From NCBI GenBank assembly GCA_030374765.1, contig JARGXX010000097.1, positions 558,001 through 622,000 on the forward strand: DNA of 64,000 bases. The letters run 5' to 3'. The translations under genes were made by a program, and so were the position numbers. Every line of letters starts with the position of its first letter. The stretch's first letter is position 1. The notes below the pieces were generated by a model, which did no database searches, had not been told where the DNA came from, and was given only the letters and a program-made list of their open reading frames with translations. Origin of the DNA: Agarophyton chilense. Lineage: Eukaryota; Rhodophyta; Florideophyceae; Gracilariales; Gracilariaceae. Shown one piece after another: positions 1-64,000 of the stretch.

Positions 1-1176
1 AAATGCTTGTGCAACCGTGAAAGCGGATATCTTCCGTAGAGGTACGGTCCGAACCAGTTTTGAGAAACGATCCGTGATAACGAGTAAAAACTTATGTCTA
101 CGTCGTGTGGTGAGGAGCTTACCGAGGATGTCAATGGCGACAAACTCGAGAGGAGCCCGTGCCGGGAATAGTTTCAACTTCGCTGAGTACTTGCGAAGTT
201 TCACCCGATTCTTAGCACATTCGGTACAAAACCGCACCGTTGCGTAGCAATCCACCGCCATGGCGGGCCAGTAGAAATTCCTTCGCAAAGTGAGGTAGAG
301 CTTCCGTCCACCGGCGTGTCCACCAAGTGTCGCATTGTGCGATAGATGCAAAACTCTAGAATGTAGAGTATGCGGCACCACGACTTGTAGGGATAACTGA
401 ACCGTCCTGACGAGGTATCCAAGATCGTTTACCTCGAAAGGGAGTTGTGCACCGCCATTAAGCCAGGCGCGAATCTTCGTACAGAAGGGGTCACCCTGCT
501 GTTCTCTGACCATCTCCTCCGGGGGTATCGGCACAAAATTACCCGGCGGGGGTTTCTCTGAATCGTCCGAGACGAGAAATGCGTCAATATCATCATCTGA
601 TTCCGGGCTTTCGTTCCATTTATCGTGTAACCAATCCGGGTCCCCCGGTGTTCCATCGTCTACGACGAAGCAAGGTATATCCTCGTCATCGACGGCTAGA
701 GCTTCCCCATTCGTGGGTAAACGCGAGAGCGCGTCCGCTTGCGCGTTCTGAGTGCCCTTCTTGTAGATCACTTCAAAGTCATATTCCGCGAGGCGGAGTC
801 TCCAACGCATTAAGCGGCCTGACGGCTCCGAGATGGTCATGAGCCATCGTAGGGACGAGTGATCCGTGTAAACGGTAAAGTGCACACCCATGAGGTAGGG
901 GCGGAGTGTAGAGAGGGCCCACACAACTGCAAGGCACTCCTTCTCCGACACGGAGTACTTCCGCTCGTGGACATTGAGCGAGCGTGACCAGTACCCAATG
1001 GGTTTGCGTTCTCCTTCGGGAGTAGTTTGAAAGAGTGCACAGCCTACCTGGTAGTCGCTAGAGTCCGTGTCCACGGAAAAAGGTAGTCCTGGTTTCGGTA
1101 ACGATAGAATCGGTGCTGATGTGACAGCCTCCCTAAGGGAGTTAAAATCATCCGTCTGGGCGGACGTAAAGGGGCC
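1..1176 (-). pseudogene. Pol of gypsy family A copy 1: RNase H and start of integrase
   Basis: After the frameshift an uninterrupted minus-strand frame runs to the window edge. RNase H shows DTDSSDYQVG, KECLAVVWALSTLRPYL and YTDHSSLRWL. The linker then ends in a segment LPFEVNDLGYLVRTV that is also found in the relative. The integrase zinc-binding region has a His pair (HLSHNATLGGHAGG) and a Cys pair (CCTEC), followed by the first catalytic Asp (FVAIDILG). The rest of integrase is outside the window. No stop codon interrupts these roughly 390 codons, so the only visible damage to Pol here is the single-base deletion at about 1177. Confidence 0.85.
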
Positions 1177-2786
1177 AATTTAGGTGGTTGACCTTTCCGC
1201 AGAAGCGCGCTCAAAGGGGCCGCGATTTCAGCGAAGTTAGGGATAAACCGTCGGTAGACGTTGACCAATCCTAGAAAGGAGCGCAGTTCCGTCTGGGTAG
1301 CGGGTTCTTTCGCCTTGCGAAGGGACCTCACTCGAGCTTCCTCGATCATTACACGTCCCGGACGGATAATGTGCCCGAGATACTTCACAGTATCGGTAAA
1401 GAACTCACATTTCCTCAGTTTGAGGGTTATTCCAGCATCACGTAGCGTTGTCAATATGTCCCTGACATGGGTGAGATGGTCATCCAGATTGTCTGAGAAT
1501 ACAATGATATCGTCCAAATAGACGAGGCAAGTACGCCACTTAAAGCGGGCCAACAAAATGTCGATAGCACGCTGAAAGGTAGCGGGAGCATTGGTTAGAC
1601 CAAAAGGCATCCATTTGAAACGGTAGACTCCCGAGTGACAGACAAACGCAGTCTTATCTTGGTCCTCCTCCCTAACGGGAACCTGCCAATATCCCCAATT
1701 GGCGTCCAAAGCCATGAACACGGTAGCAGTGCCGAGAGAGTCGGTGTACTCATCCATTCGTGGGATCGGGTACACGTCCTTGACGGTAACATCATTCAAG
1801 CGACGGTAGTCGATGCAAAAGCGCCAGGACCCATCGGGTTTCGGAGCCAGTACCACTGGGGATGCCCACGGCGACTGAGCCGGTTCGATCACTCCAGCTC
1901 GGAGCATTTTGTCCACTTGGAAATGTTCCTCTTCTCGGGCATTGGGGCCTGCCCTGTAAGGGTGTTCAGCCACCGGTCGGGTGTTCGGCAATAAATCTAT
2001 CCGGTGTTCCGTTGTATTTATCTCACCAAGAGAGCCATCCCACATTGTGGTAAACTCCCGTAACATCTCACGCAGACTTTCACGGTATGACTCCGGTACG
2101 TGACCGAGGTCGAGTTCATCGAGTTCTTTCACGAGGTCTACCCGGTCGTAACTCGTCGGAACGGGCTTCTTTTCTGTTTCGGCCGGTTCTGATTCCGAAT
2201 CGTTCGGTGATTGGACGGCAGTTTCCTCCCCCTTCTTAGAGTGAACGAGACCGAGGACTTCGGCAGCGGTCAGCCTAGTGGGGACCATCGCGGTGGGGTG
2301 AGGCATTACCGATCCAATAACTTGGTTTTTCACCAGTGACTGGGGGGTGGAGCCCAAATTGGCAACGAGCACGGTGAACGGCTTGTCTGGGACAATCTGC
2401 GCGACTCCATTCGCCACGGCGAGTTGATATCCATCGTACAGAGATGAGAGAGGCTGAATGACTCGTAAACCGTGTTTACGGGAAGTGACACGCACCCATA
2501 CTTGGGACTCTGGCGGGATTCGGACAGACGCAGCCACGCGGAGCTTGGTAGACTCCCGAGAAGCGGGTGGAGGTTCCTGCGCGGCAGGGAGCGGTACGTG
2601 CTTCTTGGAGGCACGCCGCAGCGGACGACGGACAATCGGAACCGACGAGCCGTCTTCCATCTCAACACGCTTTAAGCGGGGCCTTATGGCGTCAACGAAT
2701 CTGTCACAGAAGTCACATCCCATGATGATGGGGGCAGCCAATTTCCGGCATACAATAAAGTCGAGTTTCACCACGAAGGAGCCCAA
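1177..2786 (-). pseudogene. Pol of gypsy family A copy 1: protease tail and reverse transcriptase
   Basis: Starts inside the post-protease segment (GCDFCDRFV, also present in the complete element) and runs through a linker into RT, with FCIDYRRLND, FGLTNAPATFQRAID and the catalytic YLDD box all intact. Just upstream (2790-2930) the protease frame is recognisable but shifted, and its DTGA-type active site is gone. At about 1177 a single-base deletion throws the frame: the open frame continues to 1044 as nonsense, while RNase H continues in the neighbouring frame. Function in the family: copying element RNA into DNA. This copy cannot make a full Pol without a frameshift. Confidence 0.88.
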
Positions 2787-3041
2787 GCGAACGACGAGAG
2801 CGACGGTCCAACCGTTGACAACGGGTTGTTATTCGCGTCCGCGACGTCAGGCGCCACGCCAAGGCGGATCTGAGATGGCAAGGGCGGGGGCAGCAGCGAT
2901 TCCACGATGAAATTAGTACCATGGTTTCCTTCTCTTCTCACAGGCGCGGATCACACCTTGGGTGGCAGACGACCGTTTAGAACGGGATGAACGCCTGCGA
3001 TGGCCATCGTCAGAAGACGAATTTGACGAGTCCGACCCATT

Positions 3042-3719
3042 TCAATGGTGAGAGCCACGCGACGACCGTGAGGAGTTCGACGAGTCCGAATCATCGCTGT
3101 CACGCTTTCCACGCCGACGGCGGGTATCGTCCCTTTTCCTCTCGTCTTTCGCTTGGTGCGACACAGCAACCGGCTTCTCCGGGACGTCTTCCACCAAGAT
3201 GGTTTGCTCTAACGTCTGGAGACGGGCGCTAACACGATTGAGTTGGGTCTCGACACATTCCACGTAAGCGGCGGGACCACCAAAACATTCCAACAGGGTG
3301 TTGACGTCCGCCTGCAACAAGCGGAGGTAGTCAACCACTTCCTTCATAGAAGAGCCATCACACCTGGAATGCAGGGCTTCGAACTCTTCCACGAAGGCAT
3401 TGTGCGCTTCCCGCATTACGCGGATCTGCTGCCTCACACTTGAGCTGCTGTCGATGTGGAACTCGTTTTTCTGGACCTTTTCGTCGGCAGGAGCCGGGTC
3501 ATCCACGGCAGGGGCCGGTCCAGCACCAGAATTGGGTCCATTCCTCGACGCCTTAGGCGGTCGCTTGTTGTTCTTGGAGGAGTTCGACCCCTTACTCTTT
3601 CCTTTCGGAGCGGCTTGAAGTAACGGCGGGGGAACCCTTCCAGGGTCCGCAGGCACCACGTCATTGACGGAACGGCTCCGCGTGATCGCGGGTTCCGCTT
3701 CCGACGGTAGTCGTGACAT
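3042..3719 (-). CDS. Gag N-terminal region, gypsy family A copy 1 (truncated)
   Basis: ORF of 225 aa from the ATG at 3719. An upstream in-frame Met at 3767 precedes a hydrophobic stretch, but the start of the complete relative argues for 3719. It is Lys/Pro/Ser-rich at first, then a predicted helical segment, then an Arg/Ser/Asp-rich tail. The helical part aligns with residues about 115-170 of the complete element's gag; both show a pattern like DVN-LLE-FG followed by RLQTLE. The capsid and the CCHC knuckle present in the relative are absent here. The ORF stops at 3042, about 90 bp from the remnant of protease, which indicates an internal deletion. Role in the intact family: particle assembly. 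Confidence 0.75.
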   Translation of the reverse strand: MSRLPSEAEPAITRSRSVNDVVPADPGRVPPPLLQAAPKGKSKGSNSSKNNKRPPKASRNGPNSGAGPAPAVDDPAPADEKVQKNEFHIDSSSSVRQQIRVMREAHNAFVEEFEALHSRCDGSSMKEVVDYLRLLQADVNTLLECFGGPAAYVECVETQLNRVSARLQTLEQTILVEDVPEKPVAVSHQAKDERKRDDTRRRRGKRDSDDSDSSNSSRSSRGSHH

Positions 3720-3856
3720 GGTTGTAGCGTTGACCACTAAGAATAGGACAAAAAAAGCTTCCACCAAGTGGGTCCAAACAAAGAAATTGGAAAGCAGATC
3801 TCGACGAGAGAAGACAGCACAGCAATGTGAAAAACAACCAAACCAGGTCCCCCTAG

Positions 3857-3874
3857 CCTTCTAAGTCGGGAGAC
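3857..3874 (-). other. Primer-binding site, gypsy family A copy 1
   Basis: Minus-strand TGGTCTCCCGACTTAGAA, a few bases inside the LTR end. The same 16-base core (TGGTCTCCCGACTTAG) sits at the same place in the complete element (23503-23518). The complement has the shape of a tRNA 3' end (7-nt acceptor strand, discriminator A, CCA). I cannot name the tRNA. Confidence 0.7.
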
Positions 3875-3879
3875 CAGTT

Positions 3880-4800
3880 TGTAGTGCAACGCCAAGGGCG
3901 GCGGAAACACACGAAGATGTCCGAGTCTTCCTCCAAGGAGGGTAGCACGGCGACGGAGCCTCTCCGGAGTGAACACGACTAAGTCGGGGTGTAAGGCCGA
4001 GGTTCACCTGCACGCCAAGCGGGGAGAGTGCGGGATGCTAGAAGGGAGCAGACCAGGTATGAGCTGTATTCCACGGGAGTGGGCAAGTCTCGAGATCGAG
4101 TAATGCACCCACAGGAGTGGCGGTAAACCCGGTAAGCCGGCGCGCGGCACACGCGCGAGCGGCACGAATGACCAACCACAAAGCAAAAGGGGGAGCTACC
4201 ACGAGAGTGGGTAAGCGATAAAGGGGGGACCACCCAGTGGGGGCGATCGGGGGCATTGGCCACGGGAGCCAAAAGAAATATGTATCAAACCCAATACTGG
4301 GGCGAGAACACGGCAGTGGTATGAAAGATATACACGCTAACAGCGGTGAGTCTCCTGTTGACGCAGGGTGGATAAGTCTACCGTTAGTAACGCGGCTTCA
4401 CCTCCGTAGAGTGTGGAAGACTCGCGAAAGCGGAAAAAGACTTAGAGCCAAGAACCCTGGTTGGAAAAGTTTACTGAGTGTCAGGGCGAGATCGCCCTGG
4501 CACTATATAGTGTAGAATTCTGTAAAGAGCTCTCTAACCTAGTGTAATAAAGCTAAATAAATACAGAAATATCCAGCTATGCCGTGCCAACCTGTCCTGG
4601 GCCACCCGTGGTACCCGTGGGTAAGTCACACCCGAATGGGGGCCACGGCGCACGGCCGCCGGTGCACTTCGCGTACAACGCGTATACACCTGGCTAGGCC
4701 AGCCCGCTAGTAGCGGTATTACTCATAGATCTCACAAGTATCGCCCGAGGCGAAAAAACAACCAAGTCCTGGAAAACGGCCCTCACGAGGGTTGCACTAC
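3880..4800 (-). repeat. 5' LTR of gypsy family A copy 1
   Basis: 921 bp beginning TGTAGTGCAAC and ending GTTGCACTACA, a perfect 11-bp terminal inverted repeat with the canonical TG...CA ends. The left end abuts the primer-binding site, so on the minus strand this is the 5' LTR. Length and internal blocks (for example ACTAAGTCGGGGTGTAAG at about 3978) match the 916-bp LTRs of the complete family member. The partner LTR lies beyond the left edge, so the target-site duplication cannot be tested. Confidence 0.85.
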
Positions 4801-5075
4801 AATAACTGAAAAAACCACTTGGGGTATTGTTTCAATTCGTCTGCTTGATGAGGTGCGAACAATAGGATGTCAATTATGAGAATGAGCTGCGGCGGCCAGA
4901 CAAAAATGTGGAATATGAAACAAGGAAAACCATACAACCAATCGCTGTTATCTAAATCCCTTGAATCTAAAGAAGAAGCTGAAAAACTCTACTGAATCAA
5001 CCACAGCACTATCGGATCAGAATTCCCCAGAAAAGACGGAGAAGCTCAATAAGCAAACTGACATTGGTTTCGGCT
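4801..5075. other. No gene seen; flank of copy 1
   Basis: About 275 bp, A-rich, between the LTR of copy 1 and the copia fragment. No coding potential or repeat partner was recognised. Confidence 0.5.
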
Positions 5076-5699
5076 CTATGAAAACAACCACCCGCTCAAT
5101 AAGCTGTTGATTGATGCAAATGCGGACTTCTCAATCTTGTTGAGGCTTGCGGCAGATTCTTTTCGTCGTGGACGCGAGATTGAGTATTCCATGACACCTT
5201 CTAGCTTGTCTTCGGCGTTTGTTTCGATGGTGAAGTCATTATTTTGGATGGTGTCAATTCTAAAGAACTGTAGTTTTCCTTGCCCGTTTTTGATGACGCC
5301 AAACTTAAACATATGATTGAAGGGTTCTAGGAACCTTTTTGAACTATCTCCTTTGCCAGCCACCTTGAGACCATATACGATTTTGGCTACTATCAGAACC
5401 GTTCTTCCATTCTCTTCCTGGTAGAAGAGCTGCGATATATATGCAGCCTGTGAGGGGATTGAGGAGCACAGGTCTCTCGCCTTTCCAAACAGTTTAGAAT
5501 TCAACATAATCCCTTGCAAGGATACAGGGGTTTTATTTGAGTTAGATTCGGGCAGCCTCTCTTGGAACGCAGTCCTGAGTGAGACAGATTTAGCATAATC
5601 TTCTTGGTTTCCTTTGCCGTCAGTCCAAGGAACGTTGTTGAGTTCCCAAGAGAATCTTGGACGACTAGGGGTAGTTGCACAACCTGGTGCTGGGCCCAT
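5076..5699 (-). pseudogene. Copia-type gag fused to RT by internal deletion
   Basis: A 207-aa ORF in which two distant parts of a copia polyprotein are joined. Residues 1 to about 85 look like a copia Gag N-terminus (WELNNVPWTDGKGNQEDY, then LQGIMLNSKLFGKARDLC). From about residue 90 the sequence is instead the RT palm and connection: QLFYQEENGRTVLIVAKIV, then a region ending ISRPRRKE..LNKIEKSAFASINSLL, which in other copies here leads into the GWL segment before RNase H. The RT motif expected as IVDD reads IVYG, so catalysis would be lost. It begins inside a half-tRNA-type primer-binding site at 5690-5702. The fusion is seen in the sequence; the deletion mechanism is inferred. Confidence 0.7.
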
Positions 5700-5702
5700 A
5701 AA
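5690..5702 (-). other. Copia primer-binding site matching the initiator-tRNA anticodon arm
   Basis: Plus strand GCTGGGCCCATAA equals the anticodon stem-loop of eukaryotic initiator methionine tRNA as I know it. Its complement serves as the binding site for a cleaved half-tRNA primer in Drosophila copia-type elements. The same 13-mer lies next to the LTR of the complete copia element here (61789-61801). The LTR that should adjoin it to the right (about 5703-5920) could not be delimited. Confidence 0.6.
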
Positions 5703-5921
5703 AAAGTATTGAGGAGTATTCGAGTTCTACGAAAGTCCTAGGTCGAGCTAGTAGAAGTGTTTTCCTAGGTGCGTGGTATTCAGGTGACTTCCGGCAGCAG
5801 GGTTTGTATTTATATAGAGTTCGGTGTTCAGTTTGCAGACTAGTGCTTTTTGATACATCTCCGTAGATAGAAGCGGTTTCAATGTAATATCTATTCTCAC
5901 GTGCATATTATTTTTAGTCCG

Positions 5922-6837
5922 TGACGGTCATATGATCCGCAAGACGGGAACTCGTCTGCGCCAAAACGAAGTTCGCAGCCCCACCGCATGAGGCCATTTG
6001 TTCGTTCATCACGAGTAAGAACGCGATGTCGCTCACCAAAGATCCCGCTTTTCTAAGAACACCCGCCAGGGTCAAGATGATATCAACCCATGTCTCCTGG
6101 CCTTCGTGCCAGAAAGCCTGAAGTAAGATAGCTCCCTCAGGAATTCACCATCCTCCAGAGACGTTACCTATGGCATCGTAAGGAAAATATTCTGCATTGG
6201 AGTAGCCCTTAAAATAAATAACTGAGGAAACGAACGGTACAGATTTAATGGCCTCGTATTCACCGGCAACGACAAGAAGCGCCACGACTTCGGCAAGCAG
6301 ATCCTGGCACCTAGAGAGATCTCGAGGACCTTTTTCATCTTCAGCGCCACAGGTGACCTGAGCAAGAGACGCCGTCATCGAATCTCAACAAGCGGGATCG
6401 CGCGAAAGCTGTAACGGGGCGTTTGAATCCTGGAGGTAGCTTCGGACGAAGCCGAACCTTTGGAGCCAACAGTCGCCAAATTCACACGCATAAAAACGCG
6501 GCATCTTCTTCTCATCTGGGCGCAACAGGTGCATGCCAACCAAGGGGTTCCCAGAGTCGCACCCAGTGAGATGACGAGTGATGTCTTTGTAGGTATACAC
6601 CTCGTAATCGTACCTCTATAGACTCCGTATTCGGAACCAATCGATGTAATCGTTATCATCAAGGAGGTGTCTTGCACTGCAAGAGTAGAAGGTGCACCTT
6701 CGGAGAATGTTTTTTATCCTAAATCCTCTCCCGAAGCGGACGACCTCAGACAGTACTACAAACAAGCGACTCGCGGGGGATGACCACCCTGATTCTTGGT
6801 ACAACCGCCAATCTCGGCATTTCTTACGGAAAGCCAT
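5922..6837 (-). pseudogene. Unrecognised ORF, about 305 codons, with three in-frame stops
   Basis: One reading frame spans 6837-5922, broken only by TAG at 6618-6616, TGA at 6387-6385 and TGA at 6147-6145, with no frameshift. Pieces have ordinary protein composition, for example LLDDNDYIDWFRIRSL, FYACEFGDCWLQRFGFVRSYL and LLQAFWHEGQETWVDIILTL. I do not recognise the family. It sits just before the decayed plus-strand gypsy pol and on the opposite strand to it. It could be part of another element's opposite-strand gene like the one at 13820-15547, but I see no direct similarity to that protein. Function unknown. Confidence 0.4.
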
Positions 6838-6841
6838 CCTC

Positions 6842-7330
6842 CAATAAGCGGCTTGAACAACTTAACCGTCAATCATATGTATCCAATTCCACGCGTGGAT
6901 GAGTACATCGACTCACTCGACACTGCTACCGTTTTTTCGGCTTTGGACGCCGATTGGAAATATGGGAAAGTTCCAGTCATAAAAGAGGACGAGGAGAAGA
7001 CTGCTTTGCATGTCATTCGGGACTCTACCGTTTCAAATGGATGACTTTTCGTCTGACCTATACCATCACTACTTTTCAACGTGATGTGGATATTCTAGAA
7101 GTCCGCATCAAGTGGTGCACCTTTATCGTCTATCTAAACGATATAATAGTTTTCCCAGATAATCTGGATGACCACCTGACGCATGTCAGGGACATTATGA
7201 GCACGTTAAGTGAAGCTGGAATAACTCTCATGTTAGAAAAATGTATCTTTTTTACAAATGCTGTAAATAATCTGGGTCAAAATATCCGTCCTGGACAAGT
7301 TCTGATCGTCAATTATGTCTGATCCCCAGT
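6842..7330 (+). pseudogene. Decayed RT, gypsy family A
   Basis: Fragments in two frames: MYPIPRVDEYIDSLDTATVF, then a shifted part equivalent to the FKWMPFGLTNA-FQRAIDIL block, then VYLNDIIVF in place of YLDD, and YLGHIIRPG degraded to NLGQNIRPG. The order and spacing match the RT of copies 1 and 2. The first catalytic Asp of the YLDD box is replaced (YLND). Non-functional. Confidence 0.8.
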
Positions 7331-7479
7331 GAGGAAGCTTGAGTGAAATCGCTTCGCCTAGCGAAAAAATACTATATATCAGAAAAAACTACACTCCTTT
7401 CTAGTAATTATTATTGTCTACCGACGGTTTATACCGAACTGAGCGGATATCGCCGAGCTCTTAAAAGATATTCTGAGGA

Positions 7480-7960
7480 AAGGTAAACAACCTAAGTTGA
7501 AACCTCTCACGTCGGTCCAGACAAATGCTTTTAATTAGGTTAGTGAGGCTGTCACATCACCACCGATCTTATTGTTACAAGAATCCGGATTATCGGTTGC
7601 AGTGGTCAAAATTTCTAGTCACTACAAATTAGGTTCTGTTCTCTTTCAGATAGCTTCCAGAGGAGAACAGAAACCCGTTGGGTATTGATCAAGTTCGTTG
7701 AATGTCCACGAACGCAACTATTTCATGTCGGAGGAAGAGTGTCTGGCCGTTATGTGGGTCCTCTCTACTCTCCGTCCCGATCTCATGGGTGTGCACGTTA
7801 CTCTCTACAAAGATCAAACCTCCTCACGACTTGTTTTAAGCATTTCGGAACCGTCAGACCTTTTAATGTATTGGAGACTTCGCGTATCAAAATATGACTT
7901 CCAAGTGATCTAAAAGAAGTGCACGCAAAATATGGCAGCGGACGCGCTATCATGTTTACC
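7480..7960 (+). pseudogene. Decayed RNase H, gypsy family A
   Basis: Recognisable blocks are PLTSVQTNAFN (connection), NVHERNYFMSEEECLAVMW, LSTLRPDLMGVHVTLYKDQ and MYWRLRVSKYDFQVI. Each aligns with the RNase H and tether of copies 1 and 2. It is scattered over two frames with stops. Confidence 0.75.
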
Positions 7961-8383
7961 TCAGAATGAAGAAGCTCTGGTACCCGAAGAAGAGAATATA
8001 CCTTGCTTGGTCGTATGCGATCCAGCACCAGACGAGCCAGATTGGATACAAAATACGTAGCGTGAAGACCCTCAATCAGATGCTGAATGGGTGTTGTCTC
8101 GTCGCAGATCGTCGATCGCACGCGCCGCTCGCGTTACACAGAGAATGGGCAGCAAAGATGAGTTCCGCCTCCTTCACGGTTACCCCCTGGACTGGCGTGG
8201 CAATCCGGTATTCTTTTATTGTAGGCACAGTACAATAGTTCAAAGTATTTGCTCTTCATTTTGAACTATATGTACAATAGTAGGCGTCCATGTTTGACGC
8301 TTAAAGCATTTGAGATGAGACACCGGCGGTGAGTTGGATTCACTCTGATTGTCCGATCTGGTCATCAATGGGACATTTTTTTC

Positions 8384-9650
8384 ATGTCTGACGAAACTGA
8401 GAAGCCCCCACCCGAAAATTTAGTACCGATACATCCGGAGGAGATGGTTGGAGAACAGCAAAGCGATCCTTTCTGTACGAACATAGTCGCCCATATTAAC
8501 GGTGGCGCACCACTCCCTTTCGAGATAAGTGAAATTGGATACCTCTTCAAAACGGTACAATCATCCCCACAAGTAGTGGTTTTTCATGCTCTACAGTCTA
8601 GAGAGTTGCACCTATCGCTATATGCGGATCTTGGTGAACACGCCAGTGGACTAGATATATAGCTCATTCTCATTTTGCGATGGAGCTTTTACTGGGCTGC
8701 TCTGGCTGTGGAGTGCTGAGCAAATTTGCGGTTCCACCACGAATGTGCTAAAATTCGCTTGAAAAAACGAAAATACTTATCGAAGTTGAAGCTTCTTCCA
8801 GCATGGGCTCTATTCGAATGTCTTGAAATCGACAGTCTCAGCCCGATACTTTCCAACCGAGGTAGAAACTCATTTGTACTCGTTAAGACACAACGTTTCT
8901 CGAATGTGGCTCGGTGGTACTCATAAAGAAGATAATCTCTTTCTCGGTGGAACAAGCTTTTGTGACCCACTGTTTATTTTTCTACGGCCCACCGGTTCAT
9001 GTTATGTCCGCTAACGAAAAATAATTCGCATCGCGATTCTTCGAGGACTTGTGTCGGATTTTCGACATAAATTTTTTTTTTACAACTACTTAGCTCCCCC
9101 CGTTTAGAGCACAAGCCGAGCAGTTCAACCAAACACTACACGCCTTTCTCCGTTCTTAACTGGCCAATTACCCCAAACTTTGGGATCTGTTTACTGACGC
9201 TTTAATGCTCGCGTACAATACGCAGCTATACCGTACAACGGGTTTGACTCCATTCTAATCAGTCTTGTCACACCCACCGCTCCCTATCACGTTCTAACAC
9301 ACTCCAACGCAGGTGGAATACCCTTCAGTGACGGATTATCTCCACAAGTGAAATCGGGACTGACAAAGCTGATTCCAGCTGCGGGTAGAGCGCTAGTCTT
9401 TGATCAAGCCGCCGACAAGCGTGATTTTGATTCTCGTCTACGCTCTACGGCACCACTGATAAAATTGGGTGACTATGTCCTAATCCTTAAGGAACACTCA
9501 AACCCCAAAAGGAGAAATACAACAAACTCTCGCATATCGCGGCCAGACCATATATTGTAAGCCATGTAAGAGACGATGCCATCGTGGTGGAAGTAGCAGA
9601 CGCTCAACAGCGTATTTCTGGCTAGCGCCTTATCATCACCTTCCCATCGC
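8384..9650 (+). pseudogene. Decayed integrase, gypsy family A
   Basis: 8384-8662 aligns with the RNase H to integrase linker (PFCTNIVAHINGGAPLPFE). 9110-9260 gives the third catalytic block and following helix (AEQFNQTLHAFLRS, then WDLFTDALMLAYNTQLYRTTG). 9348-9560 gives the C-terminal part with the spacing of the GPY/F region (KRDFDSRLR, GDYVLILKEHSNPKRR). Stops and frameshifts are throughout. Confidence 0.7.
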
Positions 9651-10452
9651 TCTTTGAACTACCAGATGAAACATTTAACAAGACCCTCAACCGTGGATAG
9701 TGTTCCGCGGCACACCTCAGTTGCTCAGCTCAGTTAAGTTGTGACAAGAGCCTCTGTCTTGCCACAATCTACTAGGGGACTATCTGATTTCCAGCTCTTG
9801 ACGGAAACTACCTAGAAAGGTCCCTTTGTAGCGCCAATGCGTGGTGTCTACCTTCGATTCCCTACTTCTTTCCCTACCGCTCCATCTGAAGAGGTGGGCG
9901 AGAACATTAAGGTAGAACCCGACAACGTCGTTAAGAGCGAGTCAGTCACGGAACACTCACAGGCAAAAAGCAAAAATTACTTGTTGCAAAGTGACATGGA
10001 GAACTTCAATTAGTACGCCGCGGCGCAAATGCTCCTTCGGGAGATACATTGCACCCACAATCCCGACCTTTAGGTGAAAGATACACTGATCGGAGTAAAC
10101 CTTTGGAAGCTGTAGTGTAACTCTAAAGCGTTTGAAATCACTGACAATGCCGCCACGCGAGCACTCATGTGAGGAGGCGGAATACGCCACGGCGCGGATC
10201 ATTGCGAGCCACCGGTTGGAACGCGCACATAAAAGAATGGCCCAGACCTCGGCAGATTTACCAATTAACGCAAAAGGCGGTCAACTTCCCGGTTTACGCC
10301 GCATACGAGCACAATCGAGTCCGTCGTCAATAACCTCAACGTCAGGATGAATACTAGCACATAAGCTCGTGAAGCCCGACACAGAACCTCATATTGGAGA
10401 GATTTCTGCGTTACAAAAACGGCTCAGCCGGAAGGTCTACGAGAAGTGATGT

Positions 10453-10593
10453 TTTATCGACCATATTGCGGAACATTCATAACAGCCGGATGGTTACATT
10501 CAGTGTCTTGTCCGTTGGTATTGCTAAAGTTCCAAAAAAAACTCGAATGAACCGATTGAGCATATCCCACATTCAAAAGTAAAGTGGTTTCAT
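10453..10593 (+). pseudogene. Decayed chromodomain at the pol C-terminus
   Basis: The frame from 10453 aligns residue by residue with the intact chromodomain of the complete element: FIDHIAEH for FVIDRIVRH, CLVRWY for YKVRWY, EPIEHIPHSKV for EPIEHIPSSKV. It has two in-frame stops. Chromodomains at integrase C-termini steer chromoviruses to chromatin marks. Its place just before the opposite-strand ORF shows the gene order is ancestral to the family. Confidence 0.72.
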
Positions 10594-10850
10594 AACCTCG
10601 CCGAAGGCGGACAGGACTAACTGCAACGATCGTCATCCCCAGGGTTGGATAGTCGAATCACCGTAGTGGAATAGAAGAAAGTGAAGAAACAGAAGAAAAA
10701 AGATAGAAGAATGTCATAGAAGATGGAATAAGAAGCAAGAAAAATGCACAAGTAACTTGGTACTTATTCGAGTACATGGGTACCGTACCGAAAAGTTGGA
10801 AACTGCACTACATCTAGAAGCTACATGCCCCTTTCGGTATCACTACCATC

Positions 10851-12280
10851 TTACGGACTACGATGGATATCACCTGAATGGTTGCCTTGAAGAAGACTGA
10901 AAATCAAGGGGGCGCGCATCTCAGAAGCGCTACTCGCCATCCCCAGCTTGCGAAGGAATTGAAAGATAATTTTCGCCTGATCTGCCGGAGTGGCACCGGT
11001 CTCGCTTGAAACGGAGGAAACCCGACCAAAGACCCCCGCTGACGAAGCAGCATGTGTACCGCAACCTGCAATGGAAGAAGCAGCCCTCGTAAAGATACCA
11101 AAGTCCATATCTTTCATGACAGTGTTCACTGCGGTTTGTGGCTCCTCCATAGCATAGGGTTCAAGATTTCCAGCAGAATCTACCCTATCATTGGGTCCAT
11201 TTTCAAACATCGGATCCTCACAGTCAAAGACGTAATAATACTCGTCCCCGTCCACGAAACCGGTCGGATGACCCTCGGGGAAATACAGTAAAGCAAAGCG
11301 AAGCTCGTTAAGAATCTCCAAAGAGATCTCATATCCATCTCATGGGTTGAAATAGATGAAGTCGCCTGCGAGCGGAGTTTGGCGATCTGCGGACAGGTTC
11401 TGTGCCCAGCCCCTGGCCGCACGTTCAGTCTGTGAAAAAGAAAGTGAGGCCGAGTCAACCTGGTATATGAAATTGAGAAGTGCCCCACCTCTTGAGAGTT
11501 GTTTTCACCACCTACTGGGATACGCAATTCCACGGCACGAATACCAGCGCGAACACGTAATGGAATGAACCACTGTCGGTACTAGAAAATGAAAACTGCA
11601 GTGCGTATAGCCCAATCAATGACGACAACAAACGAAAGTCTGGACTAAGGATCCTGGAGGAGGTAGAATCTTCGGTGCGTGATGACCGGCATTAACGCAA
11701 TGTAGCAGCCTCAAGAAGCATCGAGATACGACCAAAGGGATGGAATGGGAACAAAGCGTTTACGTTACTTGGATGAGCGAATGAGTTCGAGCTCTACGTT
11801 TTGGTATGCCATCATATACCCAAACCGGGGTCGCGCTTTCCGCTCAAAGTTGATAATCGCCAACAAGTTCGTTCGTCCCAGTCGTCGCATGAAGCGGAAT
11901 TCCGCCCGAATGACCGGACGGACCCAGTATACGACTTCCTGGTGCACAAGTGGAAAGTTCCTCTACTGGAAGGTTTCCAAACACGCGAGGCGGTCAAGAT
12001 ACCCAATTTCACCTTAGGTGCGGTACAGCCTAACATCAGAGGCCAGACCATTGGGGATGGGATATTCGAAAAGATCCCGGCAAAGCCGTTGATGACAAAA
12101 GAGCAAAAAAGCTGCATGCTCGGAAGCTAAAGACTTGATCCCCCCACCACTTATTGTATGAACCGGAACCGCCACACAATTCTGCCAATCTCTCGAAATG
12201 GTTGCAAGGACCGGAATATTTACCGAGAGCATTCCGCTTCCAACGATGTATATCGCCAAAAGCGGATCATTACACACCGC
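10851..12280 (-). pseudogene. Decayed copy of the opposite-strand ORF of gypsy family A
   Basis: On the minus strand, 12277 to 10863 aligns along its length with the ORF at 13820-15547. Matched blocks include SDVRLYRT with FDVAYYRT, RPVIRAEFRFM with RPILRAEFRYL, RPRFGYMMAYQNVELELIR with SRFGFLVPYPHLELERIR, RFVPIPSLW with RFVPLPAWW, and GHPTGF followed by a DEY-Y acidic stretch in both. At least four stops and a frame change near 11350-11760 break it. Relative to its own element it is antisense and downstream of pol, exactly as in the complete copy. Function unknown. Protein-level similarity across heavily diverged DNA implies past selection on the protein. Confidence 0.75.
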
Positions 12281-12527
12281 AATTGGTTGGAATCACGGCG
12301 CGAAGCAGATCATAGATGCTTCGAGGGGGGGTTGAAGATCTACGAGCGGGTTATAAGAGGGCAACATCACAAGTGGATATTATCATACAGGAGCTAAGTC
12401 CGAGTTCACGACAATTACAACCGCCGCTGCAGTTACCACACTCCTCTACGGAAAGGAAACAAAACAAAGGCCCACGGAAAAGAATTCGGGGAAACACCAA
12501 CTTGGGGTGTTATTAGTGATCGGGGTT

Positions 12528-12693
12528 TGTTTACAGTTCCTGCGGTACTGGCAATGTGAAGTCATCCTTTACAGTTCTGTCCTGCACAACAGGCTGACTC
12601 GCTGTCCAATGACCCTTACGTACTGCCTTTAAGTATCGATCTGTGAGTGGTCAAGGGTGTGCATCTTTTCTACTTGGATCCTGAGGTACATAC
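12528..12693 (+). repeat. Probable 3' LTR (left piece) of the decayed family A element
   Basis: Lies after the opposite-strand ORF where the 3' LTR is expected. It may begin TGTTTACAG at 12528 after a G-rich stretch, and is interrupted by the complete element at 12694. The right piece would be 24441-24820, ending CTCCACTACA. Boundaries are inferred from TG...CA and position only. Confidence 0.4.
12689..12693. repeat. Target-site duplication CATAC (left)
   Basis: CATAC immediately before the left LTR; an identical CATAC follows the right LTR at 24436-24440. The perfect match fixes both element ends. Confidence 0.93.
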
Positions 12694-13609
12694 TGTGGAG
12701 CAAAACCCGGCGACGGGAAGTGCTCTCAAGGTGTTCGAAGCCTTGCTCCCTGGGGGAGGCCGACTCAGAGACAGAGCCCTCCGTTCCACCCGTAGTGTGG
12801 GGTGTAACTCCCACAGGGAATTCCGGCAGTACCGACGGAGGTGAGGGGTAGAAACCGTTGGATCGGGAATGGGTATGGGTATCCCAAAGAATGTGGGAAA
12901 ATCCGGCGAAGAGGAAAAACGGGGCGAGGGTCGGGCACTAACAAGCACCGGACCCAAGAACCAGAAAAGGGGCGAAACAACAAAAGAAACCCAATACAGG
13001 GGCGAAAACCTGTCCTCGAAAGGAAACACAAAAAGCACGCAACAAGTAAGCAGAACCCCCACGGGGTATCGTGCACGCAGGTCGTCTGAGCGGTCCCAAG
13101 GGGGTGGTTGCACGGAACCCAAACGTGGGCACTCTCCAAGTGGAGTCGTGTCCCTACGCAGGCGTTGCTAACCAGAGCCCGTTCCGGGTTGTAAGGCCGA
13201 AACGATGGCGACGAAGAACCTCTAAAGGTATCGAATACCAACCTTGGTTACCATTTACTCTGAGCTTCAGACTGTCAGATCTCATCTCCCTAAGTAGGGC
13301 CCACTAACTAAACTCTACAGTAGTGCACGCCTGCTCAGAGCCATACAGGTGGAGATCCCACTGTCAGGGCCCAAAAGTCCAACGTTCTAACAAATATCCG
13401 AAAATCGGTGCCAAAATTAAGCCACGTGTATCACGGGGCCAATCCAACCATGGGCCATCCGAATTTTCACTTTATAGGCGAACTCTAACCAGAAAACAGT
13501 GCCACCTCAGCACACCTTCGAGGGGATCATAGTCATAACCCTCGGAGGGTTCAATCCTCATTCTATGAGTTGCATCTTCAAGTATCCCCTAACTCGGCGT
13601 TGCTCTACA
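12694..13609 (-). repeat. 3' LTR of gypsy family A copy 2
   Basis: 916 bp, TGTGGAGCAAAA...TTGCTCTACA on the plus strand, about 96.6 percent identical to 23521-24435 by my alignment. On the minus strand a TATA-like TATAAAG lies at about 13475-13469. The 5' LTR has TATGAAG there. ORFs read across the LTR are not taken as genes. Confidence 0.95.
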
Positions 13610-13622
13610 TCTCCCCCTCTTT
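13610..13622 (-). other. Polypurine tract
   Basis: Minus-strand AAAGAGGGGGAGA directly upstream of the 3' LTR terminus (TG). Position and composition are those of the plus-strand DNA priming site of LTR elements. Confidence 0.85.
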
Positions 13623-13819
13623 AAGACGAGGAAGAACATTACGAGCCGCGGGTGTCTCGCTTTCCGGTTACTATATATACTTCTCTCCCAGTGGGGTCCT
13701 TCACCACTTCCGAGGATCGCCACAAAACCGGCACATCGGTACAACTTTCTTCTACTCCTCCGACTTTCGGCGATAAGCAACTTCTCGCAACAGCAGTCTC
13801 AACCAGCCCTCTCAAGGGA

Positions 13820-15547
13820 ATGAACCCATACGTCCTCAACCCACTCTCGGGACCATCGTCCTCCGCGCCGGCGGACAACGAAGCTCCCCAGCAGGGTGGA
13901 CATTTCTCCGGTTTGGATGCGGCTCCGTCAGGTACCGAACCTTCCGCCTCGGCGAGCAACCGACATCCTCAGGAGGATTTGGACATTAACGCGGTGGCGT
14001 GGAACTCGGCTAATGCGATGCCCTTGGTAGCAAACTCTAGAGGTTGAATCTCAAACGAATCCTTTCGAAGGTGGAGTCCCCTTACCGATCCGGTGATATA
14101 TTCCCGCGCTCCGTGGTTCCATCCGACAGCGGTTCGCGACGATGAGCTCATCGACTCCTACGTGGAGGACGGCTTATTGCCGGGTGGCCTACCTGTCGAG
14201 GTTGTACGTTCTCCCGATTGGAGGGCGCGGGTAGCCATAGAGCCTCAGTATCTATACCGTGGTAGCGGGGAGTCCCTGGACAAGGCGCGCGCAGCGATGG
14301 CGGCTCTGGCCTACCAGCGATAGGAGAGGTCACGCTTTGACCATCTGGTTCCCCCGGAGTACGGGTTCGATGTCGCCTATTACCGCACGTACGGTGAGGT
14401 CTCCTACGGGGATAACCTGGCAGCCTTTCCCGAAGCCGAGTTCCGCGGACCGGGTTTTCCTCTCCGAGAAGATATGCTCCAATGGAGTCGTCCCATCCTT
14501 CGGGCTGAATTCAGGTACCTTCAACGGCAGTTTACCCAGTATGGGTTCGATCGACGCGTGCGCTTCGAGCGCCGCTCGCGCTCCCGTTTCGGGTTCCTTG
14601 TCCCGTATCCTCACTTGGAACTGGAGCGTATCCGTAACACGACGAAGGTTGGGCGATTCGTGCCCCTTCCAGCTTGGTGGAGTAAGGTCGAGGTCCCCCG
14701 AGGGTGCTTTGCTGAACTGCCCCCATGCATCTACTATATCGGGTCTCGTTTGATGCACGACCCGAACTCGGGATACTGGGCCCTCGTTGCAGCCGATTGG
14801 GCAGCCCGCGTAGCGGCGCACCTCCTCTGGGATGCTCATTACCATTTCCGTATCTGGTTTATTCCTCCGATGCTACGGACCTTCATGCGTCAGATCGACC
14901 TTGTCCCAGCGTTGGGTTCGGCCAGCAGCGTGCAGGACCCGTATCCAATCTTGGACGTGATCGACAACACCCAATGGGATCGAGTTCCAGTGGAAAATCA
15001 GCCCGCAGGGGAAGGATCCGCGCGAGACAAGTCTCCTGGCCGGTACGATCCGGGCTCCGGTAACTGAGTCTGTTACAATCCCTTCGAAGGGATTCGCATC
15101 AGCGCGGCGCAAGCACGGGCGCTGATTGACTCGCCTCGACCGATGCCGGTGGGACACCCGACGGGGTTCATGTATACCGACGAATACGAGTACGAGCCTC
15201 CAGTAGACCTGGACGATCCAGCGTTGGATAACGACATGCCAGCTACTAGTGGAGTACTCCCTGTGGAGCCATCTGCACCCTTCCAACCAGTGGGAACGAC
15301 CTCAGCTGCGGCGGCGAATGCATCCGGTGGCGGTTCATCTGCTCCCCCCGGGTGGGGTGTGGACACCCTTGCGCAGGCGCCGGTTGCCACTCCGCAAGCG
15401 GATAGTGTGCGACAAGGCCTCGTTAACGCGGGCATTCCGATTCCCTCGGGTATGACGGATGTGAGCCAGATGTTGGCTTTCGCCTCGGCGTACCATCAGG
15501 GTCAGAATCCCAACGGTGGGGCGAGTCCCTCCTCGGGCTTTCCTTAG
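13820..15547 (+). pseudogene. Opposite-strand ORF of gypsy family A (unknown protein)
   Basis: A single plus-strand frame of about 575 codons from the ATG at 13820; the frame is open from 13625. It is interrupted only by TGA 14045-14047, TAG 14321-14323 and TGA 15065-15067. The N-terminus is Ser/Pro/Ala-rich. A middle part rich in Arg, Tyr and Trp (RPILRAEFRYLQRQF, RFVPLPAWWSKVEV) is followed by an acidic patch after GHPTGF and a Gly/Ser/Ala-rich tail. No known domain, signal peptide or membrane helix was recognised. It is convergent with pol, the two ends 440 bp apart. A diverged homologue lies in the same relative place at 12280-10851. Antisense extra ORFs are known in some plant gypsy elements such as Grande; this protein does not resemble anything I can name. 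Confidence 0.72.
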
Positions 15548-15599
15548 TTCCGCCCTTGGGCAATTGTAGAGTCCATAGCTTGGCGACAATAGTAAACTT

Positions 15600-15770
15600 C
15601 TGATATTTGCATAACTTCTTTTCTTCTTCCTTCCTAGGATCTTAACTTCTACTTAATCTTCTTCATTCCTTCTTAGGATCTTCTTCATCTTCTGCCCTTC
15701 CTAGGGTCCAATCTTCTTCTTAATCTTCTTCTCCACTTCGTGGGTCTTCTTTTCCTTTTTCATCATAACT
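15600..15770 (+). repeat. Pyrimidine-rich degenerate tandem repeat between convergent ORFs
   Basis: CT-rich tract in which a block like CTTCCTAGGATCTT followed by AATCTTCTTC recurs about three times at roughly 45-50 bp. It separates the end of the opposite-strand ORF from the end of pol. On the element's sense strand it is purine-rich. It could act as a transcript end, a splice acceptor tract or a second plus-strand primer site; the sequence does not decide. Confidence 0.5.
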
Positions 15771-15986
15771 GTCCCGATAACCGGTGTTGTGTTCCCCGGT
15801 TAACGGCGCTAGGCCGAGGGCCAGTAGACATTCCCTCTCAATACGTGTTCTTCGGGATACTCTCCTCAATTCCTCTTCAGAGGTCCAACATCTTCCTCAC
15901 TTCGAGGTCGCATCCACACCAGTTCCCGTGGTGGTTTACCCGACTTGGGCACGATCCAGACTTGGAGGCAAGGTTATCCGAGCGTG

Positions 15987-16226
15987 TCAGTGATAGGATA
16001 AAACCTTAGAACTCGGAATGTGCTCAATGGGTTCCACTGTATCCTCATCAGGCGAGAATCCGTACCATCGGACTTTGTAGCGGATTTCTCCCTCGGGGGT
16101 GTAGATGTGACGCACGATGCGATCGATAACGAATTCCTGCGGGTACACTTTTCCCTGTTCGGGCTTCTCGTCCATCTTGGAACTCTCTAGTTCCCTTGAG
16201 AGTGTCAACGTAGGGTCTAGACACAC
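15987..16226 (-). CDS. Chromodomain at the C-terminus of pol, gypsy family A copy 2
   Basis: A 79-aa open segment whose last 50 residues form a chromodomain: YPQEFVIDRIVRHI, then IRYKVRWYGFSPDEDTVEPI and EHIPSSKV. The aromatic and V-WYG positions of the fold are present. In chromoviruses this module recognises histone marks and directs integration. It is separated from integrase by about 1 kb of low-complexity, partly frame-broken sequence, so whether it is translated as one protein with integrase is uncertain. A degraded homologue is at 10453-10593. Confidence 0.82.
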   Translation of the reverse strand: MCLDPTLTLSRELESSKMDEKPEQGKVYPQEFVIDRIVRHIYTPEGEIRYKVRWYGFSPDEDTVEPIEHIPSSKVLSYH

Positions 16227-16459
16227 CCCGGTGGGTTCTTTTCCGTGTTGCGAGCGGGTATCAGCACTTCGTCCAAACGACGCCGAGTGGCCTGTGGGCT
16301 ACGTTGTAACTTCCGTCTACGGAGTCAAAACGGCCCAGTTTTGGGTTCTTCTTAAAGCGGAGATCTTCCCAATAACAGCGGTGTTCTTAGATTCCGTGAA
16401 GGTTGAGAAACCGCGACGCGGTAGCGTCTCCAATCTCAGAGGGGGGGTAAGACTTCAAC

Positions 16460-17275
16460 GTCAACCCGAGCTACGGGGACGAAGGTTGCTCTTGTGCAAC
16501 GCGCCGTGCGACGGAGGCGGTTTGCGCGACGGTTGGTCGTCAGAGCCTTTTGATTGTCTCGGTGCCATTCGACGTGTGCCACATAAATGCGCGGGCGCCG
16601 GTTGCCACTCCGCAAGCGGATGTGAGGTGGCGCTTTCGATAGGCGCTAGCACTCTCCTGAGCTGTCCCCGACGGGTCTCACTCATTTCTTTCCCATTCCT
16701 GAGGGTTCCAGTGTCTCCATAGGAGTTCCTATTCCCATTCCATAACGGAGAGCCAAATGTGGTCAACCTCATCGTGGAGATCTTCCCCGTGCGGGTCCGC
16801 TGACACAGCTCGTTACCGAGAAAGCGGGGTTTGAGTGTGCGACACCTCAGTGTCTCGTCCGCGGCGGCGGGTGATCGTCGGCTCTGTAGGCGTTCCGGGT
16901 GCGGAGTTCTCCACACGACTCTCCCTAGGCGGGGTTTCGTCATCTTTTCTGACTTCGTGCTCGGCTGGGTTGGCGGTGATGTCGCTACCCATACGCTGGG
17001 GTTGTGACTTCTCTGTCGCCGGCTCGGTCGGGCTCGCCGTCTCACTGTGAGAACTAGATTCCCTACTAGGGCGACTGGCTGACGCCGAAACATGGTCCTG
17101 CGAAGGAACTAAGTCCTCCGCCCCCTCCTTAGGCGGAGAGCCAGGAGGCTTGATTGCCTCCGGTGGGGGAGTAACTCTGTAAGAGTTCGTTGAATGGGCC
17201 CTTGAGGGAGCGGGCCCAGGTTCGGGAGTATCCGAAGTTTCCGGTAGGTCGGTTAAACCACGTTCCGGGTGCGGA
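16460..17275 (-). pseudogene. Disordered tether between integrase and chromodomain, frame-broken
   Basis: Past the GPY/F region the integrase frame closes at 17253. The neighbouring frame reads on from about 17275 to about 16820 as a Pro/Glu/Ser/Thr-rich stretch (for example TDLPETSDTPEPGPAPSRAH and SHSETASPTEPATEKSQ). This composition fits a linker and suggests a small indel near 17275. Beyond 16820 the frame has several stops before the chromodomain. The Arg-rich 210-codon frame over 17093-16461 is the frame shared with integrase, but its composition looks less protein-like. Confidence 0.5.
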
Positions 17276-18443
17276 AGTATAACGGGCGGTTGTTCGAATC
17301 TCCGCCTGACGGGTTAACTTCCGTTGAATCATCCCCTGTGGAGGGCGTTGGTGCCGACACCACTTCCACATTTGGGTTGGGCGCTCGTGTGATGCGGTCC
17401 CTGGAGATCCGTTCGTGGCGGTTAGCGATATCCAATACCACCGTGTCCGGGTCTACAGAAACCACACGATAGGGTCCGTCCACAATTGGCGAAAGCTTGT
17501 GCCTACGTTCCTTTTCAGGATTGTAGTATTCCTTTCGAAGGAAGACGAAGTCGTCGGGCTCCACCTGAGGTAGAGGTTTGCGAACCCGATTGTCAAAGTC
17601 CTTCTTGTAGGCGCGTTGAGCTTTGTCCATTGCTTTCGTGGCTATCGGCACCATCTTCGTAAGCCACTCCTTCCAGGCTTCTCGGTACAATCCCGGTGAT
17701 GGGTACGTCGACAGCGTCGGTTGAGCCTCGATGGCGACCGGCGGCGGTGTCCTCGACAGTACCAGTTCGAATGGGGATAACGATGTAACCCGATGTACCT
17801 GGGTGTTGTATGCACACGTGATAGCGTCTGTGTACAAGTCCCAATTTTTGGGGTGATCGGCAACATACGATCTCAAAGCGTTGAGTATCGTGCGGTTAAA
17901 CCTCTCCACCTGGCCATTCCCCTGAGGGTGATACGTAGTAACAAATAAATTCCTTACATCAAGGATTCGACATACATCCTGAAAGAACTTTGATGCGAAT
18001 TGCCCTCCGTTGCCGGATAACAACTGCACCGGCGGTCCATATACGAACACCCAATGGGTCACGAACGCTTGCGCGACGGTAGCGGCGGTGATCCGCTTCA
18101 GCCGCACAGTTCTCGTTAGCTTAGAGAATCTGTCAGAAATGACAAGCAGATACCGATGACCTCGGGGCGTCCTGATAAACTCCCCTAGGATGTCTATGGC
18201 CACGAATTCGAGTGGATCCCGTGCCGGGAACAGCGTCAACTTCTTAGAGTGCTTCCGAAGTTTGACGTCATTCTCGGCGCAATTGGCGCAGGCCCGTCTG
18301 ACGGCGTAACAATCGAATGCCATTGCCGGCCAGTAAAAGTCCCTTCTCAACGTGAGGTACAGTTTTCTTCCCCCGGGGTGGGCGCCAACCTTCACATAGT
18401 GAGTGAGGTGTAATACCCTCTGTTGTAGGGTGTGCGGCACCAA
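17253..18443 (-). pseudogene. Integrase of gypsy family A copy 2, second catalytic Asp replaced
   Basis: 396 aa in the same frame as the upstream RT ORF, separated from it by one TAG. The zinc-binding part has His 15/His 22 and Cys 52/Cys 55. Core: first Asp at 84 (FVAIDILGEF); the second block reads LLSGNGGQF with Gly 144 where SDNG is normal; the catalytic Glu at 180 is in HPQGNGQVERFNR. The C-terminal GPY/F module includes DGPYRVVSVDPDTVVLD. Loss of the second Asp of the DDE triad should abolish strand transfer. The enzyme would insert the cDNA into host DNA. Confidence 0.88.
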
Positions 18444-18506
18444 TATCCTCGGGCAAGGTTCAACGGTCCTGATTAGGTAACCCTGATCGTCGTCCTCGAA
18501 AGTTAA

Positions 18507-21260
18507 CTAAAATCCTTCGTTGAGGCGGGCCCGAATCCGTGTACAGAATGGGTCGAGCTGTTGCTCGCATATCATCTCCTCTGGAGAGATAGGTATAGAA
18601 GAGCCGGTCGGCGAAATCAGACTCTCGTTGACGAGTATATCGTTACAAACATCATCCGTCAGCGGTTGAGCCCCTCCCTCGAGGTCCGATACCATAAAGC
18701 ATGGGATGTCATCGTCCTCGTAGGGTTCCGTTTCCGCTGTGGTTCCCAAGCGGGATAGTGCATCAGCCTGAGTGTTCAGCTTCCCTTTCTTGTACAGGAC
18801 CTCAAAGTCGAATTCCGACAGTCGGAGACGCCAGCTCATAAGGCGGCCCGAGGGTTTGGAGATCTCCAGGAGCCAACGCAAGCATGCGTGGTCCGTATGG
18901 ACTTTGAAACGAGTACCAGTCAGATAGGGGCGAAGTGTAGCTAAGGCCCACACAACGGCTAAACATTCTTTCTCGGAGACCGAGTAGTTCCTTTCATGGA
19001 CATTCAGGGAACGTGACCAGTACCCAATAGGGTGACGTTCACCATCCTCAGAGGATTGGAACAGTGCACACCCTACTTGGTTTGCACTAGCATCGGTGTC
19101 CACTTCGTAAGGGAGCCCAGGATTGGGTAGAGCCAAGATTGGCGGTGATGTTACGGCATTCACCAGTGCCGTGAAGGCAGACGCTTCCGCGTCGCCAAAA
19201 GGTTCCAGTTCAACTGGTTGTCCCTTCGTCAGGAGCCTGTTGAGGGGGGTGGCAATATCCGCAAAGTTCGGGACGAATCGGCGATACAAGTTACACAGAC
19301 CTAAGAAGGATCGCAACTCCGTTTGAGTTTTCGGGTGTTTTGCTTCCTTCAAGGATTTCACTCGTACTTCATCGATTGAAAGCTGCCCGGGACGGATAAT
19401 ATGACCCAGGTACTTAAGCGAATCGGTGGAAAACTCGCACTTCTTGAGTTTCAAGGTGATTCCCGCGTCGCAGAGTATCTTCATTATGTCCCTGACGTGT
19501 TCGAGGTGGTCATCCAGGTTGTTGAAGAAGACCATAATGTCGTCTAAATACACTAGACACGTCCTCCACTTGAAGGGAGCCAACAGAATGTCTATCGCCC
19601 GTTGAAACGTTGCGGGTGCATTTGTCAACCCGAAAGGCATCCTCCGGAATCGGAAAAGTCCTTGATGACACACGAAAGCCGTTTTGTCTCGATCTTTCTC
19701 CCTAATAGGGACTTGCCAGTAGCCCGAATTGGCGTCGAGGTTAGAGAAAACAGTAGCGCTCCCAAGGGAGTCGATGTATTCGTCCATCCGAGGGATCGGG
19801 TACACATCCTTAATGGTTACCTCGTTCAGGCGTCTGTAATCGATGCAAAAACGCCACGATCCATCCGGTTTTGGAACTAACACCACTGGTGAGGACCAAG
19901 CGGACTGAGCAGGTTCAATTACGCCCGCTTTAAGCATCTTCTCCACCTGAGATTTCTCCTCTTCCCGAGCTTTCGGTCCAGCCCTGTAAGGGTGTTGGGC
20001 AATAGGCCGAGTGTTCGGTAGCAAGTCGATGCGGTGTTCTGTAATCCCAATAGTTCCAAGGGAACCATCCCACATGGGGGTAAATTCACGAAGCATGTGC
20101 CTCAGCTTCTCCCGATGAGATGCGGGTACATGGTTGAGATCCCATTTCTCCAATTCCTGAACAGGATCCGTCTGGTCTGCTCCTGTGATAGGGGCCGTAA
20201 CCTCCTGAGGTTTAAAGTGTTCAGCGTGTGGAGCTGCAGTCGTATGCTCACCTTCTTCCGCGATTTCGGCAGTGTCCTCCCCCTCCTTAGGGTCCGCCAC
20301 ACCAAGGACCTCTGCGATAGAGATCTTTGTAGGTACGACCGCATGCGGGTGTGGAAGAACAGAACCCAGGATCTGGTGTTTGACCAAATGCTGCGTTGTC
20401 TTTCCAAAGTTGGCTACCAAAACCTTGAAAGGTTTATCCGGTTCCACGGAGACAACCCCATTCGCAAGGGCGAGTTGACGCCGCGTATACAGAGAGGGGT
20501 TCGGTTGTACCACATGCACACCAATTTGCTTGGTAACAACTGTGACCCAAACCTGGGTTTCTGGCGGGATAGCCACTGACTTCGCAACCTTTACCCGTGT
20601 AGACACCGGGTCCTTCTTCACAGATTCCTGCGCGACAGGGAGCGGAACGCGTGTTCGCGCTGCTCCCTGTAAGGGTTTACGAACGATTGGGATCGTAGAC
20701 CCGTCTTCGAGTTCCACAGTTCTATTCCGAGGACGGATGGCTTCCACGAAGCGGTCGCAAAAGTCACAACCCAGTATGACTGGTGCTGCAAGTGACTTGC
20801 ATACAATAAACTCTAGCTGAACGAGATAGGAGCCTAACCTCACCATGAGGGAAATTGTACCCAGTGTCCGCAGCGGATTGTTGTTAGCATCGGGGATATC
20901 CAAACGTGGACCGGTACGAACTTGAACCCGGAGCAGCGGGGGTAACAATTCAACATGAATTAAGTTAGGAGCGGCTCCTGTATCCAGGACAGATATTTGA
21001 CGAACCATAAACTGGTTGGACAGGCCGAAGTCGGCGAATACTTTATAATTCCGCTTGGCCATTACCATAACTCGATCCGGAATATGGAGATTACGGGACC
21101 GTATCCACGGGCGACGGAGGACACTAAAGTATCCCGAGTTAACGTCGGTGTCAGCCGTTCTCCTTGAAAGGATAGTCACAGCTGGGGAGCGAAGCTGGAG
21201 CGCCTCAGGCGTCTTCAACTCCGGCTTAGAAGACGCCCCTCCCGCAGGGGAGACTCCCAA
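18507..21260 (-). CDS. Pol of gypsy family A copy 2: protease, RT, RNase H
   Basis: 917 aa in the -1 frame relative to gag and overlapping its stop. Protease active site LDTGAAPN at 92-99. RT about 445-610 with FCIDYRRLNE, FGLTNAPATFQRAID and catalytic YLDD 571-574. RNase H about 715-830 with Asp 721 in DTDAS, ECLAVVWALATLRPYL and HTDHACLRWL. It ends at TAG 18509-18507, where copy 1 has a Gln codon (CAA) at the aligned site, so this is a nonsense change and integrase lies beyond it in the same frame. Expression is probably as a Gag-Pol fusion by -1 frameshifting (see 21262-21275). Confidence 0.9.
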   Translation of the reverse strand: MGVSPAGGASSKPELKTPEALQLRSPAVTILSRRTADTDVNSGYFSVLRRPWIRSRNLHIPDRVMVMAKRNYKVFADFGLSNQFMVRQISVLDTGAAPNLIHVELLPPLLRVQVRTGPRLDIPDANNNPLRTLGTISLMVRLGSYLVQLEFIVCKSLAAPVILGCDFCDRFVEAIRPRNRTVELEDGSTIPIVRKPLQGAARTRVPLPVAQESVKKDPVSTRVKVAKSVAIPPETQVWVTVVTKQIGVHVVQPNPSLYTRRQLALANGVVSVEPDKPFKVLVANFGKTTQHLVKHQILGSVLPHPHAVVPTKISIAEVLGVADPKEGEDTAEIAEEGEHTTAAPHAEHFKPQEVTAPITGADQTDPVQELEKWDLNHVPASHREKLRHMLREFTPMWDGSLGTIGITEHRIDLLPNTRPIAQHPYRAGPKAREEEKSQVEKMLKAGVIEPAQSAWSSPVVLVPKPDGSWRFCIDYRRLNEVTIKDVYPIPRMDEYIDSLGSATVFSNLDANSGYWQVPIREKDRDKTAFVCHQGLFRFRRMPFGLTNAPATFQRAIDILLAPFKWRTCLVYLDDIMVFFNNLDDHLEHVRDIMKILCDAGITLKLKKCEFSTDSLKYLGHIIRPGQLSIDEVRVKSLKEAKHPKTQTELRSFLGLCNLYRRFVPNFADIATPLNRLLTKGQPVELEPFGDAEASAFTALVNAVTSPPILALPNPGLPYEVDTDASANQVGCALFQSSEDGERHPIGYWSRSLNVHERNYSVSEKECLAVVWALATLRPYLTGTRFKVHTDHACLRWLLEISKPSGRLMSWRLRLSEFDFEVLYKKGKLNTQADALSRLGTTAETEPYEDDDIPCFMVSDLEGGAQPLTDDVCNDILVNESLISPTGSSIPISPEEMICEQQLDPFCTRIRARLNEGF

Positions 21261-21261
21261 G

Positions 21262-21275
21262 TTTAGTTTTTCGAA
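21262..21275 (-). promoter_or_regulatory. Candidate -1 ribosomal frameshift site at the gag/pol junction
   Basis: The end of gag reads TCG AAA AAC TAA on the minus strand. The heptamer G AAA AAC fits the NNNWWWH style of slippery sites in its A-site half; a -1 slip gives GAA AAA CTA AAC TTG, which runs straight into the pol frame with no stop. The P-site re-pairing is imperfect (G for A). No pseudoknot was modelled. Confidence 0.5.
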
Positions 21276-22726
21276 GCGGACCCCACCGAATTCGGTGCAG
21301 CTGCCTCGGAGGGGACCGGTTGTTCCCCGTTCGCGGGTACAAGTTCTGTATCCCTGTCAGCAAGGTGAGCTCGGAGTATCCTTTGTTCCTCATAGGACCT
21401 ACTCCGGACTCGAGCTTTCTCCTCAGGGGTCAGAGCCTCGTACTGAGCGATAATTCGTGAACCCTCCCGCAGGGGAAATGTGCAGTCTGGTGCTTTGTGA
21501 CCACGGAGGTAACACAAATAGCAAATCAGCTCTGCCGAGTTCGGTTGTGGACGTGAATCCACGCGACGTGGTGCTGTATCCCTCCATCCGGGGCGAGAGA
21601 ACCGAGCAGCGGTATTCGCAAAAGGTAGCGATGCAGCTGGCACCCTCCGTCCTTGGGTATAGAGCGCAGGTTCTTCATCCGTAGTCGGAGCGGATGTCGA
21701 CGGCAACTCAGACGTACCCATAGATTCGGGGTTACTTCCCATGAAGTGAATGTTATCGTTGACCCCCACTGGTGCAGGGCCTCCTGCAAGTGACAAAGAC
21801 GAGTTACCTCCATCGGCGAGGAGTGCACGTGTCGGCCGACTCTTTCGGTTCTGCCGGGCACGGAGAGTATCCACCTCAGCCTGGGCGTACTGAACCAGTT
21901 CCAAGTAGGTCAGCTTGTGCTTCTCTTCCCGATGTCGGGCAACCAATGCCCTTATCGAGGGGTCCAAACCATCCACAAACATGGTGCATCTCTCGTAGGC
22001 GGGGAATACATTCCCGCATCGGTGAAACGCTTTATTCAAGCGAGTTGAATACACCGTTTCGGTTTCCATCGGCTTCTGCCGCGTATCCCTTAATGCAAGG
22101 ATTGCTTCTTGAATCGCATTTCCAGTAGCGTATGACCTCAAGAGGTACTGCACCGCTTCGGGCCAGCACGTGACTCCCCCTTCCGAGGCTCGGGATGATC
22201 TACGAACGGAGTTGAACTGGTATTCAGCCATCCCCTTTAAGAAATAGGGTAATGCAAGATACGCTTGCCCTTCACTCATACCGAGGATGTCAGCCTCCTG
22301 GACGAACCTCGCAAGGAAATCGAGCACCAGAATTGGGTCTGTTCCTGTGAACTCCCTCTTCTGTAGGGTGATGCTCAGCCTTTTGATGTAGTCCTTGACC
22401 TTACCCGTTCCGCGGGATGTTCGATCTCCCGAAGGGTTATCCAACCGGTAATAGCGGTACGATAGCAGCTTCCGATAGAGAGGATTCGTCGGCTTCAGCT
22501 CCTTTAATCCAAGGTGTTTCCTACCCTTCTTCCGGGTACGGATTGCCCCTTGACAGGTGTAAGTAGCCTTCGACCGAGTCGCCCGGGATGACCGGCGTCC
22601 ATCTTCACTATCCGAAGATTCGGAGGACGAACTCGATGACGAGCGATTGGGATTGGAATCCGATAAATCCTCTTGGAGGTGAACCCTCTTCTTGGACTGG
22701 CGGCGGTCCCGTTTAGCGGAGCGGTG
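21263..22726 (-). CDS. Gag of gypsy family A copy 2: capsid and CCHC knuckle part
   Basis: The frame continues from the N-terminal half without shift; the only barrier is the TAA at 22729-22727. It holds a Ser/Arg-rich linker, a helical capsid-like region (KREFTGTDPILVLDFLARFV to LSYLELVQYAQAEVDTLR-type sequence) and one zinc knuckle CYLCYLRGHKAPDC, with C-x2-C-x4-H-x4-C spacing. Gag packages the RNA in virus-like particles. It ends at TAA 21265-21263 inside the candidate slippery site. Confidence 0.85.
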   Translation of the reverse strand, partial: HRSAKRDRRQSKKRVHLQEDLSDSNPNRSSSSSSSESSDSEDGRRSSRATRSKATYTCQGAIRTRKKGRKHLGLKELKPTNPLYRKLLSYRYYRLDNPSGDRTSRGTGKVKDYIKRLSITLQKREFTGTDPILVLDFLARFVQEADILGMSEGQAYLALPYFLKGMAEYQFNSVRRSSRASEGGVTCWPEAVQYLLRSYATGNAIQEAILALRDTRQKPMETETVYSTRLNKAFHRCGNVFPAYERCTMFVDGLDPSIRALVARHREEKHKLTYLELVQYAQAEVDTLRARQNRKSRPTRALLADGGNSSLSLAGGPAPVGVNDNIHFMGSNPESMGTSELPSTSAPTTDEEPALYTQGRRVPAASLPFANTAARFSRPGWRDTAPRRVDSRPQPNSAELICYLCYLRGHKAPDCTFPLREGSRIIAQYEALTPEEKARVRSRSYEEQRILRAHLADRDTELVPANGEQPVPSEAAAPNSVGSASKN

Positions 22727-23293
22727 TTATTCGTCTTCCGAAACGTCGGGTTTATCCTTCGAGGCTTCTGTGTCTCCGTCCATATGGATAATGGCCTCGA
22801 GGGTGTCCAGCCGAGCTCGGAAGCGTTCCGCTTGCACGCGGTGTTCCTCCACGAGGCTCCGGTACTCCTGGATAAAGACCCCAGGGGTACCAAAGCTTTC
22901 CAAAAAGGAGTTCACATCCCTCCTCAGGGCACGAAGGTCATCGGCGACTCCCCGCACCGGGGCGTCCTCCACCTTGAGGCGGAGGGTAGTAGCCTCCTGA
23001 AGGAGCCCGACGTGAGCCGCGTTGGCGATATCAATTCGAGTCTCCAGGCGCTGTAATTCAGGGTCAGCCCGACTTCGGGGTGCTGCTGAGGGGGTCTCCA
23101 CCACTGGAGCTGGGCCCACAGCCACGACCTCTCGAGGACCTGAAACCACTGAGGGTGCTCTCCGAGTGTCCGGATCGATACCGGAATCGTTCCGACCTTC
23201 GGGAATTGAGCTCCTCGGCCTAGGCGGGGCCGGGGGCACTGAATCCGCTTGACGGTTCGATCCAGTCCTGGAACCACGGGTAGGCGGCGTCAT
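22727..23293 (-). CDS. Gag N-terminal part of gypsy family A copy 2
   Basis: 188 aa from ATG 23293, 227 nt inside the primer-binding site. Pro/Arg-rich start, then a helical region (RLETRIDIANAAHVGLLQEA through VQAERFRARLDTLEAII) and an acidic end. It ends at TAA 22729-22727, after which the same frame continues into the capsid part, so the stop is probably a nonsense mutation. The equivalent N-terminal ORF is present in copy 1 (3719-3042). Confidence 0.8.
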   Translation of the reverse strand: MTPPTRGSRTGSNRQADSVPPAPPRPRSSIPEGRNDSGIDPDTRRAPSVVSGPREVVAVGPAPVVETPSAAPRSRADPELQRLETRIDIANAAHVGLLQEATTLRLKVEDAPVRGVADDLRALRRDVNSFLESFGTPGVFIQEYRSLVEEHRVQAERFRARLDTLEAIIHMDGDTEASKDKPDVSEDE

Positions 23294-23502
23294 GCTGCAG
23301 ACACGACACCGACGATTTGGGGTAACGATGAAATTCGATCACGAGATTCCCGGAGAACGGATGACGTAACACAAAACAAAAATAAAAACCAATTCCACCC
23401 TTTCCAAAGGGGACCACTACAACAAATCTTCACGACGGTGCTTCCTCTTCCAAGAGATATTCCAACACGTGGATGACCAACCCAAAAGTCCGAGAACGGA
23501 TT

Positions 23503-23518
23503 CTAAGTCGGGAGACCA
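23503..23518 (-). other. Primer-binding site, gypsy family A copy 2
   Basis: Minus-strand TGGTCTCCCGACTTAG begins two bases inside the 5' LTR end and is identical to the site in copy 1. The 227-nt leader to the gag ATG follows. Confidence 0.75.
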
Positions 23519-23520
23519 CT

Positions 23521-24435
23521 TGTGGAGCAAAACCCGGCGACGGGAAGTGCTCTCAAGGTGTTCGAAGCCTTGCTCCCTGGGGGAGGCAGACTCAGAGACA
23601 GAGCCCTCCGTTCCACCAGTAGTGTGGGGTGTAACTCCCACGGGGGATTCCGGCAGTACCGACGGAGGTGAGGGGTAGAAACCGTTGGATCGGGAATGGG
23701 TATGGGTATCCCAAAGAATGGGGGAAAATCCGGCGAAGAGAAAAAACGGGGCGAGGGTCGGGCACTAACAGGCACCGGACCCGAGAACCAGAAAAGGGGC
23801 GAAACAACAGAAGAAACCCAATACAGGGGCGAAAACCTGTCCTCGAAAGGAATCACAAAAAGCACGCAACAAGTAAGCAGAACCCCCACGGGGTATCGTG
23901 CACGCAGGTCGTCTGAGCGGTCCCAAGGGGGTGGTTGCACGGAACCCAAACGTGGGCACTCTCCAAGTGGAGTCGTGTCCCTACGCAGGCGTTGCTAACC
24001 AGAGCCCGTTCCGGGTTGTAAGGCCGAAACGATGGCGACGAAGAACCTCTAAAGGTATCGAAGACCAACCTTGGTTGTCATTTACTCTGAGCTCGGACTG
24101 TCAGATCTCGCCTCCCTAAGTAGGGCCCACTAACTAAACTCTACAGTAGTGCACACCTGCTCAGGGCCATACACGTGGAGATCCAACTGTCAGGGCCCAA
24201 AAGTCCAACGTTCTAACAAATATCCGAAAATCGGTGCCAAAATTAAGCCATGTGTATCACGGGGCCAATCCAACCATGGGCCATCCGAATTTTCACTTCA
24301 TAGGCGAACTTTAACCAAAAAACAGTGCCACCTCGGCACATCTTCGAGGGGATCATAGTCATAATCCTCGGAGGGCTCAATCCTCATTCTATGAGTTGCA
24401 TTTTCAAGTATCCCCTAACTGGGCGTTGCTCTACA
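23521..24435 (-). repeat. 5' LTR of gypsy family A copy 2
   Basis: 915 bp, partner of 12694-13609, with the same termini. About 30 substitutions and one 1-bp indel separate the two. Confidence 0.95.
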
Positions 24436-24440
24436 CATAC
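24436..24440. repeat. Target-site duplication CATAC (right)
   Basis: Partner of 12689-12693. Confidence 0.93.
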
Positions 24441-24820
24441 TTTCTACTTAGGGTTTTCTATATCTTCTGAATTGATGTTTACGTACTGTCTGTAACCGTT
24501 CTAGTTATTCTACTTTTAGTCCCGACGGAGTGAATACTATAGTTTGGATGACTACGTGTTCGCGGGGCACACCCTGACTTCGTCCCAGATAAAAGGAGGA
24601 CCGGCACTCGGTGGATCTCTGACGAAGGAATCAGGACATCCATCGTCGGATTTTTGGGTGCGCCCGCTCAACTCGCTCTGCTCTTCTACCTCAACCTCGC
24701 CTACCTCTCTTCTCTAGTCACCTCAGTCACTCAACCCTTCGTGAAACCTTCGTTCAACCTTCATGCAACCTCTATCCGCTACACTCGTCAACAGGGTTGT
24801 TGTTACCGCCCTCCACTACA
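24441..24820 (+). repeat. Probable 3' LTR (right piece) of the decayed family A element
   Basis: Continues the sequence split by the CATAC insertion and ends CCCTCCACTACA at 24820, like the terminus of family LTRs. Pyrimidine-rich in the middle. Tentative. Confidence 0.4.
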
Positions 24821-25288
24821 TGGTATGTTGGGCCCCAAATCGGTAGTTCTGATCGGGGGACCGTTATCGGAAGCCTATATTTTGGAGAGGTTGATCAAAA
24901 AGCGTATATCGTAGACCAAGAAATTCGAGATTGTTGACTGCTGTAAGACTTGAGGTTTGTTTTCGTGCGTTTTATACTTTGAGTGAGTGCTCAGACTGGG
25001 GATCCGGATTTTCTTATATGCGGGTTGTCCGTTTTTTTTGCCCGCCACCATGGATGTAGTGCTTGCAGCTGAAGAAAGGAATATGAAGTGCAATTTTTGT
25101 GAACGGGGTTTCTTACGACTTCGGCATTTTTACCGCTTGCACGTTGTTATGATTCTTGGCCCTACAAGGTAGCATCATAACCCGACAGACTGGTCGTCCA
25201 TCCGAGGAGCATACGTATGCACCCAGCACCGCTGGTTCGTTTATATTTTTTATTATCTGCGTTATTTCTCTTAAAATAGATAGTTTAG
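24821..25288. repeat. Repeat block also present at 41648-42070 (inverted)
   Basis: About 25080-25288 is clearly alignable with the reverse complement of 41648-41850 (shared GACTTCGGCATTT and GCTTGCACGTTGTTATGA). In both places it touches the same side of a related LTR, so it is probably the 3' internal end of that element. No protein recognised. Confidence 0.5.
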
Positions 25289-25806
25289 TTAAGTAGTCTA
25301 CAGTGTATAATGGCTCGATGGTCTTGCCTTGCCGCTCTGTAAATCTTCTCCAAATGGGTTCGTGTGGCTCTTTGTCTTTTCCGTTTGCGCGTGTTACGAC
25401 TCTCTCTGGAGGTCCTGCTATGTTATGTACGGGAGACACACCCACCATGCGTTTTCCGGGAAATTACCACCGTCGTTGGCATTTGTTATTTAATACTTGT
25501 TGTGTTTTCGCTTCTGGATAGGTTTGTTTATTTCGTTTCTTTTGGCTCACGCGCCCAAGGTTTCGTTCTTCCTTCTAAAAGAAACCCTTTTCTTTTTCCC
25601 CACTATCGTGGATGATTACCCCTTTTAACCATTGCCTCTGTATCCAACCTTCGCCATTTTCTCTCCCCGCTTTTCGTGTTGGTTTGCTTTGGACTCACAT
25701 CTTGACTTCATCTCACATTCCCGGAGAGGTTCTGTTGCTGTGCTATCCCGTAGATGGGACGATACCGAACTTTTTGTGTTGCTTAGTCTTCTGGCTTTGT
25801 ACCACA
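25289..25806 (+). repeat. LTR related to gypsy family A (short form), plus orientation
   Basis: About 518 bp, ending TTGTACCACA. It matches the reverse complement of 41132-41647 in blocks such as CCCGGAGAGGTTCTGTTGCT, and shows the same CTCTCCGGAG-type block as the 3880-4800 LTR. No intact partner or duplication seen; solo or truncated. Confidence 0.6.
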
Positions 25807-25829
25807 CTTCTAAGCTTCCTACTTTTGCA

Positions 25830-28008
25830 TTAGGCTCAATATCAACGAATCTGGCTTGTGATGAATGCATCCGCGCCAAACATGGATGTTTCTCGATAGG
25901 ATCGACAGAGAAAGAATCCCATGATCGACTTGGCTTCTACTCTGAGAACCAACTGGGTTTATTTCAACGAACGTCATGTTACTATGTCGTATCGCTTTCG
26001 GGAGAACGTTTCGCTGAGGGTGCTCTATCAAAACAATTTGAGATTTCAGGCGGTACGTGTTTACCAGGGCTACGACCTGAGCAATCGGTCTGGTCGCGTT
26101 TAGTCTCGGTTTGCCCGTTGGGGTCGTTTTTCGGCGAAGCTGACGCATGCTTTTTGCACCAGCACTTTGAGAAGTACGTATCCGGATATGCTCTTCGTTC
26201 GGTGCTCCCTGGACGTCGAGTACCAGCTTCGAATGGCGGACATCATTAGATGGTTCCTGCCTTAATACATCCATGTGGGAAATTTCTAGACCCTTCTTGC
26301 TCCGAAAAATTGCATTTTGGGCTCTCTCGTTTTTTGCCTACAGTACGACAAGATGTATTGGATACAGCAGCATAAGCGATGGGAAGAGTTCACAGTCGAC
26401 GATGTTGGTATAAGAAAGACACATATGTATCCATTTGGCTGGCAAAACCAAAAGTTCTTCGACATACCAGCCATCGTTTGTATGGAGCATTTCTTTTCCT
26501 TGAAACGGTCTTCGCTGTGGAGGATCATGAGCGTATCTTGTCACCTGAGTGTGTCTATGCCATTGTTTGCAGCGTACTATATCAATCTATTTCTGGGTCC
26601 GCGCAACGATTTTACCAACACCATGTGCCCGGTGTTCTTTGCTTAATTAGAGGTGTCCGTCCTGCTAGTCTAGAATCACGCTGCCCAGAACTACTTTCCC
26701 GTAAGAACGAGGTGCCGGCACTAGCAGCTGTATCAGGACGTCCAGCGGCCGTGTTTCTTGGTTTGGTTGTTTGCTTTCGACGGAAGCTATCCGTTACGCC
26801 AGTGAGTGGAGCCTCCAAAGCATTGTTCATGGTAACCTTCTCGAAAACATTACTTGCATCTATTGGTCGAGAATATGAAAACGTTTTCGTACGGGTAAGG
26901 CTAGTACGGAAGATGAGAGTTGACTGTTTATTAAGTCTTGAGAGGCTTCATATTTTTCATAGTTGAGGATGCCAAAGTGGTAAGATCTTTTTTTTCGAGC
27001 TCCCAGTTGAAAAGCGCTGCAAGTGCGACCAAATTTAGGGACAAGTTGCTTAAAGACATTGCACAGCCTTACAAAAAATCGAATTCCTGTTTGGGTGATT
27101 GGCGGCTTGGCTTGTTTGACCGCGTTTTATGTGCGTTTCGATACTTGAAGCCTACCTGGTCGGACAACAAGTTCGAGGTAGTCTCCTGAGACACAAAAGG
27201 ATAAGTTCTAAACCCTTCGAACCCGTAAGTTAACGCTAATTAGAAGCTGGGGACAGTAGAATCGTTTTCAATCAGCAGACAAAAACGGCGTGAAGTACAT
27301 GCGGAAAGCAAACCGATTGAACAGTGTAATTATCGTTATATCAGTAGCGCTCTCGGCTGGTTAGGTACAGCCGCTTTTCTCTTATTTGCATTCTATGCGA
27401 GCTATTCCAGCAAAAACTACCAAATCGTACTGTGAAGAATCTCATTTCTCATAGCAACATACTAAGATACAGAGGAAACTTGGCACGTTTATACGATACA
27501 ATCGGCCAGACGACTGTGAACCACATCAGATCTATGTTGAAGCGTTTTTTGACGCAAGTCGTCTTGTTGACTACGGGGAATTCGGTCACTGTATTGGACT
27601 TCTTTTTAGGAAGTGAATTGTGAAAATGGTTCTTTTTTTAATACGGTGTCTTGGTGCAGGCACAAATCTAAGCGACCAGGCAAATCAATTGAAGCAGTTG
27701 AGATTTTGGCTGCTCGTGAGGCTATTGATGGTTCCAAGCGTGGAACAGCTGTTTACCGAGACGTGCTGTCTATGGATGTAGAGCTGATTGTTGTACTAGA
27801 TTCAGAAGATATTTTTTCTTCGTTATCCACATGTCGAAATTTAATTGACAAATCGATAACAGGCGATGTTAGTGTTATAAGTTATGAGTGTGAACCCCTC
27901 CCAGTCAACAAGATATCGTGGATTCCTGGCAAGGTCAACATAGTTGATCTACTCACAAAGCCAAACCATCCGCTTGCTGAAGCATTGAACATTACATCGT
28001 ACCCATGA
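25830..28008 (+). pseudogene. Decayed copia-type pol; RNase H recognisable
   Basis: 27331-27420 reads YISSALGWLGTAAFLLFAFY, the connection segment that precedes RNase H in this copia lineage. 27613-28008 (131 aa, open) is the RNase H C-terminal half: SWCRHKSKRPGKSIEAVEIL, AAREAID, IVVLDSEDIFSSLSTCRN and ISWIPGKVNIVDLLTKP. The 1.5 kb before that has fragmented coding frames in which I cannot place motifs with confidence; integrase is expected there. Confidence 0.65.
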
Positions 28009-28316
28009 AAACTGGATATCTTGTTCGCAGATGCCGAAACAAAAGAATGCAAGCACATTACCGGTTGAGGGGAACTCTGAAAAGTGAAATGATATGAATG
28101 TTTGATGCTGAATAACTTAGCATTTAAGCGAATTTGACAAAATCAAACACGAAATATCTAAGTCATTGTGAGTACTACCAGTTAATTTTTCGTAGCGTAT
28201 ATTAGGGCAACACAAGTCAGCTGTGGACAAACTGTGTCCCCCAGCCGGCGGGTAGAGACCAACAGTGATAAACTACTTCGTTACCTGTGATACCGCTACC
28301 ACTGCCAATACCACTT

Positions 28317-29664
28317 GTTTATCGAAACTTTCATTCTGGCATCATCTACTCCGAAGCTGAAGACGGAAACGTGAACTTTCATTACGATGATGGAGAAACA
28401 GAAATATTCGACATGAATCAAGAAACTTGGAACTACGCCGATGCTCTACGCGCTAGCTCCGATTAAATAACAACCAACTTCTCTGTCCGTCAAAAGTCAA
28501 GAAGCCAGTGTACTGCAGTCGTTGTTACTGCGTTTGGGCAACAATCTTTTTTCATTGACCATCATGCTCAAGGTTTGACCAGTTCCCTATTGTCAACGCA
28601 TACAATACGAAAGAGGAGAGCTTTCTGAATACCTCCAAAGCCGTCTTTATAAGACTTGCACCGCCCAGCTGTAACATAATCAGTAACCACACCATCTAAA
28701 AAGCCAAGCACAATGGTGACGGATAGCTTAACTTAAGGCTTGCATAGCCCCACACGGAATCAAAGCGACCTCAAAACCTTGCTCAGAACGGATTGCGGAA
28801 CCTACACACCGATAGAGCCGCAGATACTAAAATCCAAAGCTTCCCTTGACAGCTGAACTATCCATAAGGCTGAAGTAACCTCTGCCTTGCTCCAAAAGGG
28901 AGAAGCTGAACGCGATATTTATGTTGGGCCGCCTCGCTAAAGTGCTACTAAACCCACCCACATGTGGCTACTGCTTGCAGCGGCCTATCCGCTTGTCAAT
29001 GCAAATGCTGAATCGCAGAATTCGTCCGGCTTTGTGAAAAATAATTTAGACTCTCGCAATGTGCGTATTCTTTTCAGTTCTTCTATCAAAAAGACCATGG
29101 TTGATTGGTGCTCATCGTGGCCAAAATAGTTGATCTGAATATTTCGGTAAAACGAAATCGTCCTCAACAATTTATTGAAGCATTCAACGCAAGTTCAAAG
29201 ATGTTATGAAAGGCCCCGAGAAGCCACGCCTCTTGGGTATCAGCACTATGCAAAACAGTGACCCCACTATGGAGACAAATGTTGAAAAAAAACAGATGGG
29301 GTTGCTAAGTATCCCATATGTCTCACTCGCCGGAAAGAGCTCAATGAAACCCTTAATAAGTTGAAAAAATATGCATAGGAATCAACTAGCAGTTTCCAGA
29401 GCTGAGTCGAAACAGCAGCCCTGTCTCTTTTCTTTTTCAACTAGTTATCTCCAGAAGAAAGTTCTTGATCTGAGTGTCAGCCATTTCATTAAACAGATCA
29501 ACACCATCAGAAAAGTGAAACAGCTTGGCACAATGATAGGTTCTCCTCGCCCAAGCGACAATACTAGCTACATACAAAGCATATTAGTATTCTGCGATGC
29601 TGCAAGAGTTGACGACGTCGGACAACTTGGAATGGTGGCTGGATCTTACTTCGGAAGATGTTGA
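28317..29664 (+). pseudogene. Second decayed copia-type pol: pre-RT module, RT, start of RNase H
   Basis: 28317-28467 encodes a short module (IIYSEAEDGNVNFHYDDGE through ETWNYADALRASSD) with the DG-V-YDDG-E pattern of small chromatin-reader-like folds found ahead of RT in some elements. RT is seen in 28770-29170 (DLKTLLRTDC, then AERDIYVGPPR, then MWLLLAAAYPLVNANA). RNase H starts at about 29485 (QSILVFCDAARVDDVGQLGM). Frames are broken by stops. Same lineage as 25830-28008 and 5076-5699. Confidence 0.6.
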
Positions 29665-31170
29665 AAGATACCATCTAACAGGTTTGCTCATGACCGTCGC
29701 ATAAAGCGAAAAGACCCGTCAAAAGCGTTCTAGTCGCAAAATAATTTGCTACTTGAGAAGAGATTGATGAAAAAATGAAAGTGAGGAGTGCGTACAGAAG
29801 GATACCTGATACCTAAATTAAGCTACGCATTTTAGTGGACTGAAAAGATTTGTTCACCTCTATGTCACAGGGGAGAATTCTATAGACAAGTCAATCAGTG
29901 TCTACGTGAGCAGCATAAGATTTAAGTTCGAGACAGGAACCGTGGACTCCACATCCTGGATTGAGAGATCGACGAAATGGAACAACCACCTAACAGATGC
30001 TCTACAGTTTACGCTGTTTTCACGAGGATAAAGCACAGAATTCAGCCAAACCGGCGAGACTCAAAGGTCAGAGAAGCACTTTGGATATTCGAAAAGAAAG
30101 GAAGATGAATTACCTGGACTACAGACAAAACCGACTGCTTATATGCACGGGATATTAGTCAGAATATGTCATTGCAAGCGTTTACCGTATATCTAGTTAG
30201 AGAAGCTGGCATCATGTAAGGGTCCACTTTAAAAACCTTGCAAGCACACACAGGAAGTTGAGTGACTACCGAGACGACGGCTACATGGAACTAATTGACA
30301 TTGACATATTTCTAGTTAACGATATCTATTCATAACAAACATTATTATTGTGCGCAGTTTGTAGAGCTTTCCCCAAGATCGTTTATTTTCGGTGGAAGAG
30401 GTGAAAAGTCGTATAGACGACCATTATCGTGCAACAAGCAAGACTTGCTACGCATAGCGCACTCCAGAAGAGTGTGGCCGGCGCGAAGGTATCTTGGTTA
30501 TTTGCTTGTCCAAAAAGCCAAAATGAATCAACTTTCACGGTTCCTCGAAATACCAACGTTCTGTTTTCTGTTAGTAGGACTACGCTTTTCAGAAAGAACG
30601 TTACTTGCAGTACACCCGTAGCGATTCCTGCATGTTACAAAGCCATCACTACCTCAATAAACCAAATTCTTGCCGGGTTAAGGGCACGCGCCTCATAAGC
30701 TCAGATTTAGCTAAATTAGGTTCGCCAAGTTACCGCCATCTTGCAGAAGATGGCAATGTTTCATGTAAGAATTTCTTCTCAGTGGCCTCGAGAACAAAAT
30801 ATAGAAATTGTTCTTCATTCCGTGTGTTTCAGTACAGTTCTTTTTTTTTTTGTTCCAAATTCACAATCAGCTGCATTGTAAGGGCGGTTATCGATATGTT
30901 CTCCTAAGAAGATTTTAGTTTGACATGGGGCTCTCTCCATGCTCGTAGAAACTGTTCACAGGCGTAGCAAGACATGCAGTGGGGTCAAATTATTTGGCAT
31001 ATGCTAAGGGTTTTTGGTTTGGTATTGTTTGGCAAAGCAGCAAATGAAAAAGAATGATATTTCAAAGGCATGAGCTCCGCCAATCCTATGGACTGAGATG
31101 GAAAAGCGTTGATACCAAAGATGCGCAAAAACATGTGGCGGCCAATGAGGAACCGAAGAGCTCAACACAA
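29665..31170. other. No gene recognised
   Basis: About 1.5 kb with only short frames and no motif that I can support. Possibly further decayed element sequence. Confidence 0.5.
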
Positions 31171-31280
31171 CTATAGTAGACATATGTAAAGAAAACTTGG
31201 CAGACACTGAAGTCGTTTGCAGCTTACAGCACCATACGGCACAACACTGTCGTCAAGAGTCGGCAGCGCGTTGTGACGAT

Positions 31281-31314
31281 GGCGGAATGGCGGAATGGCG
31301 GAATGGCGGAATGG
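31281..31314 (+). repeat. Short tandem repeat, unit GGCGGAAT
   Basis: Four perfect 8-bp units (31281-31312), about 300 bp before the secreted-protein gene. It lies within a 150-codon minus-strand ORF that I do not consider supported. Confidence 0.9.
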
Positions 31315-31611
31315 ATGTTGTAGAAACAAATTGATATTCATGAAGCTTTTACGCATTGACTTGTTGGACTCTTTGACGAACTCTTCATGGCGCTGACTTT
31401 TGTTGAGCATTTTGATCCAATCAAAACACCGGGCTCTTGAAAGTTTCTTACAATTTAGTACTCCTGCCAACGATGCTCTGCTTTCCGCAAAGTCCTCGCT
31501 TCGGTCAACAATGACTTGCTCATATTCTACGCTTTGCATTGCTCTTAAGACCCCCGGCGACTGAGCTACTCTTGCTGCCATTTCGGTTTCTCGAGCCAGA
31601 AAGCACCCACC

Positions 31612-32361
31612 ATGAAGCTGCAATTAAGCTTCTTGCTCCTGGTTTCCTCCATATGCATATTGCCTTCGGCAGTCGAGTCACATTCTTTCTCCGTCCCGGA
31701 GCCGTCTCCGGTAGCGATCATCGCTGTTGATGCACTGTTTGAGAGCTTGCCACCATCAGCCCCACACACGTTTCCTGTACCTTCCGATCCTTCACACCTC
31801 CCTCTTGCTTCATATGAAATCGAAGCTCCTGTTCCCTCGGATCACCCGGAGCAGCTTGTTACCGCTTCTAATGCCGCACAACCGATTGAAACGCCGATTC
31901 CAACGGAGCCAACGGAGCCGCCAATCTTTGACATCATCACCTGTACAAGTAACGATGGCTGCAACGCGGGCGACGGACGCAGATTTACTTGCCGCAACTC
32001 GCAAATCAACATTACCCCAGATAACGAAACTACTGTTCTTCTTCTCTCCGAGTTTGACCAACTTGTTGGCTGGCAGATAACTTTCAGGGCCACCGTTCCG
32101 AGGGTACTCACAATTTCGGGGCCACGCGTAGCTTTGGTTTCATGGATTTCAACTGAGAACGACGTGGAACAGACGATTTGTGCAGAACCAGTTCTAGATG
32201 TGGCCCCTACTTTTGCTTTTCCTGAGTCGGATTTCTCTGTCCCACTGCTCCCGTCTTCTATCGGAAGGTCTTTTGGCACTTGCTGCAGACCTTGCCCACT
32301 ATCTAATGTGAGACTTTCTTTTCCGCCCTCTCTTTCTTGTTGCTCGTCGTGCGGACTGTAG
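31612..32361 (+). CDS. Probable secreted protein, unknown function
   Basis: 249 aa. The start ATG opens a textbook signal peptide: Lys, a hydrophobic core LSFLLLVSSICIL, then a small-residue cleavage region near SAVES. Next comes a Pro/Ser/Glu-rich segment (to about residue 100), then a Cys-containing domain starting TCTSNDGCNAG, with two N-glycosylation sequons (NIT, NET) around residues 131-138. The C-terminal Cys/Pro-rich end may be misread if an intron begins near GTGAG at about 32306. Low-repeat surroundings support a host gene. No family recognised; extracellular or wall protein is an inference. Confidence 0.55.
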   Translation: MKLQLSFLLLVSSICILPSAVESHSFSVPEPSPVAIIAVDALFESLPPSAPHTFPVPSDPSHLPLASYEIEAPVPSDHPEQLVTASNAAQPIETPIPTEPTEPPIFDIITCTSNDGCNAGDGRRFTCRNSQINITPDNETTVLLLSEFDQLVGWQITFRATVPRVLTISGPRVALVSWISTENDVEQTICAEPVLDVAPTFAFPESDFSVPLLPSSIGRSFGTCCRPCPLSNVRLSFPPSLSCCSSCGL

Positions 32362-32404
32362 CCAATCAGTGCGGCGGAAAGGGGTTTCTGGTGCCTCTGG
32401 CTCA

Positions 32405-34955
32405 TTTCGATGTGCCTTTAGAATAAAATGAGAAAGCCGAATAGGCAGTTTGTGTTACACATTGAGGACGAGAAGGTGGCGCCGTCAAACACCACCCCCC
32501 GCTTGGCAGCGGTTTCGCGACTTTTGCCGGTCCAACACGACGTTCACCACGCTATACAACACACAACTGTAAACGTTCCCACGAAAGTGCACCAGTTTTT
32601 TTTAATTCCGACGATCAATAAGTTAAAAAACAACTCATCGCATTCGGCCTCAGAAAAATTCAGTCCATGGGAACTCGCTACAATTACAGTCGCCTCAGCG
32701 CTATGCTAGCCAGGACACATGCCTTTTAGCTTCGCCGTCAAGTCTAATCTTCACGCAGCGAGCTCGAAGGTAAGAAGGGCTCACTCAGCCTTACTTTCGC
32801 AATGCATAGCGGAACCACCACGCGGTACAACGAGAACTTGGCTCGGTTCGAAGGCCCGTGGCCGCCTAGTATGCAGAATCTAAACCCTCTTCAAAATCCT
32901 TCGATGGTAGCTGCTGCGGCCAGCCGGCAGCTTTCTTGCACATCTCACATCAACACCACACAATTTCAACACAGCTCACGGTGTTCTAGAGGGCTCTACC
33001 GAACATGTAAGAACCCACAAGTTTCAGTTTCTTTGGCCCAGAATAGCGCTCTGCCACACATTCCGAGAAATGGCCCTGAAACGTTCTACAGTAGGCGCAA
33101 ATGCGTTGCGTAGAAAAAAAAAAAACTTAGCCTACAGCAGTACGTGAGTCGATGGGATTTGTGACGCGTGCCGCTTGATATGCATGCCCTACAGCGGCAC
33201 AACTAATACAGTAGCGCAGCTATTATTTGGACTGTAGGACAACTTTTTATTTAGAACCGCCAATTCAGCACGCAACTGTGGATCACCCATGATGGTCTAC
33301 TTTTGGGGGTGCAGTGTCTGCATCTGCGCAGCGGGGCGGATAGCGTAAACGCGTAGGTGAAACAACTTGTGGTTGGTTAATCGAGTCTTGTAGATCGTTT
33401 ATTCGGGCGGAGCCACCGGCGCTTAACAAGAGTTTCGAGCGTCCGATTCCGGGTTAGTCAACCACTGCGGGTTATCGACATAGTCGTCTGTCGGATATCG
33501 ATGGACTGGTCTGGTCAATGTGTGCGACCGATGTCTTACGGTTCAACTCGCTTTCGTATCGCGCCCGCTGATCATCAACGCACGGGTAAAATTGGGAGGC
33601 GTAAGAGGTGTAAAACGCACGAATGAAATGCGCGCTGCTTTTTCTATTTTAATGTAATCGATGAACATCGGACCTCCACTTGCACTCAATTAGAATAGAA
33701 ATTAAGCTATTATTTGGAGGTAGAGCTGTAGAACAAAAAATTAGTTAGAACCAGCTATTCAGCATTCAACGTAAATGCGTTTTGCTTCAAAAAAAACCGC
33801 GCAGCTAGAGCCACGCTGGCAAGTGCCGGAGCGGAAGCCTGCTTCCAAATGGTCTACATAATGTTGCTTCCGATTTGTATCAACCAACTCTTGTCACGTC
33901 AGCTTGACAAGAAACGATTGAAAAAATCCCTTCTGTGGCCACCAAATCATTCCTTATTACAGTTCGTGTTTTTTGTACATAATGTTTTTGCTTCTCTATT
34001 TGTTTCCTTGAAAGTTGCATCTGCACCACAACGCAAATGCGTCGATTCTTTTTGAGAACCATTAACTCACGTTAGACTGTTTAGTGCCTTCTGTTGTAAA
34101 CAAAATCGCTGGATACGGCGTACTGCTCACACTCTATGATAAATAAACATTTTTTCAAGACTAAGTTACTCTGTTCGCTCTTATGATATTATGTGCAGGT
34201 ACACATTTATATTTGTCTTGCACATAGTAACCACGTCTACGTTATCATCAAGCGAATACTCAACTGTGCGAGACGCTTATTCAGATTTGAAAACCTTCAG
34301 CATCACAGGGGAAAAACCATCCAACACCGAATCTTCACATTCTTCCGATCTTCTTATTAACCATTGCATCCAGGACATTATTTGCTTCTTTACTCAACGT
34401 GAGAAGCGTCACCGCCGACGTATATTTCAGAAGCTCTTCTTGAGGCGTTTTACGGTGTGTAGCAGTAACGCGAAGAGTCAGCGACAATTGGAGTGTTACC
34501 AACGCGGCCGTGAGCATCAAAAGATTTTAAGAAATGCTAATTACAAAAACATCGACTTCTTGTACCGTTTATGAGTTATTATGTTTCCCAAGTCTCCTAA
34601 TCTCCGAGTTCATTATAAATGTCGTCATCACCGAGCCAGCGTCAGTCCGAAAAACAATACTGTTTTCTAGAACAATTGTGATATTTACGCCCAGTCTTTC
34701 CATTGTGGTATAGGCCTTTACAGAATTTGTTTTAGTACATCACATTATTGTATTGTTGCCTCTGCCGGCCACGTATATATATTGATCACTTTATAAATCG
34801 CACTCTCAACCTTTTACACTCTTTCTTTCCGTTCTCTTTCGTTGACTTCTTTTCTTTGCACTATTTGGGTCTGATACTCTCGATAACATATCTACTACTT
34901 GTGTCTTTCTGGGTTATAACCACAAGCATTGTGTCCCCTTCCTAAATTTACGGAT
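32405..34955. other. No gene recognised; pair of diverged repeats at about 33215-33275 and 33706-33770
   Basis: The two blocks share AGCTATTATTTGGA and a TTAGAACC...TTCAGCA pattern, separated by about 490 bp, like ends of a small non-coding element. A 127-codon ORF at 34191-34574 begins with a possible signal sequence, but nothing else supports it. A 103-codon ORF at 32802-33113 is likewise unsupported. Confidence 0.4.
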
Positions 34956-34959
34956 ATGA

Positions 34960-35235
34960 CCTTTACATAGGTGCTGCGGAATTGGAACGAATCAGCGCAA
35001 CTGCATCCTACATTGGAATGCAGTTTTGATTAAGATGCGTACGTAGAACTGCGTAGATGTTTCAAGTGGATAGTTGCCAGATATTAGTGAAACTTATGAA
35101 ATGCACGCATTGAAAACAATCTCGAAACGCAAAGTAAGATTTTGTCTCCAAGCACCAAATACTACCTAACAAACAAGAGAAATAAGAATCAGTCGAAAAG
35201 ACAAAAGAAATATCATATCAACGCAGCACTTTCTT
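34960..35235 (+). repeat. 5' LTR of family B element (decayed)
   Basis: Alignable with 62978-63268 through blocks such as AACTGCATCC and the run up to TTGGTGCTCAA, the probable primer-binding site (TTGGTGCCCAA at 63269). Left boundary uncertain. Confidence 0.55.
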
Positions 35236-35344
35236 TTGGTGCTCAACTATTTTGCCTCACGCGGGACAAATGCGAACCAAAGCGCGTCAATAAAGTGGTT
35301 GGCAGCCTTTAAAGAGCACAAAATTTGCTGTTTGCGTTCAACGT

Positions 35345-36990
35345 GATGTCAAATTACGAACCTATGTCACTTAGTTTTGTAGTGCAACGCCCTCGGCAAT
35401 ATTCCGGTGTCGGATACTCAAAAGTTAGTATTTATACTCCCGTGGGGGATGCCCTACTTTCAAGAGGAAAGTTGTAGGATTTTTGTCGCTATGGTAGCGT
35501 GATATATTTAGAAGGCAGGAACCCCCGTTATAATGGGTCCCTACATGAGAACAAAATTAATTAGAAATGTAGTAGTAAAGTTAATGGCACTAGATTAGTT
35601 TATTTAATCTAATTAATTAGTCTTGTGCTTGCAGTAGAACAGTACTTTTGCTCCGGCGATATCGTCGTCGCCATCACGAAGTAAATTGGGACCGGGTGTT
35701 CGGCTCTAATTGTGACTGCCTTGGCAGGATTACTACTCCTTTCGGGGGATATCCGCCTTAGCATCGGTTCAGTTATTCCACCGGCATCTCTTTAAGGGTG
35801 ATTCTTACTACGCGTTGCACGTTTTCCCTGTTTCTTTTATAGTTGTATTCTACTGTGTGTTACAAGTTTCTTCTCCGCCCCAGTTTTTGGAGTTTTCTTG
35901 GTTTCTTGTTATTTCAACTGCTCCGTTGGAGTTTTTTCCTTTATTCATTCCCTTATTTCCCCTGTTCCAGGGGTTACCGGCATTTCTATCGTACACTGCG
36001 TACTCGTTTTTATCCTCACTTCCGAGGTATATCCTGAAGTCTCTGTGGAGTTACACCCACAGCTAGGAGATACGAAAGGCTCTACGCTGAGTTCTCCTTA
36101 GAAGGGAGCAAGGCTTCGAACACCTTGAGTGTCTTTTCCCCCTTGCGAGGTATTGCACTACAATTTGGATGCCAAGATTAAAGAGTTATGCGCAGTCTAT
36201 CATGCTAATATTTGAAGTGTATTATGCGGATTATAAGGAATCAATCTCAGACAACAACCATACTTCCGCTGCTGAAAACCACTTTCAACCAGCCTCGATA
36301 CAACAGTGCGTCAAACGAGAGATGCTATTATTTGTGGTTTTTGGCATGTATCGATGACGCAGGCCCAGTTCGAAAGGCTGCTGACAAATCGACGAACATC
36401 TGATTCGAAATTGCTTTCTAAAAAGCTCAAAAAGAATTGTGGCAACGCCTACCAACATCAAACTATGCAATATAGTGTCGATCACTTTTAAGAGACCCAG
36501 GTGAAGCTGTGAGAGAATTGTCTGTTAATATCGTTATGAATGTGATAACAAACAATGCATCAAAATTAGTAAAAGATCAAGTGATCTGCAAAACGATCGT
36601 TTCGAAATTAATGATTTTTTTAGAATCCGCCGAGCTACGCATTCGTCTCCAAACCCATAAGTAGTATTGGAACGCCGCAAAGAATGATAAAATATCAGTT
36701 TTTAGGAAGTGAGCTAGAGCTCTGGCCGTCTAAGTGCACAACGGCGAAGCTACAAGAGTGTGGAAGAATTGGAAACACGAGCGTGGAAGAGAAAACCTCT
36801 CGAAGAACAGTGAACACGAGGATCCGCAACGCAGTCGCAAGAGTCCGAAACGAGATTCATTGAGGTCAGCTGCTCAGAAAATTGAGAGACAAAATACTTT
36901 TTGGACGAAGCCATTCCTGAACAAAAAGTGCGACAAGAAGCATCGAATCCAAGATTGTAATATTGCTTCCAACAAAGATGAAAAGTAGCT
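35345..36990 (+). pseudogene. Decayed gag of family B, split by a solo LTR
   Basis: Begins MSNYEPMSLSF, matching MSKYGVVSTIL at 63376. Interrupted at 35378-36162 and continues after it in pieces (36164-36490) matching the gag of the window-end copy, for example RNQSQTTTI opposite a DLNHTRAAA segment and CVKRE opposite CVKPE. A Cys/His knuckle remnant KKCDKKHRIQDCN lies near 36925-36965. Confidence 0.65.
35378..36162 (+). repeat. Solo LTR of gypsy family A inside family B gag
   Basis: 785 bp, TGTAGTGCAACGC...TTGCACTACA. The last 120 bp (GGGAGCAAGGCTTCGAACAC at about 36103) match the LTRs of the complete element in plus orientation. Flanks AGTTT and ATTTG are an imperfect duplication. The gag sequence reads across it, so this is insertion followed by LTR-LTR recombination. 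Confidence 0.75.
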
Positions 36991-37049
36991 CGTGGACTGT
37001 TTTGTCGTAGAGAAGATGATGAAGAAAAGCACCAAAAGCCCTCGTGTAC

Positions 37050-37192
37050 ATCCCAAGAAGAGAGGCGACGGAAGGTACAAAATTCTACCCGAAGAACGAG
37101 TTGTAAGAGTCGAAATTGGAGACTCTGGCGCTGACTGTAGCGCTATTCAAAAGAACACGTTGAAGAAAGACTTTTTAGAAAACTACTTCTAG
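37050..37192 (+). pseudogene. Protease remnant, family B
   Basis: In the frame ending 37192, RVVRVEIGDSGADCSAIQK carries the aspartic protease motif in the form DSGAD within a VEIG-D-GAD-S-I context. It follows a Lys-rich linker from gag. Confidence 0.55.
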
Positions 37193-37956
37193 GTCATAGG
37201 TATTTTCGAAATCATTGAACCTCGATAATGTATATCAGAGCACTACTAAAGCCTCAATCGTGTTCTAGTCAAAACAGAAGGTCCCCATCTCGCTAGTAAT
37301 TGTCCTCTCCAGGACCAAGATACATGCACTTCTGCATGAAGTAAAGTTTTTCATTTTGGATCAGAGTATGAAAGACGTTATTCTTGAAAGCCCTATGCTC
37401 AAATAAATAGCACCATTTCGAGAGGGATTGCGTAGCGATTAACAATTTATGTCTTAACTGCGTCAGCACATCTACTGAGAAGAGTATCTTTAGATGTGTA
37501 TCCTACAGAGACAATGAAGAGAACCCAAAAAAATCCCGGAATACCTCTATATTAGAGTAAGGATAGACACACCGAAGGACATCGATGAAGCTCTCTTATA
37601 TCTGGAGTAAGAATCTCGGAAGAATGAAATGAAAAAAGAAGAGCTTCGTAAGTTGAAGAGTTTACTACAAGCCTATCGCTCAGTATTTCGCATAGAGCCT
37701 TTAAGTGAAAGCACCTAGGGTATGGTTTCTTAATAATGAGGTAGTTTATATGTGTATATGAGTTATGAACAGCGTCGCCTTTGGCGGAGTATCATTTTTC
37801 AGTTATGAGGGATGCTCATGTGCTATAAACGTAGGCATGCGCCATGGACACGTCAGATGAGGATGAATGGAACACGTGTAGGACGAATAGTTGAGAGGTG
37901 GTTGCTTGGATTGTTTAGACAGCTACCCTAGTTTTTTATACGTATGTAGAGAGATT

Positions 37957-38546
37957 TGCTACAGTTCTCAGTACAATATAATGTCTCGGCGACTCCGCAG
38001 AGACATCAAGTAAAGATCCCAATCTAAGGTTCTAGGCTCTAGACTTGTTATCCTTCGCGAGTACACCCACCATCCAATAAGTAGTCCACGCAGAGTACTA
38101 ACTGTGTATCCTCCCTACAACAACAATGGTTTCACCGACACCGTCGTCTTCTACTTACACACACTGTCTATGGATTTTTAACACAGTATTTGTTTCTTTT
38201 ACCCTTTTTGTCCTTCCCTGTTTTTCGTTTATTCTATCCCCACTTTCGTGGTTTGTTTTCCTTTTTTCAGTAATTTTTTTGTTTCCCTCCTGGCAGTGGC
38301 TTTCTGAACGCTTTTCGTTGCTGTCACGACTACAGTCAACTCGTGACCTCACCGGAAAACACCCCACACACGTTTTGTGTATTCTACCGTTTCATCTCTA
38401 CTCTCCGCGCTTGTCGTGAAGTTAATCCTCTAACATACACTGTGAATTTGGTATACGCAGCTGGAAAGGCTCCGCTTGCTAATTCACCCACTTTAGTGGA
38501 AAACTCGAACATATTCGTGATGGCTTTGCCACGCGGCATTGCAACA
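37957..38546 (+). repeat. Solo LTR of gypsy family A (short form), plus orientation
   Basis: About 590 bp ending GGCATTGCAACA. Its end region (ATATTCGTGATGGC) aligns with the reverse complement of the family A terminus at 40551. Left end placed at TGCTACAG by length only. Confidence 0.5.
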
Positions 38547-38759
38547 CAAGCTTGGGCCCGCTCCTCCCGCTAAGTTGTCTTCATAGCAGGTCGAACTAAG
38601 TCCTGGAGCCAAACTAGGCCGCTGCCTTTAGGGAAGTTACTGCCAGATCCAGGGATTTTTCATCAGTCAAACGATCAAACAGATGGAAGAATTAGGCGTG
38701 GTGTATAGAAACACAGCTGCCAAGTAGGCCAGTCCCACCCTTGCTATATCAAATCCCTA

Positions 38760-40000
38760 AACGGAACAACTACGTCTCATTGTCGACAAACGCCGCATTA
38801 ACTCCAAAACGATAGCCATGAAGTACCCGATGTCACATATCGATTAGAACTTACACGAGTGCGGAGGCTCAAAAATGTTCGCCAACATCGATTTCTGCCA
38901 CGGATACTGGCCGTTTTTCATATCTCATGACTGACAGGAGCTCATTTTTATCCAAAAGCTGCTTGTTGTACATCCGACGTGGCGTATGCTTCAGGGAGGT
39001 ACTGACTCAGGAAACCATTTGTAAGCTTGCGCGCAAGCCGCATTTGCGAAAAAAATCAAAGAACCTCATCAAATGTATAAATGATTTTCTTCTACACAAG
39101 AAAAAGAACGTGAACTCATAGTCGCCAACGAGAAATTGTTAGCAGTATGTCATCGATTCAATTTCCGACTAAATCCAAAGAAGAGCCTTTTTGTAAAGAA
39201 GAGTGAAGTTCTGTGAAAACATCATCTCAAAGAATAGAGTACAATATTATCCACGTTCACTCCAGATCCTCATTGACATAAAAGTCCCAAACATCACAAG
39301 TGCGCTTCAGCAACTGCTCTGTTCTACGAATCGGATGTGAACTTCTATCCCTGTCTAAGCCAAGCCATTTCAGCAATTGAATAATCTCAAGAACGAAATT
39401 CACGAGGGTGTGGGGTCACGAAAAAATAGTGCAGTGATGAAAGTCAACAAAGCAGATAAATGGAACGCTAAGCACCAGATGACATACGCCATAAACCCAT
39501 AAAACCCCTAAACCCGTAAAATGCACCTCATCACTGCGACAAAACTGTCCTACTCCAAAGAAACACACACTCTTTGCCTCTACATCAGTGCTTTTGAAAC
39601 TAACTGGGTCGCAGTTTTCACTCAGATCTCGGAAAAGCATCGCAAAATTGACGTCGGGTAACAAAGCTATGGGTCGCCTGCATTCTTTTCTGGGGGGTTT
39701 TGTGGCGCTGCAGTGCACTGGAGCACCGCGGAAAAGGAAGGATTTGTGATCTTCGAGGCTATGAGTAAAAATGATTATCTCGTATTTGGTCAGTCCGTCT
39801 CGTTCTTCACGGACCGCGGAAACCTTGTCATGATATACAACCTATAAAGAAAGATCCCTTGCACACCACTCCAAACGTCTAGTAAACTGATGAGATGGGC
39901 GATGAAGCCCCACGGTTTCAAGTACACAATACAGCATCTACCAGGTCAACCATTTGTTTGGACGGATATAACGACACGCTGGAGCGTATCAATGAATAAC
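38760..40000 (+). pseudogene. Decayed RT and RNase H, family B
   Basis: RT fingers and palm: MKYPMSHID, then FANIDFCHGYW, the first catalytic Asp block. RNase H: LYISAFETNWVAVFTQIS, WSTAEKEGFVIFEAMSKNDY, FFTDRGNL, SKLMRWAMKPHGFKYTIQHL and WTDITTRW. These are the standard order of a Ty3/gypsy RNase H. Several stops. The lineage is clearly different from family A. Confidence 0.75.
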
Positions 40001-40303
40001 TGCAAGATTATCTCTCTTATCAAAACAATGAGTTCCTGGTGGTAACAGATTTGCAGAAGGTTGAAAAGACCGCAGATTAGACATTTTCGTGAAGTGGAAC
40101 GGTTTTTAGGACAACAAAACCTATTGGGTCTCATGACAAAGCCTAAAACATGACATAGTAAACTTGCTGAAGAATTATTTGCACCAATTTTAAAAAGACG
40201 CTAAAACACAAGAGAACAGACTGCTCAAATTTTTATAACTGACCTTCCTACTTCTTTCGAAGAATCGGTCATTAGGGGACTGTTGAACACCCACTTGTAT
40301 GAT

Positions 40304-40550
40304 TGGGATGCACAGGTGCACCCCGAAGTAGGGTGCTTTGGAATTGGAGCGATACAGCTCCACTGCATCCCAGAGCGGACTGCAGATCTATATGTGATAA
40401 GTGCTTAGAACTGAGTAGACCCTCGAAGTAGTTAAGTGCCAGATGAAAGCGAATCCTACGCACGCACTAGAGATAATTCTGAAACGCTAACTTGCAGTCA
40501 GTATCGAAAAACAAGAAAATATATTATAAAAAATAAAAATTTGATTCGGT
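40304..40550 (+). repeat. 3' LTR of family B (truncated by an LTR insertion)
   Basis: Starts TGGGATGCACAGGTGCACCC, matching TGAGATGCTTAGGTGCACCC at 62978. It proceeds through the TATA-like ATATATTATAAA and is then cut by the family A LTR at 40551. Confidence 0.6.
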
Positions 40551-41131
40551 TGTGGTGCAATGCCGCGAGGTAAAATGACCTCGAATATGTCCGGATCTTC
40601 CTCTGCAGATGGTAAATCAATGAGCGGAACCTCGTCAGCTGAACCTGACTAAGTCGGAGTGGAATTACGTGGCTCAATTTCACGACAAGCGAGTAGAGTA
40701 GAGAAGAAGCGGTGAGAACCACGAATCGTGTCTAGGGTATCCTTCGAAGAGGTCACGACTCCACTTTCGGATGATGGCAAGTGCAAGGAGTCGGAAGCCC
40801 GGTCCTACGAGGGAAATAAAACAATCACCAACAAAAGTGGGAAATGAAGCCACGAGAGTGGTCGTAAAATAAAGTAAAAATAGGGAAGGACAAAAAGAGA
40901 CAACCACAAAAGATTTGTAGACCGAGCCCACAACATTTTCGGTGAAACTCTCCTTTAATAAAGGGGGATAAACAGGTCGTAGGCTTCGCGGACTACCCTT
41001 TGGGAGGGCTGAGGACATGCGAAGGTGAACAAGTCTAGATCCAAGAACCCTTGGTTGAAAATATTTCGTCGTGTCTATGTGGAGTCGCTGAGGCACTGCA
41101 TAATATTTGGTACTGTTATAAATCCCCCTAC
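40551..41131 (-). repeat. LTR of gypsy family A, minus orientation
   Basis: Begins TGTGGTGCAATGCCGCG and shares GATGTCCGGATCTTCCTC, CTGACTAAGTCGGAGTG and CCAAGAACCCTTGGTTG with the 3880-4800 LTR. Directly followed by a second LTR at 41132. Confidence 0.6.
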
Positions 41132-41647
41132 TTTGGAGCAAAATCCGGAGGCTAAACAACACGAAGACGTTCTTTATCTTCCACTGTGCGGGGTAGCACA
41201 GCAACGGGGCCTCTCCGAGAATGCACGACAAAAACGGGGTGTACATCAGACTAAAATCATCACGATAAGCGGAGAGAGTTGAGTAAAAGGAGAAGGTTCA
41301 ATAGTATTGGTACAACGGCGGTATTCAGCCACGGGATTTGAAAGAGGGGTCAAGGGGTCACGCAGTAGGCAAGCGGGGCGTAAGGCACGGGAGCCAGAGT
41401 AAACTAGATAGAGTAGCCCTATACAGGGGCGAGAACACGTAAGTAGTAAGTACAGAAACCAATGTCTGTGGTAGTTTTCTGGAAGACGCGGGGTGGTAAG
41501 TCTGTCGTGGATAAAACCGCACAAACACCGAAAAGAGCAGTAATGCGCGAATCGGAATATACCTAGAACCACAAGAACCCGATTGGGGAAGAACTACTGA
41601 ACGACAATGCAAAATGGCAAAGCCACTCTATATTGTAGACTACTACA
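41132..41647 (-). repeat. Second LTR in tandem, minus orientation (short form)
   Basis: 516 bp, TTTGGAGCAAAATCCGG...GACTACTACA. Restarts the same family pattern (GCCTCTCCGAGAATGC) and matches 25289-25806 reversed over its whole length. Confidence 0.6.
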
Positions 41648-42090
41648 GTTAACTTCCTACATTAATAGAAATAATGCAGATAGGAAAACATTTAAACTAA
41701 CCACCAGTGTTAAGCACACCACGTGTACAACTCGCGTACTCGACCAGTCCGTCGGGAAATGATGCTTCCTAATATGGGCAAGACTCATAACAACGTGCAA
41801 GCTGTAGAAATGCCGAAGTCTTAGAAATCCGCCTTTCCGAATATTGCAATTCACCCATCCTTCCAGACAGATTAATGTTGAACACAGGGTAATTTGAAAC
41901 AGAGGCCAAGAAGCGTCTCCCAAATGGATCTGGGACAACATTATTAGATTTACAAATAGCTAATCCTCTTAAGACAAGCGCCAGAAAGTTGCCCTGTACC
42001 GTAGAACTGTTTGTTTTGAGATCATACACTTCATCGTCACATATCTCAACAGGGTACGATATCACTCCATCCTCACATCCATCAATAGAA
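41648..42090 (-). repeat. Block shared with 24821-25288; open minus frame without recognised domain
   Basis: Homologous to the sequence on the same side of the 25289 LTR. On the minus strand 42065-41769 is open (99 aa, with NNVVPDPFGRRFLASVSNYP) and looks protein-like, but I cannot name it. Probably the 3' internal end of the element whose LTR is at 41132-41647. Confidence 0.4.
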
Positions 42091-42444
42091 AAAATTCAAT
42101 CAAAACATGGCGCCATATCTCACGCGCTCTGACACAAGCTCAACGCAGGATAGTCTTTCAGCAACATTAACATTTTCTACCAAACGCAACTCTCTGCGCA
42201 CTATGAGATAATCACCACCTATTCCAATCACTGAAAGAGTGACTCATTCTAGGCGCAAACAGTCATGCGCAATAATAAAGCGACGTGAAAACGAAAAAAA
42301 AAGTTGTTACACAACGATAAAAAGATGTCAAACTGCCACAACAGCACAAAAGTATACGACATGTTGTATCCTATAAGGGTCTTTCAGTTGGAAGAGTTCA
42401 TCGTATGAGCCAACATATGAAGCTCAGGAAGCAGGAAGGAACCC

Positions 42445-44121
42445 CTTACTGCAACAGTTCGTACAGAGCTCGAAGAGCAGTTCACTGTCGACCTATTTGC
42501 GTTTGTTGCATCAAGAGGTTTTGTAGCGACTGTAGACGTTCTGGAAACGATTTCAAGCAAGATAATTAGATATGGGCGCAAGAAGTTTCCGAATTGCTAC
42601 CCTTCTGACGACTGAGCACGAGCATTTCGTGCCAGACACCGTGACATGACGCCTCGTAAAATTAAAAACAAAAACGCTACGAAGCTGGCTTCAGAGCACC
42701 CTTCACATGTTGTGAGCCTTGTCCGGGCTCTGAAGAAGTTTAAACAGGCAAATCCGGGAATACTGTCCGATCCGGATCGTATCTAGAATATGGATGAAAC
42801 CAAGGTGGGAAGAGAGTATGGCAAACACAGTAAGGCATTCTTGTAATATTTCACACATTGCGGCGGGTGTAATGTGTCATTCACGAAGCCAGGAAAGCAC
42901 CTGGCTTTCGGCGTTATTGAATCGGTTTCTGGCAAATTATTGCCACCGTTTCTTGTTTTCGCAGCTAAGAAACTATAATGTGTTGGTACCAAGCTCTAAA
43001 TCCAGAAATTTTCAAAGACTCTTCGTGATCTTCACATTTGGTAGCATTTAAGGACTTGTTTCCAGGAGGTGCATCGGTTTGGGGTACCGAAAATGGGTCC
43101 ATGAAAATGGAAGTAATCAAAGAATTTCGTGAGTCATATCTGTTGTCCGATATGGCCATTTGACCACTGGTGCCCAATGTTGTCGGATATGGACGTTTCG
43201 CCTCGGTTACCCGATACGTAAGTTTGGCCCCGAAGGTCCAAGATATACGTTTGGCTTACGTTGTCCGATACGGACTTTTGGCTTCTACACCGCGCTCAAT
43301 TTGAAGTACTTAAGATTCTTGTAGAGGAACACTGCGACAGTAAATCGTCGGTACCCTCGACGCACTAACTTCTGCATATACCACAAGAATATGATTCCCC
43401 GCGCGAAAAGGAAGCCCCAACTAAACTGAAAGGTGCTGCTTTTGCTCGAGGGGCATAAATAGGGCAATGGACTGAGTTGGGTCCAGAAGGCGAAAATATT
43501 TGATATAAAAGTTATACAGAGCGCCATTCGACAAATACACGACTATCTGAATATTTTCTCATTGTGTGACTTTTCAGATATAGGAATGCGGCAAAAAAAA
43601 CTGTCCATTGCAGGATATAGAGACTTGTCAAAATCAATCGTAGAGAAATCATTTGTAGATGCAGGACTCTGGCCGATGGGCTTTCGGTTATTGGATTGGG
43701 CGCGACAGAAATATGCTGGTAGAAAACAACACATGGAGGCTATGAAGCAAATTTTAGATGTGGGCAGAACGTTATACCACGCAGAAACATCCCAGGCCAT
43801 TCTCGAACAAAAGACACCACCAGCATAAGCGTGAAAGTCAATTACAAGCTACATGAAGGAGGCAAACAGAGTCGAAGACATAATCGAGGAGTGCACACCA
43901 ACCACCAAACGTATATTAAAGTACACGACAGTGGACCGTTCTGGTTTCGACCCATCTACTTGAGCGCCTGCCGCCTATTTGACGTACGAAGATATGATAG
44001 AAGTGCGAAAGAAAAGGGAGATGCAAACAAACAGTTGGCATTAGAGAAAAAACGTGTTGCAAATGAACGTGTTATGAAGCAAGAGAAGGCAACTATAGAG
44101 CGTGAAGAACGACAGCGTTAA
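42445..44121 (+). pseudogene. Pogo/jerky-like DDE transposase relic
   Basis: One frame from 42445 reads a helix-turn-helix region (LEEQFTVDLFAFVASRGFVA through FPNCYPSDD, with TGA where Trp is usual, then ARAFRARHRD). It continues to the first catalytic block NMDETKV and the following strand-strand block HLAFGVIESVSGKLLPPFLV, with stops at 42613, 42784, 42844 and 42976. A later frame (43562-43828) gives the C-terminal segment IVEKSFVDAGLWPMGF, typical of the end of the catalytic domain. 44000-44121 gives a Lys/Glu-rich coiled tail. This order matches DDE_1-type pogo transposases with a CENP-B-like DNA-binding part. Terminal inverted repeats were not found. Confidence 0.65.
43141..43282 (+). 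repeat. Degenerate tandem repeat, about 35 bp
   Basis: Recurrent motif like TTGTCCGATATGG-C-TTTGGCC, seen four to five times with decay. It lies within the transposase relic between its two recognisable halves. Confidence 0.45.
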
Positions 44122-44302
44122 ACGGCATCCAGAAAGAAGGCAAAAAAAGAGGCAGCTGCAAGCAAACGCCAGCATAAAGAAGAGAAGCGTACGTTAAAAA
44201 AAAAGGAACAGAATTCCACGAAGCGCAATAGATTTGTGTTGAAAGTGATGTATAGCACAGGAAAAGTTTCATGGTGCAAAAAGTGCAAATGATGCGATCA
44301 AG

Positions 44303-44680
44303 GTGAACAAATCATTTTCAGAAAGCGGAAGAAAAGAGAAAACGTTTCGGGATGATATGAACCAAGCAAAAACCGACGCAAAGGTCATGAACGGGAACGA
44401 CGTTGATAAGGAAAGCGAGTGCCAAGAAGGCGGCCGAGCGCTTCTGGAAGTGCACGAGCTCGACGCAAAAGTGGCTGAAACTCGTGAGCAGGTTTTTCAA
44501 AAGTCGGTGGTGCATCGGACGCGCTTCGAAGACGCGGGGTTCAATGCGTTTACGTTGGTGCAAAAGCGAGCAGGTATTCCCACTTGCGCTGGAACGTCTG
44601 CGGAGACGGACATAGTTTTGTTTACGAGCGGGCGTGGCAGCGGAGCGTTTGTGAGGACGTGGGAGGGAGTGCTTGGATAG
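44303..44680 (+). CDS. Small ORF, unknown
   Basis: 125 codons, charged N-terminal half (Lys/Glu/Asp-rich), then LDAKVAETREQVFQKSVVH and a Gly/Ala/Thr end. It follows the transposase tail and could be its continuation or chance. No family recognised. Confidence 0.25.
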   Translation: MNKSFSESGRKEKTFRDDMNQAKTDAKVMNGNDVDKESECQEGGRALLEVHELDAKVAETREQVFQKSVVHRTRFEDAGFNAFTLVQKRAGIPTCAGTSAETDIVLFTSGRGSGAFVRTWEGVLG

Positions 44681-44699
44681 GTGTGAGTAAAATTGTGAA

Positions 44700-45375
44700 T
44701 AAAATGTTTGCGCTTTTGTGGCGAGAGCGCGACTGGAGCAGAAAGGTGTAGGAGATTACGCTGGTCTGGAAGGGTACATGATTGTAAGCTATTAGAGTGT
44801 ATATGTTAACTACAGCATCGTTACTGTTTAGAACGAACGTGTTTCAAAAAAGGAACTTTTGGTACGTTTCACGAGACATGACGGTCTCGGAAGCCTCTAC
44901 GATAACCGATTGAATTGTGTAGGTCGTATTTTACAAAGCTGGCAACGGAAAGAAAACCCTTGACAGTTTCCTAGAACAGTTGCAAAAAATGTAGTGAAGG
45001 TTTACATTCTGTGAAAAGCACACTTGTGTTTTGTGTCGTGCTTGTTGTTGAACAGGCTGGTACTTTTTGACACACACGGTCGGTTTGCATGAAAATGATC
45101 ATTTACGCAGTTTGTTTGTACGACGTGTGGGCAGCAATGCGAATTGCCACATGTGTACCTATGGCAGGTGAGAGCCAACTCGTGAAGCGATGCGCAGTCA
45201 CTGGGATTGAATCTAAGCAAGTACATTATCTATCTAGTACAATACGTGCATTGGGGCACTTGCCTCCTTCTCCAGCTTACCGAGTTTGGCAAATCTCCCA
45301 CGTCTTCTGAAATGATCTTACATTGAACAACGACACATCACACGCAGCGCGTGTCGCCTTGGGCGTCCCGTTTCG
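44700..45375. other. No gene recognised
   Basis: Intergenic, downstream of the transporter gene (which ends at 45376 on the minus strand). Short frames only. Confidence 0.5.
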
Positions 45376-47265
45376 TTAAACGCCGCCAGCGCCTTCGGCG
45401 TCAACAACGTTCTCACACCTTTCTTCTTCAGCAGCTTTGTCCTTGTCCTCAACCGTTTCCCCGATGTTCCCTGCGGCACATCTGTCAAAGCAAGAGAACG
45501 CCTCTGGAAACACAGCGCCCAGCACAATAATACAACACGCTGACAGAAACACCACCAGTCCAACAGCCTGATACGCACCTGGATAGTTCCCATAATGAGC
45601 AAACGCTCGCCGTCCTTTATCATTTTGCTTCGTCGCAAGATTGGCGAAAAGCACAAGCAACAATTGCGGCAACATGTGCCGCACCATCACAAACCATAAA
45701 AACGGAATGTATCGCACCACTCCGACGAAATCCTCCCGAAGCCTAAGCACGTTTCCAACAACCAGTTCCTTCACAATCAACGACCACGTCAGTTCGTTTG
45801 AACTATTCTTTTTGACTTGGTAGCACAAGAAAAGCACTCCTGCCATTAAAAGCACATAACATACGACGAGCGATACAAATCCCTTCATGATTGGTTTTGT
45901 TTCCGCGCCAAACCACAACCCACACGCCAAACATACTGATCCAAATGTGGCCATCATGTACGCTAAAACAGGCTTCCACCCAAGCACACTGACTTGAGAC
46001 TCAATTGCATAAATCCATCCGATAGCAAAGCATTCCATAAAACCCACCAAGATCATCATAAAGTTCACATAATAGTCCGTGACATCCAGGAAAAGCAATC
46101 CAGAGTCTGTACAGAACAAAAGGCCGCCGAGAAATGCAGCGAGACACACACCGGCTGTGGTATACGCGTGGTGAAATCGGCGCAGCAAAGCAGAGTCGCG
46201 AAACACAGTAGTGACCCCCTCGGCAAGCGCAAAAGCCGAATCAATGCCGAGGAGAAACAGCGCAACGAAGAAGAGTCGCTCCCAATGGCCATAGCCCGGC
46301 AGCGTGGAAAGAGCGACGGGAAACGTTCCGAAGATTAAGCCTGGGCCGCCAATTTTGAGATCGCTTATGTTGTTGGACTCGAGCTGTGCGATGTATCCCA
46401 CGGTTCCGAACACTGCAAAGCCAGCCACAATAGAGTAGATTGAGTTGGATATTGCGATTATGACACAGTTGGCAAATACGGGCGAGTTGCGATCGTTGTA
46501 GGACGCATAGGCCGTCATGATGCCAAATGTGACTGAGAGCGAGAAAAAGACCTGGGAAACGGCTTCTGACCACACAGCAGGTTCCTTTGACAAAACCGAA
46601 AAGTCCCATTCTCCTACATACGCTTTGACGCCTGTGCCGCTCCCATCCAGCGTGAGGGATCGTACAAGTAGCACAATTAAGATGGCAATAGGAAGTACAA
46701 CGGTTACGTACGCTATTCGACCGGTCCACTTGACGCCAAACGCAAGACACAGGTAAATGAGCACCCACGTAATGGCGAGCGCACCGACGTTTGGTCCCAC
46801 AAGGCGTGTCGGTGCAAGGTTGTCGGCCACGGTCTCCAGTCCTGTGACGATGTTTTCAAACCAGTCGTAAGCTTGAGAGCCAGTGATACCCCTCCATCGG
46901 GTTTCCGAGCCCTGGCAACTGTACACAAACATTCGCAGTGTCCAAGCAACAAGAACGCAATAGTAGGTGGTGACGACAAAGGCAGCAAGAATGGAAGCAA
47001 GCCCCACGCCGCGAAAGCGGGGATTGATCTTTCCAAAGGCGCCCGCATCGCCGGTCTGGTAGAACTGGCCCACGGCGACCTCCAGGATGAGGACGGGGAT
47101 GCCAATGATGAAGAGAGCGAGAAAATACGGAAGAAAGAAAGCGCCGCCGCCATAGGCGTACGCCAGGGACGGAAAGCGCCATATGTTGCCGAAGCCGATG
47201 GCGGCGCCTATGGAGGCGACGATGAAGGCGGCTCTGGAGGACCACGACCCGCGATTGTGGGCCAT
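45376..47265 (-). CDS. Neurotransmitter:sodium symporter (NSS/SLC6-type) transporter
   Basis: 629 aa from ATG 47265. The frame is open further up to 47607, but that part is low-complexity and hydrophilic, and MAHNRGSWSSRAAFI is a typical NSS beginning. TM1 has the hallmark unwound GFGNIWRFP. TM2 follows with FLPYFLALFIIGIPVLILEV. TM3 has the conserved YYCV. TM6 reads SLSVTFGIMTAYASYN. TM7 has NSIYSIVAGFAVFG, with the Asn/Ser pair that binds chloride in animal members. TM8 has GIDSAFALAEG, with sodium-site residues. About 12 core helices, plus two extra hydrophobic segments near the C-terminus and a charged tail. Function by family: Na+ (and probably Cl-) coupled uptake of amino acids or related amines across a membrane; the substrate cannot be read. 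Intronless here. Confidence 0.92.
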   Translation of the reverse strand: MAHNRGSWSSRAAFIVASIGAAIGFGNIWRFPSLAYAYGGGAFFLPYFLALFIIGIPVLILEVAVGQFYQTGDAGAFGKINPRFRGVGLASILAAFVVTTYYCVLVAWTLRMFVYSCQGSETRWRGITGSQAYDWFENIVTGLETVADNLAPTRLVGPNVGALAITWVLIYLCLAFGVKWTGRIAYVTVVLPIAILIVLLVRSLTLDGSGTGVKAYVGEWDFSVLSKEPAVWSEAVSQVFFSLSVTFGIMTAYASYNDRNSPVFANCVIIAISNSIYSIVAGFAVFGTVGYIAQLESNNISDLKIGGPGLIFGTFPVALSTLPGYGHWERLFFVALFLLGIDSAFALAEGVTTVFRDSALLRRFHHAYTTAGVCLAAFLGGLLFCTDSGLLFLDVTDYYVNFMMILVGFMECFAIGWIYAIESQVSVLGWKPVLAYMMATFGSVCLACGLWFGAETKPIMKGFVSLVVCYVLLMAGVLFLCYQVKKNSSNELTWSLIVKELVVGNVLRLREDFVGVVRYIPFLWFVMVRHMLPQLLLVLFANLATKQNDKGRRAFAHYGNYPGAYQAVGLVVFLSACCIIVLGAVFPEAFSCFDRCAAGNIGETVEDKDKAAEEERCENVVDAEGAGGV

Positions 47266-47497
47266 GTTGAAGCAAGTGCGGCAAGTGTGGGGGGGAGAGT
47301 TGGCGCCAACAAGTAAGACGGGGAGGCGGCCATGTGGAAGCTGCAGAATAGAGCGCCAAACATTACGTCCCGCGCGCGCGTGTTGTGAGATAGCGGCGAG
47401 AGCCACGCCGGTCTTGGGTCTTGAGAGCGGCGGCTGCCGCCGATATTGCGCCGCAGGTCGTGTCCCGCCGCTGCTCTTGCGTTGTTGCGCGCTGTCG

Positions 47498-47561
47498 TGG
47501 ACACCTGGCTGCGCTGGACACCTGGCTGCGCTGGACACCTGGCTGGTGCGCTGGACACGTG
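47498..47561 (-). repeat. 17-bp tandem repeat upstream of the transporter gene
   Basis: TGGACACCTGGCTGCGC at 47498-47514 and 47515-47531, with two diverged units following. It lies 230-300 bp upstream of the transporter ATG, so probably in its promoter or 5' leader. Confidence 0.85.
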
Positions 47562-47836
47562 GTGTACGTGAGGAGGGGACATGGTGATGATGTATGACCT
47601 CACGCATGATTCAAGCTGGCCCTTCGAATAGCAGTTTGATATTTCGGAAGGCCGTTTGAAAGGCGTTGTAAAGTGGGGCACTTATATTTCTTTCATCACG
47701 CTTGGAATCAGTGCTCATTGAGCAATGCACTGATATGATAAAACAGCAAATCCAAAACAACTTGTGGTGCTGTTGGCTTCAGTTTGTTCTTCTTCTTCAA
47801 GTCATTTACGTTGCAACAAAGTTTAAAGGCACCGTA

Positions 47837-48274
47837 ATGTGTGACCCAATCAACATGCCACACAATGACCAGGCTGCCGAACATGGAACGAGTTACGGAG
47901 CGTTGAAACCCCAAGGTGCGGGTACCAACAACGGGTGCAGATTGGAGCGGGAAGTGGTTCTAAAAATGGAGCGAATTGTTGCGTTGGAGAGAGAAGAACC
48001 TCAAACAACAAGATACTTGACGACAGTGCTTGACAATCTCCGCTCATCTCGTTGCAAATTCTTGGCTGTGCTTGTCATCATCATTTTCTTTTTCTTCTTG
48101 ACCAAATCCTTTCCAAGTGCACAGGTGAGCGAGCATGTGAGGGAGTCCGAGCCACACGCAGCCCAAACGAACATGGACATTCTCCACAACGTTTTCGATC
48201 ATGTTATGGAATTGCTGGGCTTCCTCCTATTTTTCTACATTGTGTACTTGGGTTTTCAATTCACCGCCTCTTGA
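47837..48274 (+). CDS. Possible small membrane protein
   Basis: 145 aa from ATG 47837; the frame is open from 47702 without an earlier convincing start. A soluble, charged first 90 residues with a helical stretch (LEREVVLKMERIVALEREE) is followed by two hydrophobic segments, FLAVLVIIIFFFFLTK and LLGFLLFFYIVYLGFQF, separated by about 40 residues. Divergent from the transporter gene with about 570 bp between starts. No family recognised. An overlapping 181-codon frame (48201-48746) is less protein-like. Confidence 0.4.
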   Translation: MCDPINMPHNDQAAEHGTSYGALKPQGAGTNNGCRLEREVVLKMERIVALEREEPQTTRYLTTVLDNLRSSRCKFLAVLVIIIFFFFLTKSFPSAQVSEHVRESEPHAAQTNMDILHNVFDHVMELLGFLLFFYIVYLGFQFTAS

Positions 48275-48933
48275 CTGCACACCGATAAAAACAACACTCT
48301 TTTCGTGCGCCTTGTCTCTGTTCCGTACACGCCGTCCGCGTGGCCACCAATTCACACTTCTCACGTTGTACTCTGCGGATGAAGAAACGAGCGACGGCGC
48401 CCGCGCTTCCCGGAAACAAAAGAGCGCCACTACAACGCCCATTCTCTCTGCTGTGCTCTCTACCAAACCCTCTCTTTCACACATTGTATCATTCACAACT
48501 GTTTACCGCTTTCTCATTCACGCCGGCGTCACTGAGATCGCTTCAAAACTTCTCTCTTGCAAACACATTCGCTTGCAAGTCGAAGCCGTTCACCATAAAT
48601 GGCTTCCCGTGCAGCTTTCGTTCTACTCAAAAAAGTTGCTTCTGAAAACCAACACTTTGTGCTTCTGTATTTATCTTGACTATCTAATGTCGTTTAAGGT
48701 GCCTCAAATTAAAAAAAACCCTTCTCTCTTCGTAGCGAGAGCGTAAAGCAAAAAAATTGAGACAAAAGAAGCTAAGAAATATCAAACCTATAGACAACGA
48801 ACAACGTCGGAGGCTCCCAATACTAACGGAATCTCACGAATATTTCACAAAGCGTATCTTTTTTTTTTTAGTGATTTTATGCATGCTGACTCAATTCTGC
48901 GTTTTTTTGTATGAATAACGCCCCGGTGAAAGT

Positions 48934-49506
48934 GTGACTAACGAAGCACGCCGACGATGGGACGAACACAAGCTCAACGATCGGTGTACAATTGGGCGAC
49001 ACCTTGAACTGAAACCGATTCTGAGTATCAGCTCCATTTCTGAACAGCATTCGTCTACCGCCAGATTAGTCTTAGAAAAGTTTGAATGCACATATCAGAG
49101 AGACACTTATTGCAAGTCCAACATGAACATCTGTACACGATTATTAACCTACGTCTTCAATGACAAGGATATATTCACTAAAAACATAACGAAAATAGAA
49201 ATGACATTTTTCGAGTCGTTCCGACTGAACGATTTTATTTCCAAAATAGAGAACACGGCAGTGCTTCTACAATCTTTGCCGGACTCACTCATGCCCATCA
49301 ATCTCCTGTCAGATGCGAACCGCATGTCATATGACCAAGTCATGGCACTTGTGATGTCGGAGCTGGGTCGCTGGAAAACAACAGATCAGATTCAGGAGCA
49401 CGAAAGGCTTCGTCATCAGAGGTCCTTTACAAGAATTTGGGAGTCAAATGTTGGTCTTGCTGAAAGATTGGCCACATTCGCAGATATTGCCGATCGCGTC
49501 CTTTGA
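48934..49506 (+). pseudogene. Copia-type Gag fragment
   Basis: 190 codons. ARRRWDEHKLNDRCTIG, a mid-region of alternating helices, then ENTAVLLQSLPDSLMPINLL and VMALVMSELGRWK have the arrangement of the Gag (UBN2-like) region of copia elements: W-D, the LL-SLP motif and a C-terminal helix. The frame is intact but without its normal N-terminus. About 230 bp later RNase H follows, so protease, integrase and RT are deleted. Confidence 0.6.
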
Positions 49507-49740
49507 ACAAAAACTCAAATAGCAAAATCCGTGGATCGCATTCGAACACACGGACTTTTTCGATGGTGCAAAGACATGGGTAACGGATCAAAAGACATAT
49601 CTTTACGAGTCCAGATCGAACGTCGGATTATATCCTTTATCAGACCGCTGAGAAGAAACAGTCTCACTGCAACTTGCGCTTCTTTCAAAGTCGACGCTAA
49701 TCTTTGACATGCAAAACTCGCACATCCTGGACAAATCCGA

Positions 49741-50200
49741 ATGATCGCAGCGTGCTACTCCACATACGGGATTCTCCACCTAACTAGGGATGATGTAGAG
49801 ACGATAGACTGTACGTCTTGCAAGGAAGCCGCAACAAGCCGGGCTCTTGTGTATGAAAAGCAATCTATTACTCACAAGCGAAAAACTGTGATTTTTCTCT
49901 TTTCAGCGGAAGCAAAGTACGTTGCGCTTTCTACATGTGTTAAGGACATCAGTTGGTTTAGAGCAATCTTTTGGGAATTCGCAGACCATGATCCTTGTAG
50001 CGAAGACCTTTTGGTACGAATCTACCAAAGTTCTGTTTTACAGCTCAGACGCTATGTACTTGACACCAAACCTGCAGATATCGAGCCAAAATAGTATTGA
50101 CATGAAGATGCACCATTTCAAAGAGTTACTCCGCACAAGAGTTCTTAAACTAGAACAAATTCATAGGAGTCTCCAGATCCCAGACATACTGACAAAGTGA
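49741..50200 (+). pseudogene. Copia-type RNase H fragment
   Basis: SAEAKYVALSTCVKDISWFR (the SSAEAEY motif) is followed, after a frame change, by SIDMKMHHFKELLR and IHRSLQIPDILTK, the KHIDV-H and ADILTK blocks of copia RNase H. Same element as 48934-49506 with an internal deletion between. Confidence 0.7.
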
Positions 50201-51470
50201 GCGTTCCTCCAAGAGAAGAGGGAAAACTTGGCTTGGTGAAACTTGACTTCTTCTGAAAAAGAATTGTGGGAACTACAAAGTAGACTCTGCCTTTATTTTC
50301 TTTTGTATTTTGATATTTGTTTTAGTTTTTTCGCTTCAAATCGTTTTCGGGATTTTGATGTTTTATTTATGCTTATCCTTCACAATCTTTCTTTTTCTTC
50401 CCCATAGAGAGCACCTGATTTTTGTCCTACAGGGTTTTATATGTTTTCTGGGTTTCAGAGTTTAATGGTGTGAATGGAATGTTTCTGTTATGTGACATTT
50501 ACGTGAGGCAATTGTTTGGTTTTCGTTTATGAATTAATGATTACCACGTCTTGCACTTTTTAAAAGATGCTGTGCTAGAAAAAAACCATTTTGCGTAGGA
50601 ACTGTCTTTCAAATGGTTTTGTTTATTGTTGTCGGATTGATCCTGATTTCGATATAAAAAATGGTGGATGTTCAATCCCAGAGGCTTCGTCTTGAGAGAC
50701 GGTGTTGATATCCATGCGCCTTATGCAAACCGAAGGCGTACCATGACACACGCAGTATTCTGTGCGCATGCGCCGTGCGCCGTAGTTTTCACTGAAACAA
50801 ATAAGTTCTACAGCCGACAGCTGTTGAGTCACCGACCGATCGGCAAAGGGGTGCATCGAGGGGCTCCGACTACTTCGCTTCTTACATCCAAAAGAGAGTA
50901 ATCCTATGGGCGTCGAATACGATTAACGAAAACTTCATTGGAGTGTTCTCTACGACAGCTCCGGTGCAATGTCTAGAGATTGAATGCATGATGTGCATAA
51001 CGCCATGTTGGTCGAGTAACATGCGGTCGACACTAACGTCTTCGTTAAAATTTGAACTCATACTGCGTAGATATCCCTTACCCGAAATCTGGAGTTCAGA
51101 TGTCGTCAGGAACGCATTGCACTCTTCCAACGTTTTCGAGAGATATAGCGCTATTCCAAAATACAAGAACGGCAAGAATGTTTACGTCGTCATCAGTAGG
51201 GAATGCAAGTACTTGACACCACATGATCCAGTTTACTTGCACTGTCCACCAGACCAACCAAACATTTTCTTATTCAATTACAAAGCTTCATTCTATATAT
51301 ATAAATATAACAATTTTATGCCCCCTGTGAAAAAATAAACGAACGATTTCAAAACATGGTACTCATCTACATCCGAAAAAAGTAGTAAAACCGCGACTGA
51401 CCTTGGCCTTTACAATAAAAGTCCTATAGTCTGTCCAATCGCCTCAGCGTTTTACTAAGATACAACTGCC
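50201..51470. other. No gene recognised
   Basis: T-rich stretch 50280-50640, then a 131-codon frame (50943-51338) of no recognised family. Nothing further supported. Confidence 0.45.
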
Positions 51471-51812
51471 ATGCCTAGAGGTACACAGTTGAATAGAGAC
51501 GAAAATACACAAATCAAAACGCCTCAAGACGCAAAACTCTCTTTAAAGTTCATTGAAAATCAGGTGAACAGATCAGCATCAGCTGTATACAGCTTTGTGA
51601 AGCGTAAAACGACTCCTATTGCAAAATTCCTTCATGGAAGGCCCCGAAATATAACACCCAATGATGAACGTCATATCAAACACACGCTTTCAAAACAATC
51701 AACATCTGCAAAAAGTTTGAAAAAGATCCTGAACCTTGAAGTTTCTATTTCGACAGTCACTCGCGCCATTCACCGACTGGAAACGTTTGAGGCCTTGAAA
51801 CCGGGATTTTGA
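51471..51812 (+). pseudogene. Mariner/Tc1-like transposase, N-terminal DNA-binding part
   Basis: 113 aa starting MPRGTQLNRDENTQI. A paired helix-turn-helix layout: RSASAVYSFVKRKTT as the recognition part, the GRPR hook in FLHGRPRNITPNDER, then a second HTH ending NLEVSISTVTRAIHRLE. The DDE catalytic domain is not recognisable after the stop at 51810, so the element is truncated or decayed (remnants may extend to about 52150). Confidence 0.65.
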
Positions 51813-52149
51813 GATCCATCTCGACGATGATCTTTTAACCAGTGGTCGAACTTACCGCAGCGATGACATTTCGTTTTTTTTCTTCAGCTCGGTTGCTTGT
51901 TCGAAGGTCAGTCTTTGATTTCTCGACTTTAATATCTTTCGGTTCCCACGGCGAGGTGTAAAAATTAAGGACGCGTTGTTCCACAACGTGTTCATGGAAG
52001 AGGAGGAAGCTGACGTGCACACTCGTTCAAAATGTCTAAAACCCGATGCAATTGATTCGCACAACACTGCCTTCAAACAGTCGTTCATTTTTGACGTAAA
52101 AGTAAATAAAAACTCCTTGAGAGCACAGTTGGCTTCTACAATCACTCTC

Positions 52150-54615
52150 TAATATCTGTCGACATTAGAGTTCGCCAAGAGTGTGAATGCAACAAGAGAC
52201 TCTGAAAGTTTGGCCTGTTTTCCGTGCGCATTAACTCTGGATACGTGTCCCGGGAACATCCACTCAAAGTTTTGGAATGTCTCGTTGGCATTTCTCTTTG
52301 TGTTTGGAAGCGTCAGGAAATCTTGATAAACAATGCAGCGCTCTGCAAGAGGGTCACGTTTGTAGAGTGCTTCAACAACGGCGCGCCAGTCTCAAAGCGG
52401 ATTCTTTCTGTCGGGATTCATCGGCAGATGTCGCGGGCGCAAACATTAAGCTGTGACTGTAACAGGATGCCTTGCGCAGCCTTGTGTATCTTGTTATCGT
52501 TCGAGTTGGATAAAATGGCATGAAATGCTTACCAAAGCGAAATAGCGTTCGTTCTCTGTTCCTGATTTTCTTTACAGTCTTTCTACCGAAGATTTCGTAT
52601 GTCCCAGGCGAAGCGCTGCCGCGTCGGCTGGTCGCTTGATGAAATTTCTGGGTCCATAACAATGGAAAGTGAGGTTTGCAAACATGAACTCAACAATTTA
52701 TTCAGCTGCTGTTCACGTATTCGGATCCCCGCGACCTCTAGAGCTCTCATCGCCCACAGAATTACTGAGTACTTATGCTAATCTTGCCGTTGAACTATTG
52801 GTTTAAACTCATGCAGAAGAATATCTCTATGATCCAACTCAGCACAAAGTAGACACACAATACCATGTCTCAGAAAACACGGCAACGAATCCCATACATA
52901 GTATCAGATTAACGCAAGAAGACACGGAGTTCATACTGACCTATTGCTCTACGCAACAGGGCTGCGGGTGTGGGCCACTGAGCCAGAGCTGGATGTCTTT
53001 TGCACCAGACTCGGTCGCCGCATTTGTTTGTTTGGCCTCCCCACGATCTCTATGACGGCATTGCTCTCGTGGGGCGATCGGAAGTGTCTGTGGCGCTTTT
53101 GATGCAAACAGTCAGTCCCGCCGCTGGAGTCTGGCGCTGCCTTCACTTTGGCGTGCACCAAAGCGATGTCTGCGGGGCCTACCTCGCGGCGACGTGCTAC
53201 CGACGTGATGCGCATTTGCGTTATCTTGAAGTAGAGTGTGGAACTGATTGAGTTGGGTCACCATTTTCGTTGTGGAGCATATCATAAAGTGCATGGTATC
53301 GCCGAAAAGGACGCTTTCGTGGTTGATTCTGGACGGTGCAGGTGTGAGAATTTTGCGCCCCGCGTCAGGATTTGTTTTGGTGTGAAACGATATGCTGGAG
53401 TGTGGAGCACTACAATTGTCGCATCGAGCTCACTTCGTTTCTAAAGGTTTTGGGGGGCGTTTTTGAGGCCCAATCAAGTGTATGATCTATATTGGGTTGG
53501 ATTGTTCGACAGGAGAGCATATCATTAAGGGCAATGCTCGAGAGCTTAGGGCGTAAGCCAGCTACATTCGTACACTGCAGTAGAAATCTTTGGTCGATAT
53601 TCTCAAGGAATCGTCGTGAGAGAATTATCACTAGCTTTACAGGACGCCACAACCACACAAGCGCAACCATGACGACACCGAACAGGGCTTTGATTCAAAT
53701 TCATACCCTTCCCATGGGACACCGACATTTTCTTTCAACCACAGTGCAGTTTTCTTGTATAAACATATAGTGAGAAGACTTTGCATGGGTTCTTGTCGGG
53801 GCAGAAACTCGTTCAAATGGGCCGAAGGATGATCGGAATAGGTCATAGTCCACTAAAAGACCACTGAGAGTTATTCAAAAACTTGTACCAAGAGTGACTG
53901 ACGTGCTCACGATCTGAGATACAATCTGTACCTCACACTCTCTGCGAAAAAAAGGAAGCAAGTACAAAGGGGACCTACGCGTGTCCTTGATTTAGAGGCT
54001 GAAGCTATATGTTGAAACTCTGAGCAAGAGTGAAAGCTGAGCGATTGATGGTCTTTGCCCGCGAAAGGGTTTTGTAGTTCGTTGAAGTTCCAGTTCTTTC
54101 AGCATTTAGCCTTGTTGCCGATACTTTTCTCCGAATAAGAATTTAAAAGTACTGTACTAGATTTACACTGTTTTTGAACGAGGTCAGACTCCAACACCGC
54201 TGCTTTTCGTATTTATAGCAACCGCGACAGTGCCACTGAAAGTGAAGGGTAATAGTTTTCCATAGGATATTCTAAGCCAAACTCTTTCTTGCTGCAAGTG
54301 GGTTGGTTCTGCTTCAACAGCGAAAACATGTCGATGATCAAAGCAAAGAAATCAATTGCTAACAGTATACGCGTATGAGCATCGCCCTCGTTGGATGCTT
54401 TAAGGCACGTTTCTTGACTAATTATATACTGGCTTACACACAAGAACCTGCCAGTGCGAAAAGATTTTGTTTTCTTCTGATTCGAAGGCTAATGATCCGT
54501 ATTTATCGAAGGAATACCCAGAAGTTGGAATCGATTTCTCTCTCTCATTCACGCTTTTCCACTCAAAAGAAACCCAAACCTGTCTACCACTTGCGTATTG
54601 TCGTAATCATCGAAC
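52150..54615. other. No gene recognised
   Basis: About 2.4 kb. Several 60-90 codon frames on both strands (for example 53000-53251 + and 53670-53410 -), none with motifs I can support. The stretch immediately before 54616 could hold the chitinase promoter or an upstream exon. Confidence 0.45.
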
Positions 54616-56064
54616 ATGACTTCAATTGATCCCGGCTTCGAAGGGCGGGAAGGTCACTCGGCATTGTACGCAGATTTAGAAGACTGGGTAGAAGGTACAA
54701 TAGCTCAGACGGGAGATATGTGCAAGCACAATGGAATAGTCTACAAAGCTGCATTTTATAGCGATACCGAACCAGGTCATGGAGATCCAACTGTGAATGG
54801 ATGGCGTATGTACGATGAGATGTACGACATCACATCCACAACCCCGCAACCGGATATGAAAGTCATCGGATACCTTCCAACCTGGCATGAAGGCTTTGCT
54901 TACGACAATCCCGATTTGTACTCTTTTGTAACGCACGTTATCATTTCATTTCTCATGTTCGAAGAAGACGGTAGTTTTTCGCAGACATCGATCGACGAAG
55001 TGAAAGCACTTCTTTTGACCGTTGAGAACACGATTGATGGATTTGATAAGAAACCAAAAATTATGGTCGCTTGTGGTGGTGCTACCGACGAAAACTTTTA
55101 CAACATTTTGAAGGCGGTTTCCGATGACGAATCTTCTCCGCTTTTGACAACTGTATTGAACAGTATTACCGAGTTTGTCACGTCAAATAGACTGGATGGA
55201 GTGGATCTAGATTTAGAATGCTGGTGGTTCGATGAAGCGCCACCGGAGAGTACATTCCCTCGAGAGGCCGGAAAAGGATTGACAACATTGATATCTGCCC
55301 TGAAAAACCAATCAATCTGCCCAGACATGGATGGTAAAATAGTTTCAACTGCCGTTTTCGGTACTTCGTGGTATGGGAGAGAATATTCAGGTATGCAAGA
55401 GGCTGATTGGATATCTGTTATGTCGTATGACTTTACAGGGTCTTGGAACTCATCTCCAGTAGGGCCTCATTCCGCTACATACAAGATCAAGAATATGAGG
55501 GATTTCCTTTGTGAGCAGCAAGGTCCCTGGCCTTCTCAATCAGAGTTCGGAAAATCTATGGAGGACAGTGTGAAGAATATGGCCGATAATCCTATTAATA
55601 CTGTTGAGGACTCAGTTTGGTATTGGACCAGTCCTTCCTATTCTGACTGGACTGGACCCGGTCAAGCCAGAGCTCGCGCGCAAATGTGCTTTGGAATTCC
55701 GACATATGGATACGATTTCGCATACAAGAAAGATGTTGATGAGCAGAGTGGAGAAGTCCCTCCTGGATACCGCATCGTGAGGAATTCCGAAATGGCTGCA
55801 ATATTCCCTGATGCGTTCAAATCGTCATATGGCAATTACAAAGAGCTGGGCGGAACGCCACGACCTGACTTTGTTGGCAATAGTGAAACTCTTTACAAGT
55901 ACAAACATAACATCCACTTCTCGACGCCTGAAACGGCTTTGACGACGGCCCGTTTTCTTTCCAAAATTGGCTGCCAGGGCATGATTTTCTGGGATCTAGT
56001 TCAGGAATGTTGGGACGATGACAAGAGCGTGTTGAAGGCAGTGTACAAGAACTTCACGAAGTAG
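54616..56064 (+). CDS. GH18 chitinase with N-terminal chitin-binding module
   Basis: 482 aa. Residues about 20-66 look like a CBM5/12 module (LEDWVEGTIAQTGDMCKHNG, then VYKA and a final W63). The GH18 barrel starts near 82 (KVIGYLPTW). The strand-3 SxGG equivalent reads VACGG, and the catalytic strand DGVDLDLE (194-201) has the full DxxDxDxE with acid/base Glu 201. The strand-6 motif VMSYDFTGSW and the final GMIFWDL are present. All core residues are intact, so it should hydrolyse beta-1,4-GlcNAc chains. No signal peptide follows this ATG; either an upstream exon supplies it or the enzyme is intracellular. No introns inside. Flanked by repeats on both sides. Confidence 0.92.
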   Translation: MTSIDPGFEGREGHSALYADLEDWVEGTIAQTGDMCKHNGIVYKAAFYSDTEPGHGDPTVNGWRMYDEMYDITSTTPQPDMKVIGYLPTWHEGFAYDNPDLYSFVTHVIISFLMFEEDGSFSQTSIDEVKALLLTVENTIDGFDKKPKIMVACGGATDENFYNILKAVSDDESSPLLTTVLNSITEFVTSNRLDGVDLDLECWWFDEAPPESTFPREAGKGLTTLISALKNQSICPDMDGKIVSTAVFGTSWYGREYSGMQEADWISVMSYDFTGSWNSSPVGPHSATYKIKNMRDFLCEQQGPWPSQSEFGKSMEDSVKNMADNPINTVEDSVWYWTSPSYSDWTGPGQARARAQMCFGIPTYGYDFAYKKDVDEQSGEVPPGYRIVRNSEMAAIFPDAFKSSYGNYKELGGTPRPDFVGNSETLYKYKHNIHFSTPETALTTARFLSKIGCQGMIFWDLVQECWDDDKSVLKAVYKNFTK

Positions 56065-57080
56065 AAATGAGTACGATGGAATTATTCTTGGTGGGGGTCA
56101 TCTGCGCTTGACCGCATCTGTTTTGGGTGTATTCACCTTTTTCCAACTTCTCCTCCAGAAAAGGGCTACTCTTAGACGCAGTTTTAATTATGGAAAAGCT
56201 TGCAGAACTTCTATTATCACTTTCTGAGCCTTAGTGTAACGCTATAGACTAAACGTTTAGTATAGAACGTTCACTAGTTTACTTGGTCGTTCTAGTAGTT
56301 TAAGCTACACAACGGTCACGCGAGACTACTACAGACTTCAGCTATTTCGGACTTAAACGTTAAGGCTCTAGTACGATTCGTTAGGTTGTAACAGCTTTAC
56401 AACCCGCATAACAAACATACCTGCGTACTACTCGAAAGCCTACAAGTAAAGCTCCTGCCTCTGCTTGCTCTCCCAACTCTCGAGGCAAGCGGAACGGGTA
56501 GATAGTACTCTTTTTTCTCCTGTTTCAGATTATTTGCCCGCATATGCGCGCATCCTCACACTAAGCGTGGGGCCTGTAGCGAAGTCTGTACCTCTGACGT
56601 ATGATATTTAATAATCCATGACATATACTGGCTCGTCCATGAAAAAATCCAGCAGCTCCACGTACACTGACGAAAATGTTATCCAAACGGGGCAGAAGTA
56701 CAAAAGCTCGGTACCTTTTCCTTGGCCAAACGTCAAGGACAACTACGAAAATTCGGTGAGCCCTACATTCTTTGCACTAAAAATTACTTTACTAAAAGAG
56801 TACGGACCTGGGTCGATACTTTAAAAGAGTCGGGAGAGTCCGTGATTACGAATGATCGTTGGTCGCCGTTCATCTTATCTCTTGTGTACGACTTCAACGA
56901 ACGCTTAGCCTTTTGTATTTACACCAGGTTAGGAATTGTGTGTCGTCCGCTCCTTGTATTTTACACTTGTACTTACGCATCTGCAATCTGTTGTAAAACG
57001 GCAGCCGCGTGTTGGAAGGTAGTTTCAGAACGTCCCAACCGTAACAAACATCACATTGGGATGTAGTCTGCCTCTAACAT
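56065..57080. other. No intact gene; probably decayed copia RT on the minus strand
   Basis: Between the chitinase and the copia pol remnant. Minus frames carry weak RT-like pieces only. Plus frames at 56618-57066 are not convincing. Confidence 0.35.
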
Positions 57081-57299
57081 AACGAGTCCTAGAACACATG
57101 CGTACAGATTACGATCGTATAGCTGTTTGAATTTAGATTCAAACAACTACCGTTCAGTGCGCATATAATAACATCTCCAATTGTGTTGTAGAAGGAGACG
57201 AGGGGGCTCCGGGGGTCTGATATATGCGGTTCATCCTCGCCGGGAACGCACGTATACATCGCGATTGAGACGGCAGGCTTGTAGGTAAGCTCACTAGAC

Positions 57300-57544
57300 G
57301 TCAAAGAAGGCGATTGAAGAATAGAACAAAAGAAGCCATTGAAAGAAGTAACCGAATGGTAAGGAACAGAGCATTGGAGAAGTCCGAATGAAGATCGATC
57401 TTCTCGCGATCCTTGTTCCCATGTGGAACCAGTCGGCATTTAAGTTCCATCAAATCACTCTGACCTTCTTGTTTTCTGACGACGAAGTGATGTGATGATA
57501 TCCGGTTTACGTTCTTGGGAAGAGAACGTACTGACACTGGGCGA
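57300..57544 (-). pseudogene. RT start of a decayed copia pol (continues 62834-61984)
   Basis: Reads VSVRSLPKNVNRISSHHFVV, then LMELKCRLVPHGNKDREKID and IRLLLSMASF, the first RT blocks of a copia lineage different from the inserted element. The sequence joins directly to 61984 once the insertion and one GGCGA copy are removed. It continues with more decay toward 57080. Confidence 0.75.
57540..57544. repeat. Target-site duplication GGCGA (left)
   Basis: Identical to 61979-61983; fixes the ends of the inserted copia element. Confidence 0.93.
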
Positions 57545-57717
57545 TGTTGGCAGTAGTAACTTCCATGGAGGAAGCCGTTCACTCGGTCTTGTCCTTTACT
57601 TATAGTGGTGCTCCTGTGCACGGTTTGTCTACTGATATCGGAGGGAAACTAGTCGATAACGCCCGGGGGTGACGATGCTTACTTGGCCTACCGATCTTAC
57701 TTGGCCTACCGATAACA
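57545..57717 (-). repeat. 3' LTR of the complete copia element
   Basis: 173 bp, TGTTGGCAG...GATAACA. It contains an 18-bp tandem duplication, CTTACTTGGCCTACCGAT, at 57678-57695 and 57696-57713. Confidence 0.95.
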
Positions 57718-57726
57718 TTCCCCCTT
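57718..57726 (-). other. Polypurine tract, copia
   Basis: Minus-strand AAGGGGGAA immediately before the 3' LTR TG. Confidence 0.8.
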
Positions 57727-57729
57727 AGG

Positions 57730-58029
57730 TCAAGGCGTGCAAGAAATGGATGAAATTGAATGGAGCCCCATCATAGCTCTCAGCGTTGCGAGTTTAGATC
57801 CATAAAACGGTTTTGTCAGTGGGTCTGACACGTTGTGCTCGCTAGGGACAAATTGAAATTCCACCAGTCCTTTCTTCGTGTAATCGCGTACGGCCATTGT
57901 CGAAACGTCGATGTGCTTATTCTTGTCTGTCAGCTGGTCTTCTCTAGTCATGGTTAATGCGCGTGTGTTGTCCCCAAGGATCTCTATGGTGTCTTGGGGT
58001 GCGCCCATGTTGTTCATGGCTTTCTTCAA
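57730..58029 (-). pseudogene. Copia RNase H C-terminal part, after an in-frame TGA
   Basis: In frame with the main ORF. It reads LKKAMNNMGAPQDTIEI, KNKHIDVSTMAVRDY, FVPSEHNVSDPLTKPF. The TGA sits where copia RNase H normally has Trp (EALW-L), so it is a TGG to TGA change rather than a natural end. Confidence 0.85.
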
Positions 58030-61000
58030 TCACAGAGCTTCACGTGCTGCGTTGCATTTCGCAATGACTTCAGCTTCGGCGGTGCTCAAAGCTACGACGC
58101 TCTGTTTCTGTGAGCGCCAAGACACCGCTCCACTCCCGAGCAAGAAGACGTAGGCACCAGTTGACTTTCGGTCCAAATGCTTCGGAGCCCAATCGCTGTC
58201 ACAGTATCCCATCACACTGTGTGTACCACACGTTCCACTTGAGCAATACTGAATACCGTAGTCCGTGGTACCCTTCAAATATCTCAGCACAAACTTTTCC
58301 AACTCCCAGTGTGCCTCGGAGTAGGCGTGCATGAAACGCGACAAGAAAGAAACCGAGAACTCGATGTCAGGGCGTGTGCCATTGGCCAAGTATGACAGAG
58401 CTCCCACGAGCTCACGGAAGGAAACTTTCGGATTGTTCTCTGGTGGAAGGGTTAGATTGGCGCATGATAAAATGGGAGCACCGGATGATTTGCATTCGTT
58501 CATCGAAAACTTTTTCAGAATGTCCTTGACGTTCTGTCGCTGAGTAATTGTGGCCATGCGGTTCCGGGTGTCCAAAAGCACTTCAATGCCGAGAAAATGT
58601 CTAACTTGGCCGAGATCCCGAACTTCAAACCTCGGAGAAACTTTGGAGACCAACCACGAGTGTCCTTCGTTTCCCTTGCAGGCGGTTAGTAGATCATCCA
58701 CATATACAAGAACGTAGAGTTTTCCAAACTCGGCTTTCTCGGTCACAAAAAGGCTGGGGTCTGATTTCCCCTTCATAAAGCCGATGTCTTCAAGAACCTT
58801 CGATAATACCATATAGAATGCTCCTGCCGCCTGTTTTAAACCATACAGGGATTTGAGCAGCTTCCAGACTGTTCCCGGGGCATTATCAAATTCTTTCTTG
58901 AGTTCATCAGGTACCTGCGGCGGTTTCACGTAAATCTCCTCTTCTAGGTCTCCGTAGAGAAACGCAGTCTTAATATCGATGTGCCTTAACTCGAGATTGG
59001 CATTGACAGCGTGTGTGACAAGAATCCGGAAGGTTGATAGTCGGGAAACTGGTGCGAAGACCTCCGAGAAGTTTATGCCGTACTTCTGTTTGAATCCTTT
59101 AGCTACGAACCTTGCCTTATATCTCATGATCTCGCCCTTTTTGTTGCGCTTTATATCGAATGTCCATTTAGACGGAATGGATTCAGCATGTTCTGATAAC
59201 CGTTCCTCGGTAAATACATTTCGCTCCGTTAGGGACTGCAGTTCTGATTTCATTGCGTCAATCCACTTGGCCCGGTCTTTGCCTTCCATGGTTTCGTGAG
59301 CGGTGGCTGGTGCAGCACGTGATGTTTTTGCGATGTGATCTATGGTCAGGAATGCAAGAGCGCTATAACTCGACATCCAAGGCAGCGCGTTTCGTGCCTT
59401 CTCGGTTGGCTTTCTTTTACGTCCACTCCGTCGTGTTGTCTCTGCCGGGGTTTCGTTTTCACTGATTGTGTGAGGTGCTGACTCCGGTAACTCTTCAGCG
59501 ATTTCACCGTTTCCTATGTCACTGGCGTTGTTAAAGTCGGCTTCAATAATGTCTACCAACTCATTGCTGTGCACCTCCTCTTCTGCCTCTCTTGGGTATT
59601 GTTTCTCGCTTTCGTCGAAGCGTACGTCATGGGATGTGTATATTCTGTTTCTTTCCGGCACATACACACGGTAGCCTGAGGGTCCGTATCCGACTAGTAC
59701 CCCATTCCAAACCTTCCCGTCGAATTTCGTTCGGCGTTGATTCGGTGGGTGCATGATGTACGCCTTACAGCCGAATACTTTCAAGTTGGAAAGATTTGGT
59801 CGAGTTCCCGTGAGAGCCTCGTGTGGTGTTCTAATCTTATACTTGGGGTGAGTGGACTTTGTAAGACACCGGTTTCGAACGTAATTGGCAGTGCGCAATG
59901 CTTCTTCCCAAAGTTTTTTCGAGTTCTTTAAGTTTCGGTTCCTCTTTTCTAGATCATGCACGGCTGCTCTTGCCATTTGAACGATTGTTCGGTTTAGCCG
60001 CTCGGCCCTTCCATTAGACTCTGGTGAATATGGGGCAGTGACCTCATGCTTTATTTGGCGTCTGACCAGCTTTGCTTCCACTCCTTTGCTGATGAACTCT
60101 CCACCTCTATCCGTGCGGATTTTTTGTATCTTTTGCACCTTTTTACCTGTGGTGGCTTCAATGTCAGTGATGAATTCATCGATGCGGATTGCGACATGGT
60201 TCTTTTTCTTTAACGGAAGAATCCAAGATGCCCCGGTGGCGTCGTCGAGCGCAGCCAGGTTATATATGTTTCCTTTCAGCGATGGGGGCGATATTTCCCC
60301 GATGAGGTCCATATTCACAAGTTCGAGTGGTGAGTTATGTCGGAATTCGACAGGTTTATGGCTCTTCTTTGTGGCCTTTCCGTGCTCGCACGACTCACAG
60401 GCCTGTTCCTCTGGTTTCTTATTTAGGTCTTCAAGGCCAAGTGCGGCCTCTTCGCGGATCATCTTCTCGATGATTGGTGAGCTGATGTGGCACATTCGAG
60501 AGTGCATTAGGTTCATATTCATTGTCATCAATGCGTTCGGAGCGTCTCTCTGTCGCAAGCTCTCAATAAATGCAACATTCACCCCCACAGATGATCCGCG
60601 CATCACATTGGTGTTGTCCTTAGCAGCAATTATCTCGTTTGTGTATGGGGGTAGAGAGATAAAGTATCCCTTTCTGGTCAGCACGGTTGTTGACATAAGA
60701 TTTGTACGTTGGTTTGGGACGAAGGACACGTTCTGTAACACGATGTCGTGTTGGGCATTGTCTATGATAGATGTTAGCCTGACGTCTCCTTTGCCCTTCA
60801 CAGCCAAAGACGTCTTTTTGTCTGCCGTTTCTACTGACGTTTCACAAGTTGCCGGTTTGAAGTTCTCTAGGATGCTCTTCATTGGCGTCATGTGCTCGCT
60901 AGCGCAGCTGTCTAAAAACCATGTACTTCCGTTCGTTGGACCGCCAAGAGAGTCACTTTTCGTCAACATTGCGAATGTTCCAGTGTTGTTTCCACCCTGC

Positions 61001-61401
61001 CCATCGTGTTCACCGCCTTTTATGTTGCGTGGGTTATGCCAACAGTCTCTTCTCATGTGCCCACGTTTACCACATTGGTGACATATGATTTCCTGTAATC
61101 TTCTCTTTCTTCCGGTGCCTGTGCGGTCGTTGTTCCGGCGTTTGAAAAAGGATGTCTTTGTGCTGCTGCTGTCCTCAGATTTTCTTGCCTTGAGTTCTTG
61201 TTCCTTCTGCTGGAGTCTTGCGACAACCTCTAGAAAATCTGGCATTTCATCTCTGGTTATATAAGAGTCTCTCATCGCCGAATACTCTTCTGGTAGTCCA
61301 GCCATTAGTGCCTCACATTTTTCGTCGTTTGTTAACACCTTCCCAGCCCGCGCCATATTGGTTTCAATTAGCGCGATACGATCAGCATACGCCTGGATTG
61401 A
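58030..61401 (-). pseudogene. Copia gag-pol main frame: knuckle, protease, integrase, RT, RNase H
   Basis: 1108 codons from Met 61356 (open back to the TAA at 61404-61402). CHQCGKRGHMRRDC knuckle at 92-105; protease LDSCAS at 148-153, a Cys variant of DSGAS. Integrase zinc part HSRMCHISS with CESCEHGK; core D (NMDLIGEI), D (IRTDRGGEF), E (PESNGRAERLNR). RT with IDIKTAFLYGDLEEEIYVKP and catalytic YVDDLL. RNase H CDSDWAPKHLDRKSTGAYVF and STAEAEVIAKCNAAREAL, then the TGA. All catalytic residues present. Products copy and integrate the element in the host cell. Confidence 0.92.
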
Positions 61402-61749
61402 TTAGTCTTCTTCCAGTCGCATTTGGTTCATTTTGATTCGCATCGTGTACAGCGCTGCTCTATTTCTCGCCTCGTACTTCTGTTTCAAGGTGTTCCACAT
61501 TTCTTGAGCAGTGTTCATTCCCATGATGACCGGCTTTGCCTTAGATTCAATCGTGCACAGGATCCTGGCCATTGCTTGGTTGTTCTTTTTGTTCCACTCT
61601 TTGAAAGCCTTTTCGCTCTCCGTTGGTACCTCTTCACCGCTGACATACTGCCACAGATCTTCCCCGATAAGAAGAGGCTTCATCTGACTTTCCCACTCCA
61701 CATAGTTGCTATCTTTCAGGAGGATGAGTGGGTACTTGTAGCTACTCAT
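61402..61749 (-). pseudogene. Copia gag N-terminal part, ends at an in-frame TAA
   Basis: 115 aa: MSSYKYPLILLKDSNYVEWE opens like a copia Gag, continuing with LLIGEDLWQYVSGEE, MARILCTIES and TAQEMWNTLKQKYE. The stop after RLEED is followed in the same frame by SIQAYADRIALIE, the expected continuation. One substitution (for example CAA to TAA) explains it; translational readthrough is possible but unsupported. Confidence 0.85.
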
Positions 61750-61788
61750 TTTCTTTTGTCGTTACTGGGATATGTTGGCGTTCTCAAG

Positions 61789-61801
61789 GCTGGGCCCATA
61801 A
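61789..61801 (-). other. Copia primer-binding site (half initiator tRNA type)
   Basis: Plus strand GCTGGGCCCATAA, identical to the anticodon arm of eukaryotic initiator methionine tRNA and four bases from the LTR. Drosophila copia uses a tRNA-iMet 5' half in the same way. Confidence 0.75.
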
Positions 61802-61805
61802 CAGA

Positions 61806-61978
61806 TGTTGGCAGTAGTAACTTCCATGGAGGAAGCCGTTCACTCGGTCTTATCCTTTATTTATAGTGGTGCTCCTGTGCACGGTTTGTCTACTGATATC
61901 GGAGGGAAACTAATCGATAACGCCCGGGGGTGACGATGCTTACTTGGCCTACCGATCTTACTTGGCCTACCGATAACA
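61806..61978 (-). repeat. 5' LTR of the complete copia element
   Basis: 173 bp. It differs from the 3' LTR at three sites, each G/C there and A/T here. Same internal 18-bp duplication (61939-61974). Confidence 0.95.
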
Positions 61979-61983
61979 GGCGA
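61979..61983. repeat. Target-site duplication GGCGA (right)
   Basis: Partner of 57540-57544. Confidence 0.93.
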
Positions 61984-62834
61984 TAGGCTTTGCGTTCGTG
62001 GTAGCCTTGTTTTCCGTTTGCTATTGCTTCATCCAGTAACCATCTCGGAGCACATTGGAGCCCATGTTTGGATAGTGGCTAGTTCCCAGAGCGTTGATAA
62101 AAGTCTTTAAGAATGACTTGCATGGTCGATTGCAAAGACGTCCTGGCTGGAAGACCTTCTGTGTCAGCCGAGTATTGATATTGGCCTATGTCCTTGGACG
62201 GCATGTTGAGAGGACGGACAACTTGGTTTCCTGAGAGGTAAGAAGAACTGAAGCGGTGATCATCCAACTCATCGAAGGCGGTCTCGAACTCTACATCGTC
62301 GGGAAGGACGGGAGCATGTTCAGTCACACGGATGAAGGCATTATCAGGTGAGAGCTGACGCTCTTTCTGGATGTTCTCTACCTCGGGCTTGTAGGTTTCC
62401 TGAAATTCAGTTGAGCCTAGTTCGATTCTTTCGATGTCTAGCAACAACTGGGAAGAAGGAGGAATTCGGAGGTCCTCGTAAGCTACTGTATACATATACC
62501 CGCGGAGGTTCTTAGTGACGCATACGATTACGTAGTGCTGAAAGACTTCCCTTACGTATCCAAAGTACCATTTTCCACGTTTCGTGGTCTTTTTGAAGAA
62601 GTATACAGGACGTTGAGGGCTGGGAATCGTCCTATCGAGGTGCTTGACATCCTTAGTTCGTAGGAATACATGTAGAGCATGGCGAGTGGCGCTCTCCTGA
62701 TATGCTTTCATTATTTTCTTCTTCGTTAGAGTCTCCGGGAGTCCGGATAGCGCCGGTCTGTAACCTCGGGCTAGTTCGAAACTTTCCAAAAGCTTTGATC
62801 CGACATTATGATTTTGAGAAAAACAGCTCTTCAT
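61984..62834 (-). pseudogene. Decayed copia pol: integrase C-terminal region to RT border
   Basis: 251 codons open (62834-62079), then TAG and the same frame onward to the insertion. GSKLLESFELARGYRPALSG, TRHALHVFLRTKD, GKWYFGYVREVFQHYVIVCV and YTVAYEDLRIPPSSQLLLDI follow the pattern of the integrase C-terminus of a copia lineage in which an SFELARGY motif precedes a small SH3-like fold (KWYFGYV...YEDLRI). A linker then leads to RWLLDEAIANGKQGYHERKA and, across the insertion, into RT at 57544. Confidence 0.75.
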
Positions 62835-62977
62835 ACTAGCTCGTGGTCAGACTGCCCCTGGTTTCAGTTTATTGCCGTGTATTGTTTATGCTTTATCAAG
62901 CGTTGGATAAGATATGTTATCGCTTCGTGAGAAGACTCGACGACATCGAGCTTTTGTTGACCACCCACGAGCACACC

Positions 62978-63268
62978 TGAGATGCTTAGGTGCACCCCAA
63001 AGCAGGGTCCTGCGGAACTGGGACGAAATAGCGCAACTGCAGCCCAGAGTGGACTGTATTCTGGATTGAAATGCGGACGTTTGGACTGCGTAGGACTTCG
63101 AAGTAGACAGATGCTGGACGACAGCGACACCTACGCAGCGCACGCATCATGGAAATCCTAGAAGCGCAACCCACGAGCTGGTCGTGGAGCGCCACAGACT
63201 ATATATAATAAAGAATACCAGACTCTGTCAAAGAGTCTGGGGGCATGCGACACAGCGCGTAACTTCTC
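62978..63268 (+). repeat. 5' LTR of a family B gypsy element
   Basis: Starts TGAGATGCTTAGGTGCACCC and contains a TATA-like TATATATAATAAAG at about 63200. It is followed by TTGGTGCCCAATC at 63269, a probable primer-binding site. The right end is uncertain by about 15 bp. Homologous to 34960-35235 and 40304-40550. Confidence 0.6.
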
Positions 63269-63375
63269 TTGGTGCCCAATCTTTTTGCTTAACGTGCGAC
63301 GAGCGCGAATCGCGACAATTCAACAAAGCGCTTTGCCTCTAAAGAGTACACTGTTTGCTTTTAGCGCTAAACTTG

Positions 63376-64000
63376 ATGTCGAAGTACGGAGTTGTGTCAA
63401 CCATTTTGGCGCCTAGGCCGGAGAGTCCTACAAAGCCGAACATGATCAAATTCGAAGTGAAGTACGCCGCGTATAAGGAATATATCGCTGACCTTAACCA
63501 CACTCGCGCCGCTGCAGATCACATTCAACCAGCCAAGATTCGACAGTGCGTCAAGCCGGAAATGCTACACAGTCTGTGAATCTTCGGAGAAATAGATGGC
63601 ACGAGCACAGTCGAGGACGCGACTGACGAAGTGGTGACGAACTGGTTTGAAAATGCCCTCAAGGAAGCTTCCAAGGACCTAGCGCAACGCCTACAAACAT
63701 CATTGGATTCAGTGAAGTACCGAACATGTCCGAGCGACACAGGTGGAGCTGTTAGAGAATTTTTCGTGAACACAGTCATGCATTTGGACAGAAACAATGC
63801 ATGGGACGTCGTGAAAGATCAAGAAATCTGCAAGACGATCGTCCCTAAGCTGATCAAGCGCGTGGAACCCGCGGAGATACGTATTCGTTTGCTGAACGAA
63901 AAGTCATACTGGACAGCCGCACAGAAGGCAAGCATATTCTATTTTATGAAACGCGCCAGCGTTCTTTCCGTCGAAGTGCATAACAGCGAAGCTACAAGAG
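63376..64000 (+). pseudogene. Gag of family B (partial), one premature stop
   Basis: ATG 63376 opens MSKYGVVSTILAPRPE. TGA at 63577-63579 interrupts, after which the same frame stays open to the window end (over 140 codons), including TNWFENALKEASKDLAQRL, ICKTIVPKLIKRVEPAEIRI and WTAAQKASIFYFMKR. Helical Gag-like composition. Assigned by homology with the decayed copy, which goes on to a knuckle, protease and gypsy RT. Confidence 0.65.

Follow-up and report, generated by a model that had tools for sequence, protein, structure and literature searches.

Does the long reading frame that lies opposite to pol in a red-algal retrotransposon encode a protein that the element keeps? The question is raised by two elements in mirror orientation in the window analysed here (64,000 nucleotides of Agarophyton chilense, C97:558001-622000 of the 79.8-Mb, 135-contig genome that we searched). 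An earlier note had proposed that each carries, on the strand opposite to pol and the chromodomain, a gene for one and the same protein. This is borne out by tblastn: with the open relative P0001 the window matched at 13691-15544 (plus strand, 94%) and at 12301-10938 (minus strand, two pieces of 34% and 29%), and with a protein of a second lineage, family B, at 12514-10872 (minus strand, two pieces of 50% and 36%). The motifs RPxxRAEFRxx and GHPTGF and an acidic stretch, on which the proposal had drawn, are found in both antisense regions.

The newer of the two is an 11.7-kb Ty3/Gypsy element with a chromodomain, the family A element of the window. Its LTRs are direct repeats, 96.6% identical, that start with TG and end with CA, and since they are paired and CATAC is found on both flanks, we take the 11.7 kb as one complete insertion. 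Pfam recovered the order reverse transcriptase, RNase H and integrase, and the chromodomain (PF00385) downstream of integrase; the pairing of LTRs with a target-site duplication was checked in the window element, and is present there. By the order of its predicted domains and the chromodomain it would count as a Ty3/Gypsy element of the chromovirus type. Its features are as follows.

12689..12693, no strand: left target-site duplication CATAC, read directly
12694..13609, minus strand: 3' LTR (3' relative to pol) of family A, from its TG...CA ends and repeat comparison
13610..13623, minus strand: purine-rich tract adjoining the 3' LTR, read directly; probably the polypurine tract
13691..15547, plus strand: antisense accessory ORF of family A, 618 codons in open copies
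15987..16298, minus strand: open piece with the chromodomain (Pfam PF00385, E 3.4e-8)
17253..18443, minus strand: integrase ORF (Pfam Integrase_H2C2 and rve)
18507..21260, minus strand: reverse transcriptase and RNase H ORF (Pfam RVT_1 and RT_RNaseH)
21263..22444, minus strand: gag-like ORF (Pfam Retrotrans_gag at 22.5 bits and E 1.4e-4, short of the 24.1 bits that the family requires)
22727..23293, minus strand: a further sense ORF, preceding gag; it aligns with window 3677-3198 at 32% identity (174 columns) and has no Pfam family above cut-off
23521..24435, minus strand: 5' LTR of family A, from repeat comparison
24436..24440, no strand: right target-site duplication CATAC, read directly

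The mirror-image element is older, spans 6.85-12.5 kb of the window and is arranged as reverse transcriptase, integrase, chromodomain and antisense gene, the same order as in family A with the LTR edge absent. The earlier note had described it as a decayed member of family A. Decayed it is, yet the newer window copy is broken as well, and the assignment of the older element to family A does not hold, as it resembles family B more (49.7% over the best stretch) and family A less (34%). Its remnants, and the pol of another, family B element in the window, lie at these positions.

1..2914, minus strand: pol of another, family B element, of which 1-1176 is 97% identical to family B pol
6853..8506, plus strand: what is left of reverse transcriptase and RNase H in the older element, from protein comparison
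8576..9619, plus strand: integrase remnant of the older element, from protein comparison
10432..10593, plus strand: chromodomain remnant of the older element, 48% over 54 amino acids
10872..12514, minus strand: decayed antisense gene of the older element, from tblastn with a family B protein

A family B antisense gene copy is also found outside the window, at C97:553583-555268.

A DNA search of the genome, in which the best 40 of 491 candidates were scored (hence a lower bound), gave family A copies with 97-98% identity besides the window's own, and in a protein search with P0002 the best 75 of 1893 candidates were scored, again a lower bound. Fifty loci were excised, corresponding to 43 distinct family A copies including that of the window, which are the best-scoring ones and not a random sample. 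The frame had been described as a long ORF of the window at 13820-15547, but the window copy has three internal stops there and lacks an ATG at 13691, where the frame first starts; it is open only in other copies, the 618 codons being fully readable in 19 of these 43 copies chosen by best match. The start at 13820 was right insofar as an ATG is present there in 40 of the 43 copies, but most begin at 13691 (ATG in 41 of 43), and all 43 end with the stop TAG. In 1000 dinucleotide shuffles of a 2010-base region of one open copy, the longest ORF from methionine to stop had a median of 124 codons, a 95th percentile of 202 and a maximum of 336, against the 618 observed. An LTR end in the same orientation is located upstream, and the opposite-strand chromodomain 401-505 bases past the antisense ORF, in all 43 copies, a figure that is no census of the element because these copies were retrieved by means of the ORF itself. 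Integrase was at the expected distance in eight of ten copies checked, and no match to it was found there in the other two.

At least one in-frame stop occurs in 24 of the 43 copies, and 23 of the 27 stop positions are private to one copy, which means that the broken copies sampled most likely each descend from a parent copy whose frame was open. Copies with one of the four common stops show pairwise identities of 0.963-0.977, around the mean of 0.973 over all pairs, and independent hits thus fit better than inheritance. The pattern of private stops fits a gene that the element needs, but it would also be seen if a few open master copies had multiplied in a recent burst.

For family B, the genome was searched with the older antisense region of the window; of 151 candidates the best 40 were scored, most at 66-72% identity, and six were fetched. 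One of the six (L054, contig C135) presents an intact 566-codon frame, or 644 codons from the first ATG, which is about 35 nt from an LTR edge that is itself inferred. In this copy, the only one of family B whose flanks were read for the layout, the chromodomain lies about 190 bases past the antisense frame and is followed by integrase, both on the opposite strand. Among the best 77 of 1998 family B candidates that were scored, 30 carry no internal stop by manual count, some of these being partial.

Preserved protein similarity had been taken in the earlier note as a sign of past selection, and the codon-position patterns between lineages, as well as a dN/dS below 1 in family A, agree with that claim. 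In DNA-only alignments, which were unguided by protein, the third codon position was the least identical in each of the nine antisense comparisons for which an alignment was obtained; two others, involving family A, did not align. The identities at positions 1, 2 and 3 were 0.71, 0.72 and 0.46 between families A and B (470 bases), and 0.67-0.75, 0.75-0.83 and 0.50-0.55 between B and five older copies; pol, used as a control, gave 0.74, 0.84 and 0.42. We regard this comparison between lineages as the strongest indication of purifying selection that the sequences offer. Within family A, the dN/dS across copies, a check proposed from the start, was not near 1: the pooled pairwise value for all 43 copies was 0.66, with an interval (0.52-0.83) that slightly overlaps that of the first shifted frame (0.92, 0.78-1.11; the second, 1.08, 0.90-1.34). 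For the open copies taken alone (n = 19) the value was 0.58, against 1.01 and 1.05 for the shifted frames, and for the broken ones it was 0.74. Integrase yielded 0.56 (0.40-0.82) in nine sequences from family A copies and the antisense gene 0.63 (0.49-0.86) in the 11 sequences set beside them, and the constraint on the latter appears close to that on integrase. Singleton variants behaved as neutral (observed/expected N/S of 0.93), and the signal is carried only by 85 shared sites, with a lower N/S of 0.73. This split by allele frequency is weak evidence, since one reverse frame, whose third positions coincide with those of the gene, reached 0.61 on shared sites and since shared stop alleles were not clearly depleted (three observed, 3.7 expected). 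The selection signal that these data suggest within family A is modest. In family B the dN/dS was 0.69 (0.54-0.93) in 13 sequences, all picked without internal stops, and the shifted frames gave 0.89 and 0.91; as the interval covers these values and the sampling was stop-free, family B alone is suggestive only. On the whole, we are confident that the antisense frame belongs to the element as a protein-coding gene under selection.

The protein had been said to resemble no recognised family, and this was upheld: searches of Pfam, PHROGs, NCBIfam and PDB gave no significant match to a domain or, from sequence, to a structure, and neither did fold searches with a weak model. TRP28 (Pfam PF04195) was matched by none of eight proteins with sequence profiles (P0001 at E up to 10, P0002-P0008 at E up to 1). 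Relatives beyond this genome, for which a search had been suggested, number six: one came from a first search of 5.8 billion proteins, all six from a search with a profile, and a further round with a profile added none. They are P0002 (49%), one protein of Gracilariopsis chorda and four others. The G. chorda relative agrees with a red-algal host, as does contig C39, on which 14 of the 15 matches to phycobilisome families lie. Further, the identity to P0002 is 28-51% among the other seven proteins aligned. P0002 is not encoded here, its best match in this genome being 52%, and in the tree family A joins P0002, away from family B of its own genome (support 100/99). The grouping indicates that the A and B lineages probably predate the split between those sources, barring horizontal transfer. 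Arg, Glu, Asp, Gly, Pro and aromatic residues make up most of the invariant positions of the protein alignment, and the tail is acidic, with a pI of 4.05-4.93 in four proteins. The weak structural model suggests an N-terminus of low confidence, probably disordered, and a core (about residues 100-440) that is largely helical and in which invariant Arg, Glu and Trp abound.

Several other explanations have to be weighed against a selected gene. That the frame is open merely through coding constraint on the sense strand had to be considered in view of an open sense stretch of 171 codons at 14330-14845 of the window copy, and of others that, in the copies checked, run to as many as 180 codons in family A and to 251-298 in family B. 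However, those stretches have their third position opposite the antisense first position, and the greatest variability between lineages is not found there. The sense frame that does share the variable third positions is not coding, being interrupted by 19-21 stops along the gene in each of the nine copies checked; the antisense frame is clear of the integrase ORF and of the chromodomain. We give this explanation hardly any credence. An independent mobile element or a fragment of a host gene, inserted once and carried passively, might be suspected given that no known relative explains the origin of the gene, but the gene has one position and orientation in both families as well as in the older element, and its constraint is close to that on integrase, so that this too seems very improbable.

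Two further proposals concern the product. It could be a structural or envelope-like protein for particle formation or spread, as the gene is placed past pol and before the 3' LTR, the site described for env-like genes of plant elements (PMC7264820). The gene is nevertheless antisense to pol, the fold searches with the weak model matched no viral protein, and a crude hydropathy scan (19 residues) revealed no clear transmembrane segment, the highest values being 0.93-1.57 in five of six proteins and 2.15 in P0006, there near the N-terminus and away from the conserved core; we consider an envelope-like role unlikely. Slightly less so, although still improbable, is that the functional product is an antisense RNA and not a protein, with convergent transcription giving double-stranded RNA that limits copy number. 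Any antisense transcript would be complementary to the genomic RNA, which must cross the antisense gene, and Vicient and Casacuberta raise the same idea for plant elements (PMC7264820). Pairing alone, however, leaves unexplained an open frame of 566-644 codons, as well as the variable third positions between lineages and the dN/dS below 1. An antisense RNA effect may exist in addition to the protein.

As a whole, the data are probably best explained by an accessory gene, convergent with pol, that chromodomain Ty3/Gypsy retrotransposons of red algae carry on the antisense strand. The layout is, in family A and in one family B copy, LTR edge, antisense gene, opposite-strand chromodomain, integrase and reverse transcriptase. 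As the frame begins about 80 nt (A) or 35 nt (B) from the LTR edge, a separate antisense transcript would start in or beside the 3' LTR. A TATA-like box at 13672 reads TATACATA in only 18 of the 43 family A copies, and none was seen by eye in one family B sequence, which counts against naming it as the promoter. The position and persistence of the gene argue for a function for the element, and by analogy with the Grande GENE23 and TRP28 proteins its product might act in trans, regulating or assisting expression or integration of the element. We put forward such a trans-acting regulator or helper only tentatively; the domain and fold searches brought nothing in support of a regulatory role. Antisense RNA from the gene is possible and, because the genomic RNA runs through the antisense gene, the antisense mRNA could pair with it and feed silencing.

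Antisense extra genes at this position are already known, in Grande, in the Retand lineage and in fungal Boty. As the earlier note had stated for plant Gypsy elements, maize Grande gene23, and also the antisense ORF of rice RIRE2, share position and orientation with the red-algal gene (PMC7264820). They differ in their plant hosts, and were compared in sequence through Pfam scans alone. Grande gene23 is transcribed from its own upstream promoter and its product is reported to be nuclear, and the regulatory role suggested in the plant work is based partly on these two observations (PMC7264820). In Retand, a non-chromovirus lineage of flowering plants, antisense ORFs with a TRP28 domain, predicted to bind DNA, are conserved lineage-wide between pol and the 3' LTR and have been proposed to be regulatory (PMC11963269). 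The red-algal gene is likewise antisense, between pol and the 3' LTR and conserved, but its element has a chromodomain and its protein no TRP28 match in the Pfam sequence profiles. Outside plants, brtn of Boty in Botrytis is also an antisense extra gene of a retrotransposon (PMC7264820, PMC8365987). Its host is a fungus, and the parallel drawn here is one of description. With HBZ, the antisense gene of HTLV-1, the analogy is one of layout only, that gene belonging to an animal retrovirus. The antisense promoter of HTLV is inside the 3' LTR (PMC7264820, PMC11963269).

Chromoviruses have been noted even in red algae (PMC3605345). What appears to be new is the protein family and its red-algal chromodomain host: among the matches listed in a literature search that covers subscription journals thinly, no title or abstract opening mentioned an antisense ORF in red-algal LTR elements. 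The reviews, in the parts that deal with antisense extra genes of LTR elements, give them no established function (PMC7264820, PMC11963269). It is conceivable, if rather doubtful, that red-algal chromoviruses, separately from plants, fungi and retroviruses, evolved a dedicated convergent antisense gene of a new family that controls their own copy number or integration, and that antisense regulators are recurrent in LTR elements. If true, a further protein family without detectable relation to TRP28 would mean that this layout arose or persisted repeatedly and is useful to the element. With at least 75 family A and at least 77 family B scored matches in one 80-Mb genome, many of them open, the idea is directly testable, and the fact that the frame was kept readable in separate lineages suggests that the element, or the control of the element, uses the gene.

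In the 11.7-kb family A element, the chromodomain (15987-16298) formed an open piece of its own, with stops lying between it and the integrase, and the same arrangement was found among the family A loci L001-L050. Among the 37 of these loci with the searched motif, a count in which some represent one copy entered twice, the piece was exactly 120 codons long in 29. The separation from the integrase and this recurrent length suggest that the chromodomain piece is joined to pol by splicing or frameshifting.

Two further coding regions belong to the chromodomain elements of the window:

22727-23293, sense ORF of 188 codons upstream of gag in the family A element
1-2914, family B pol, in an element running across the left window edge

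The 188-codon ORF was without clear match in Pfam, and its counterpart, 32% identical, was located at 3677-3198. The antisense gene copy (the accessory frame opposite to pol) at 553583-555268 of contig JARGXX010000097.1, which carries one internal stop, probably belongs to the left-edge family B element.

Elsewhere, the two copies of a 175-base direct repeat (57543-57717 and 61804-61978; 98% identity, 4.3 kb apart) are possibly the LTRs of an element that is both small and young.

The antisense gene of the older, decayed element starts about 180 bases from the family A insertion site (12689-12694), the two elements being in mirror orientation. Similarly, at locus L057 the other strand carries a second chromodomain (25-186), and a distance of roughly 0.9-1.1 kb separates it from a family B antisense ORF. 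Taken together, these two cases indicate that nesting may be common among these elements.
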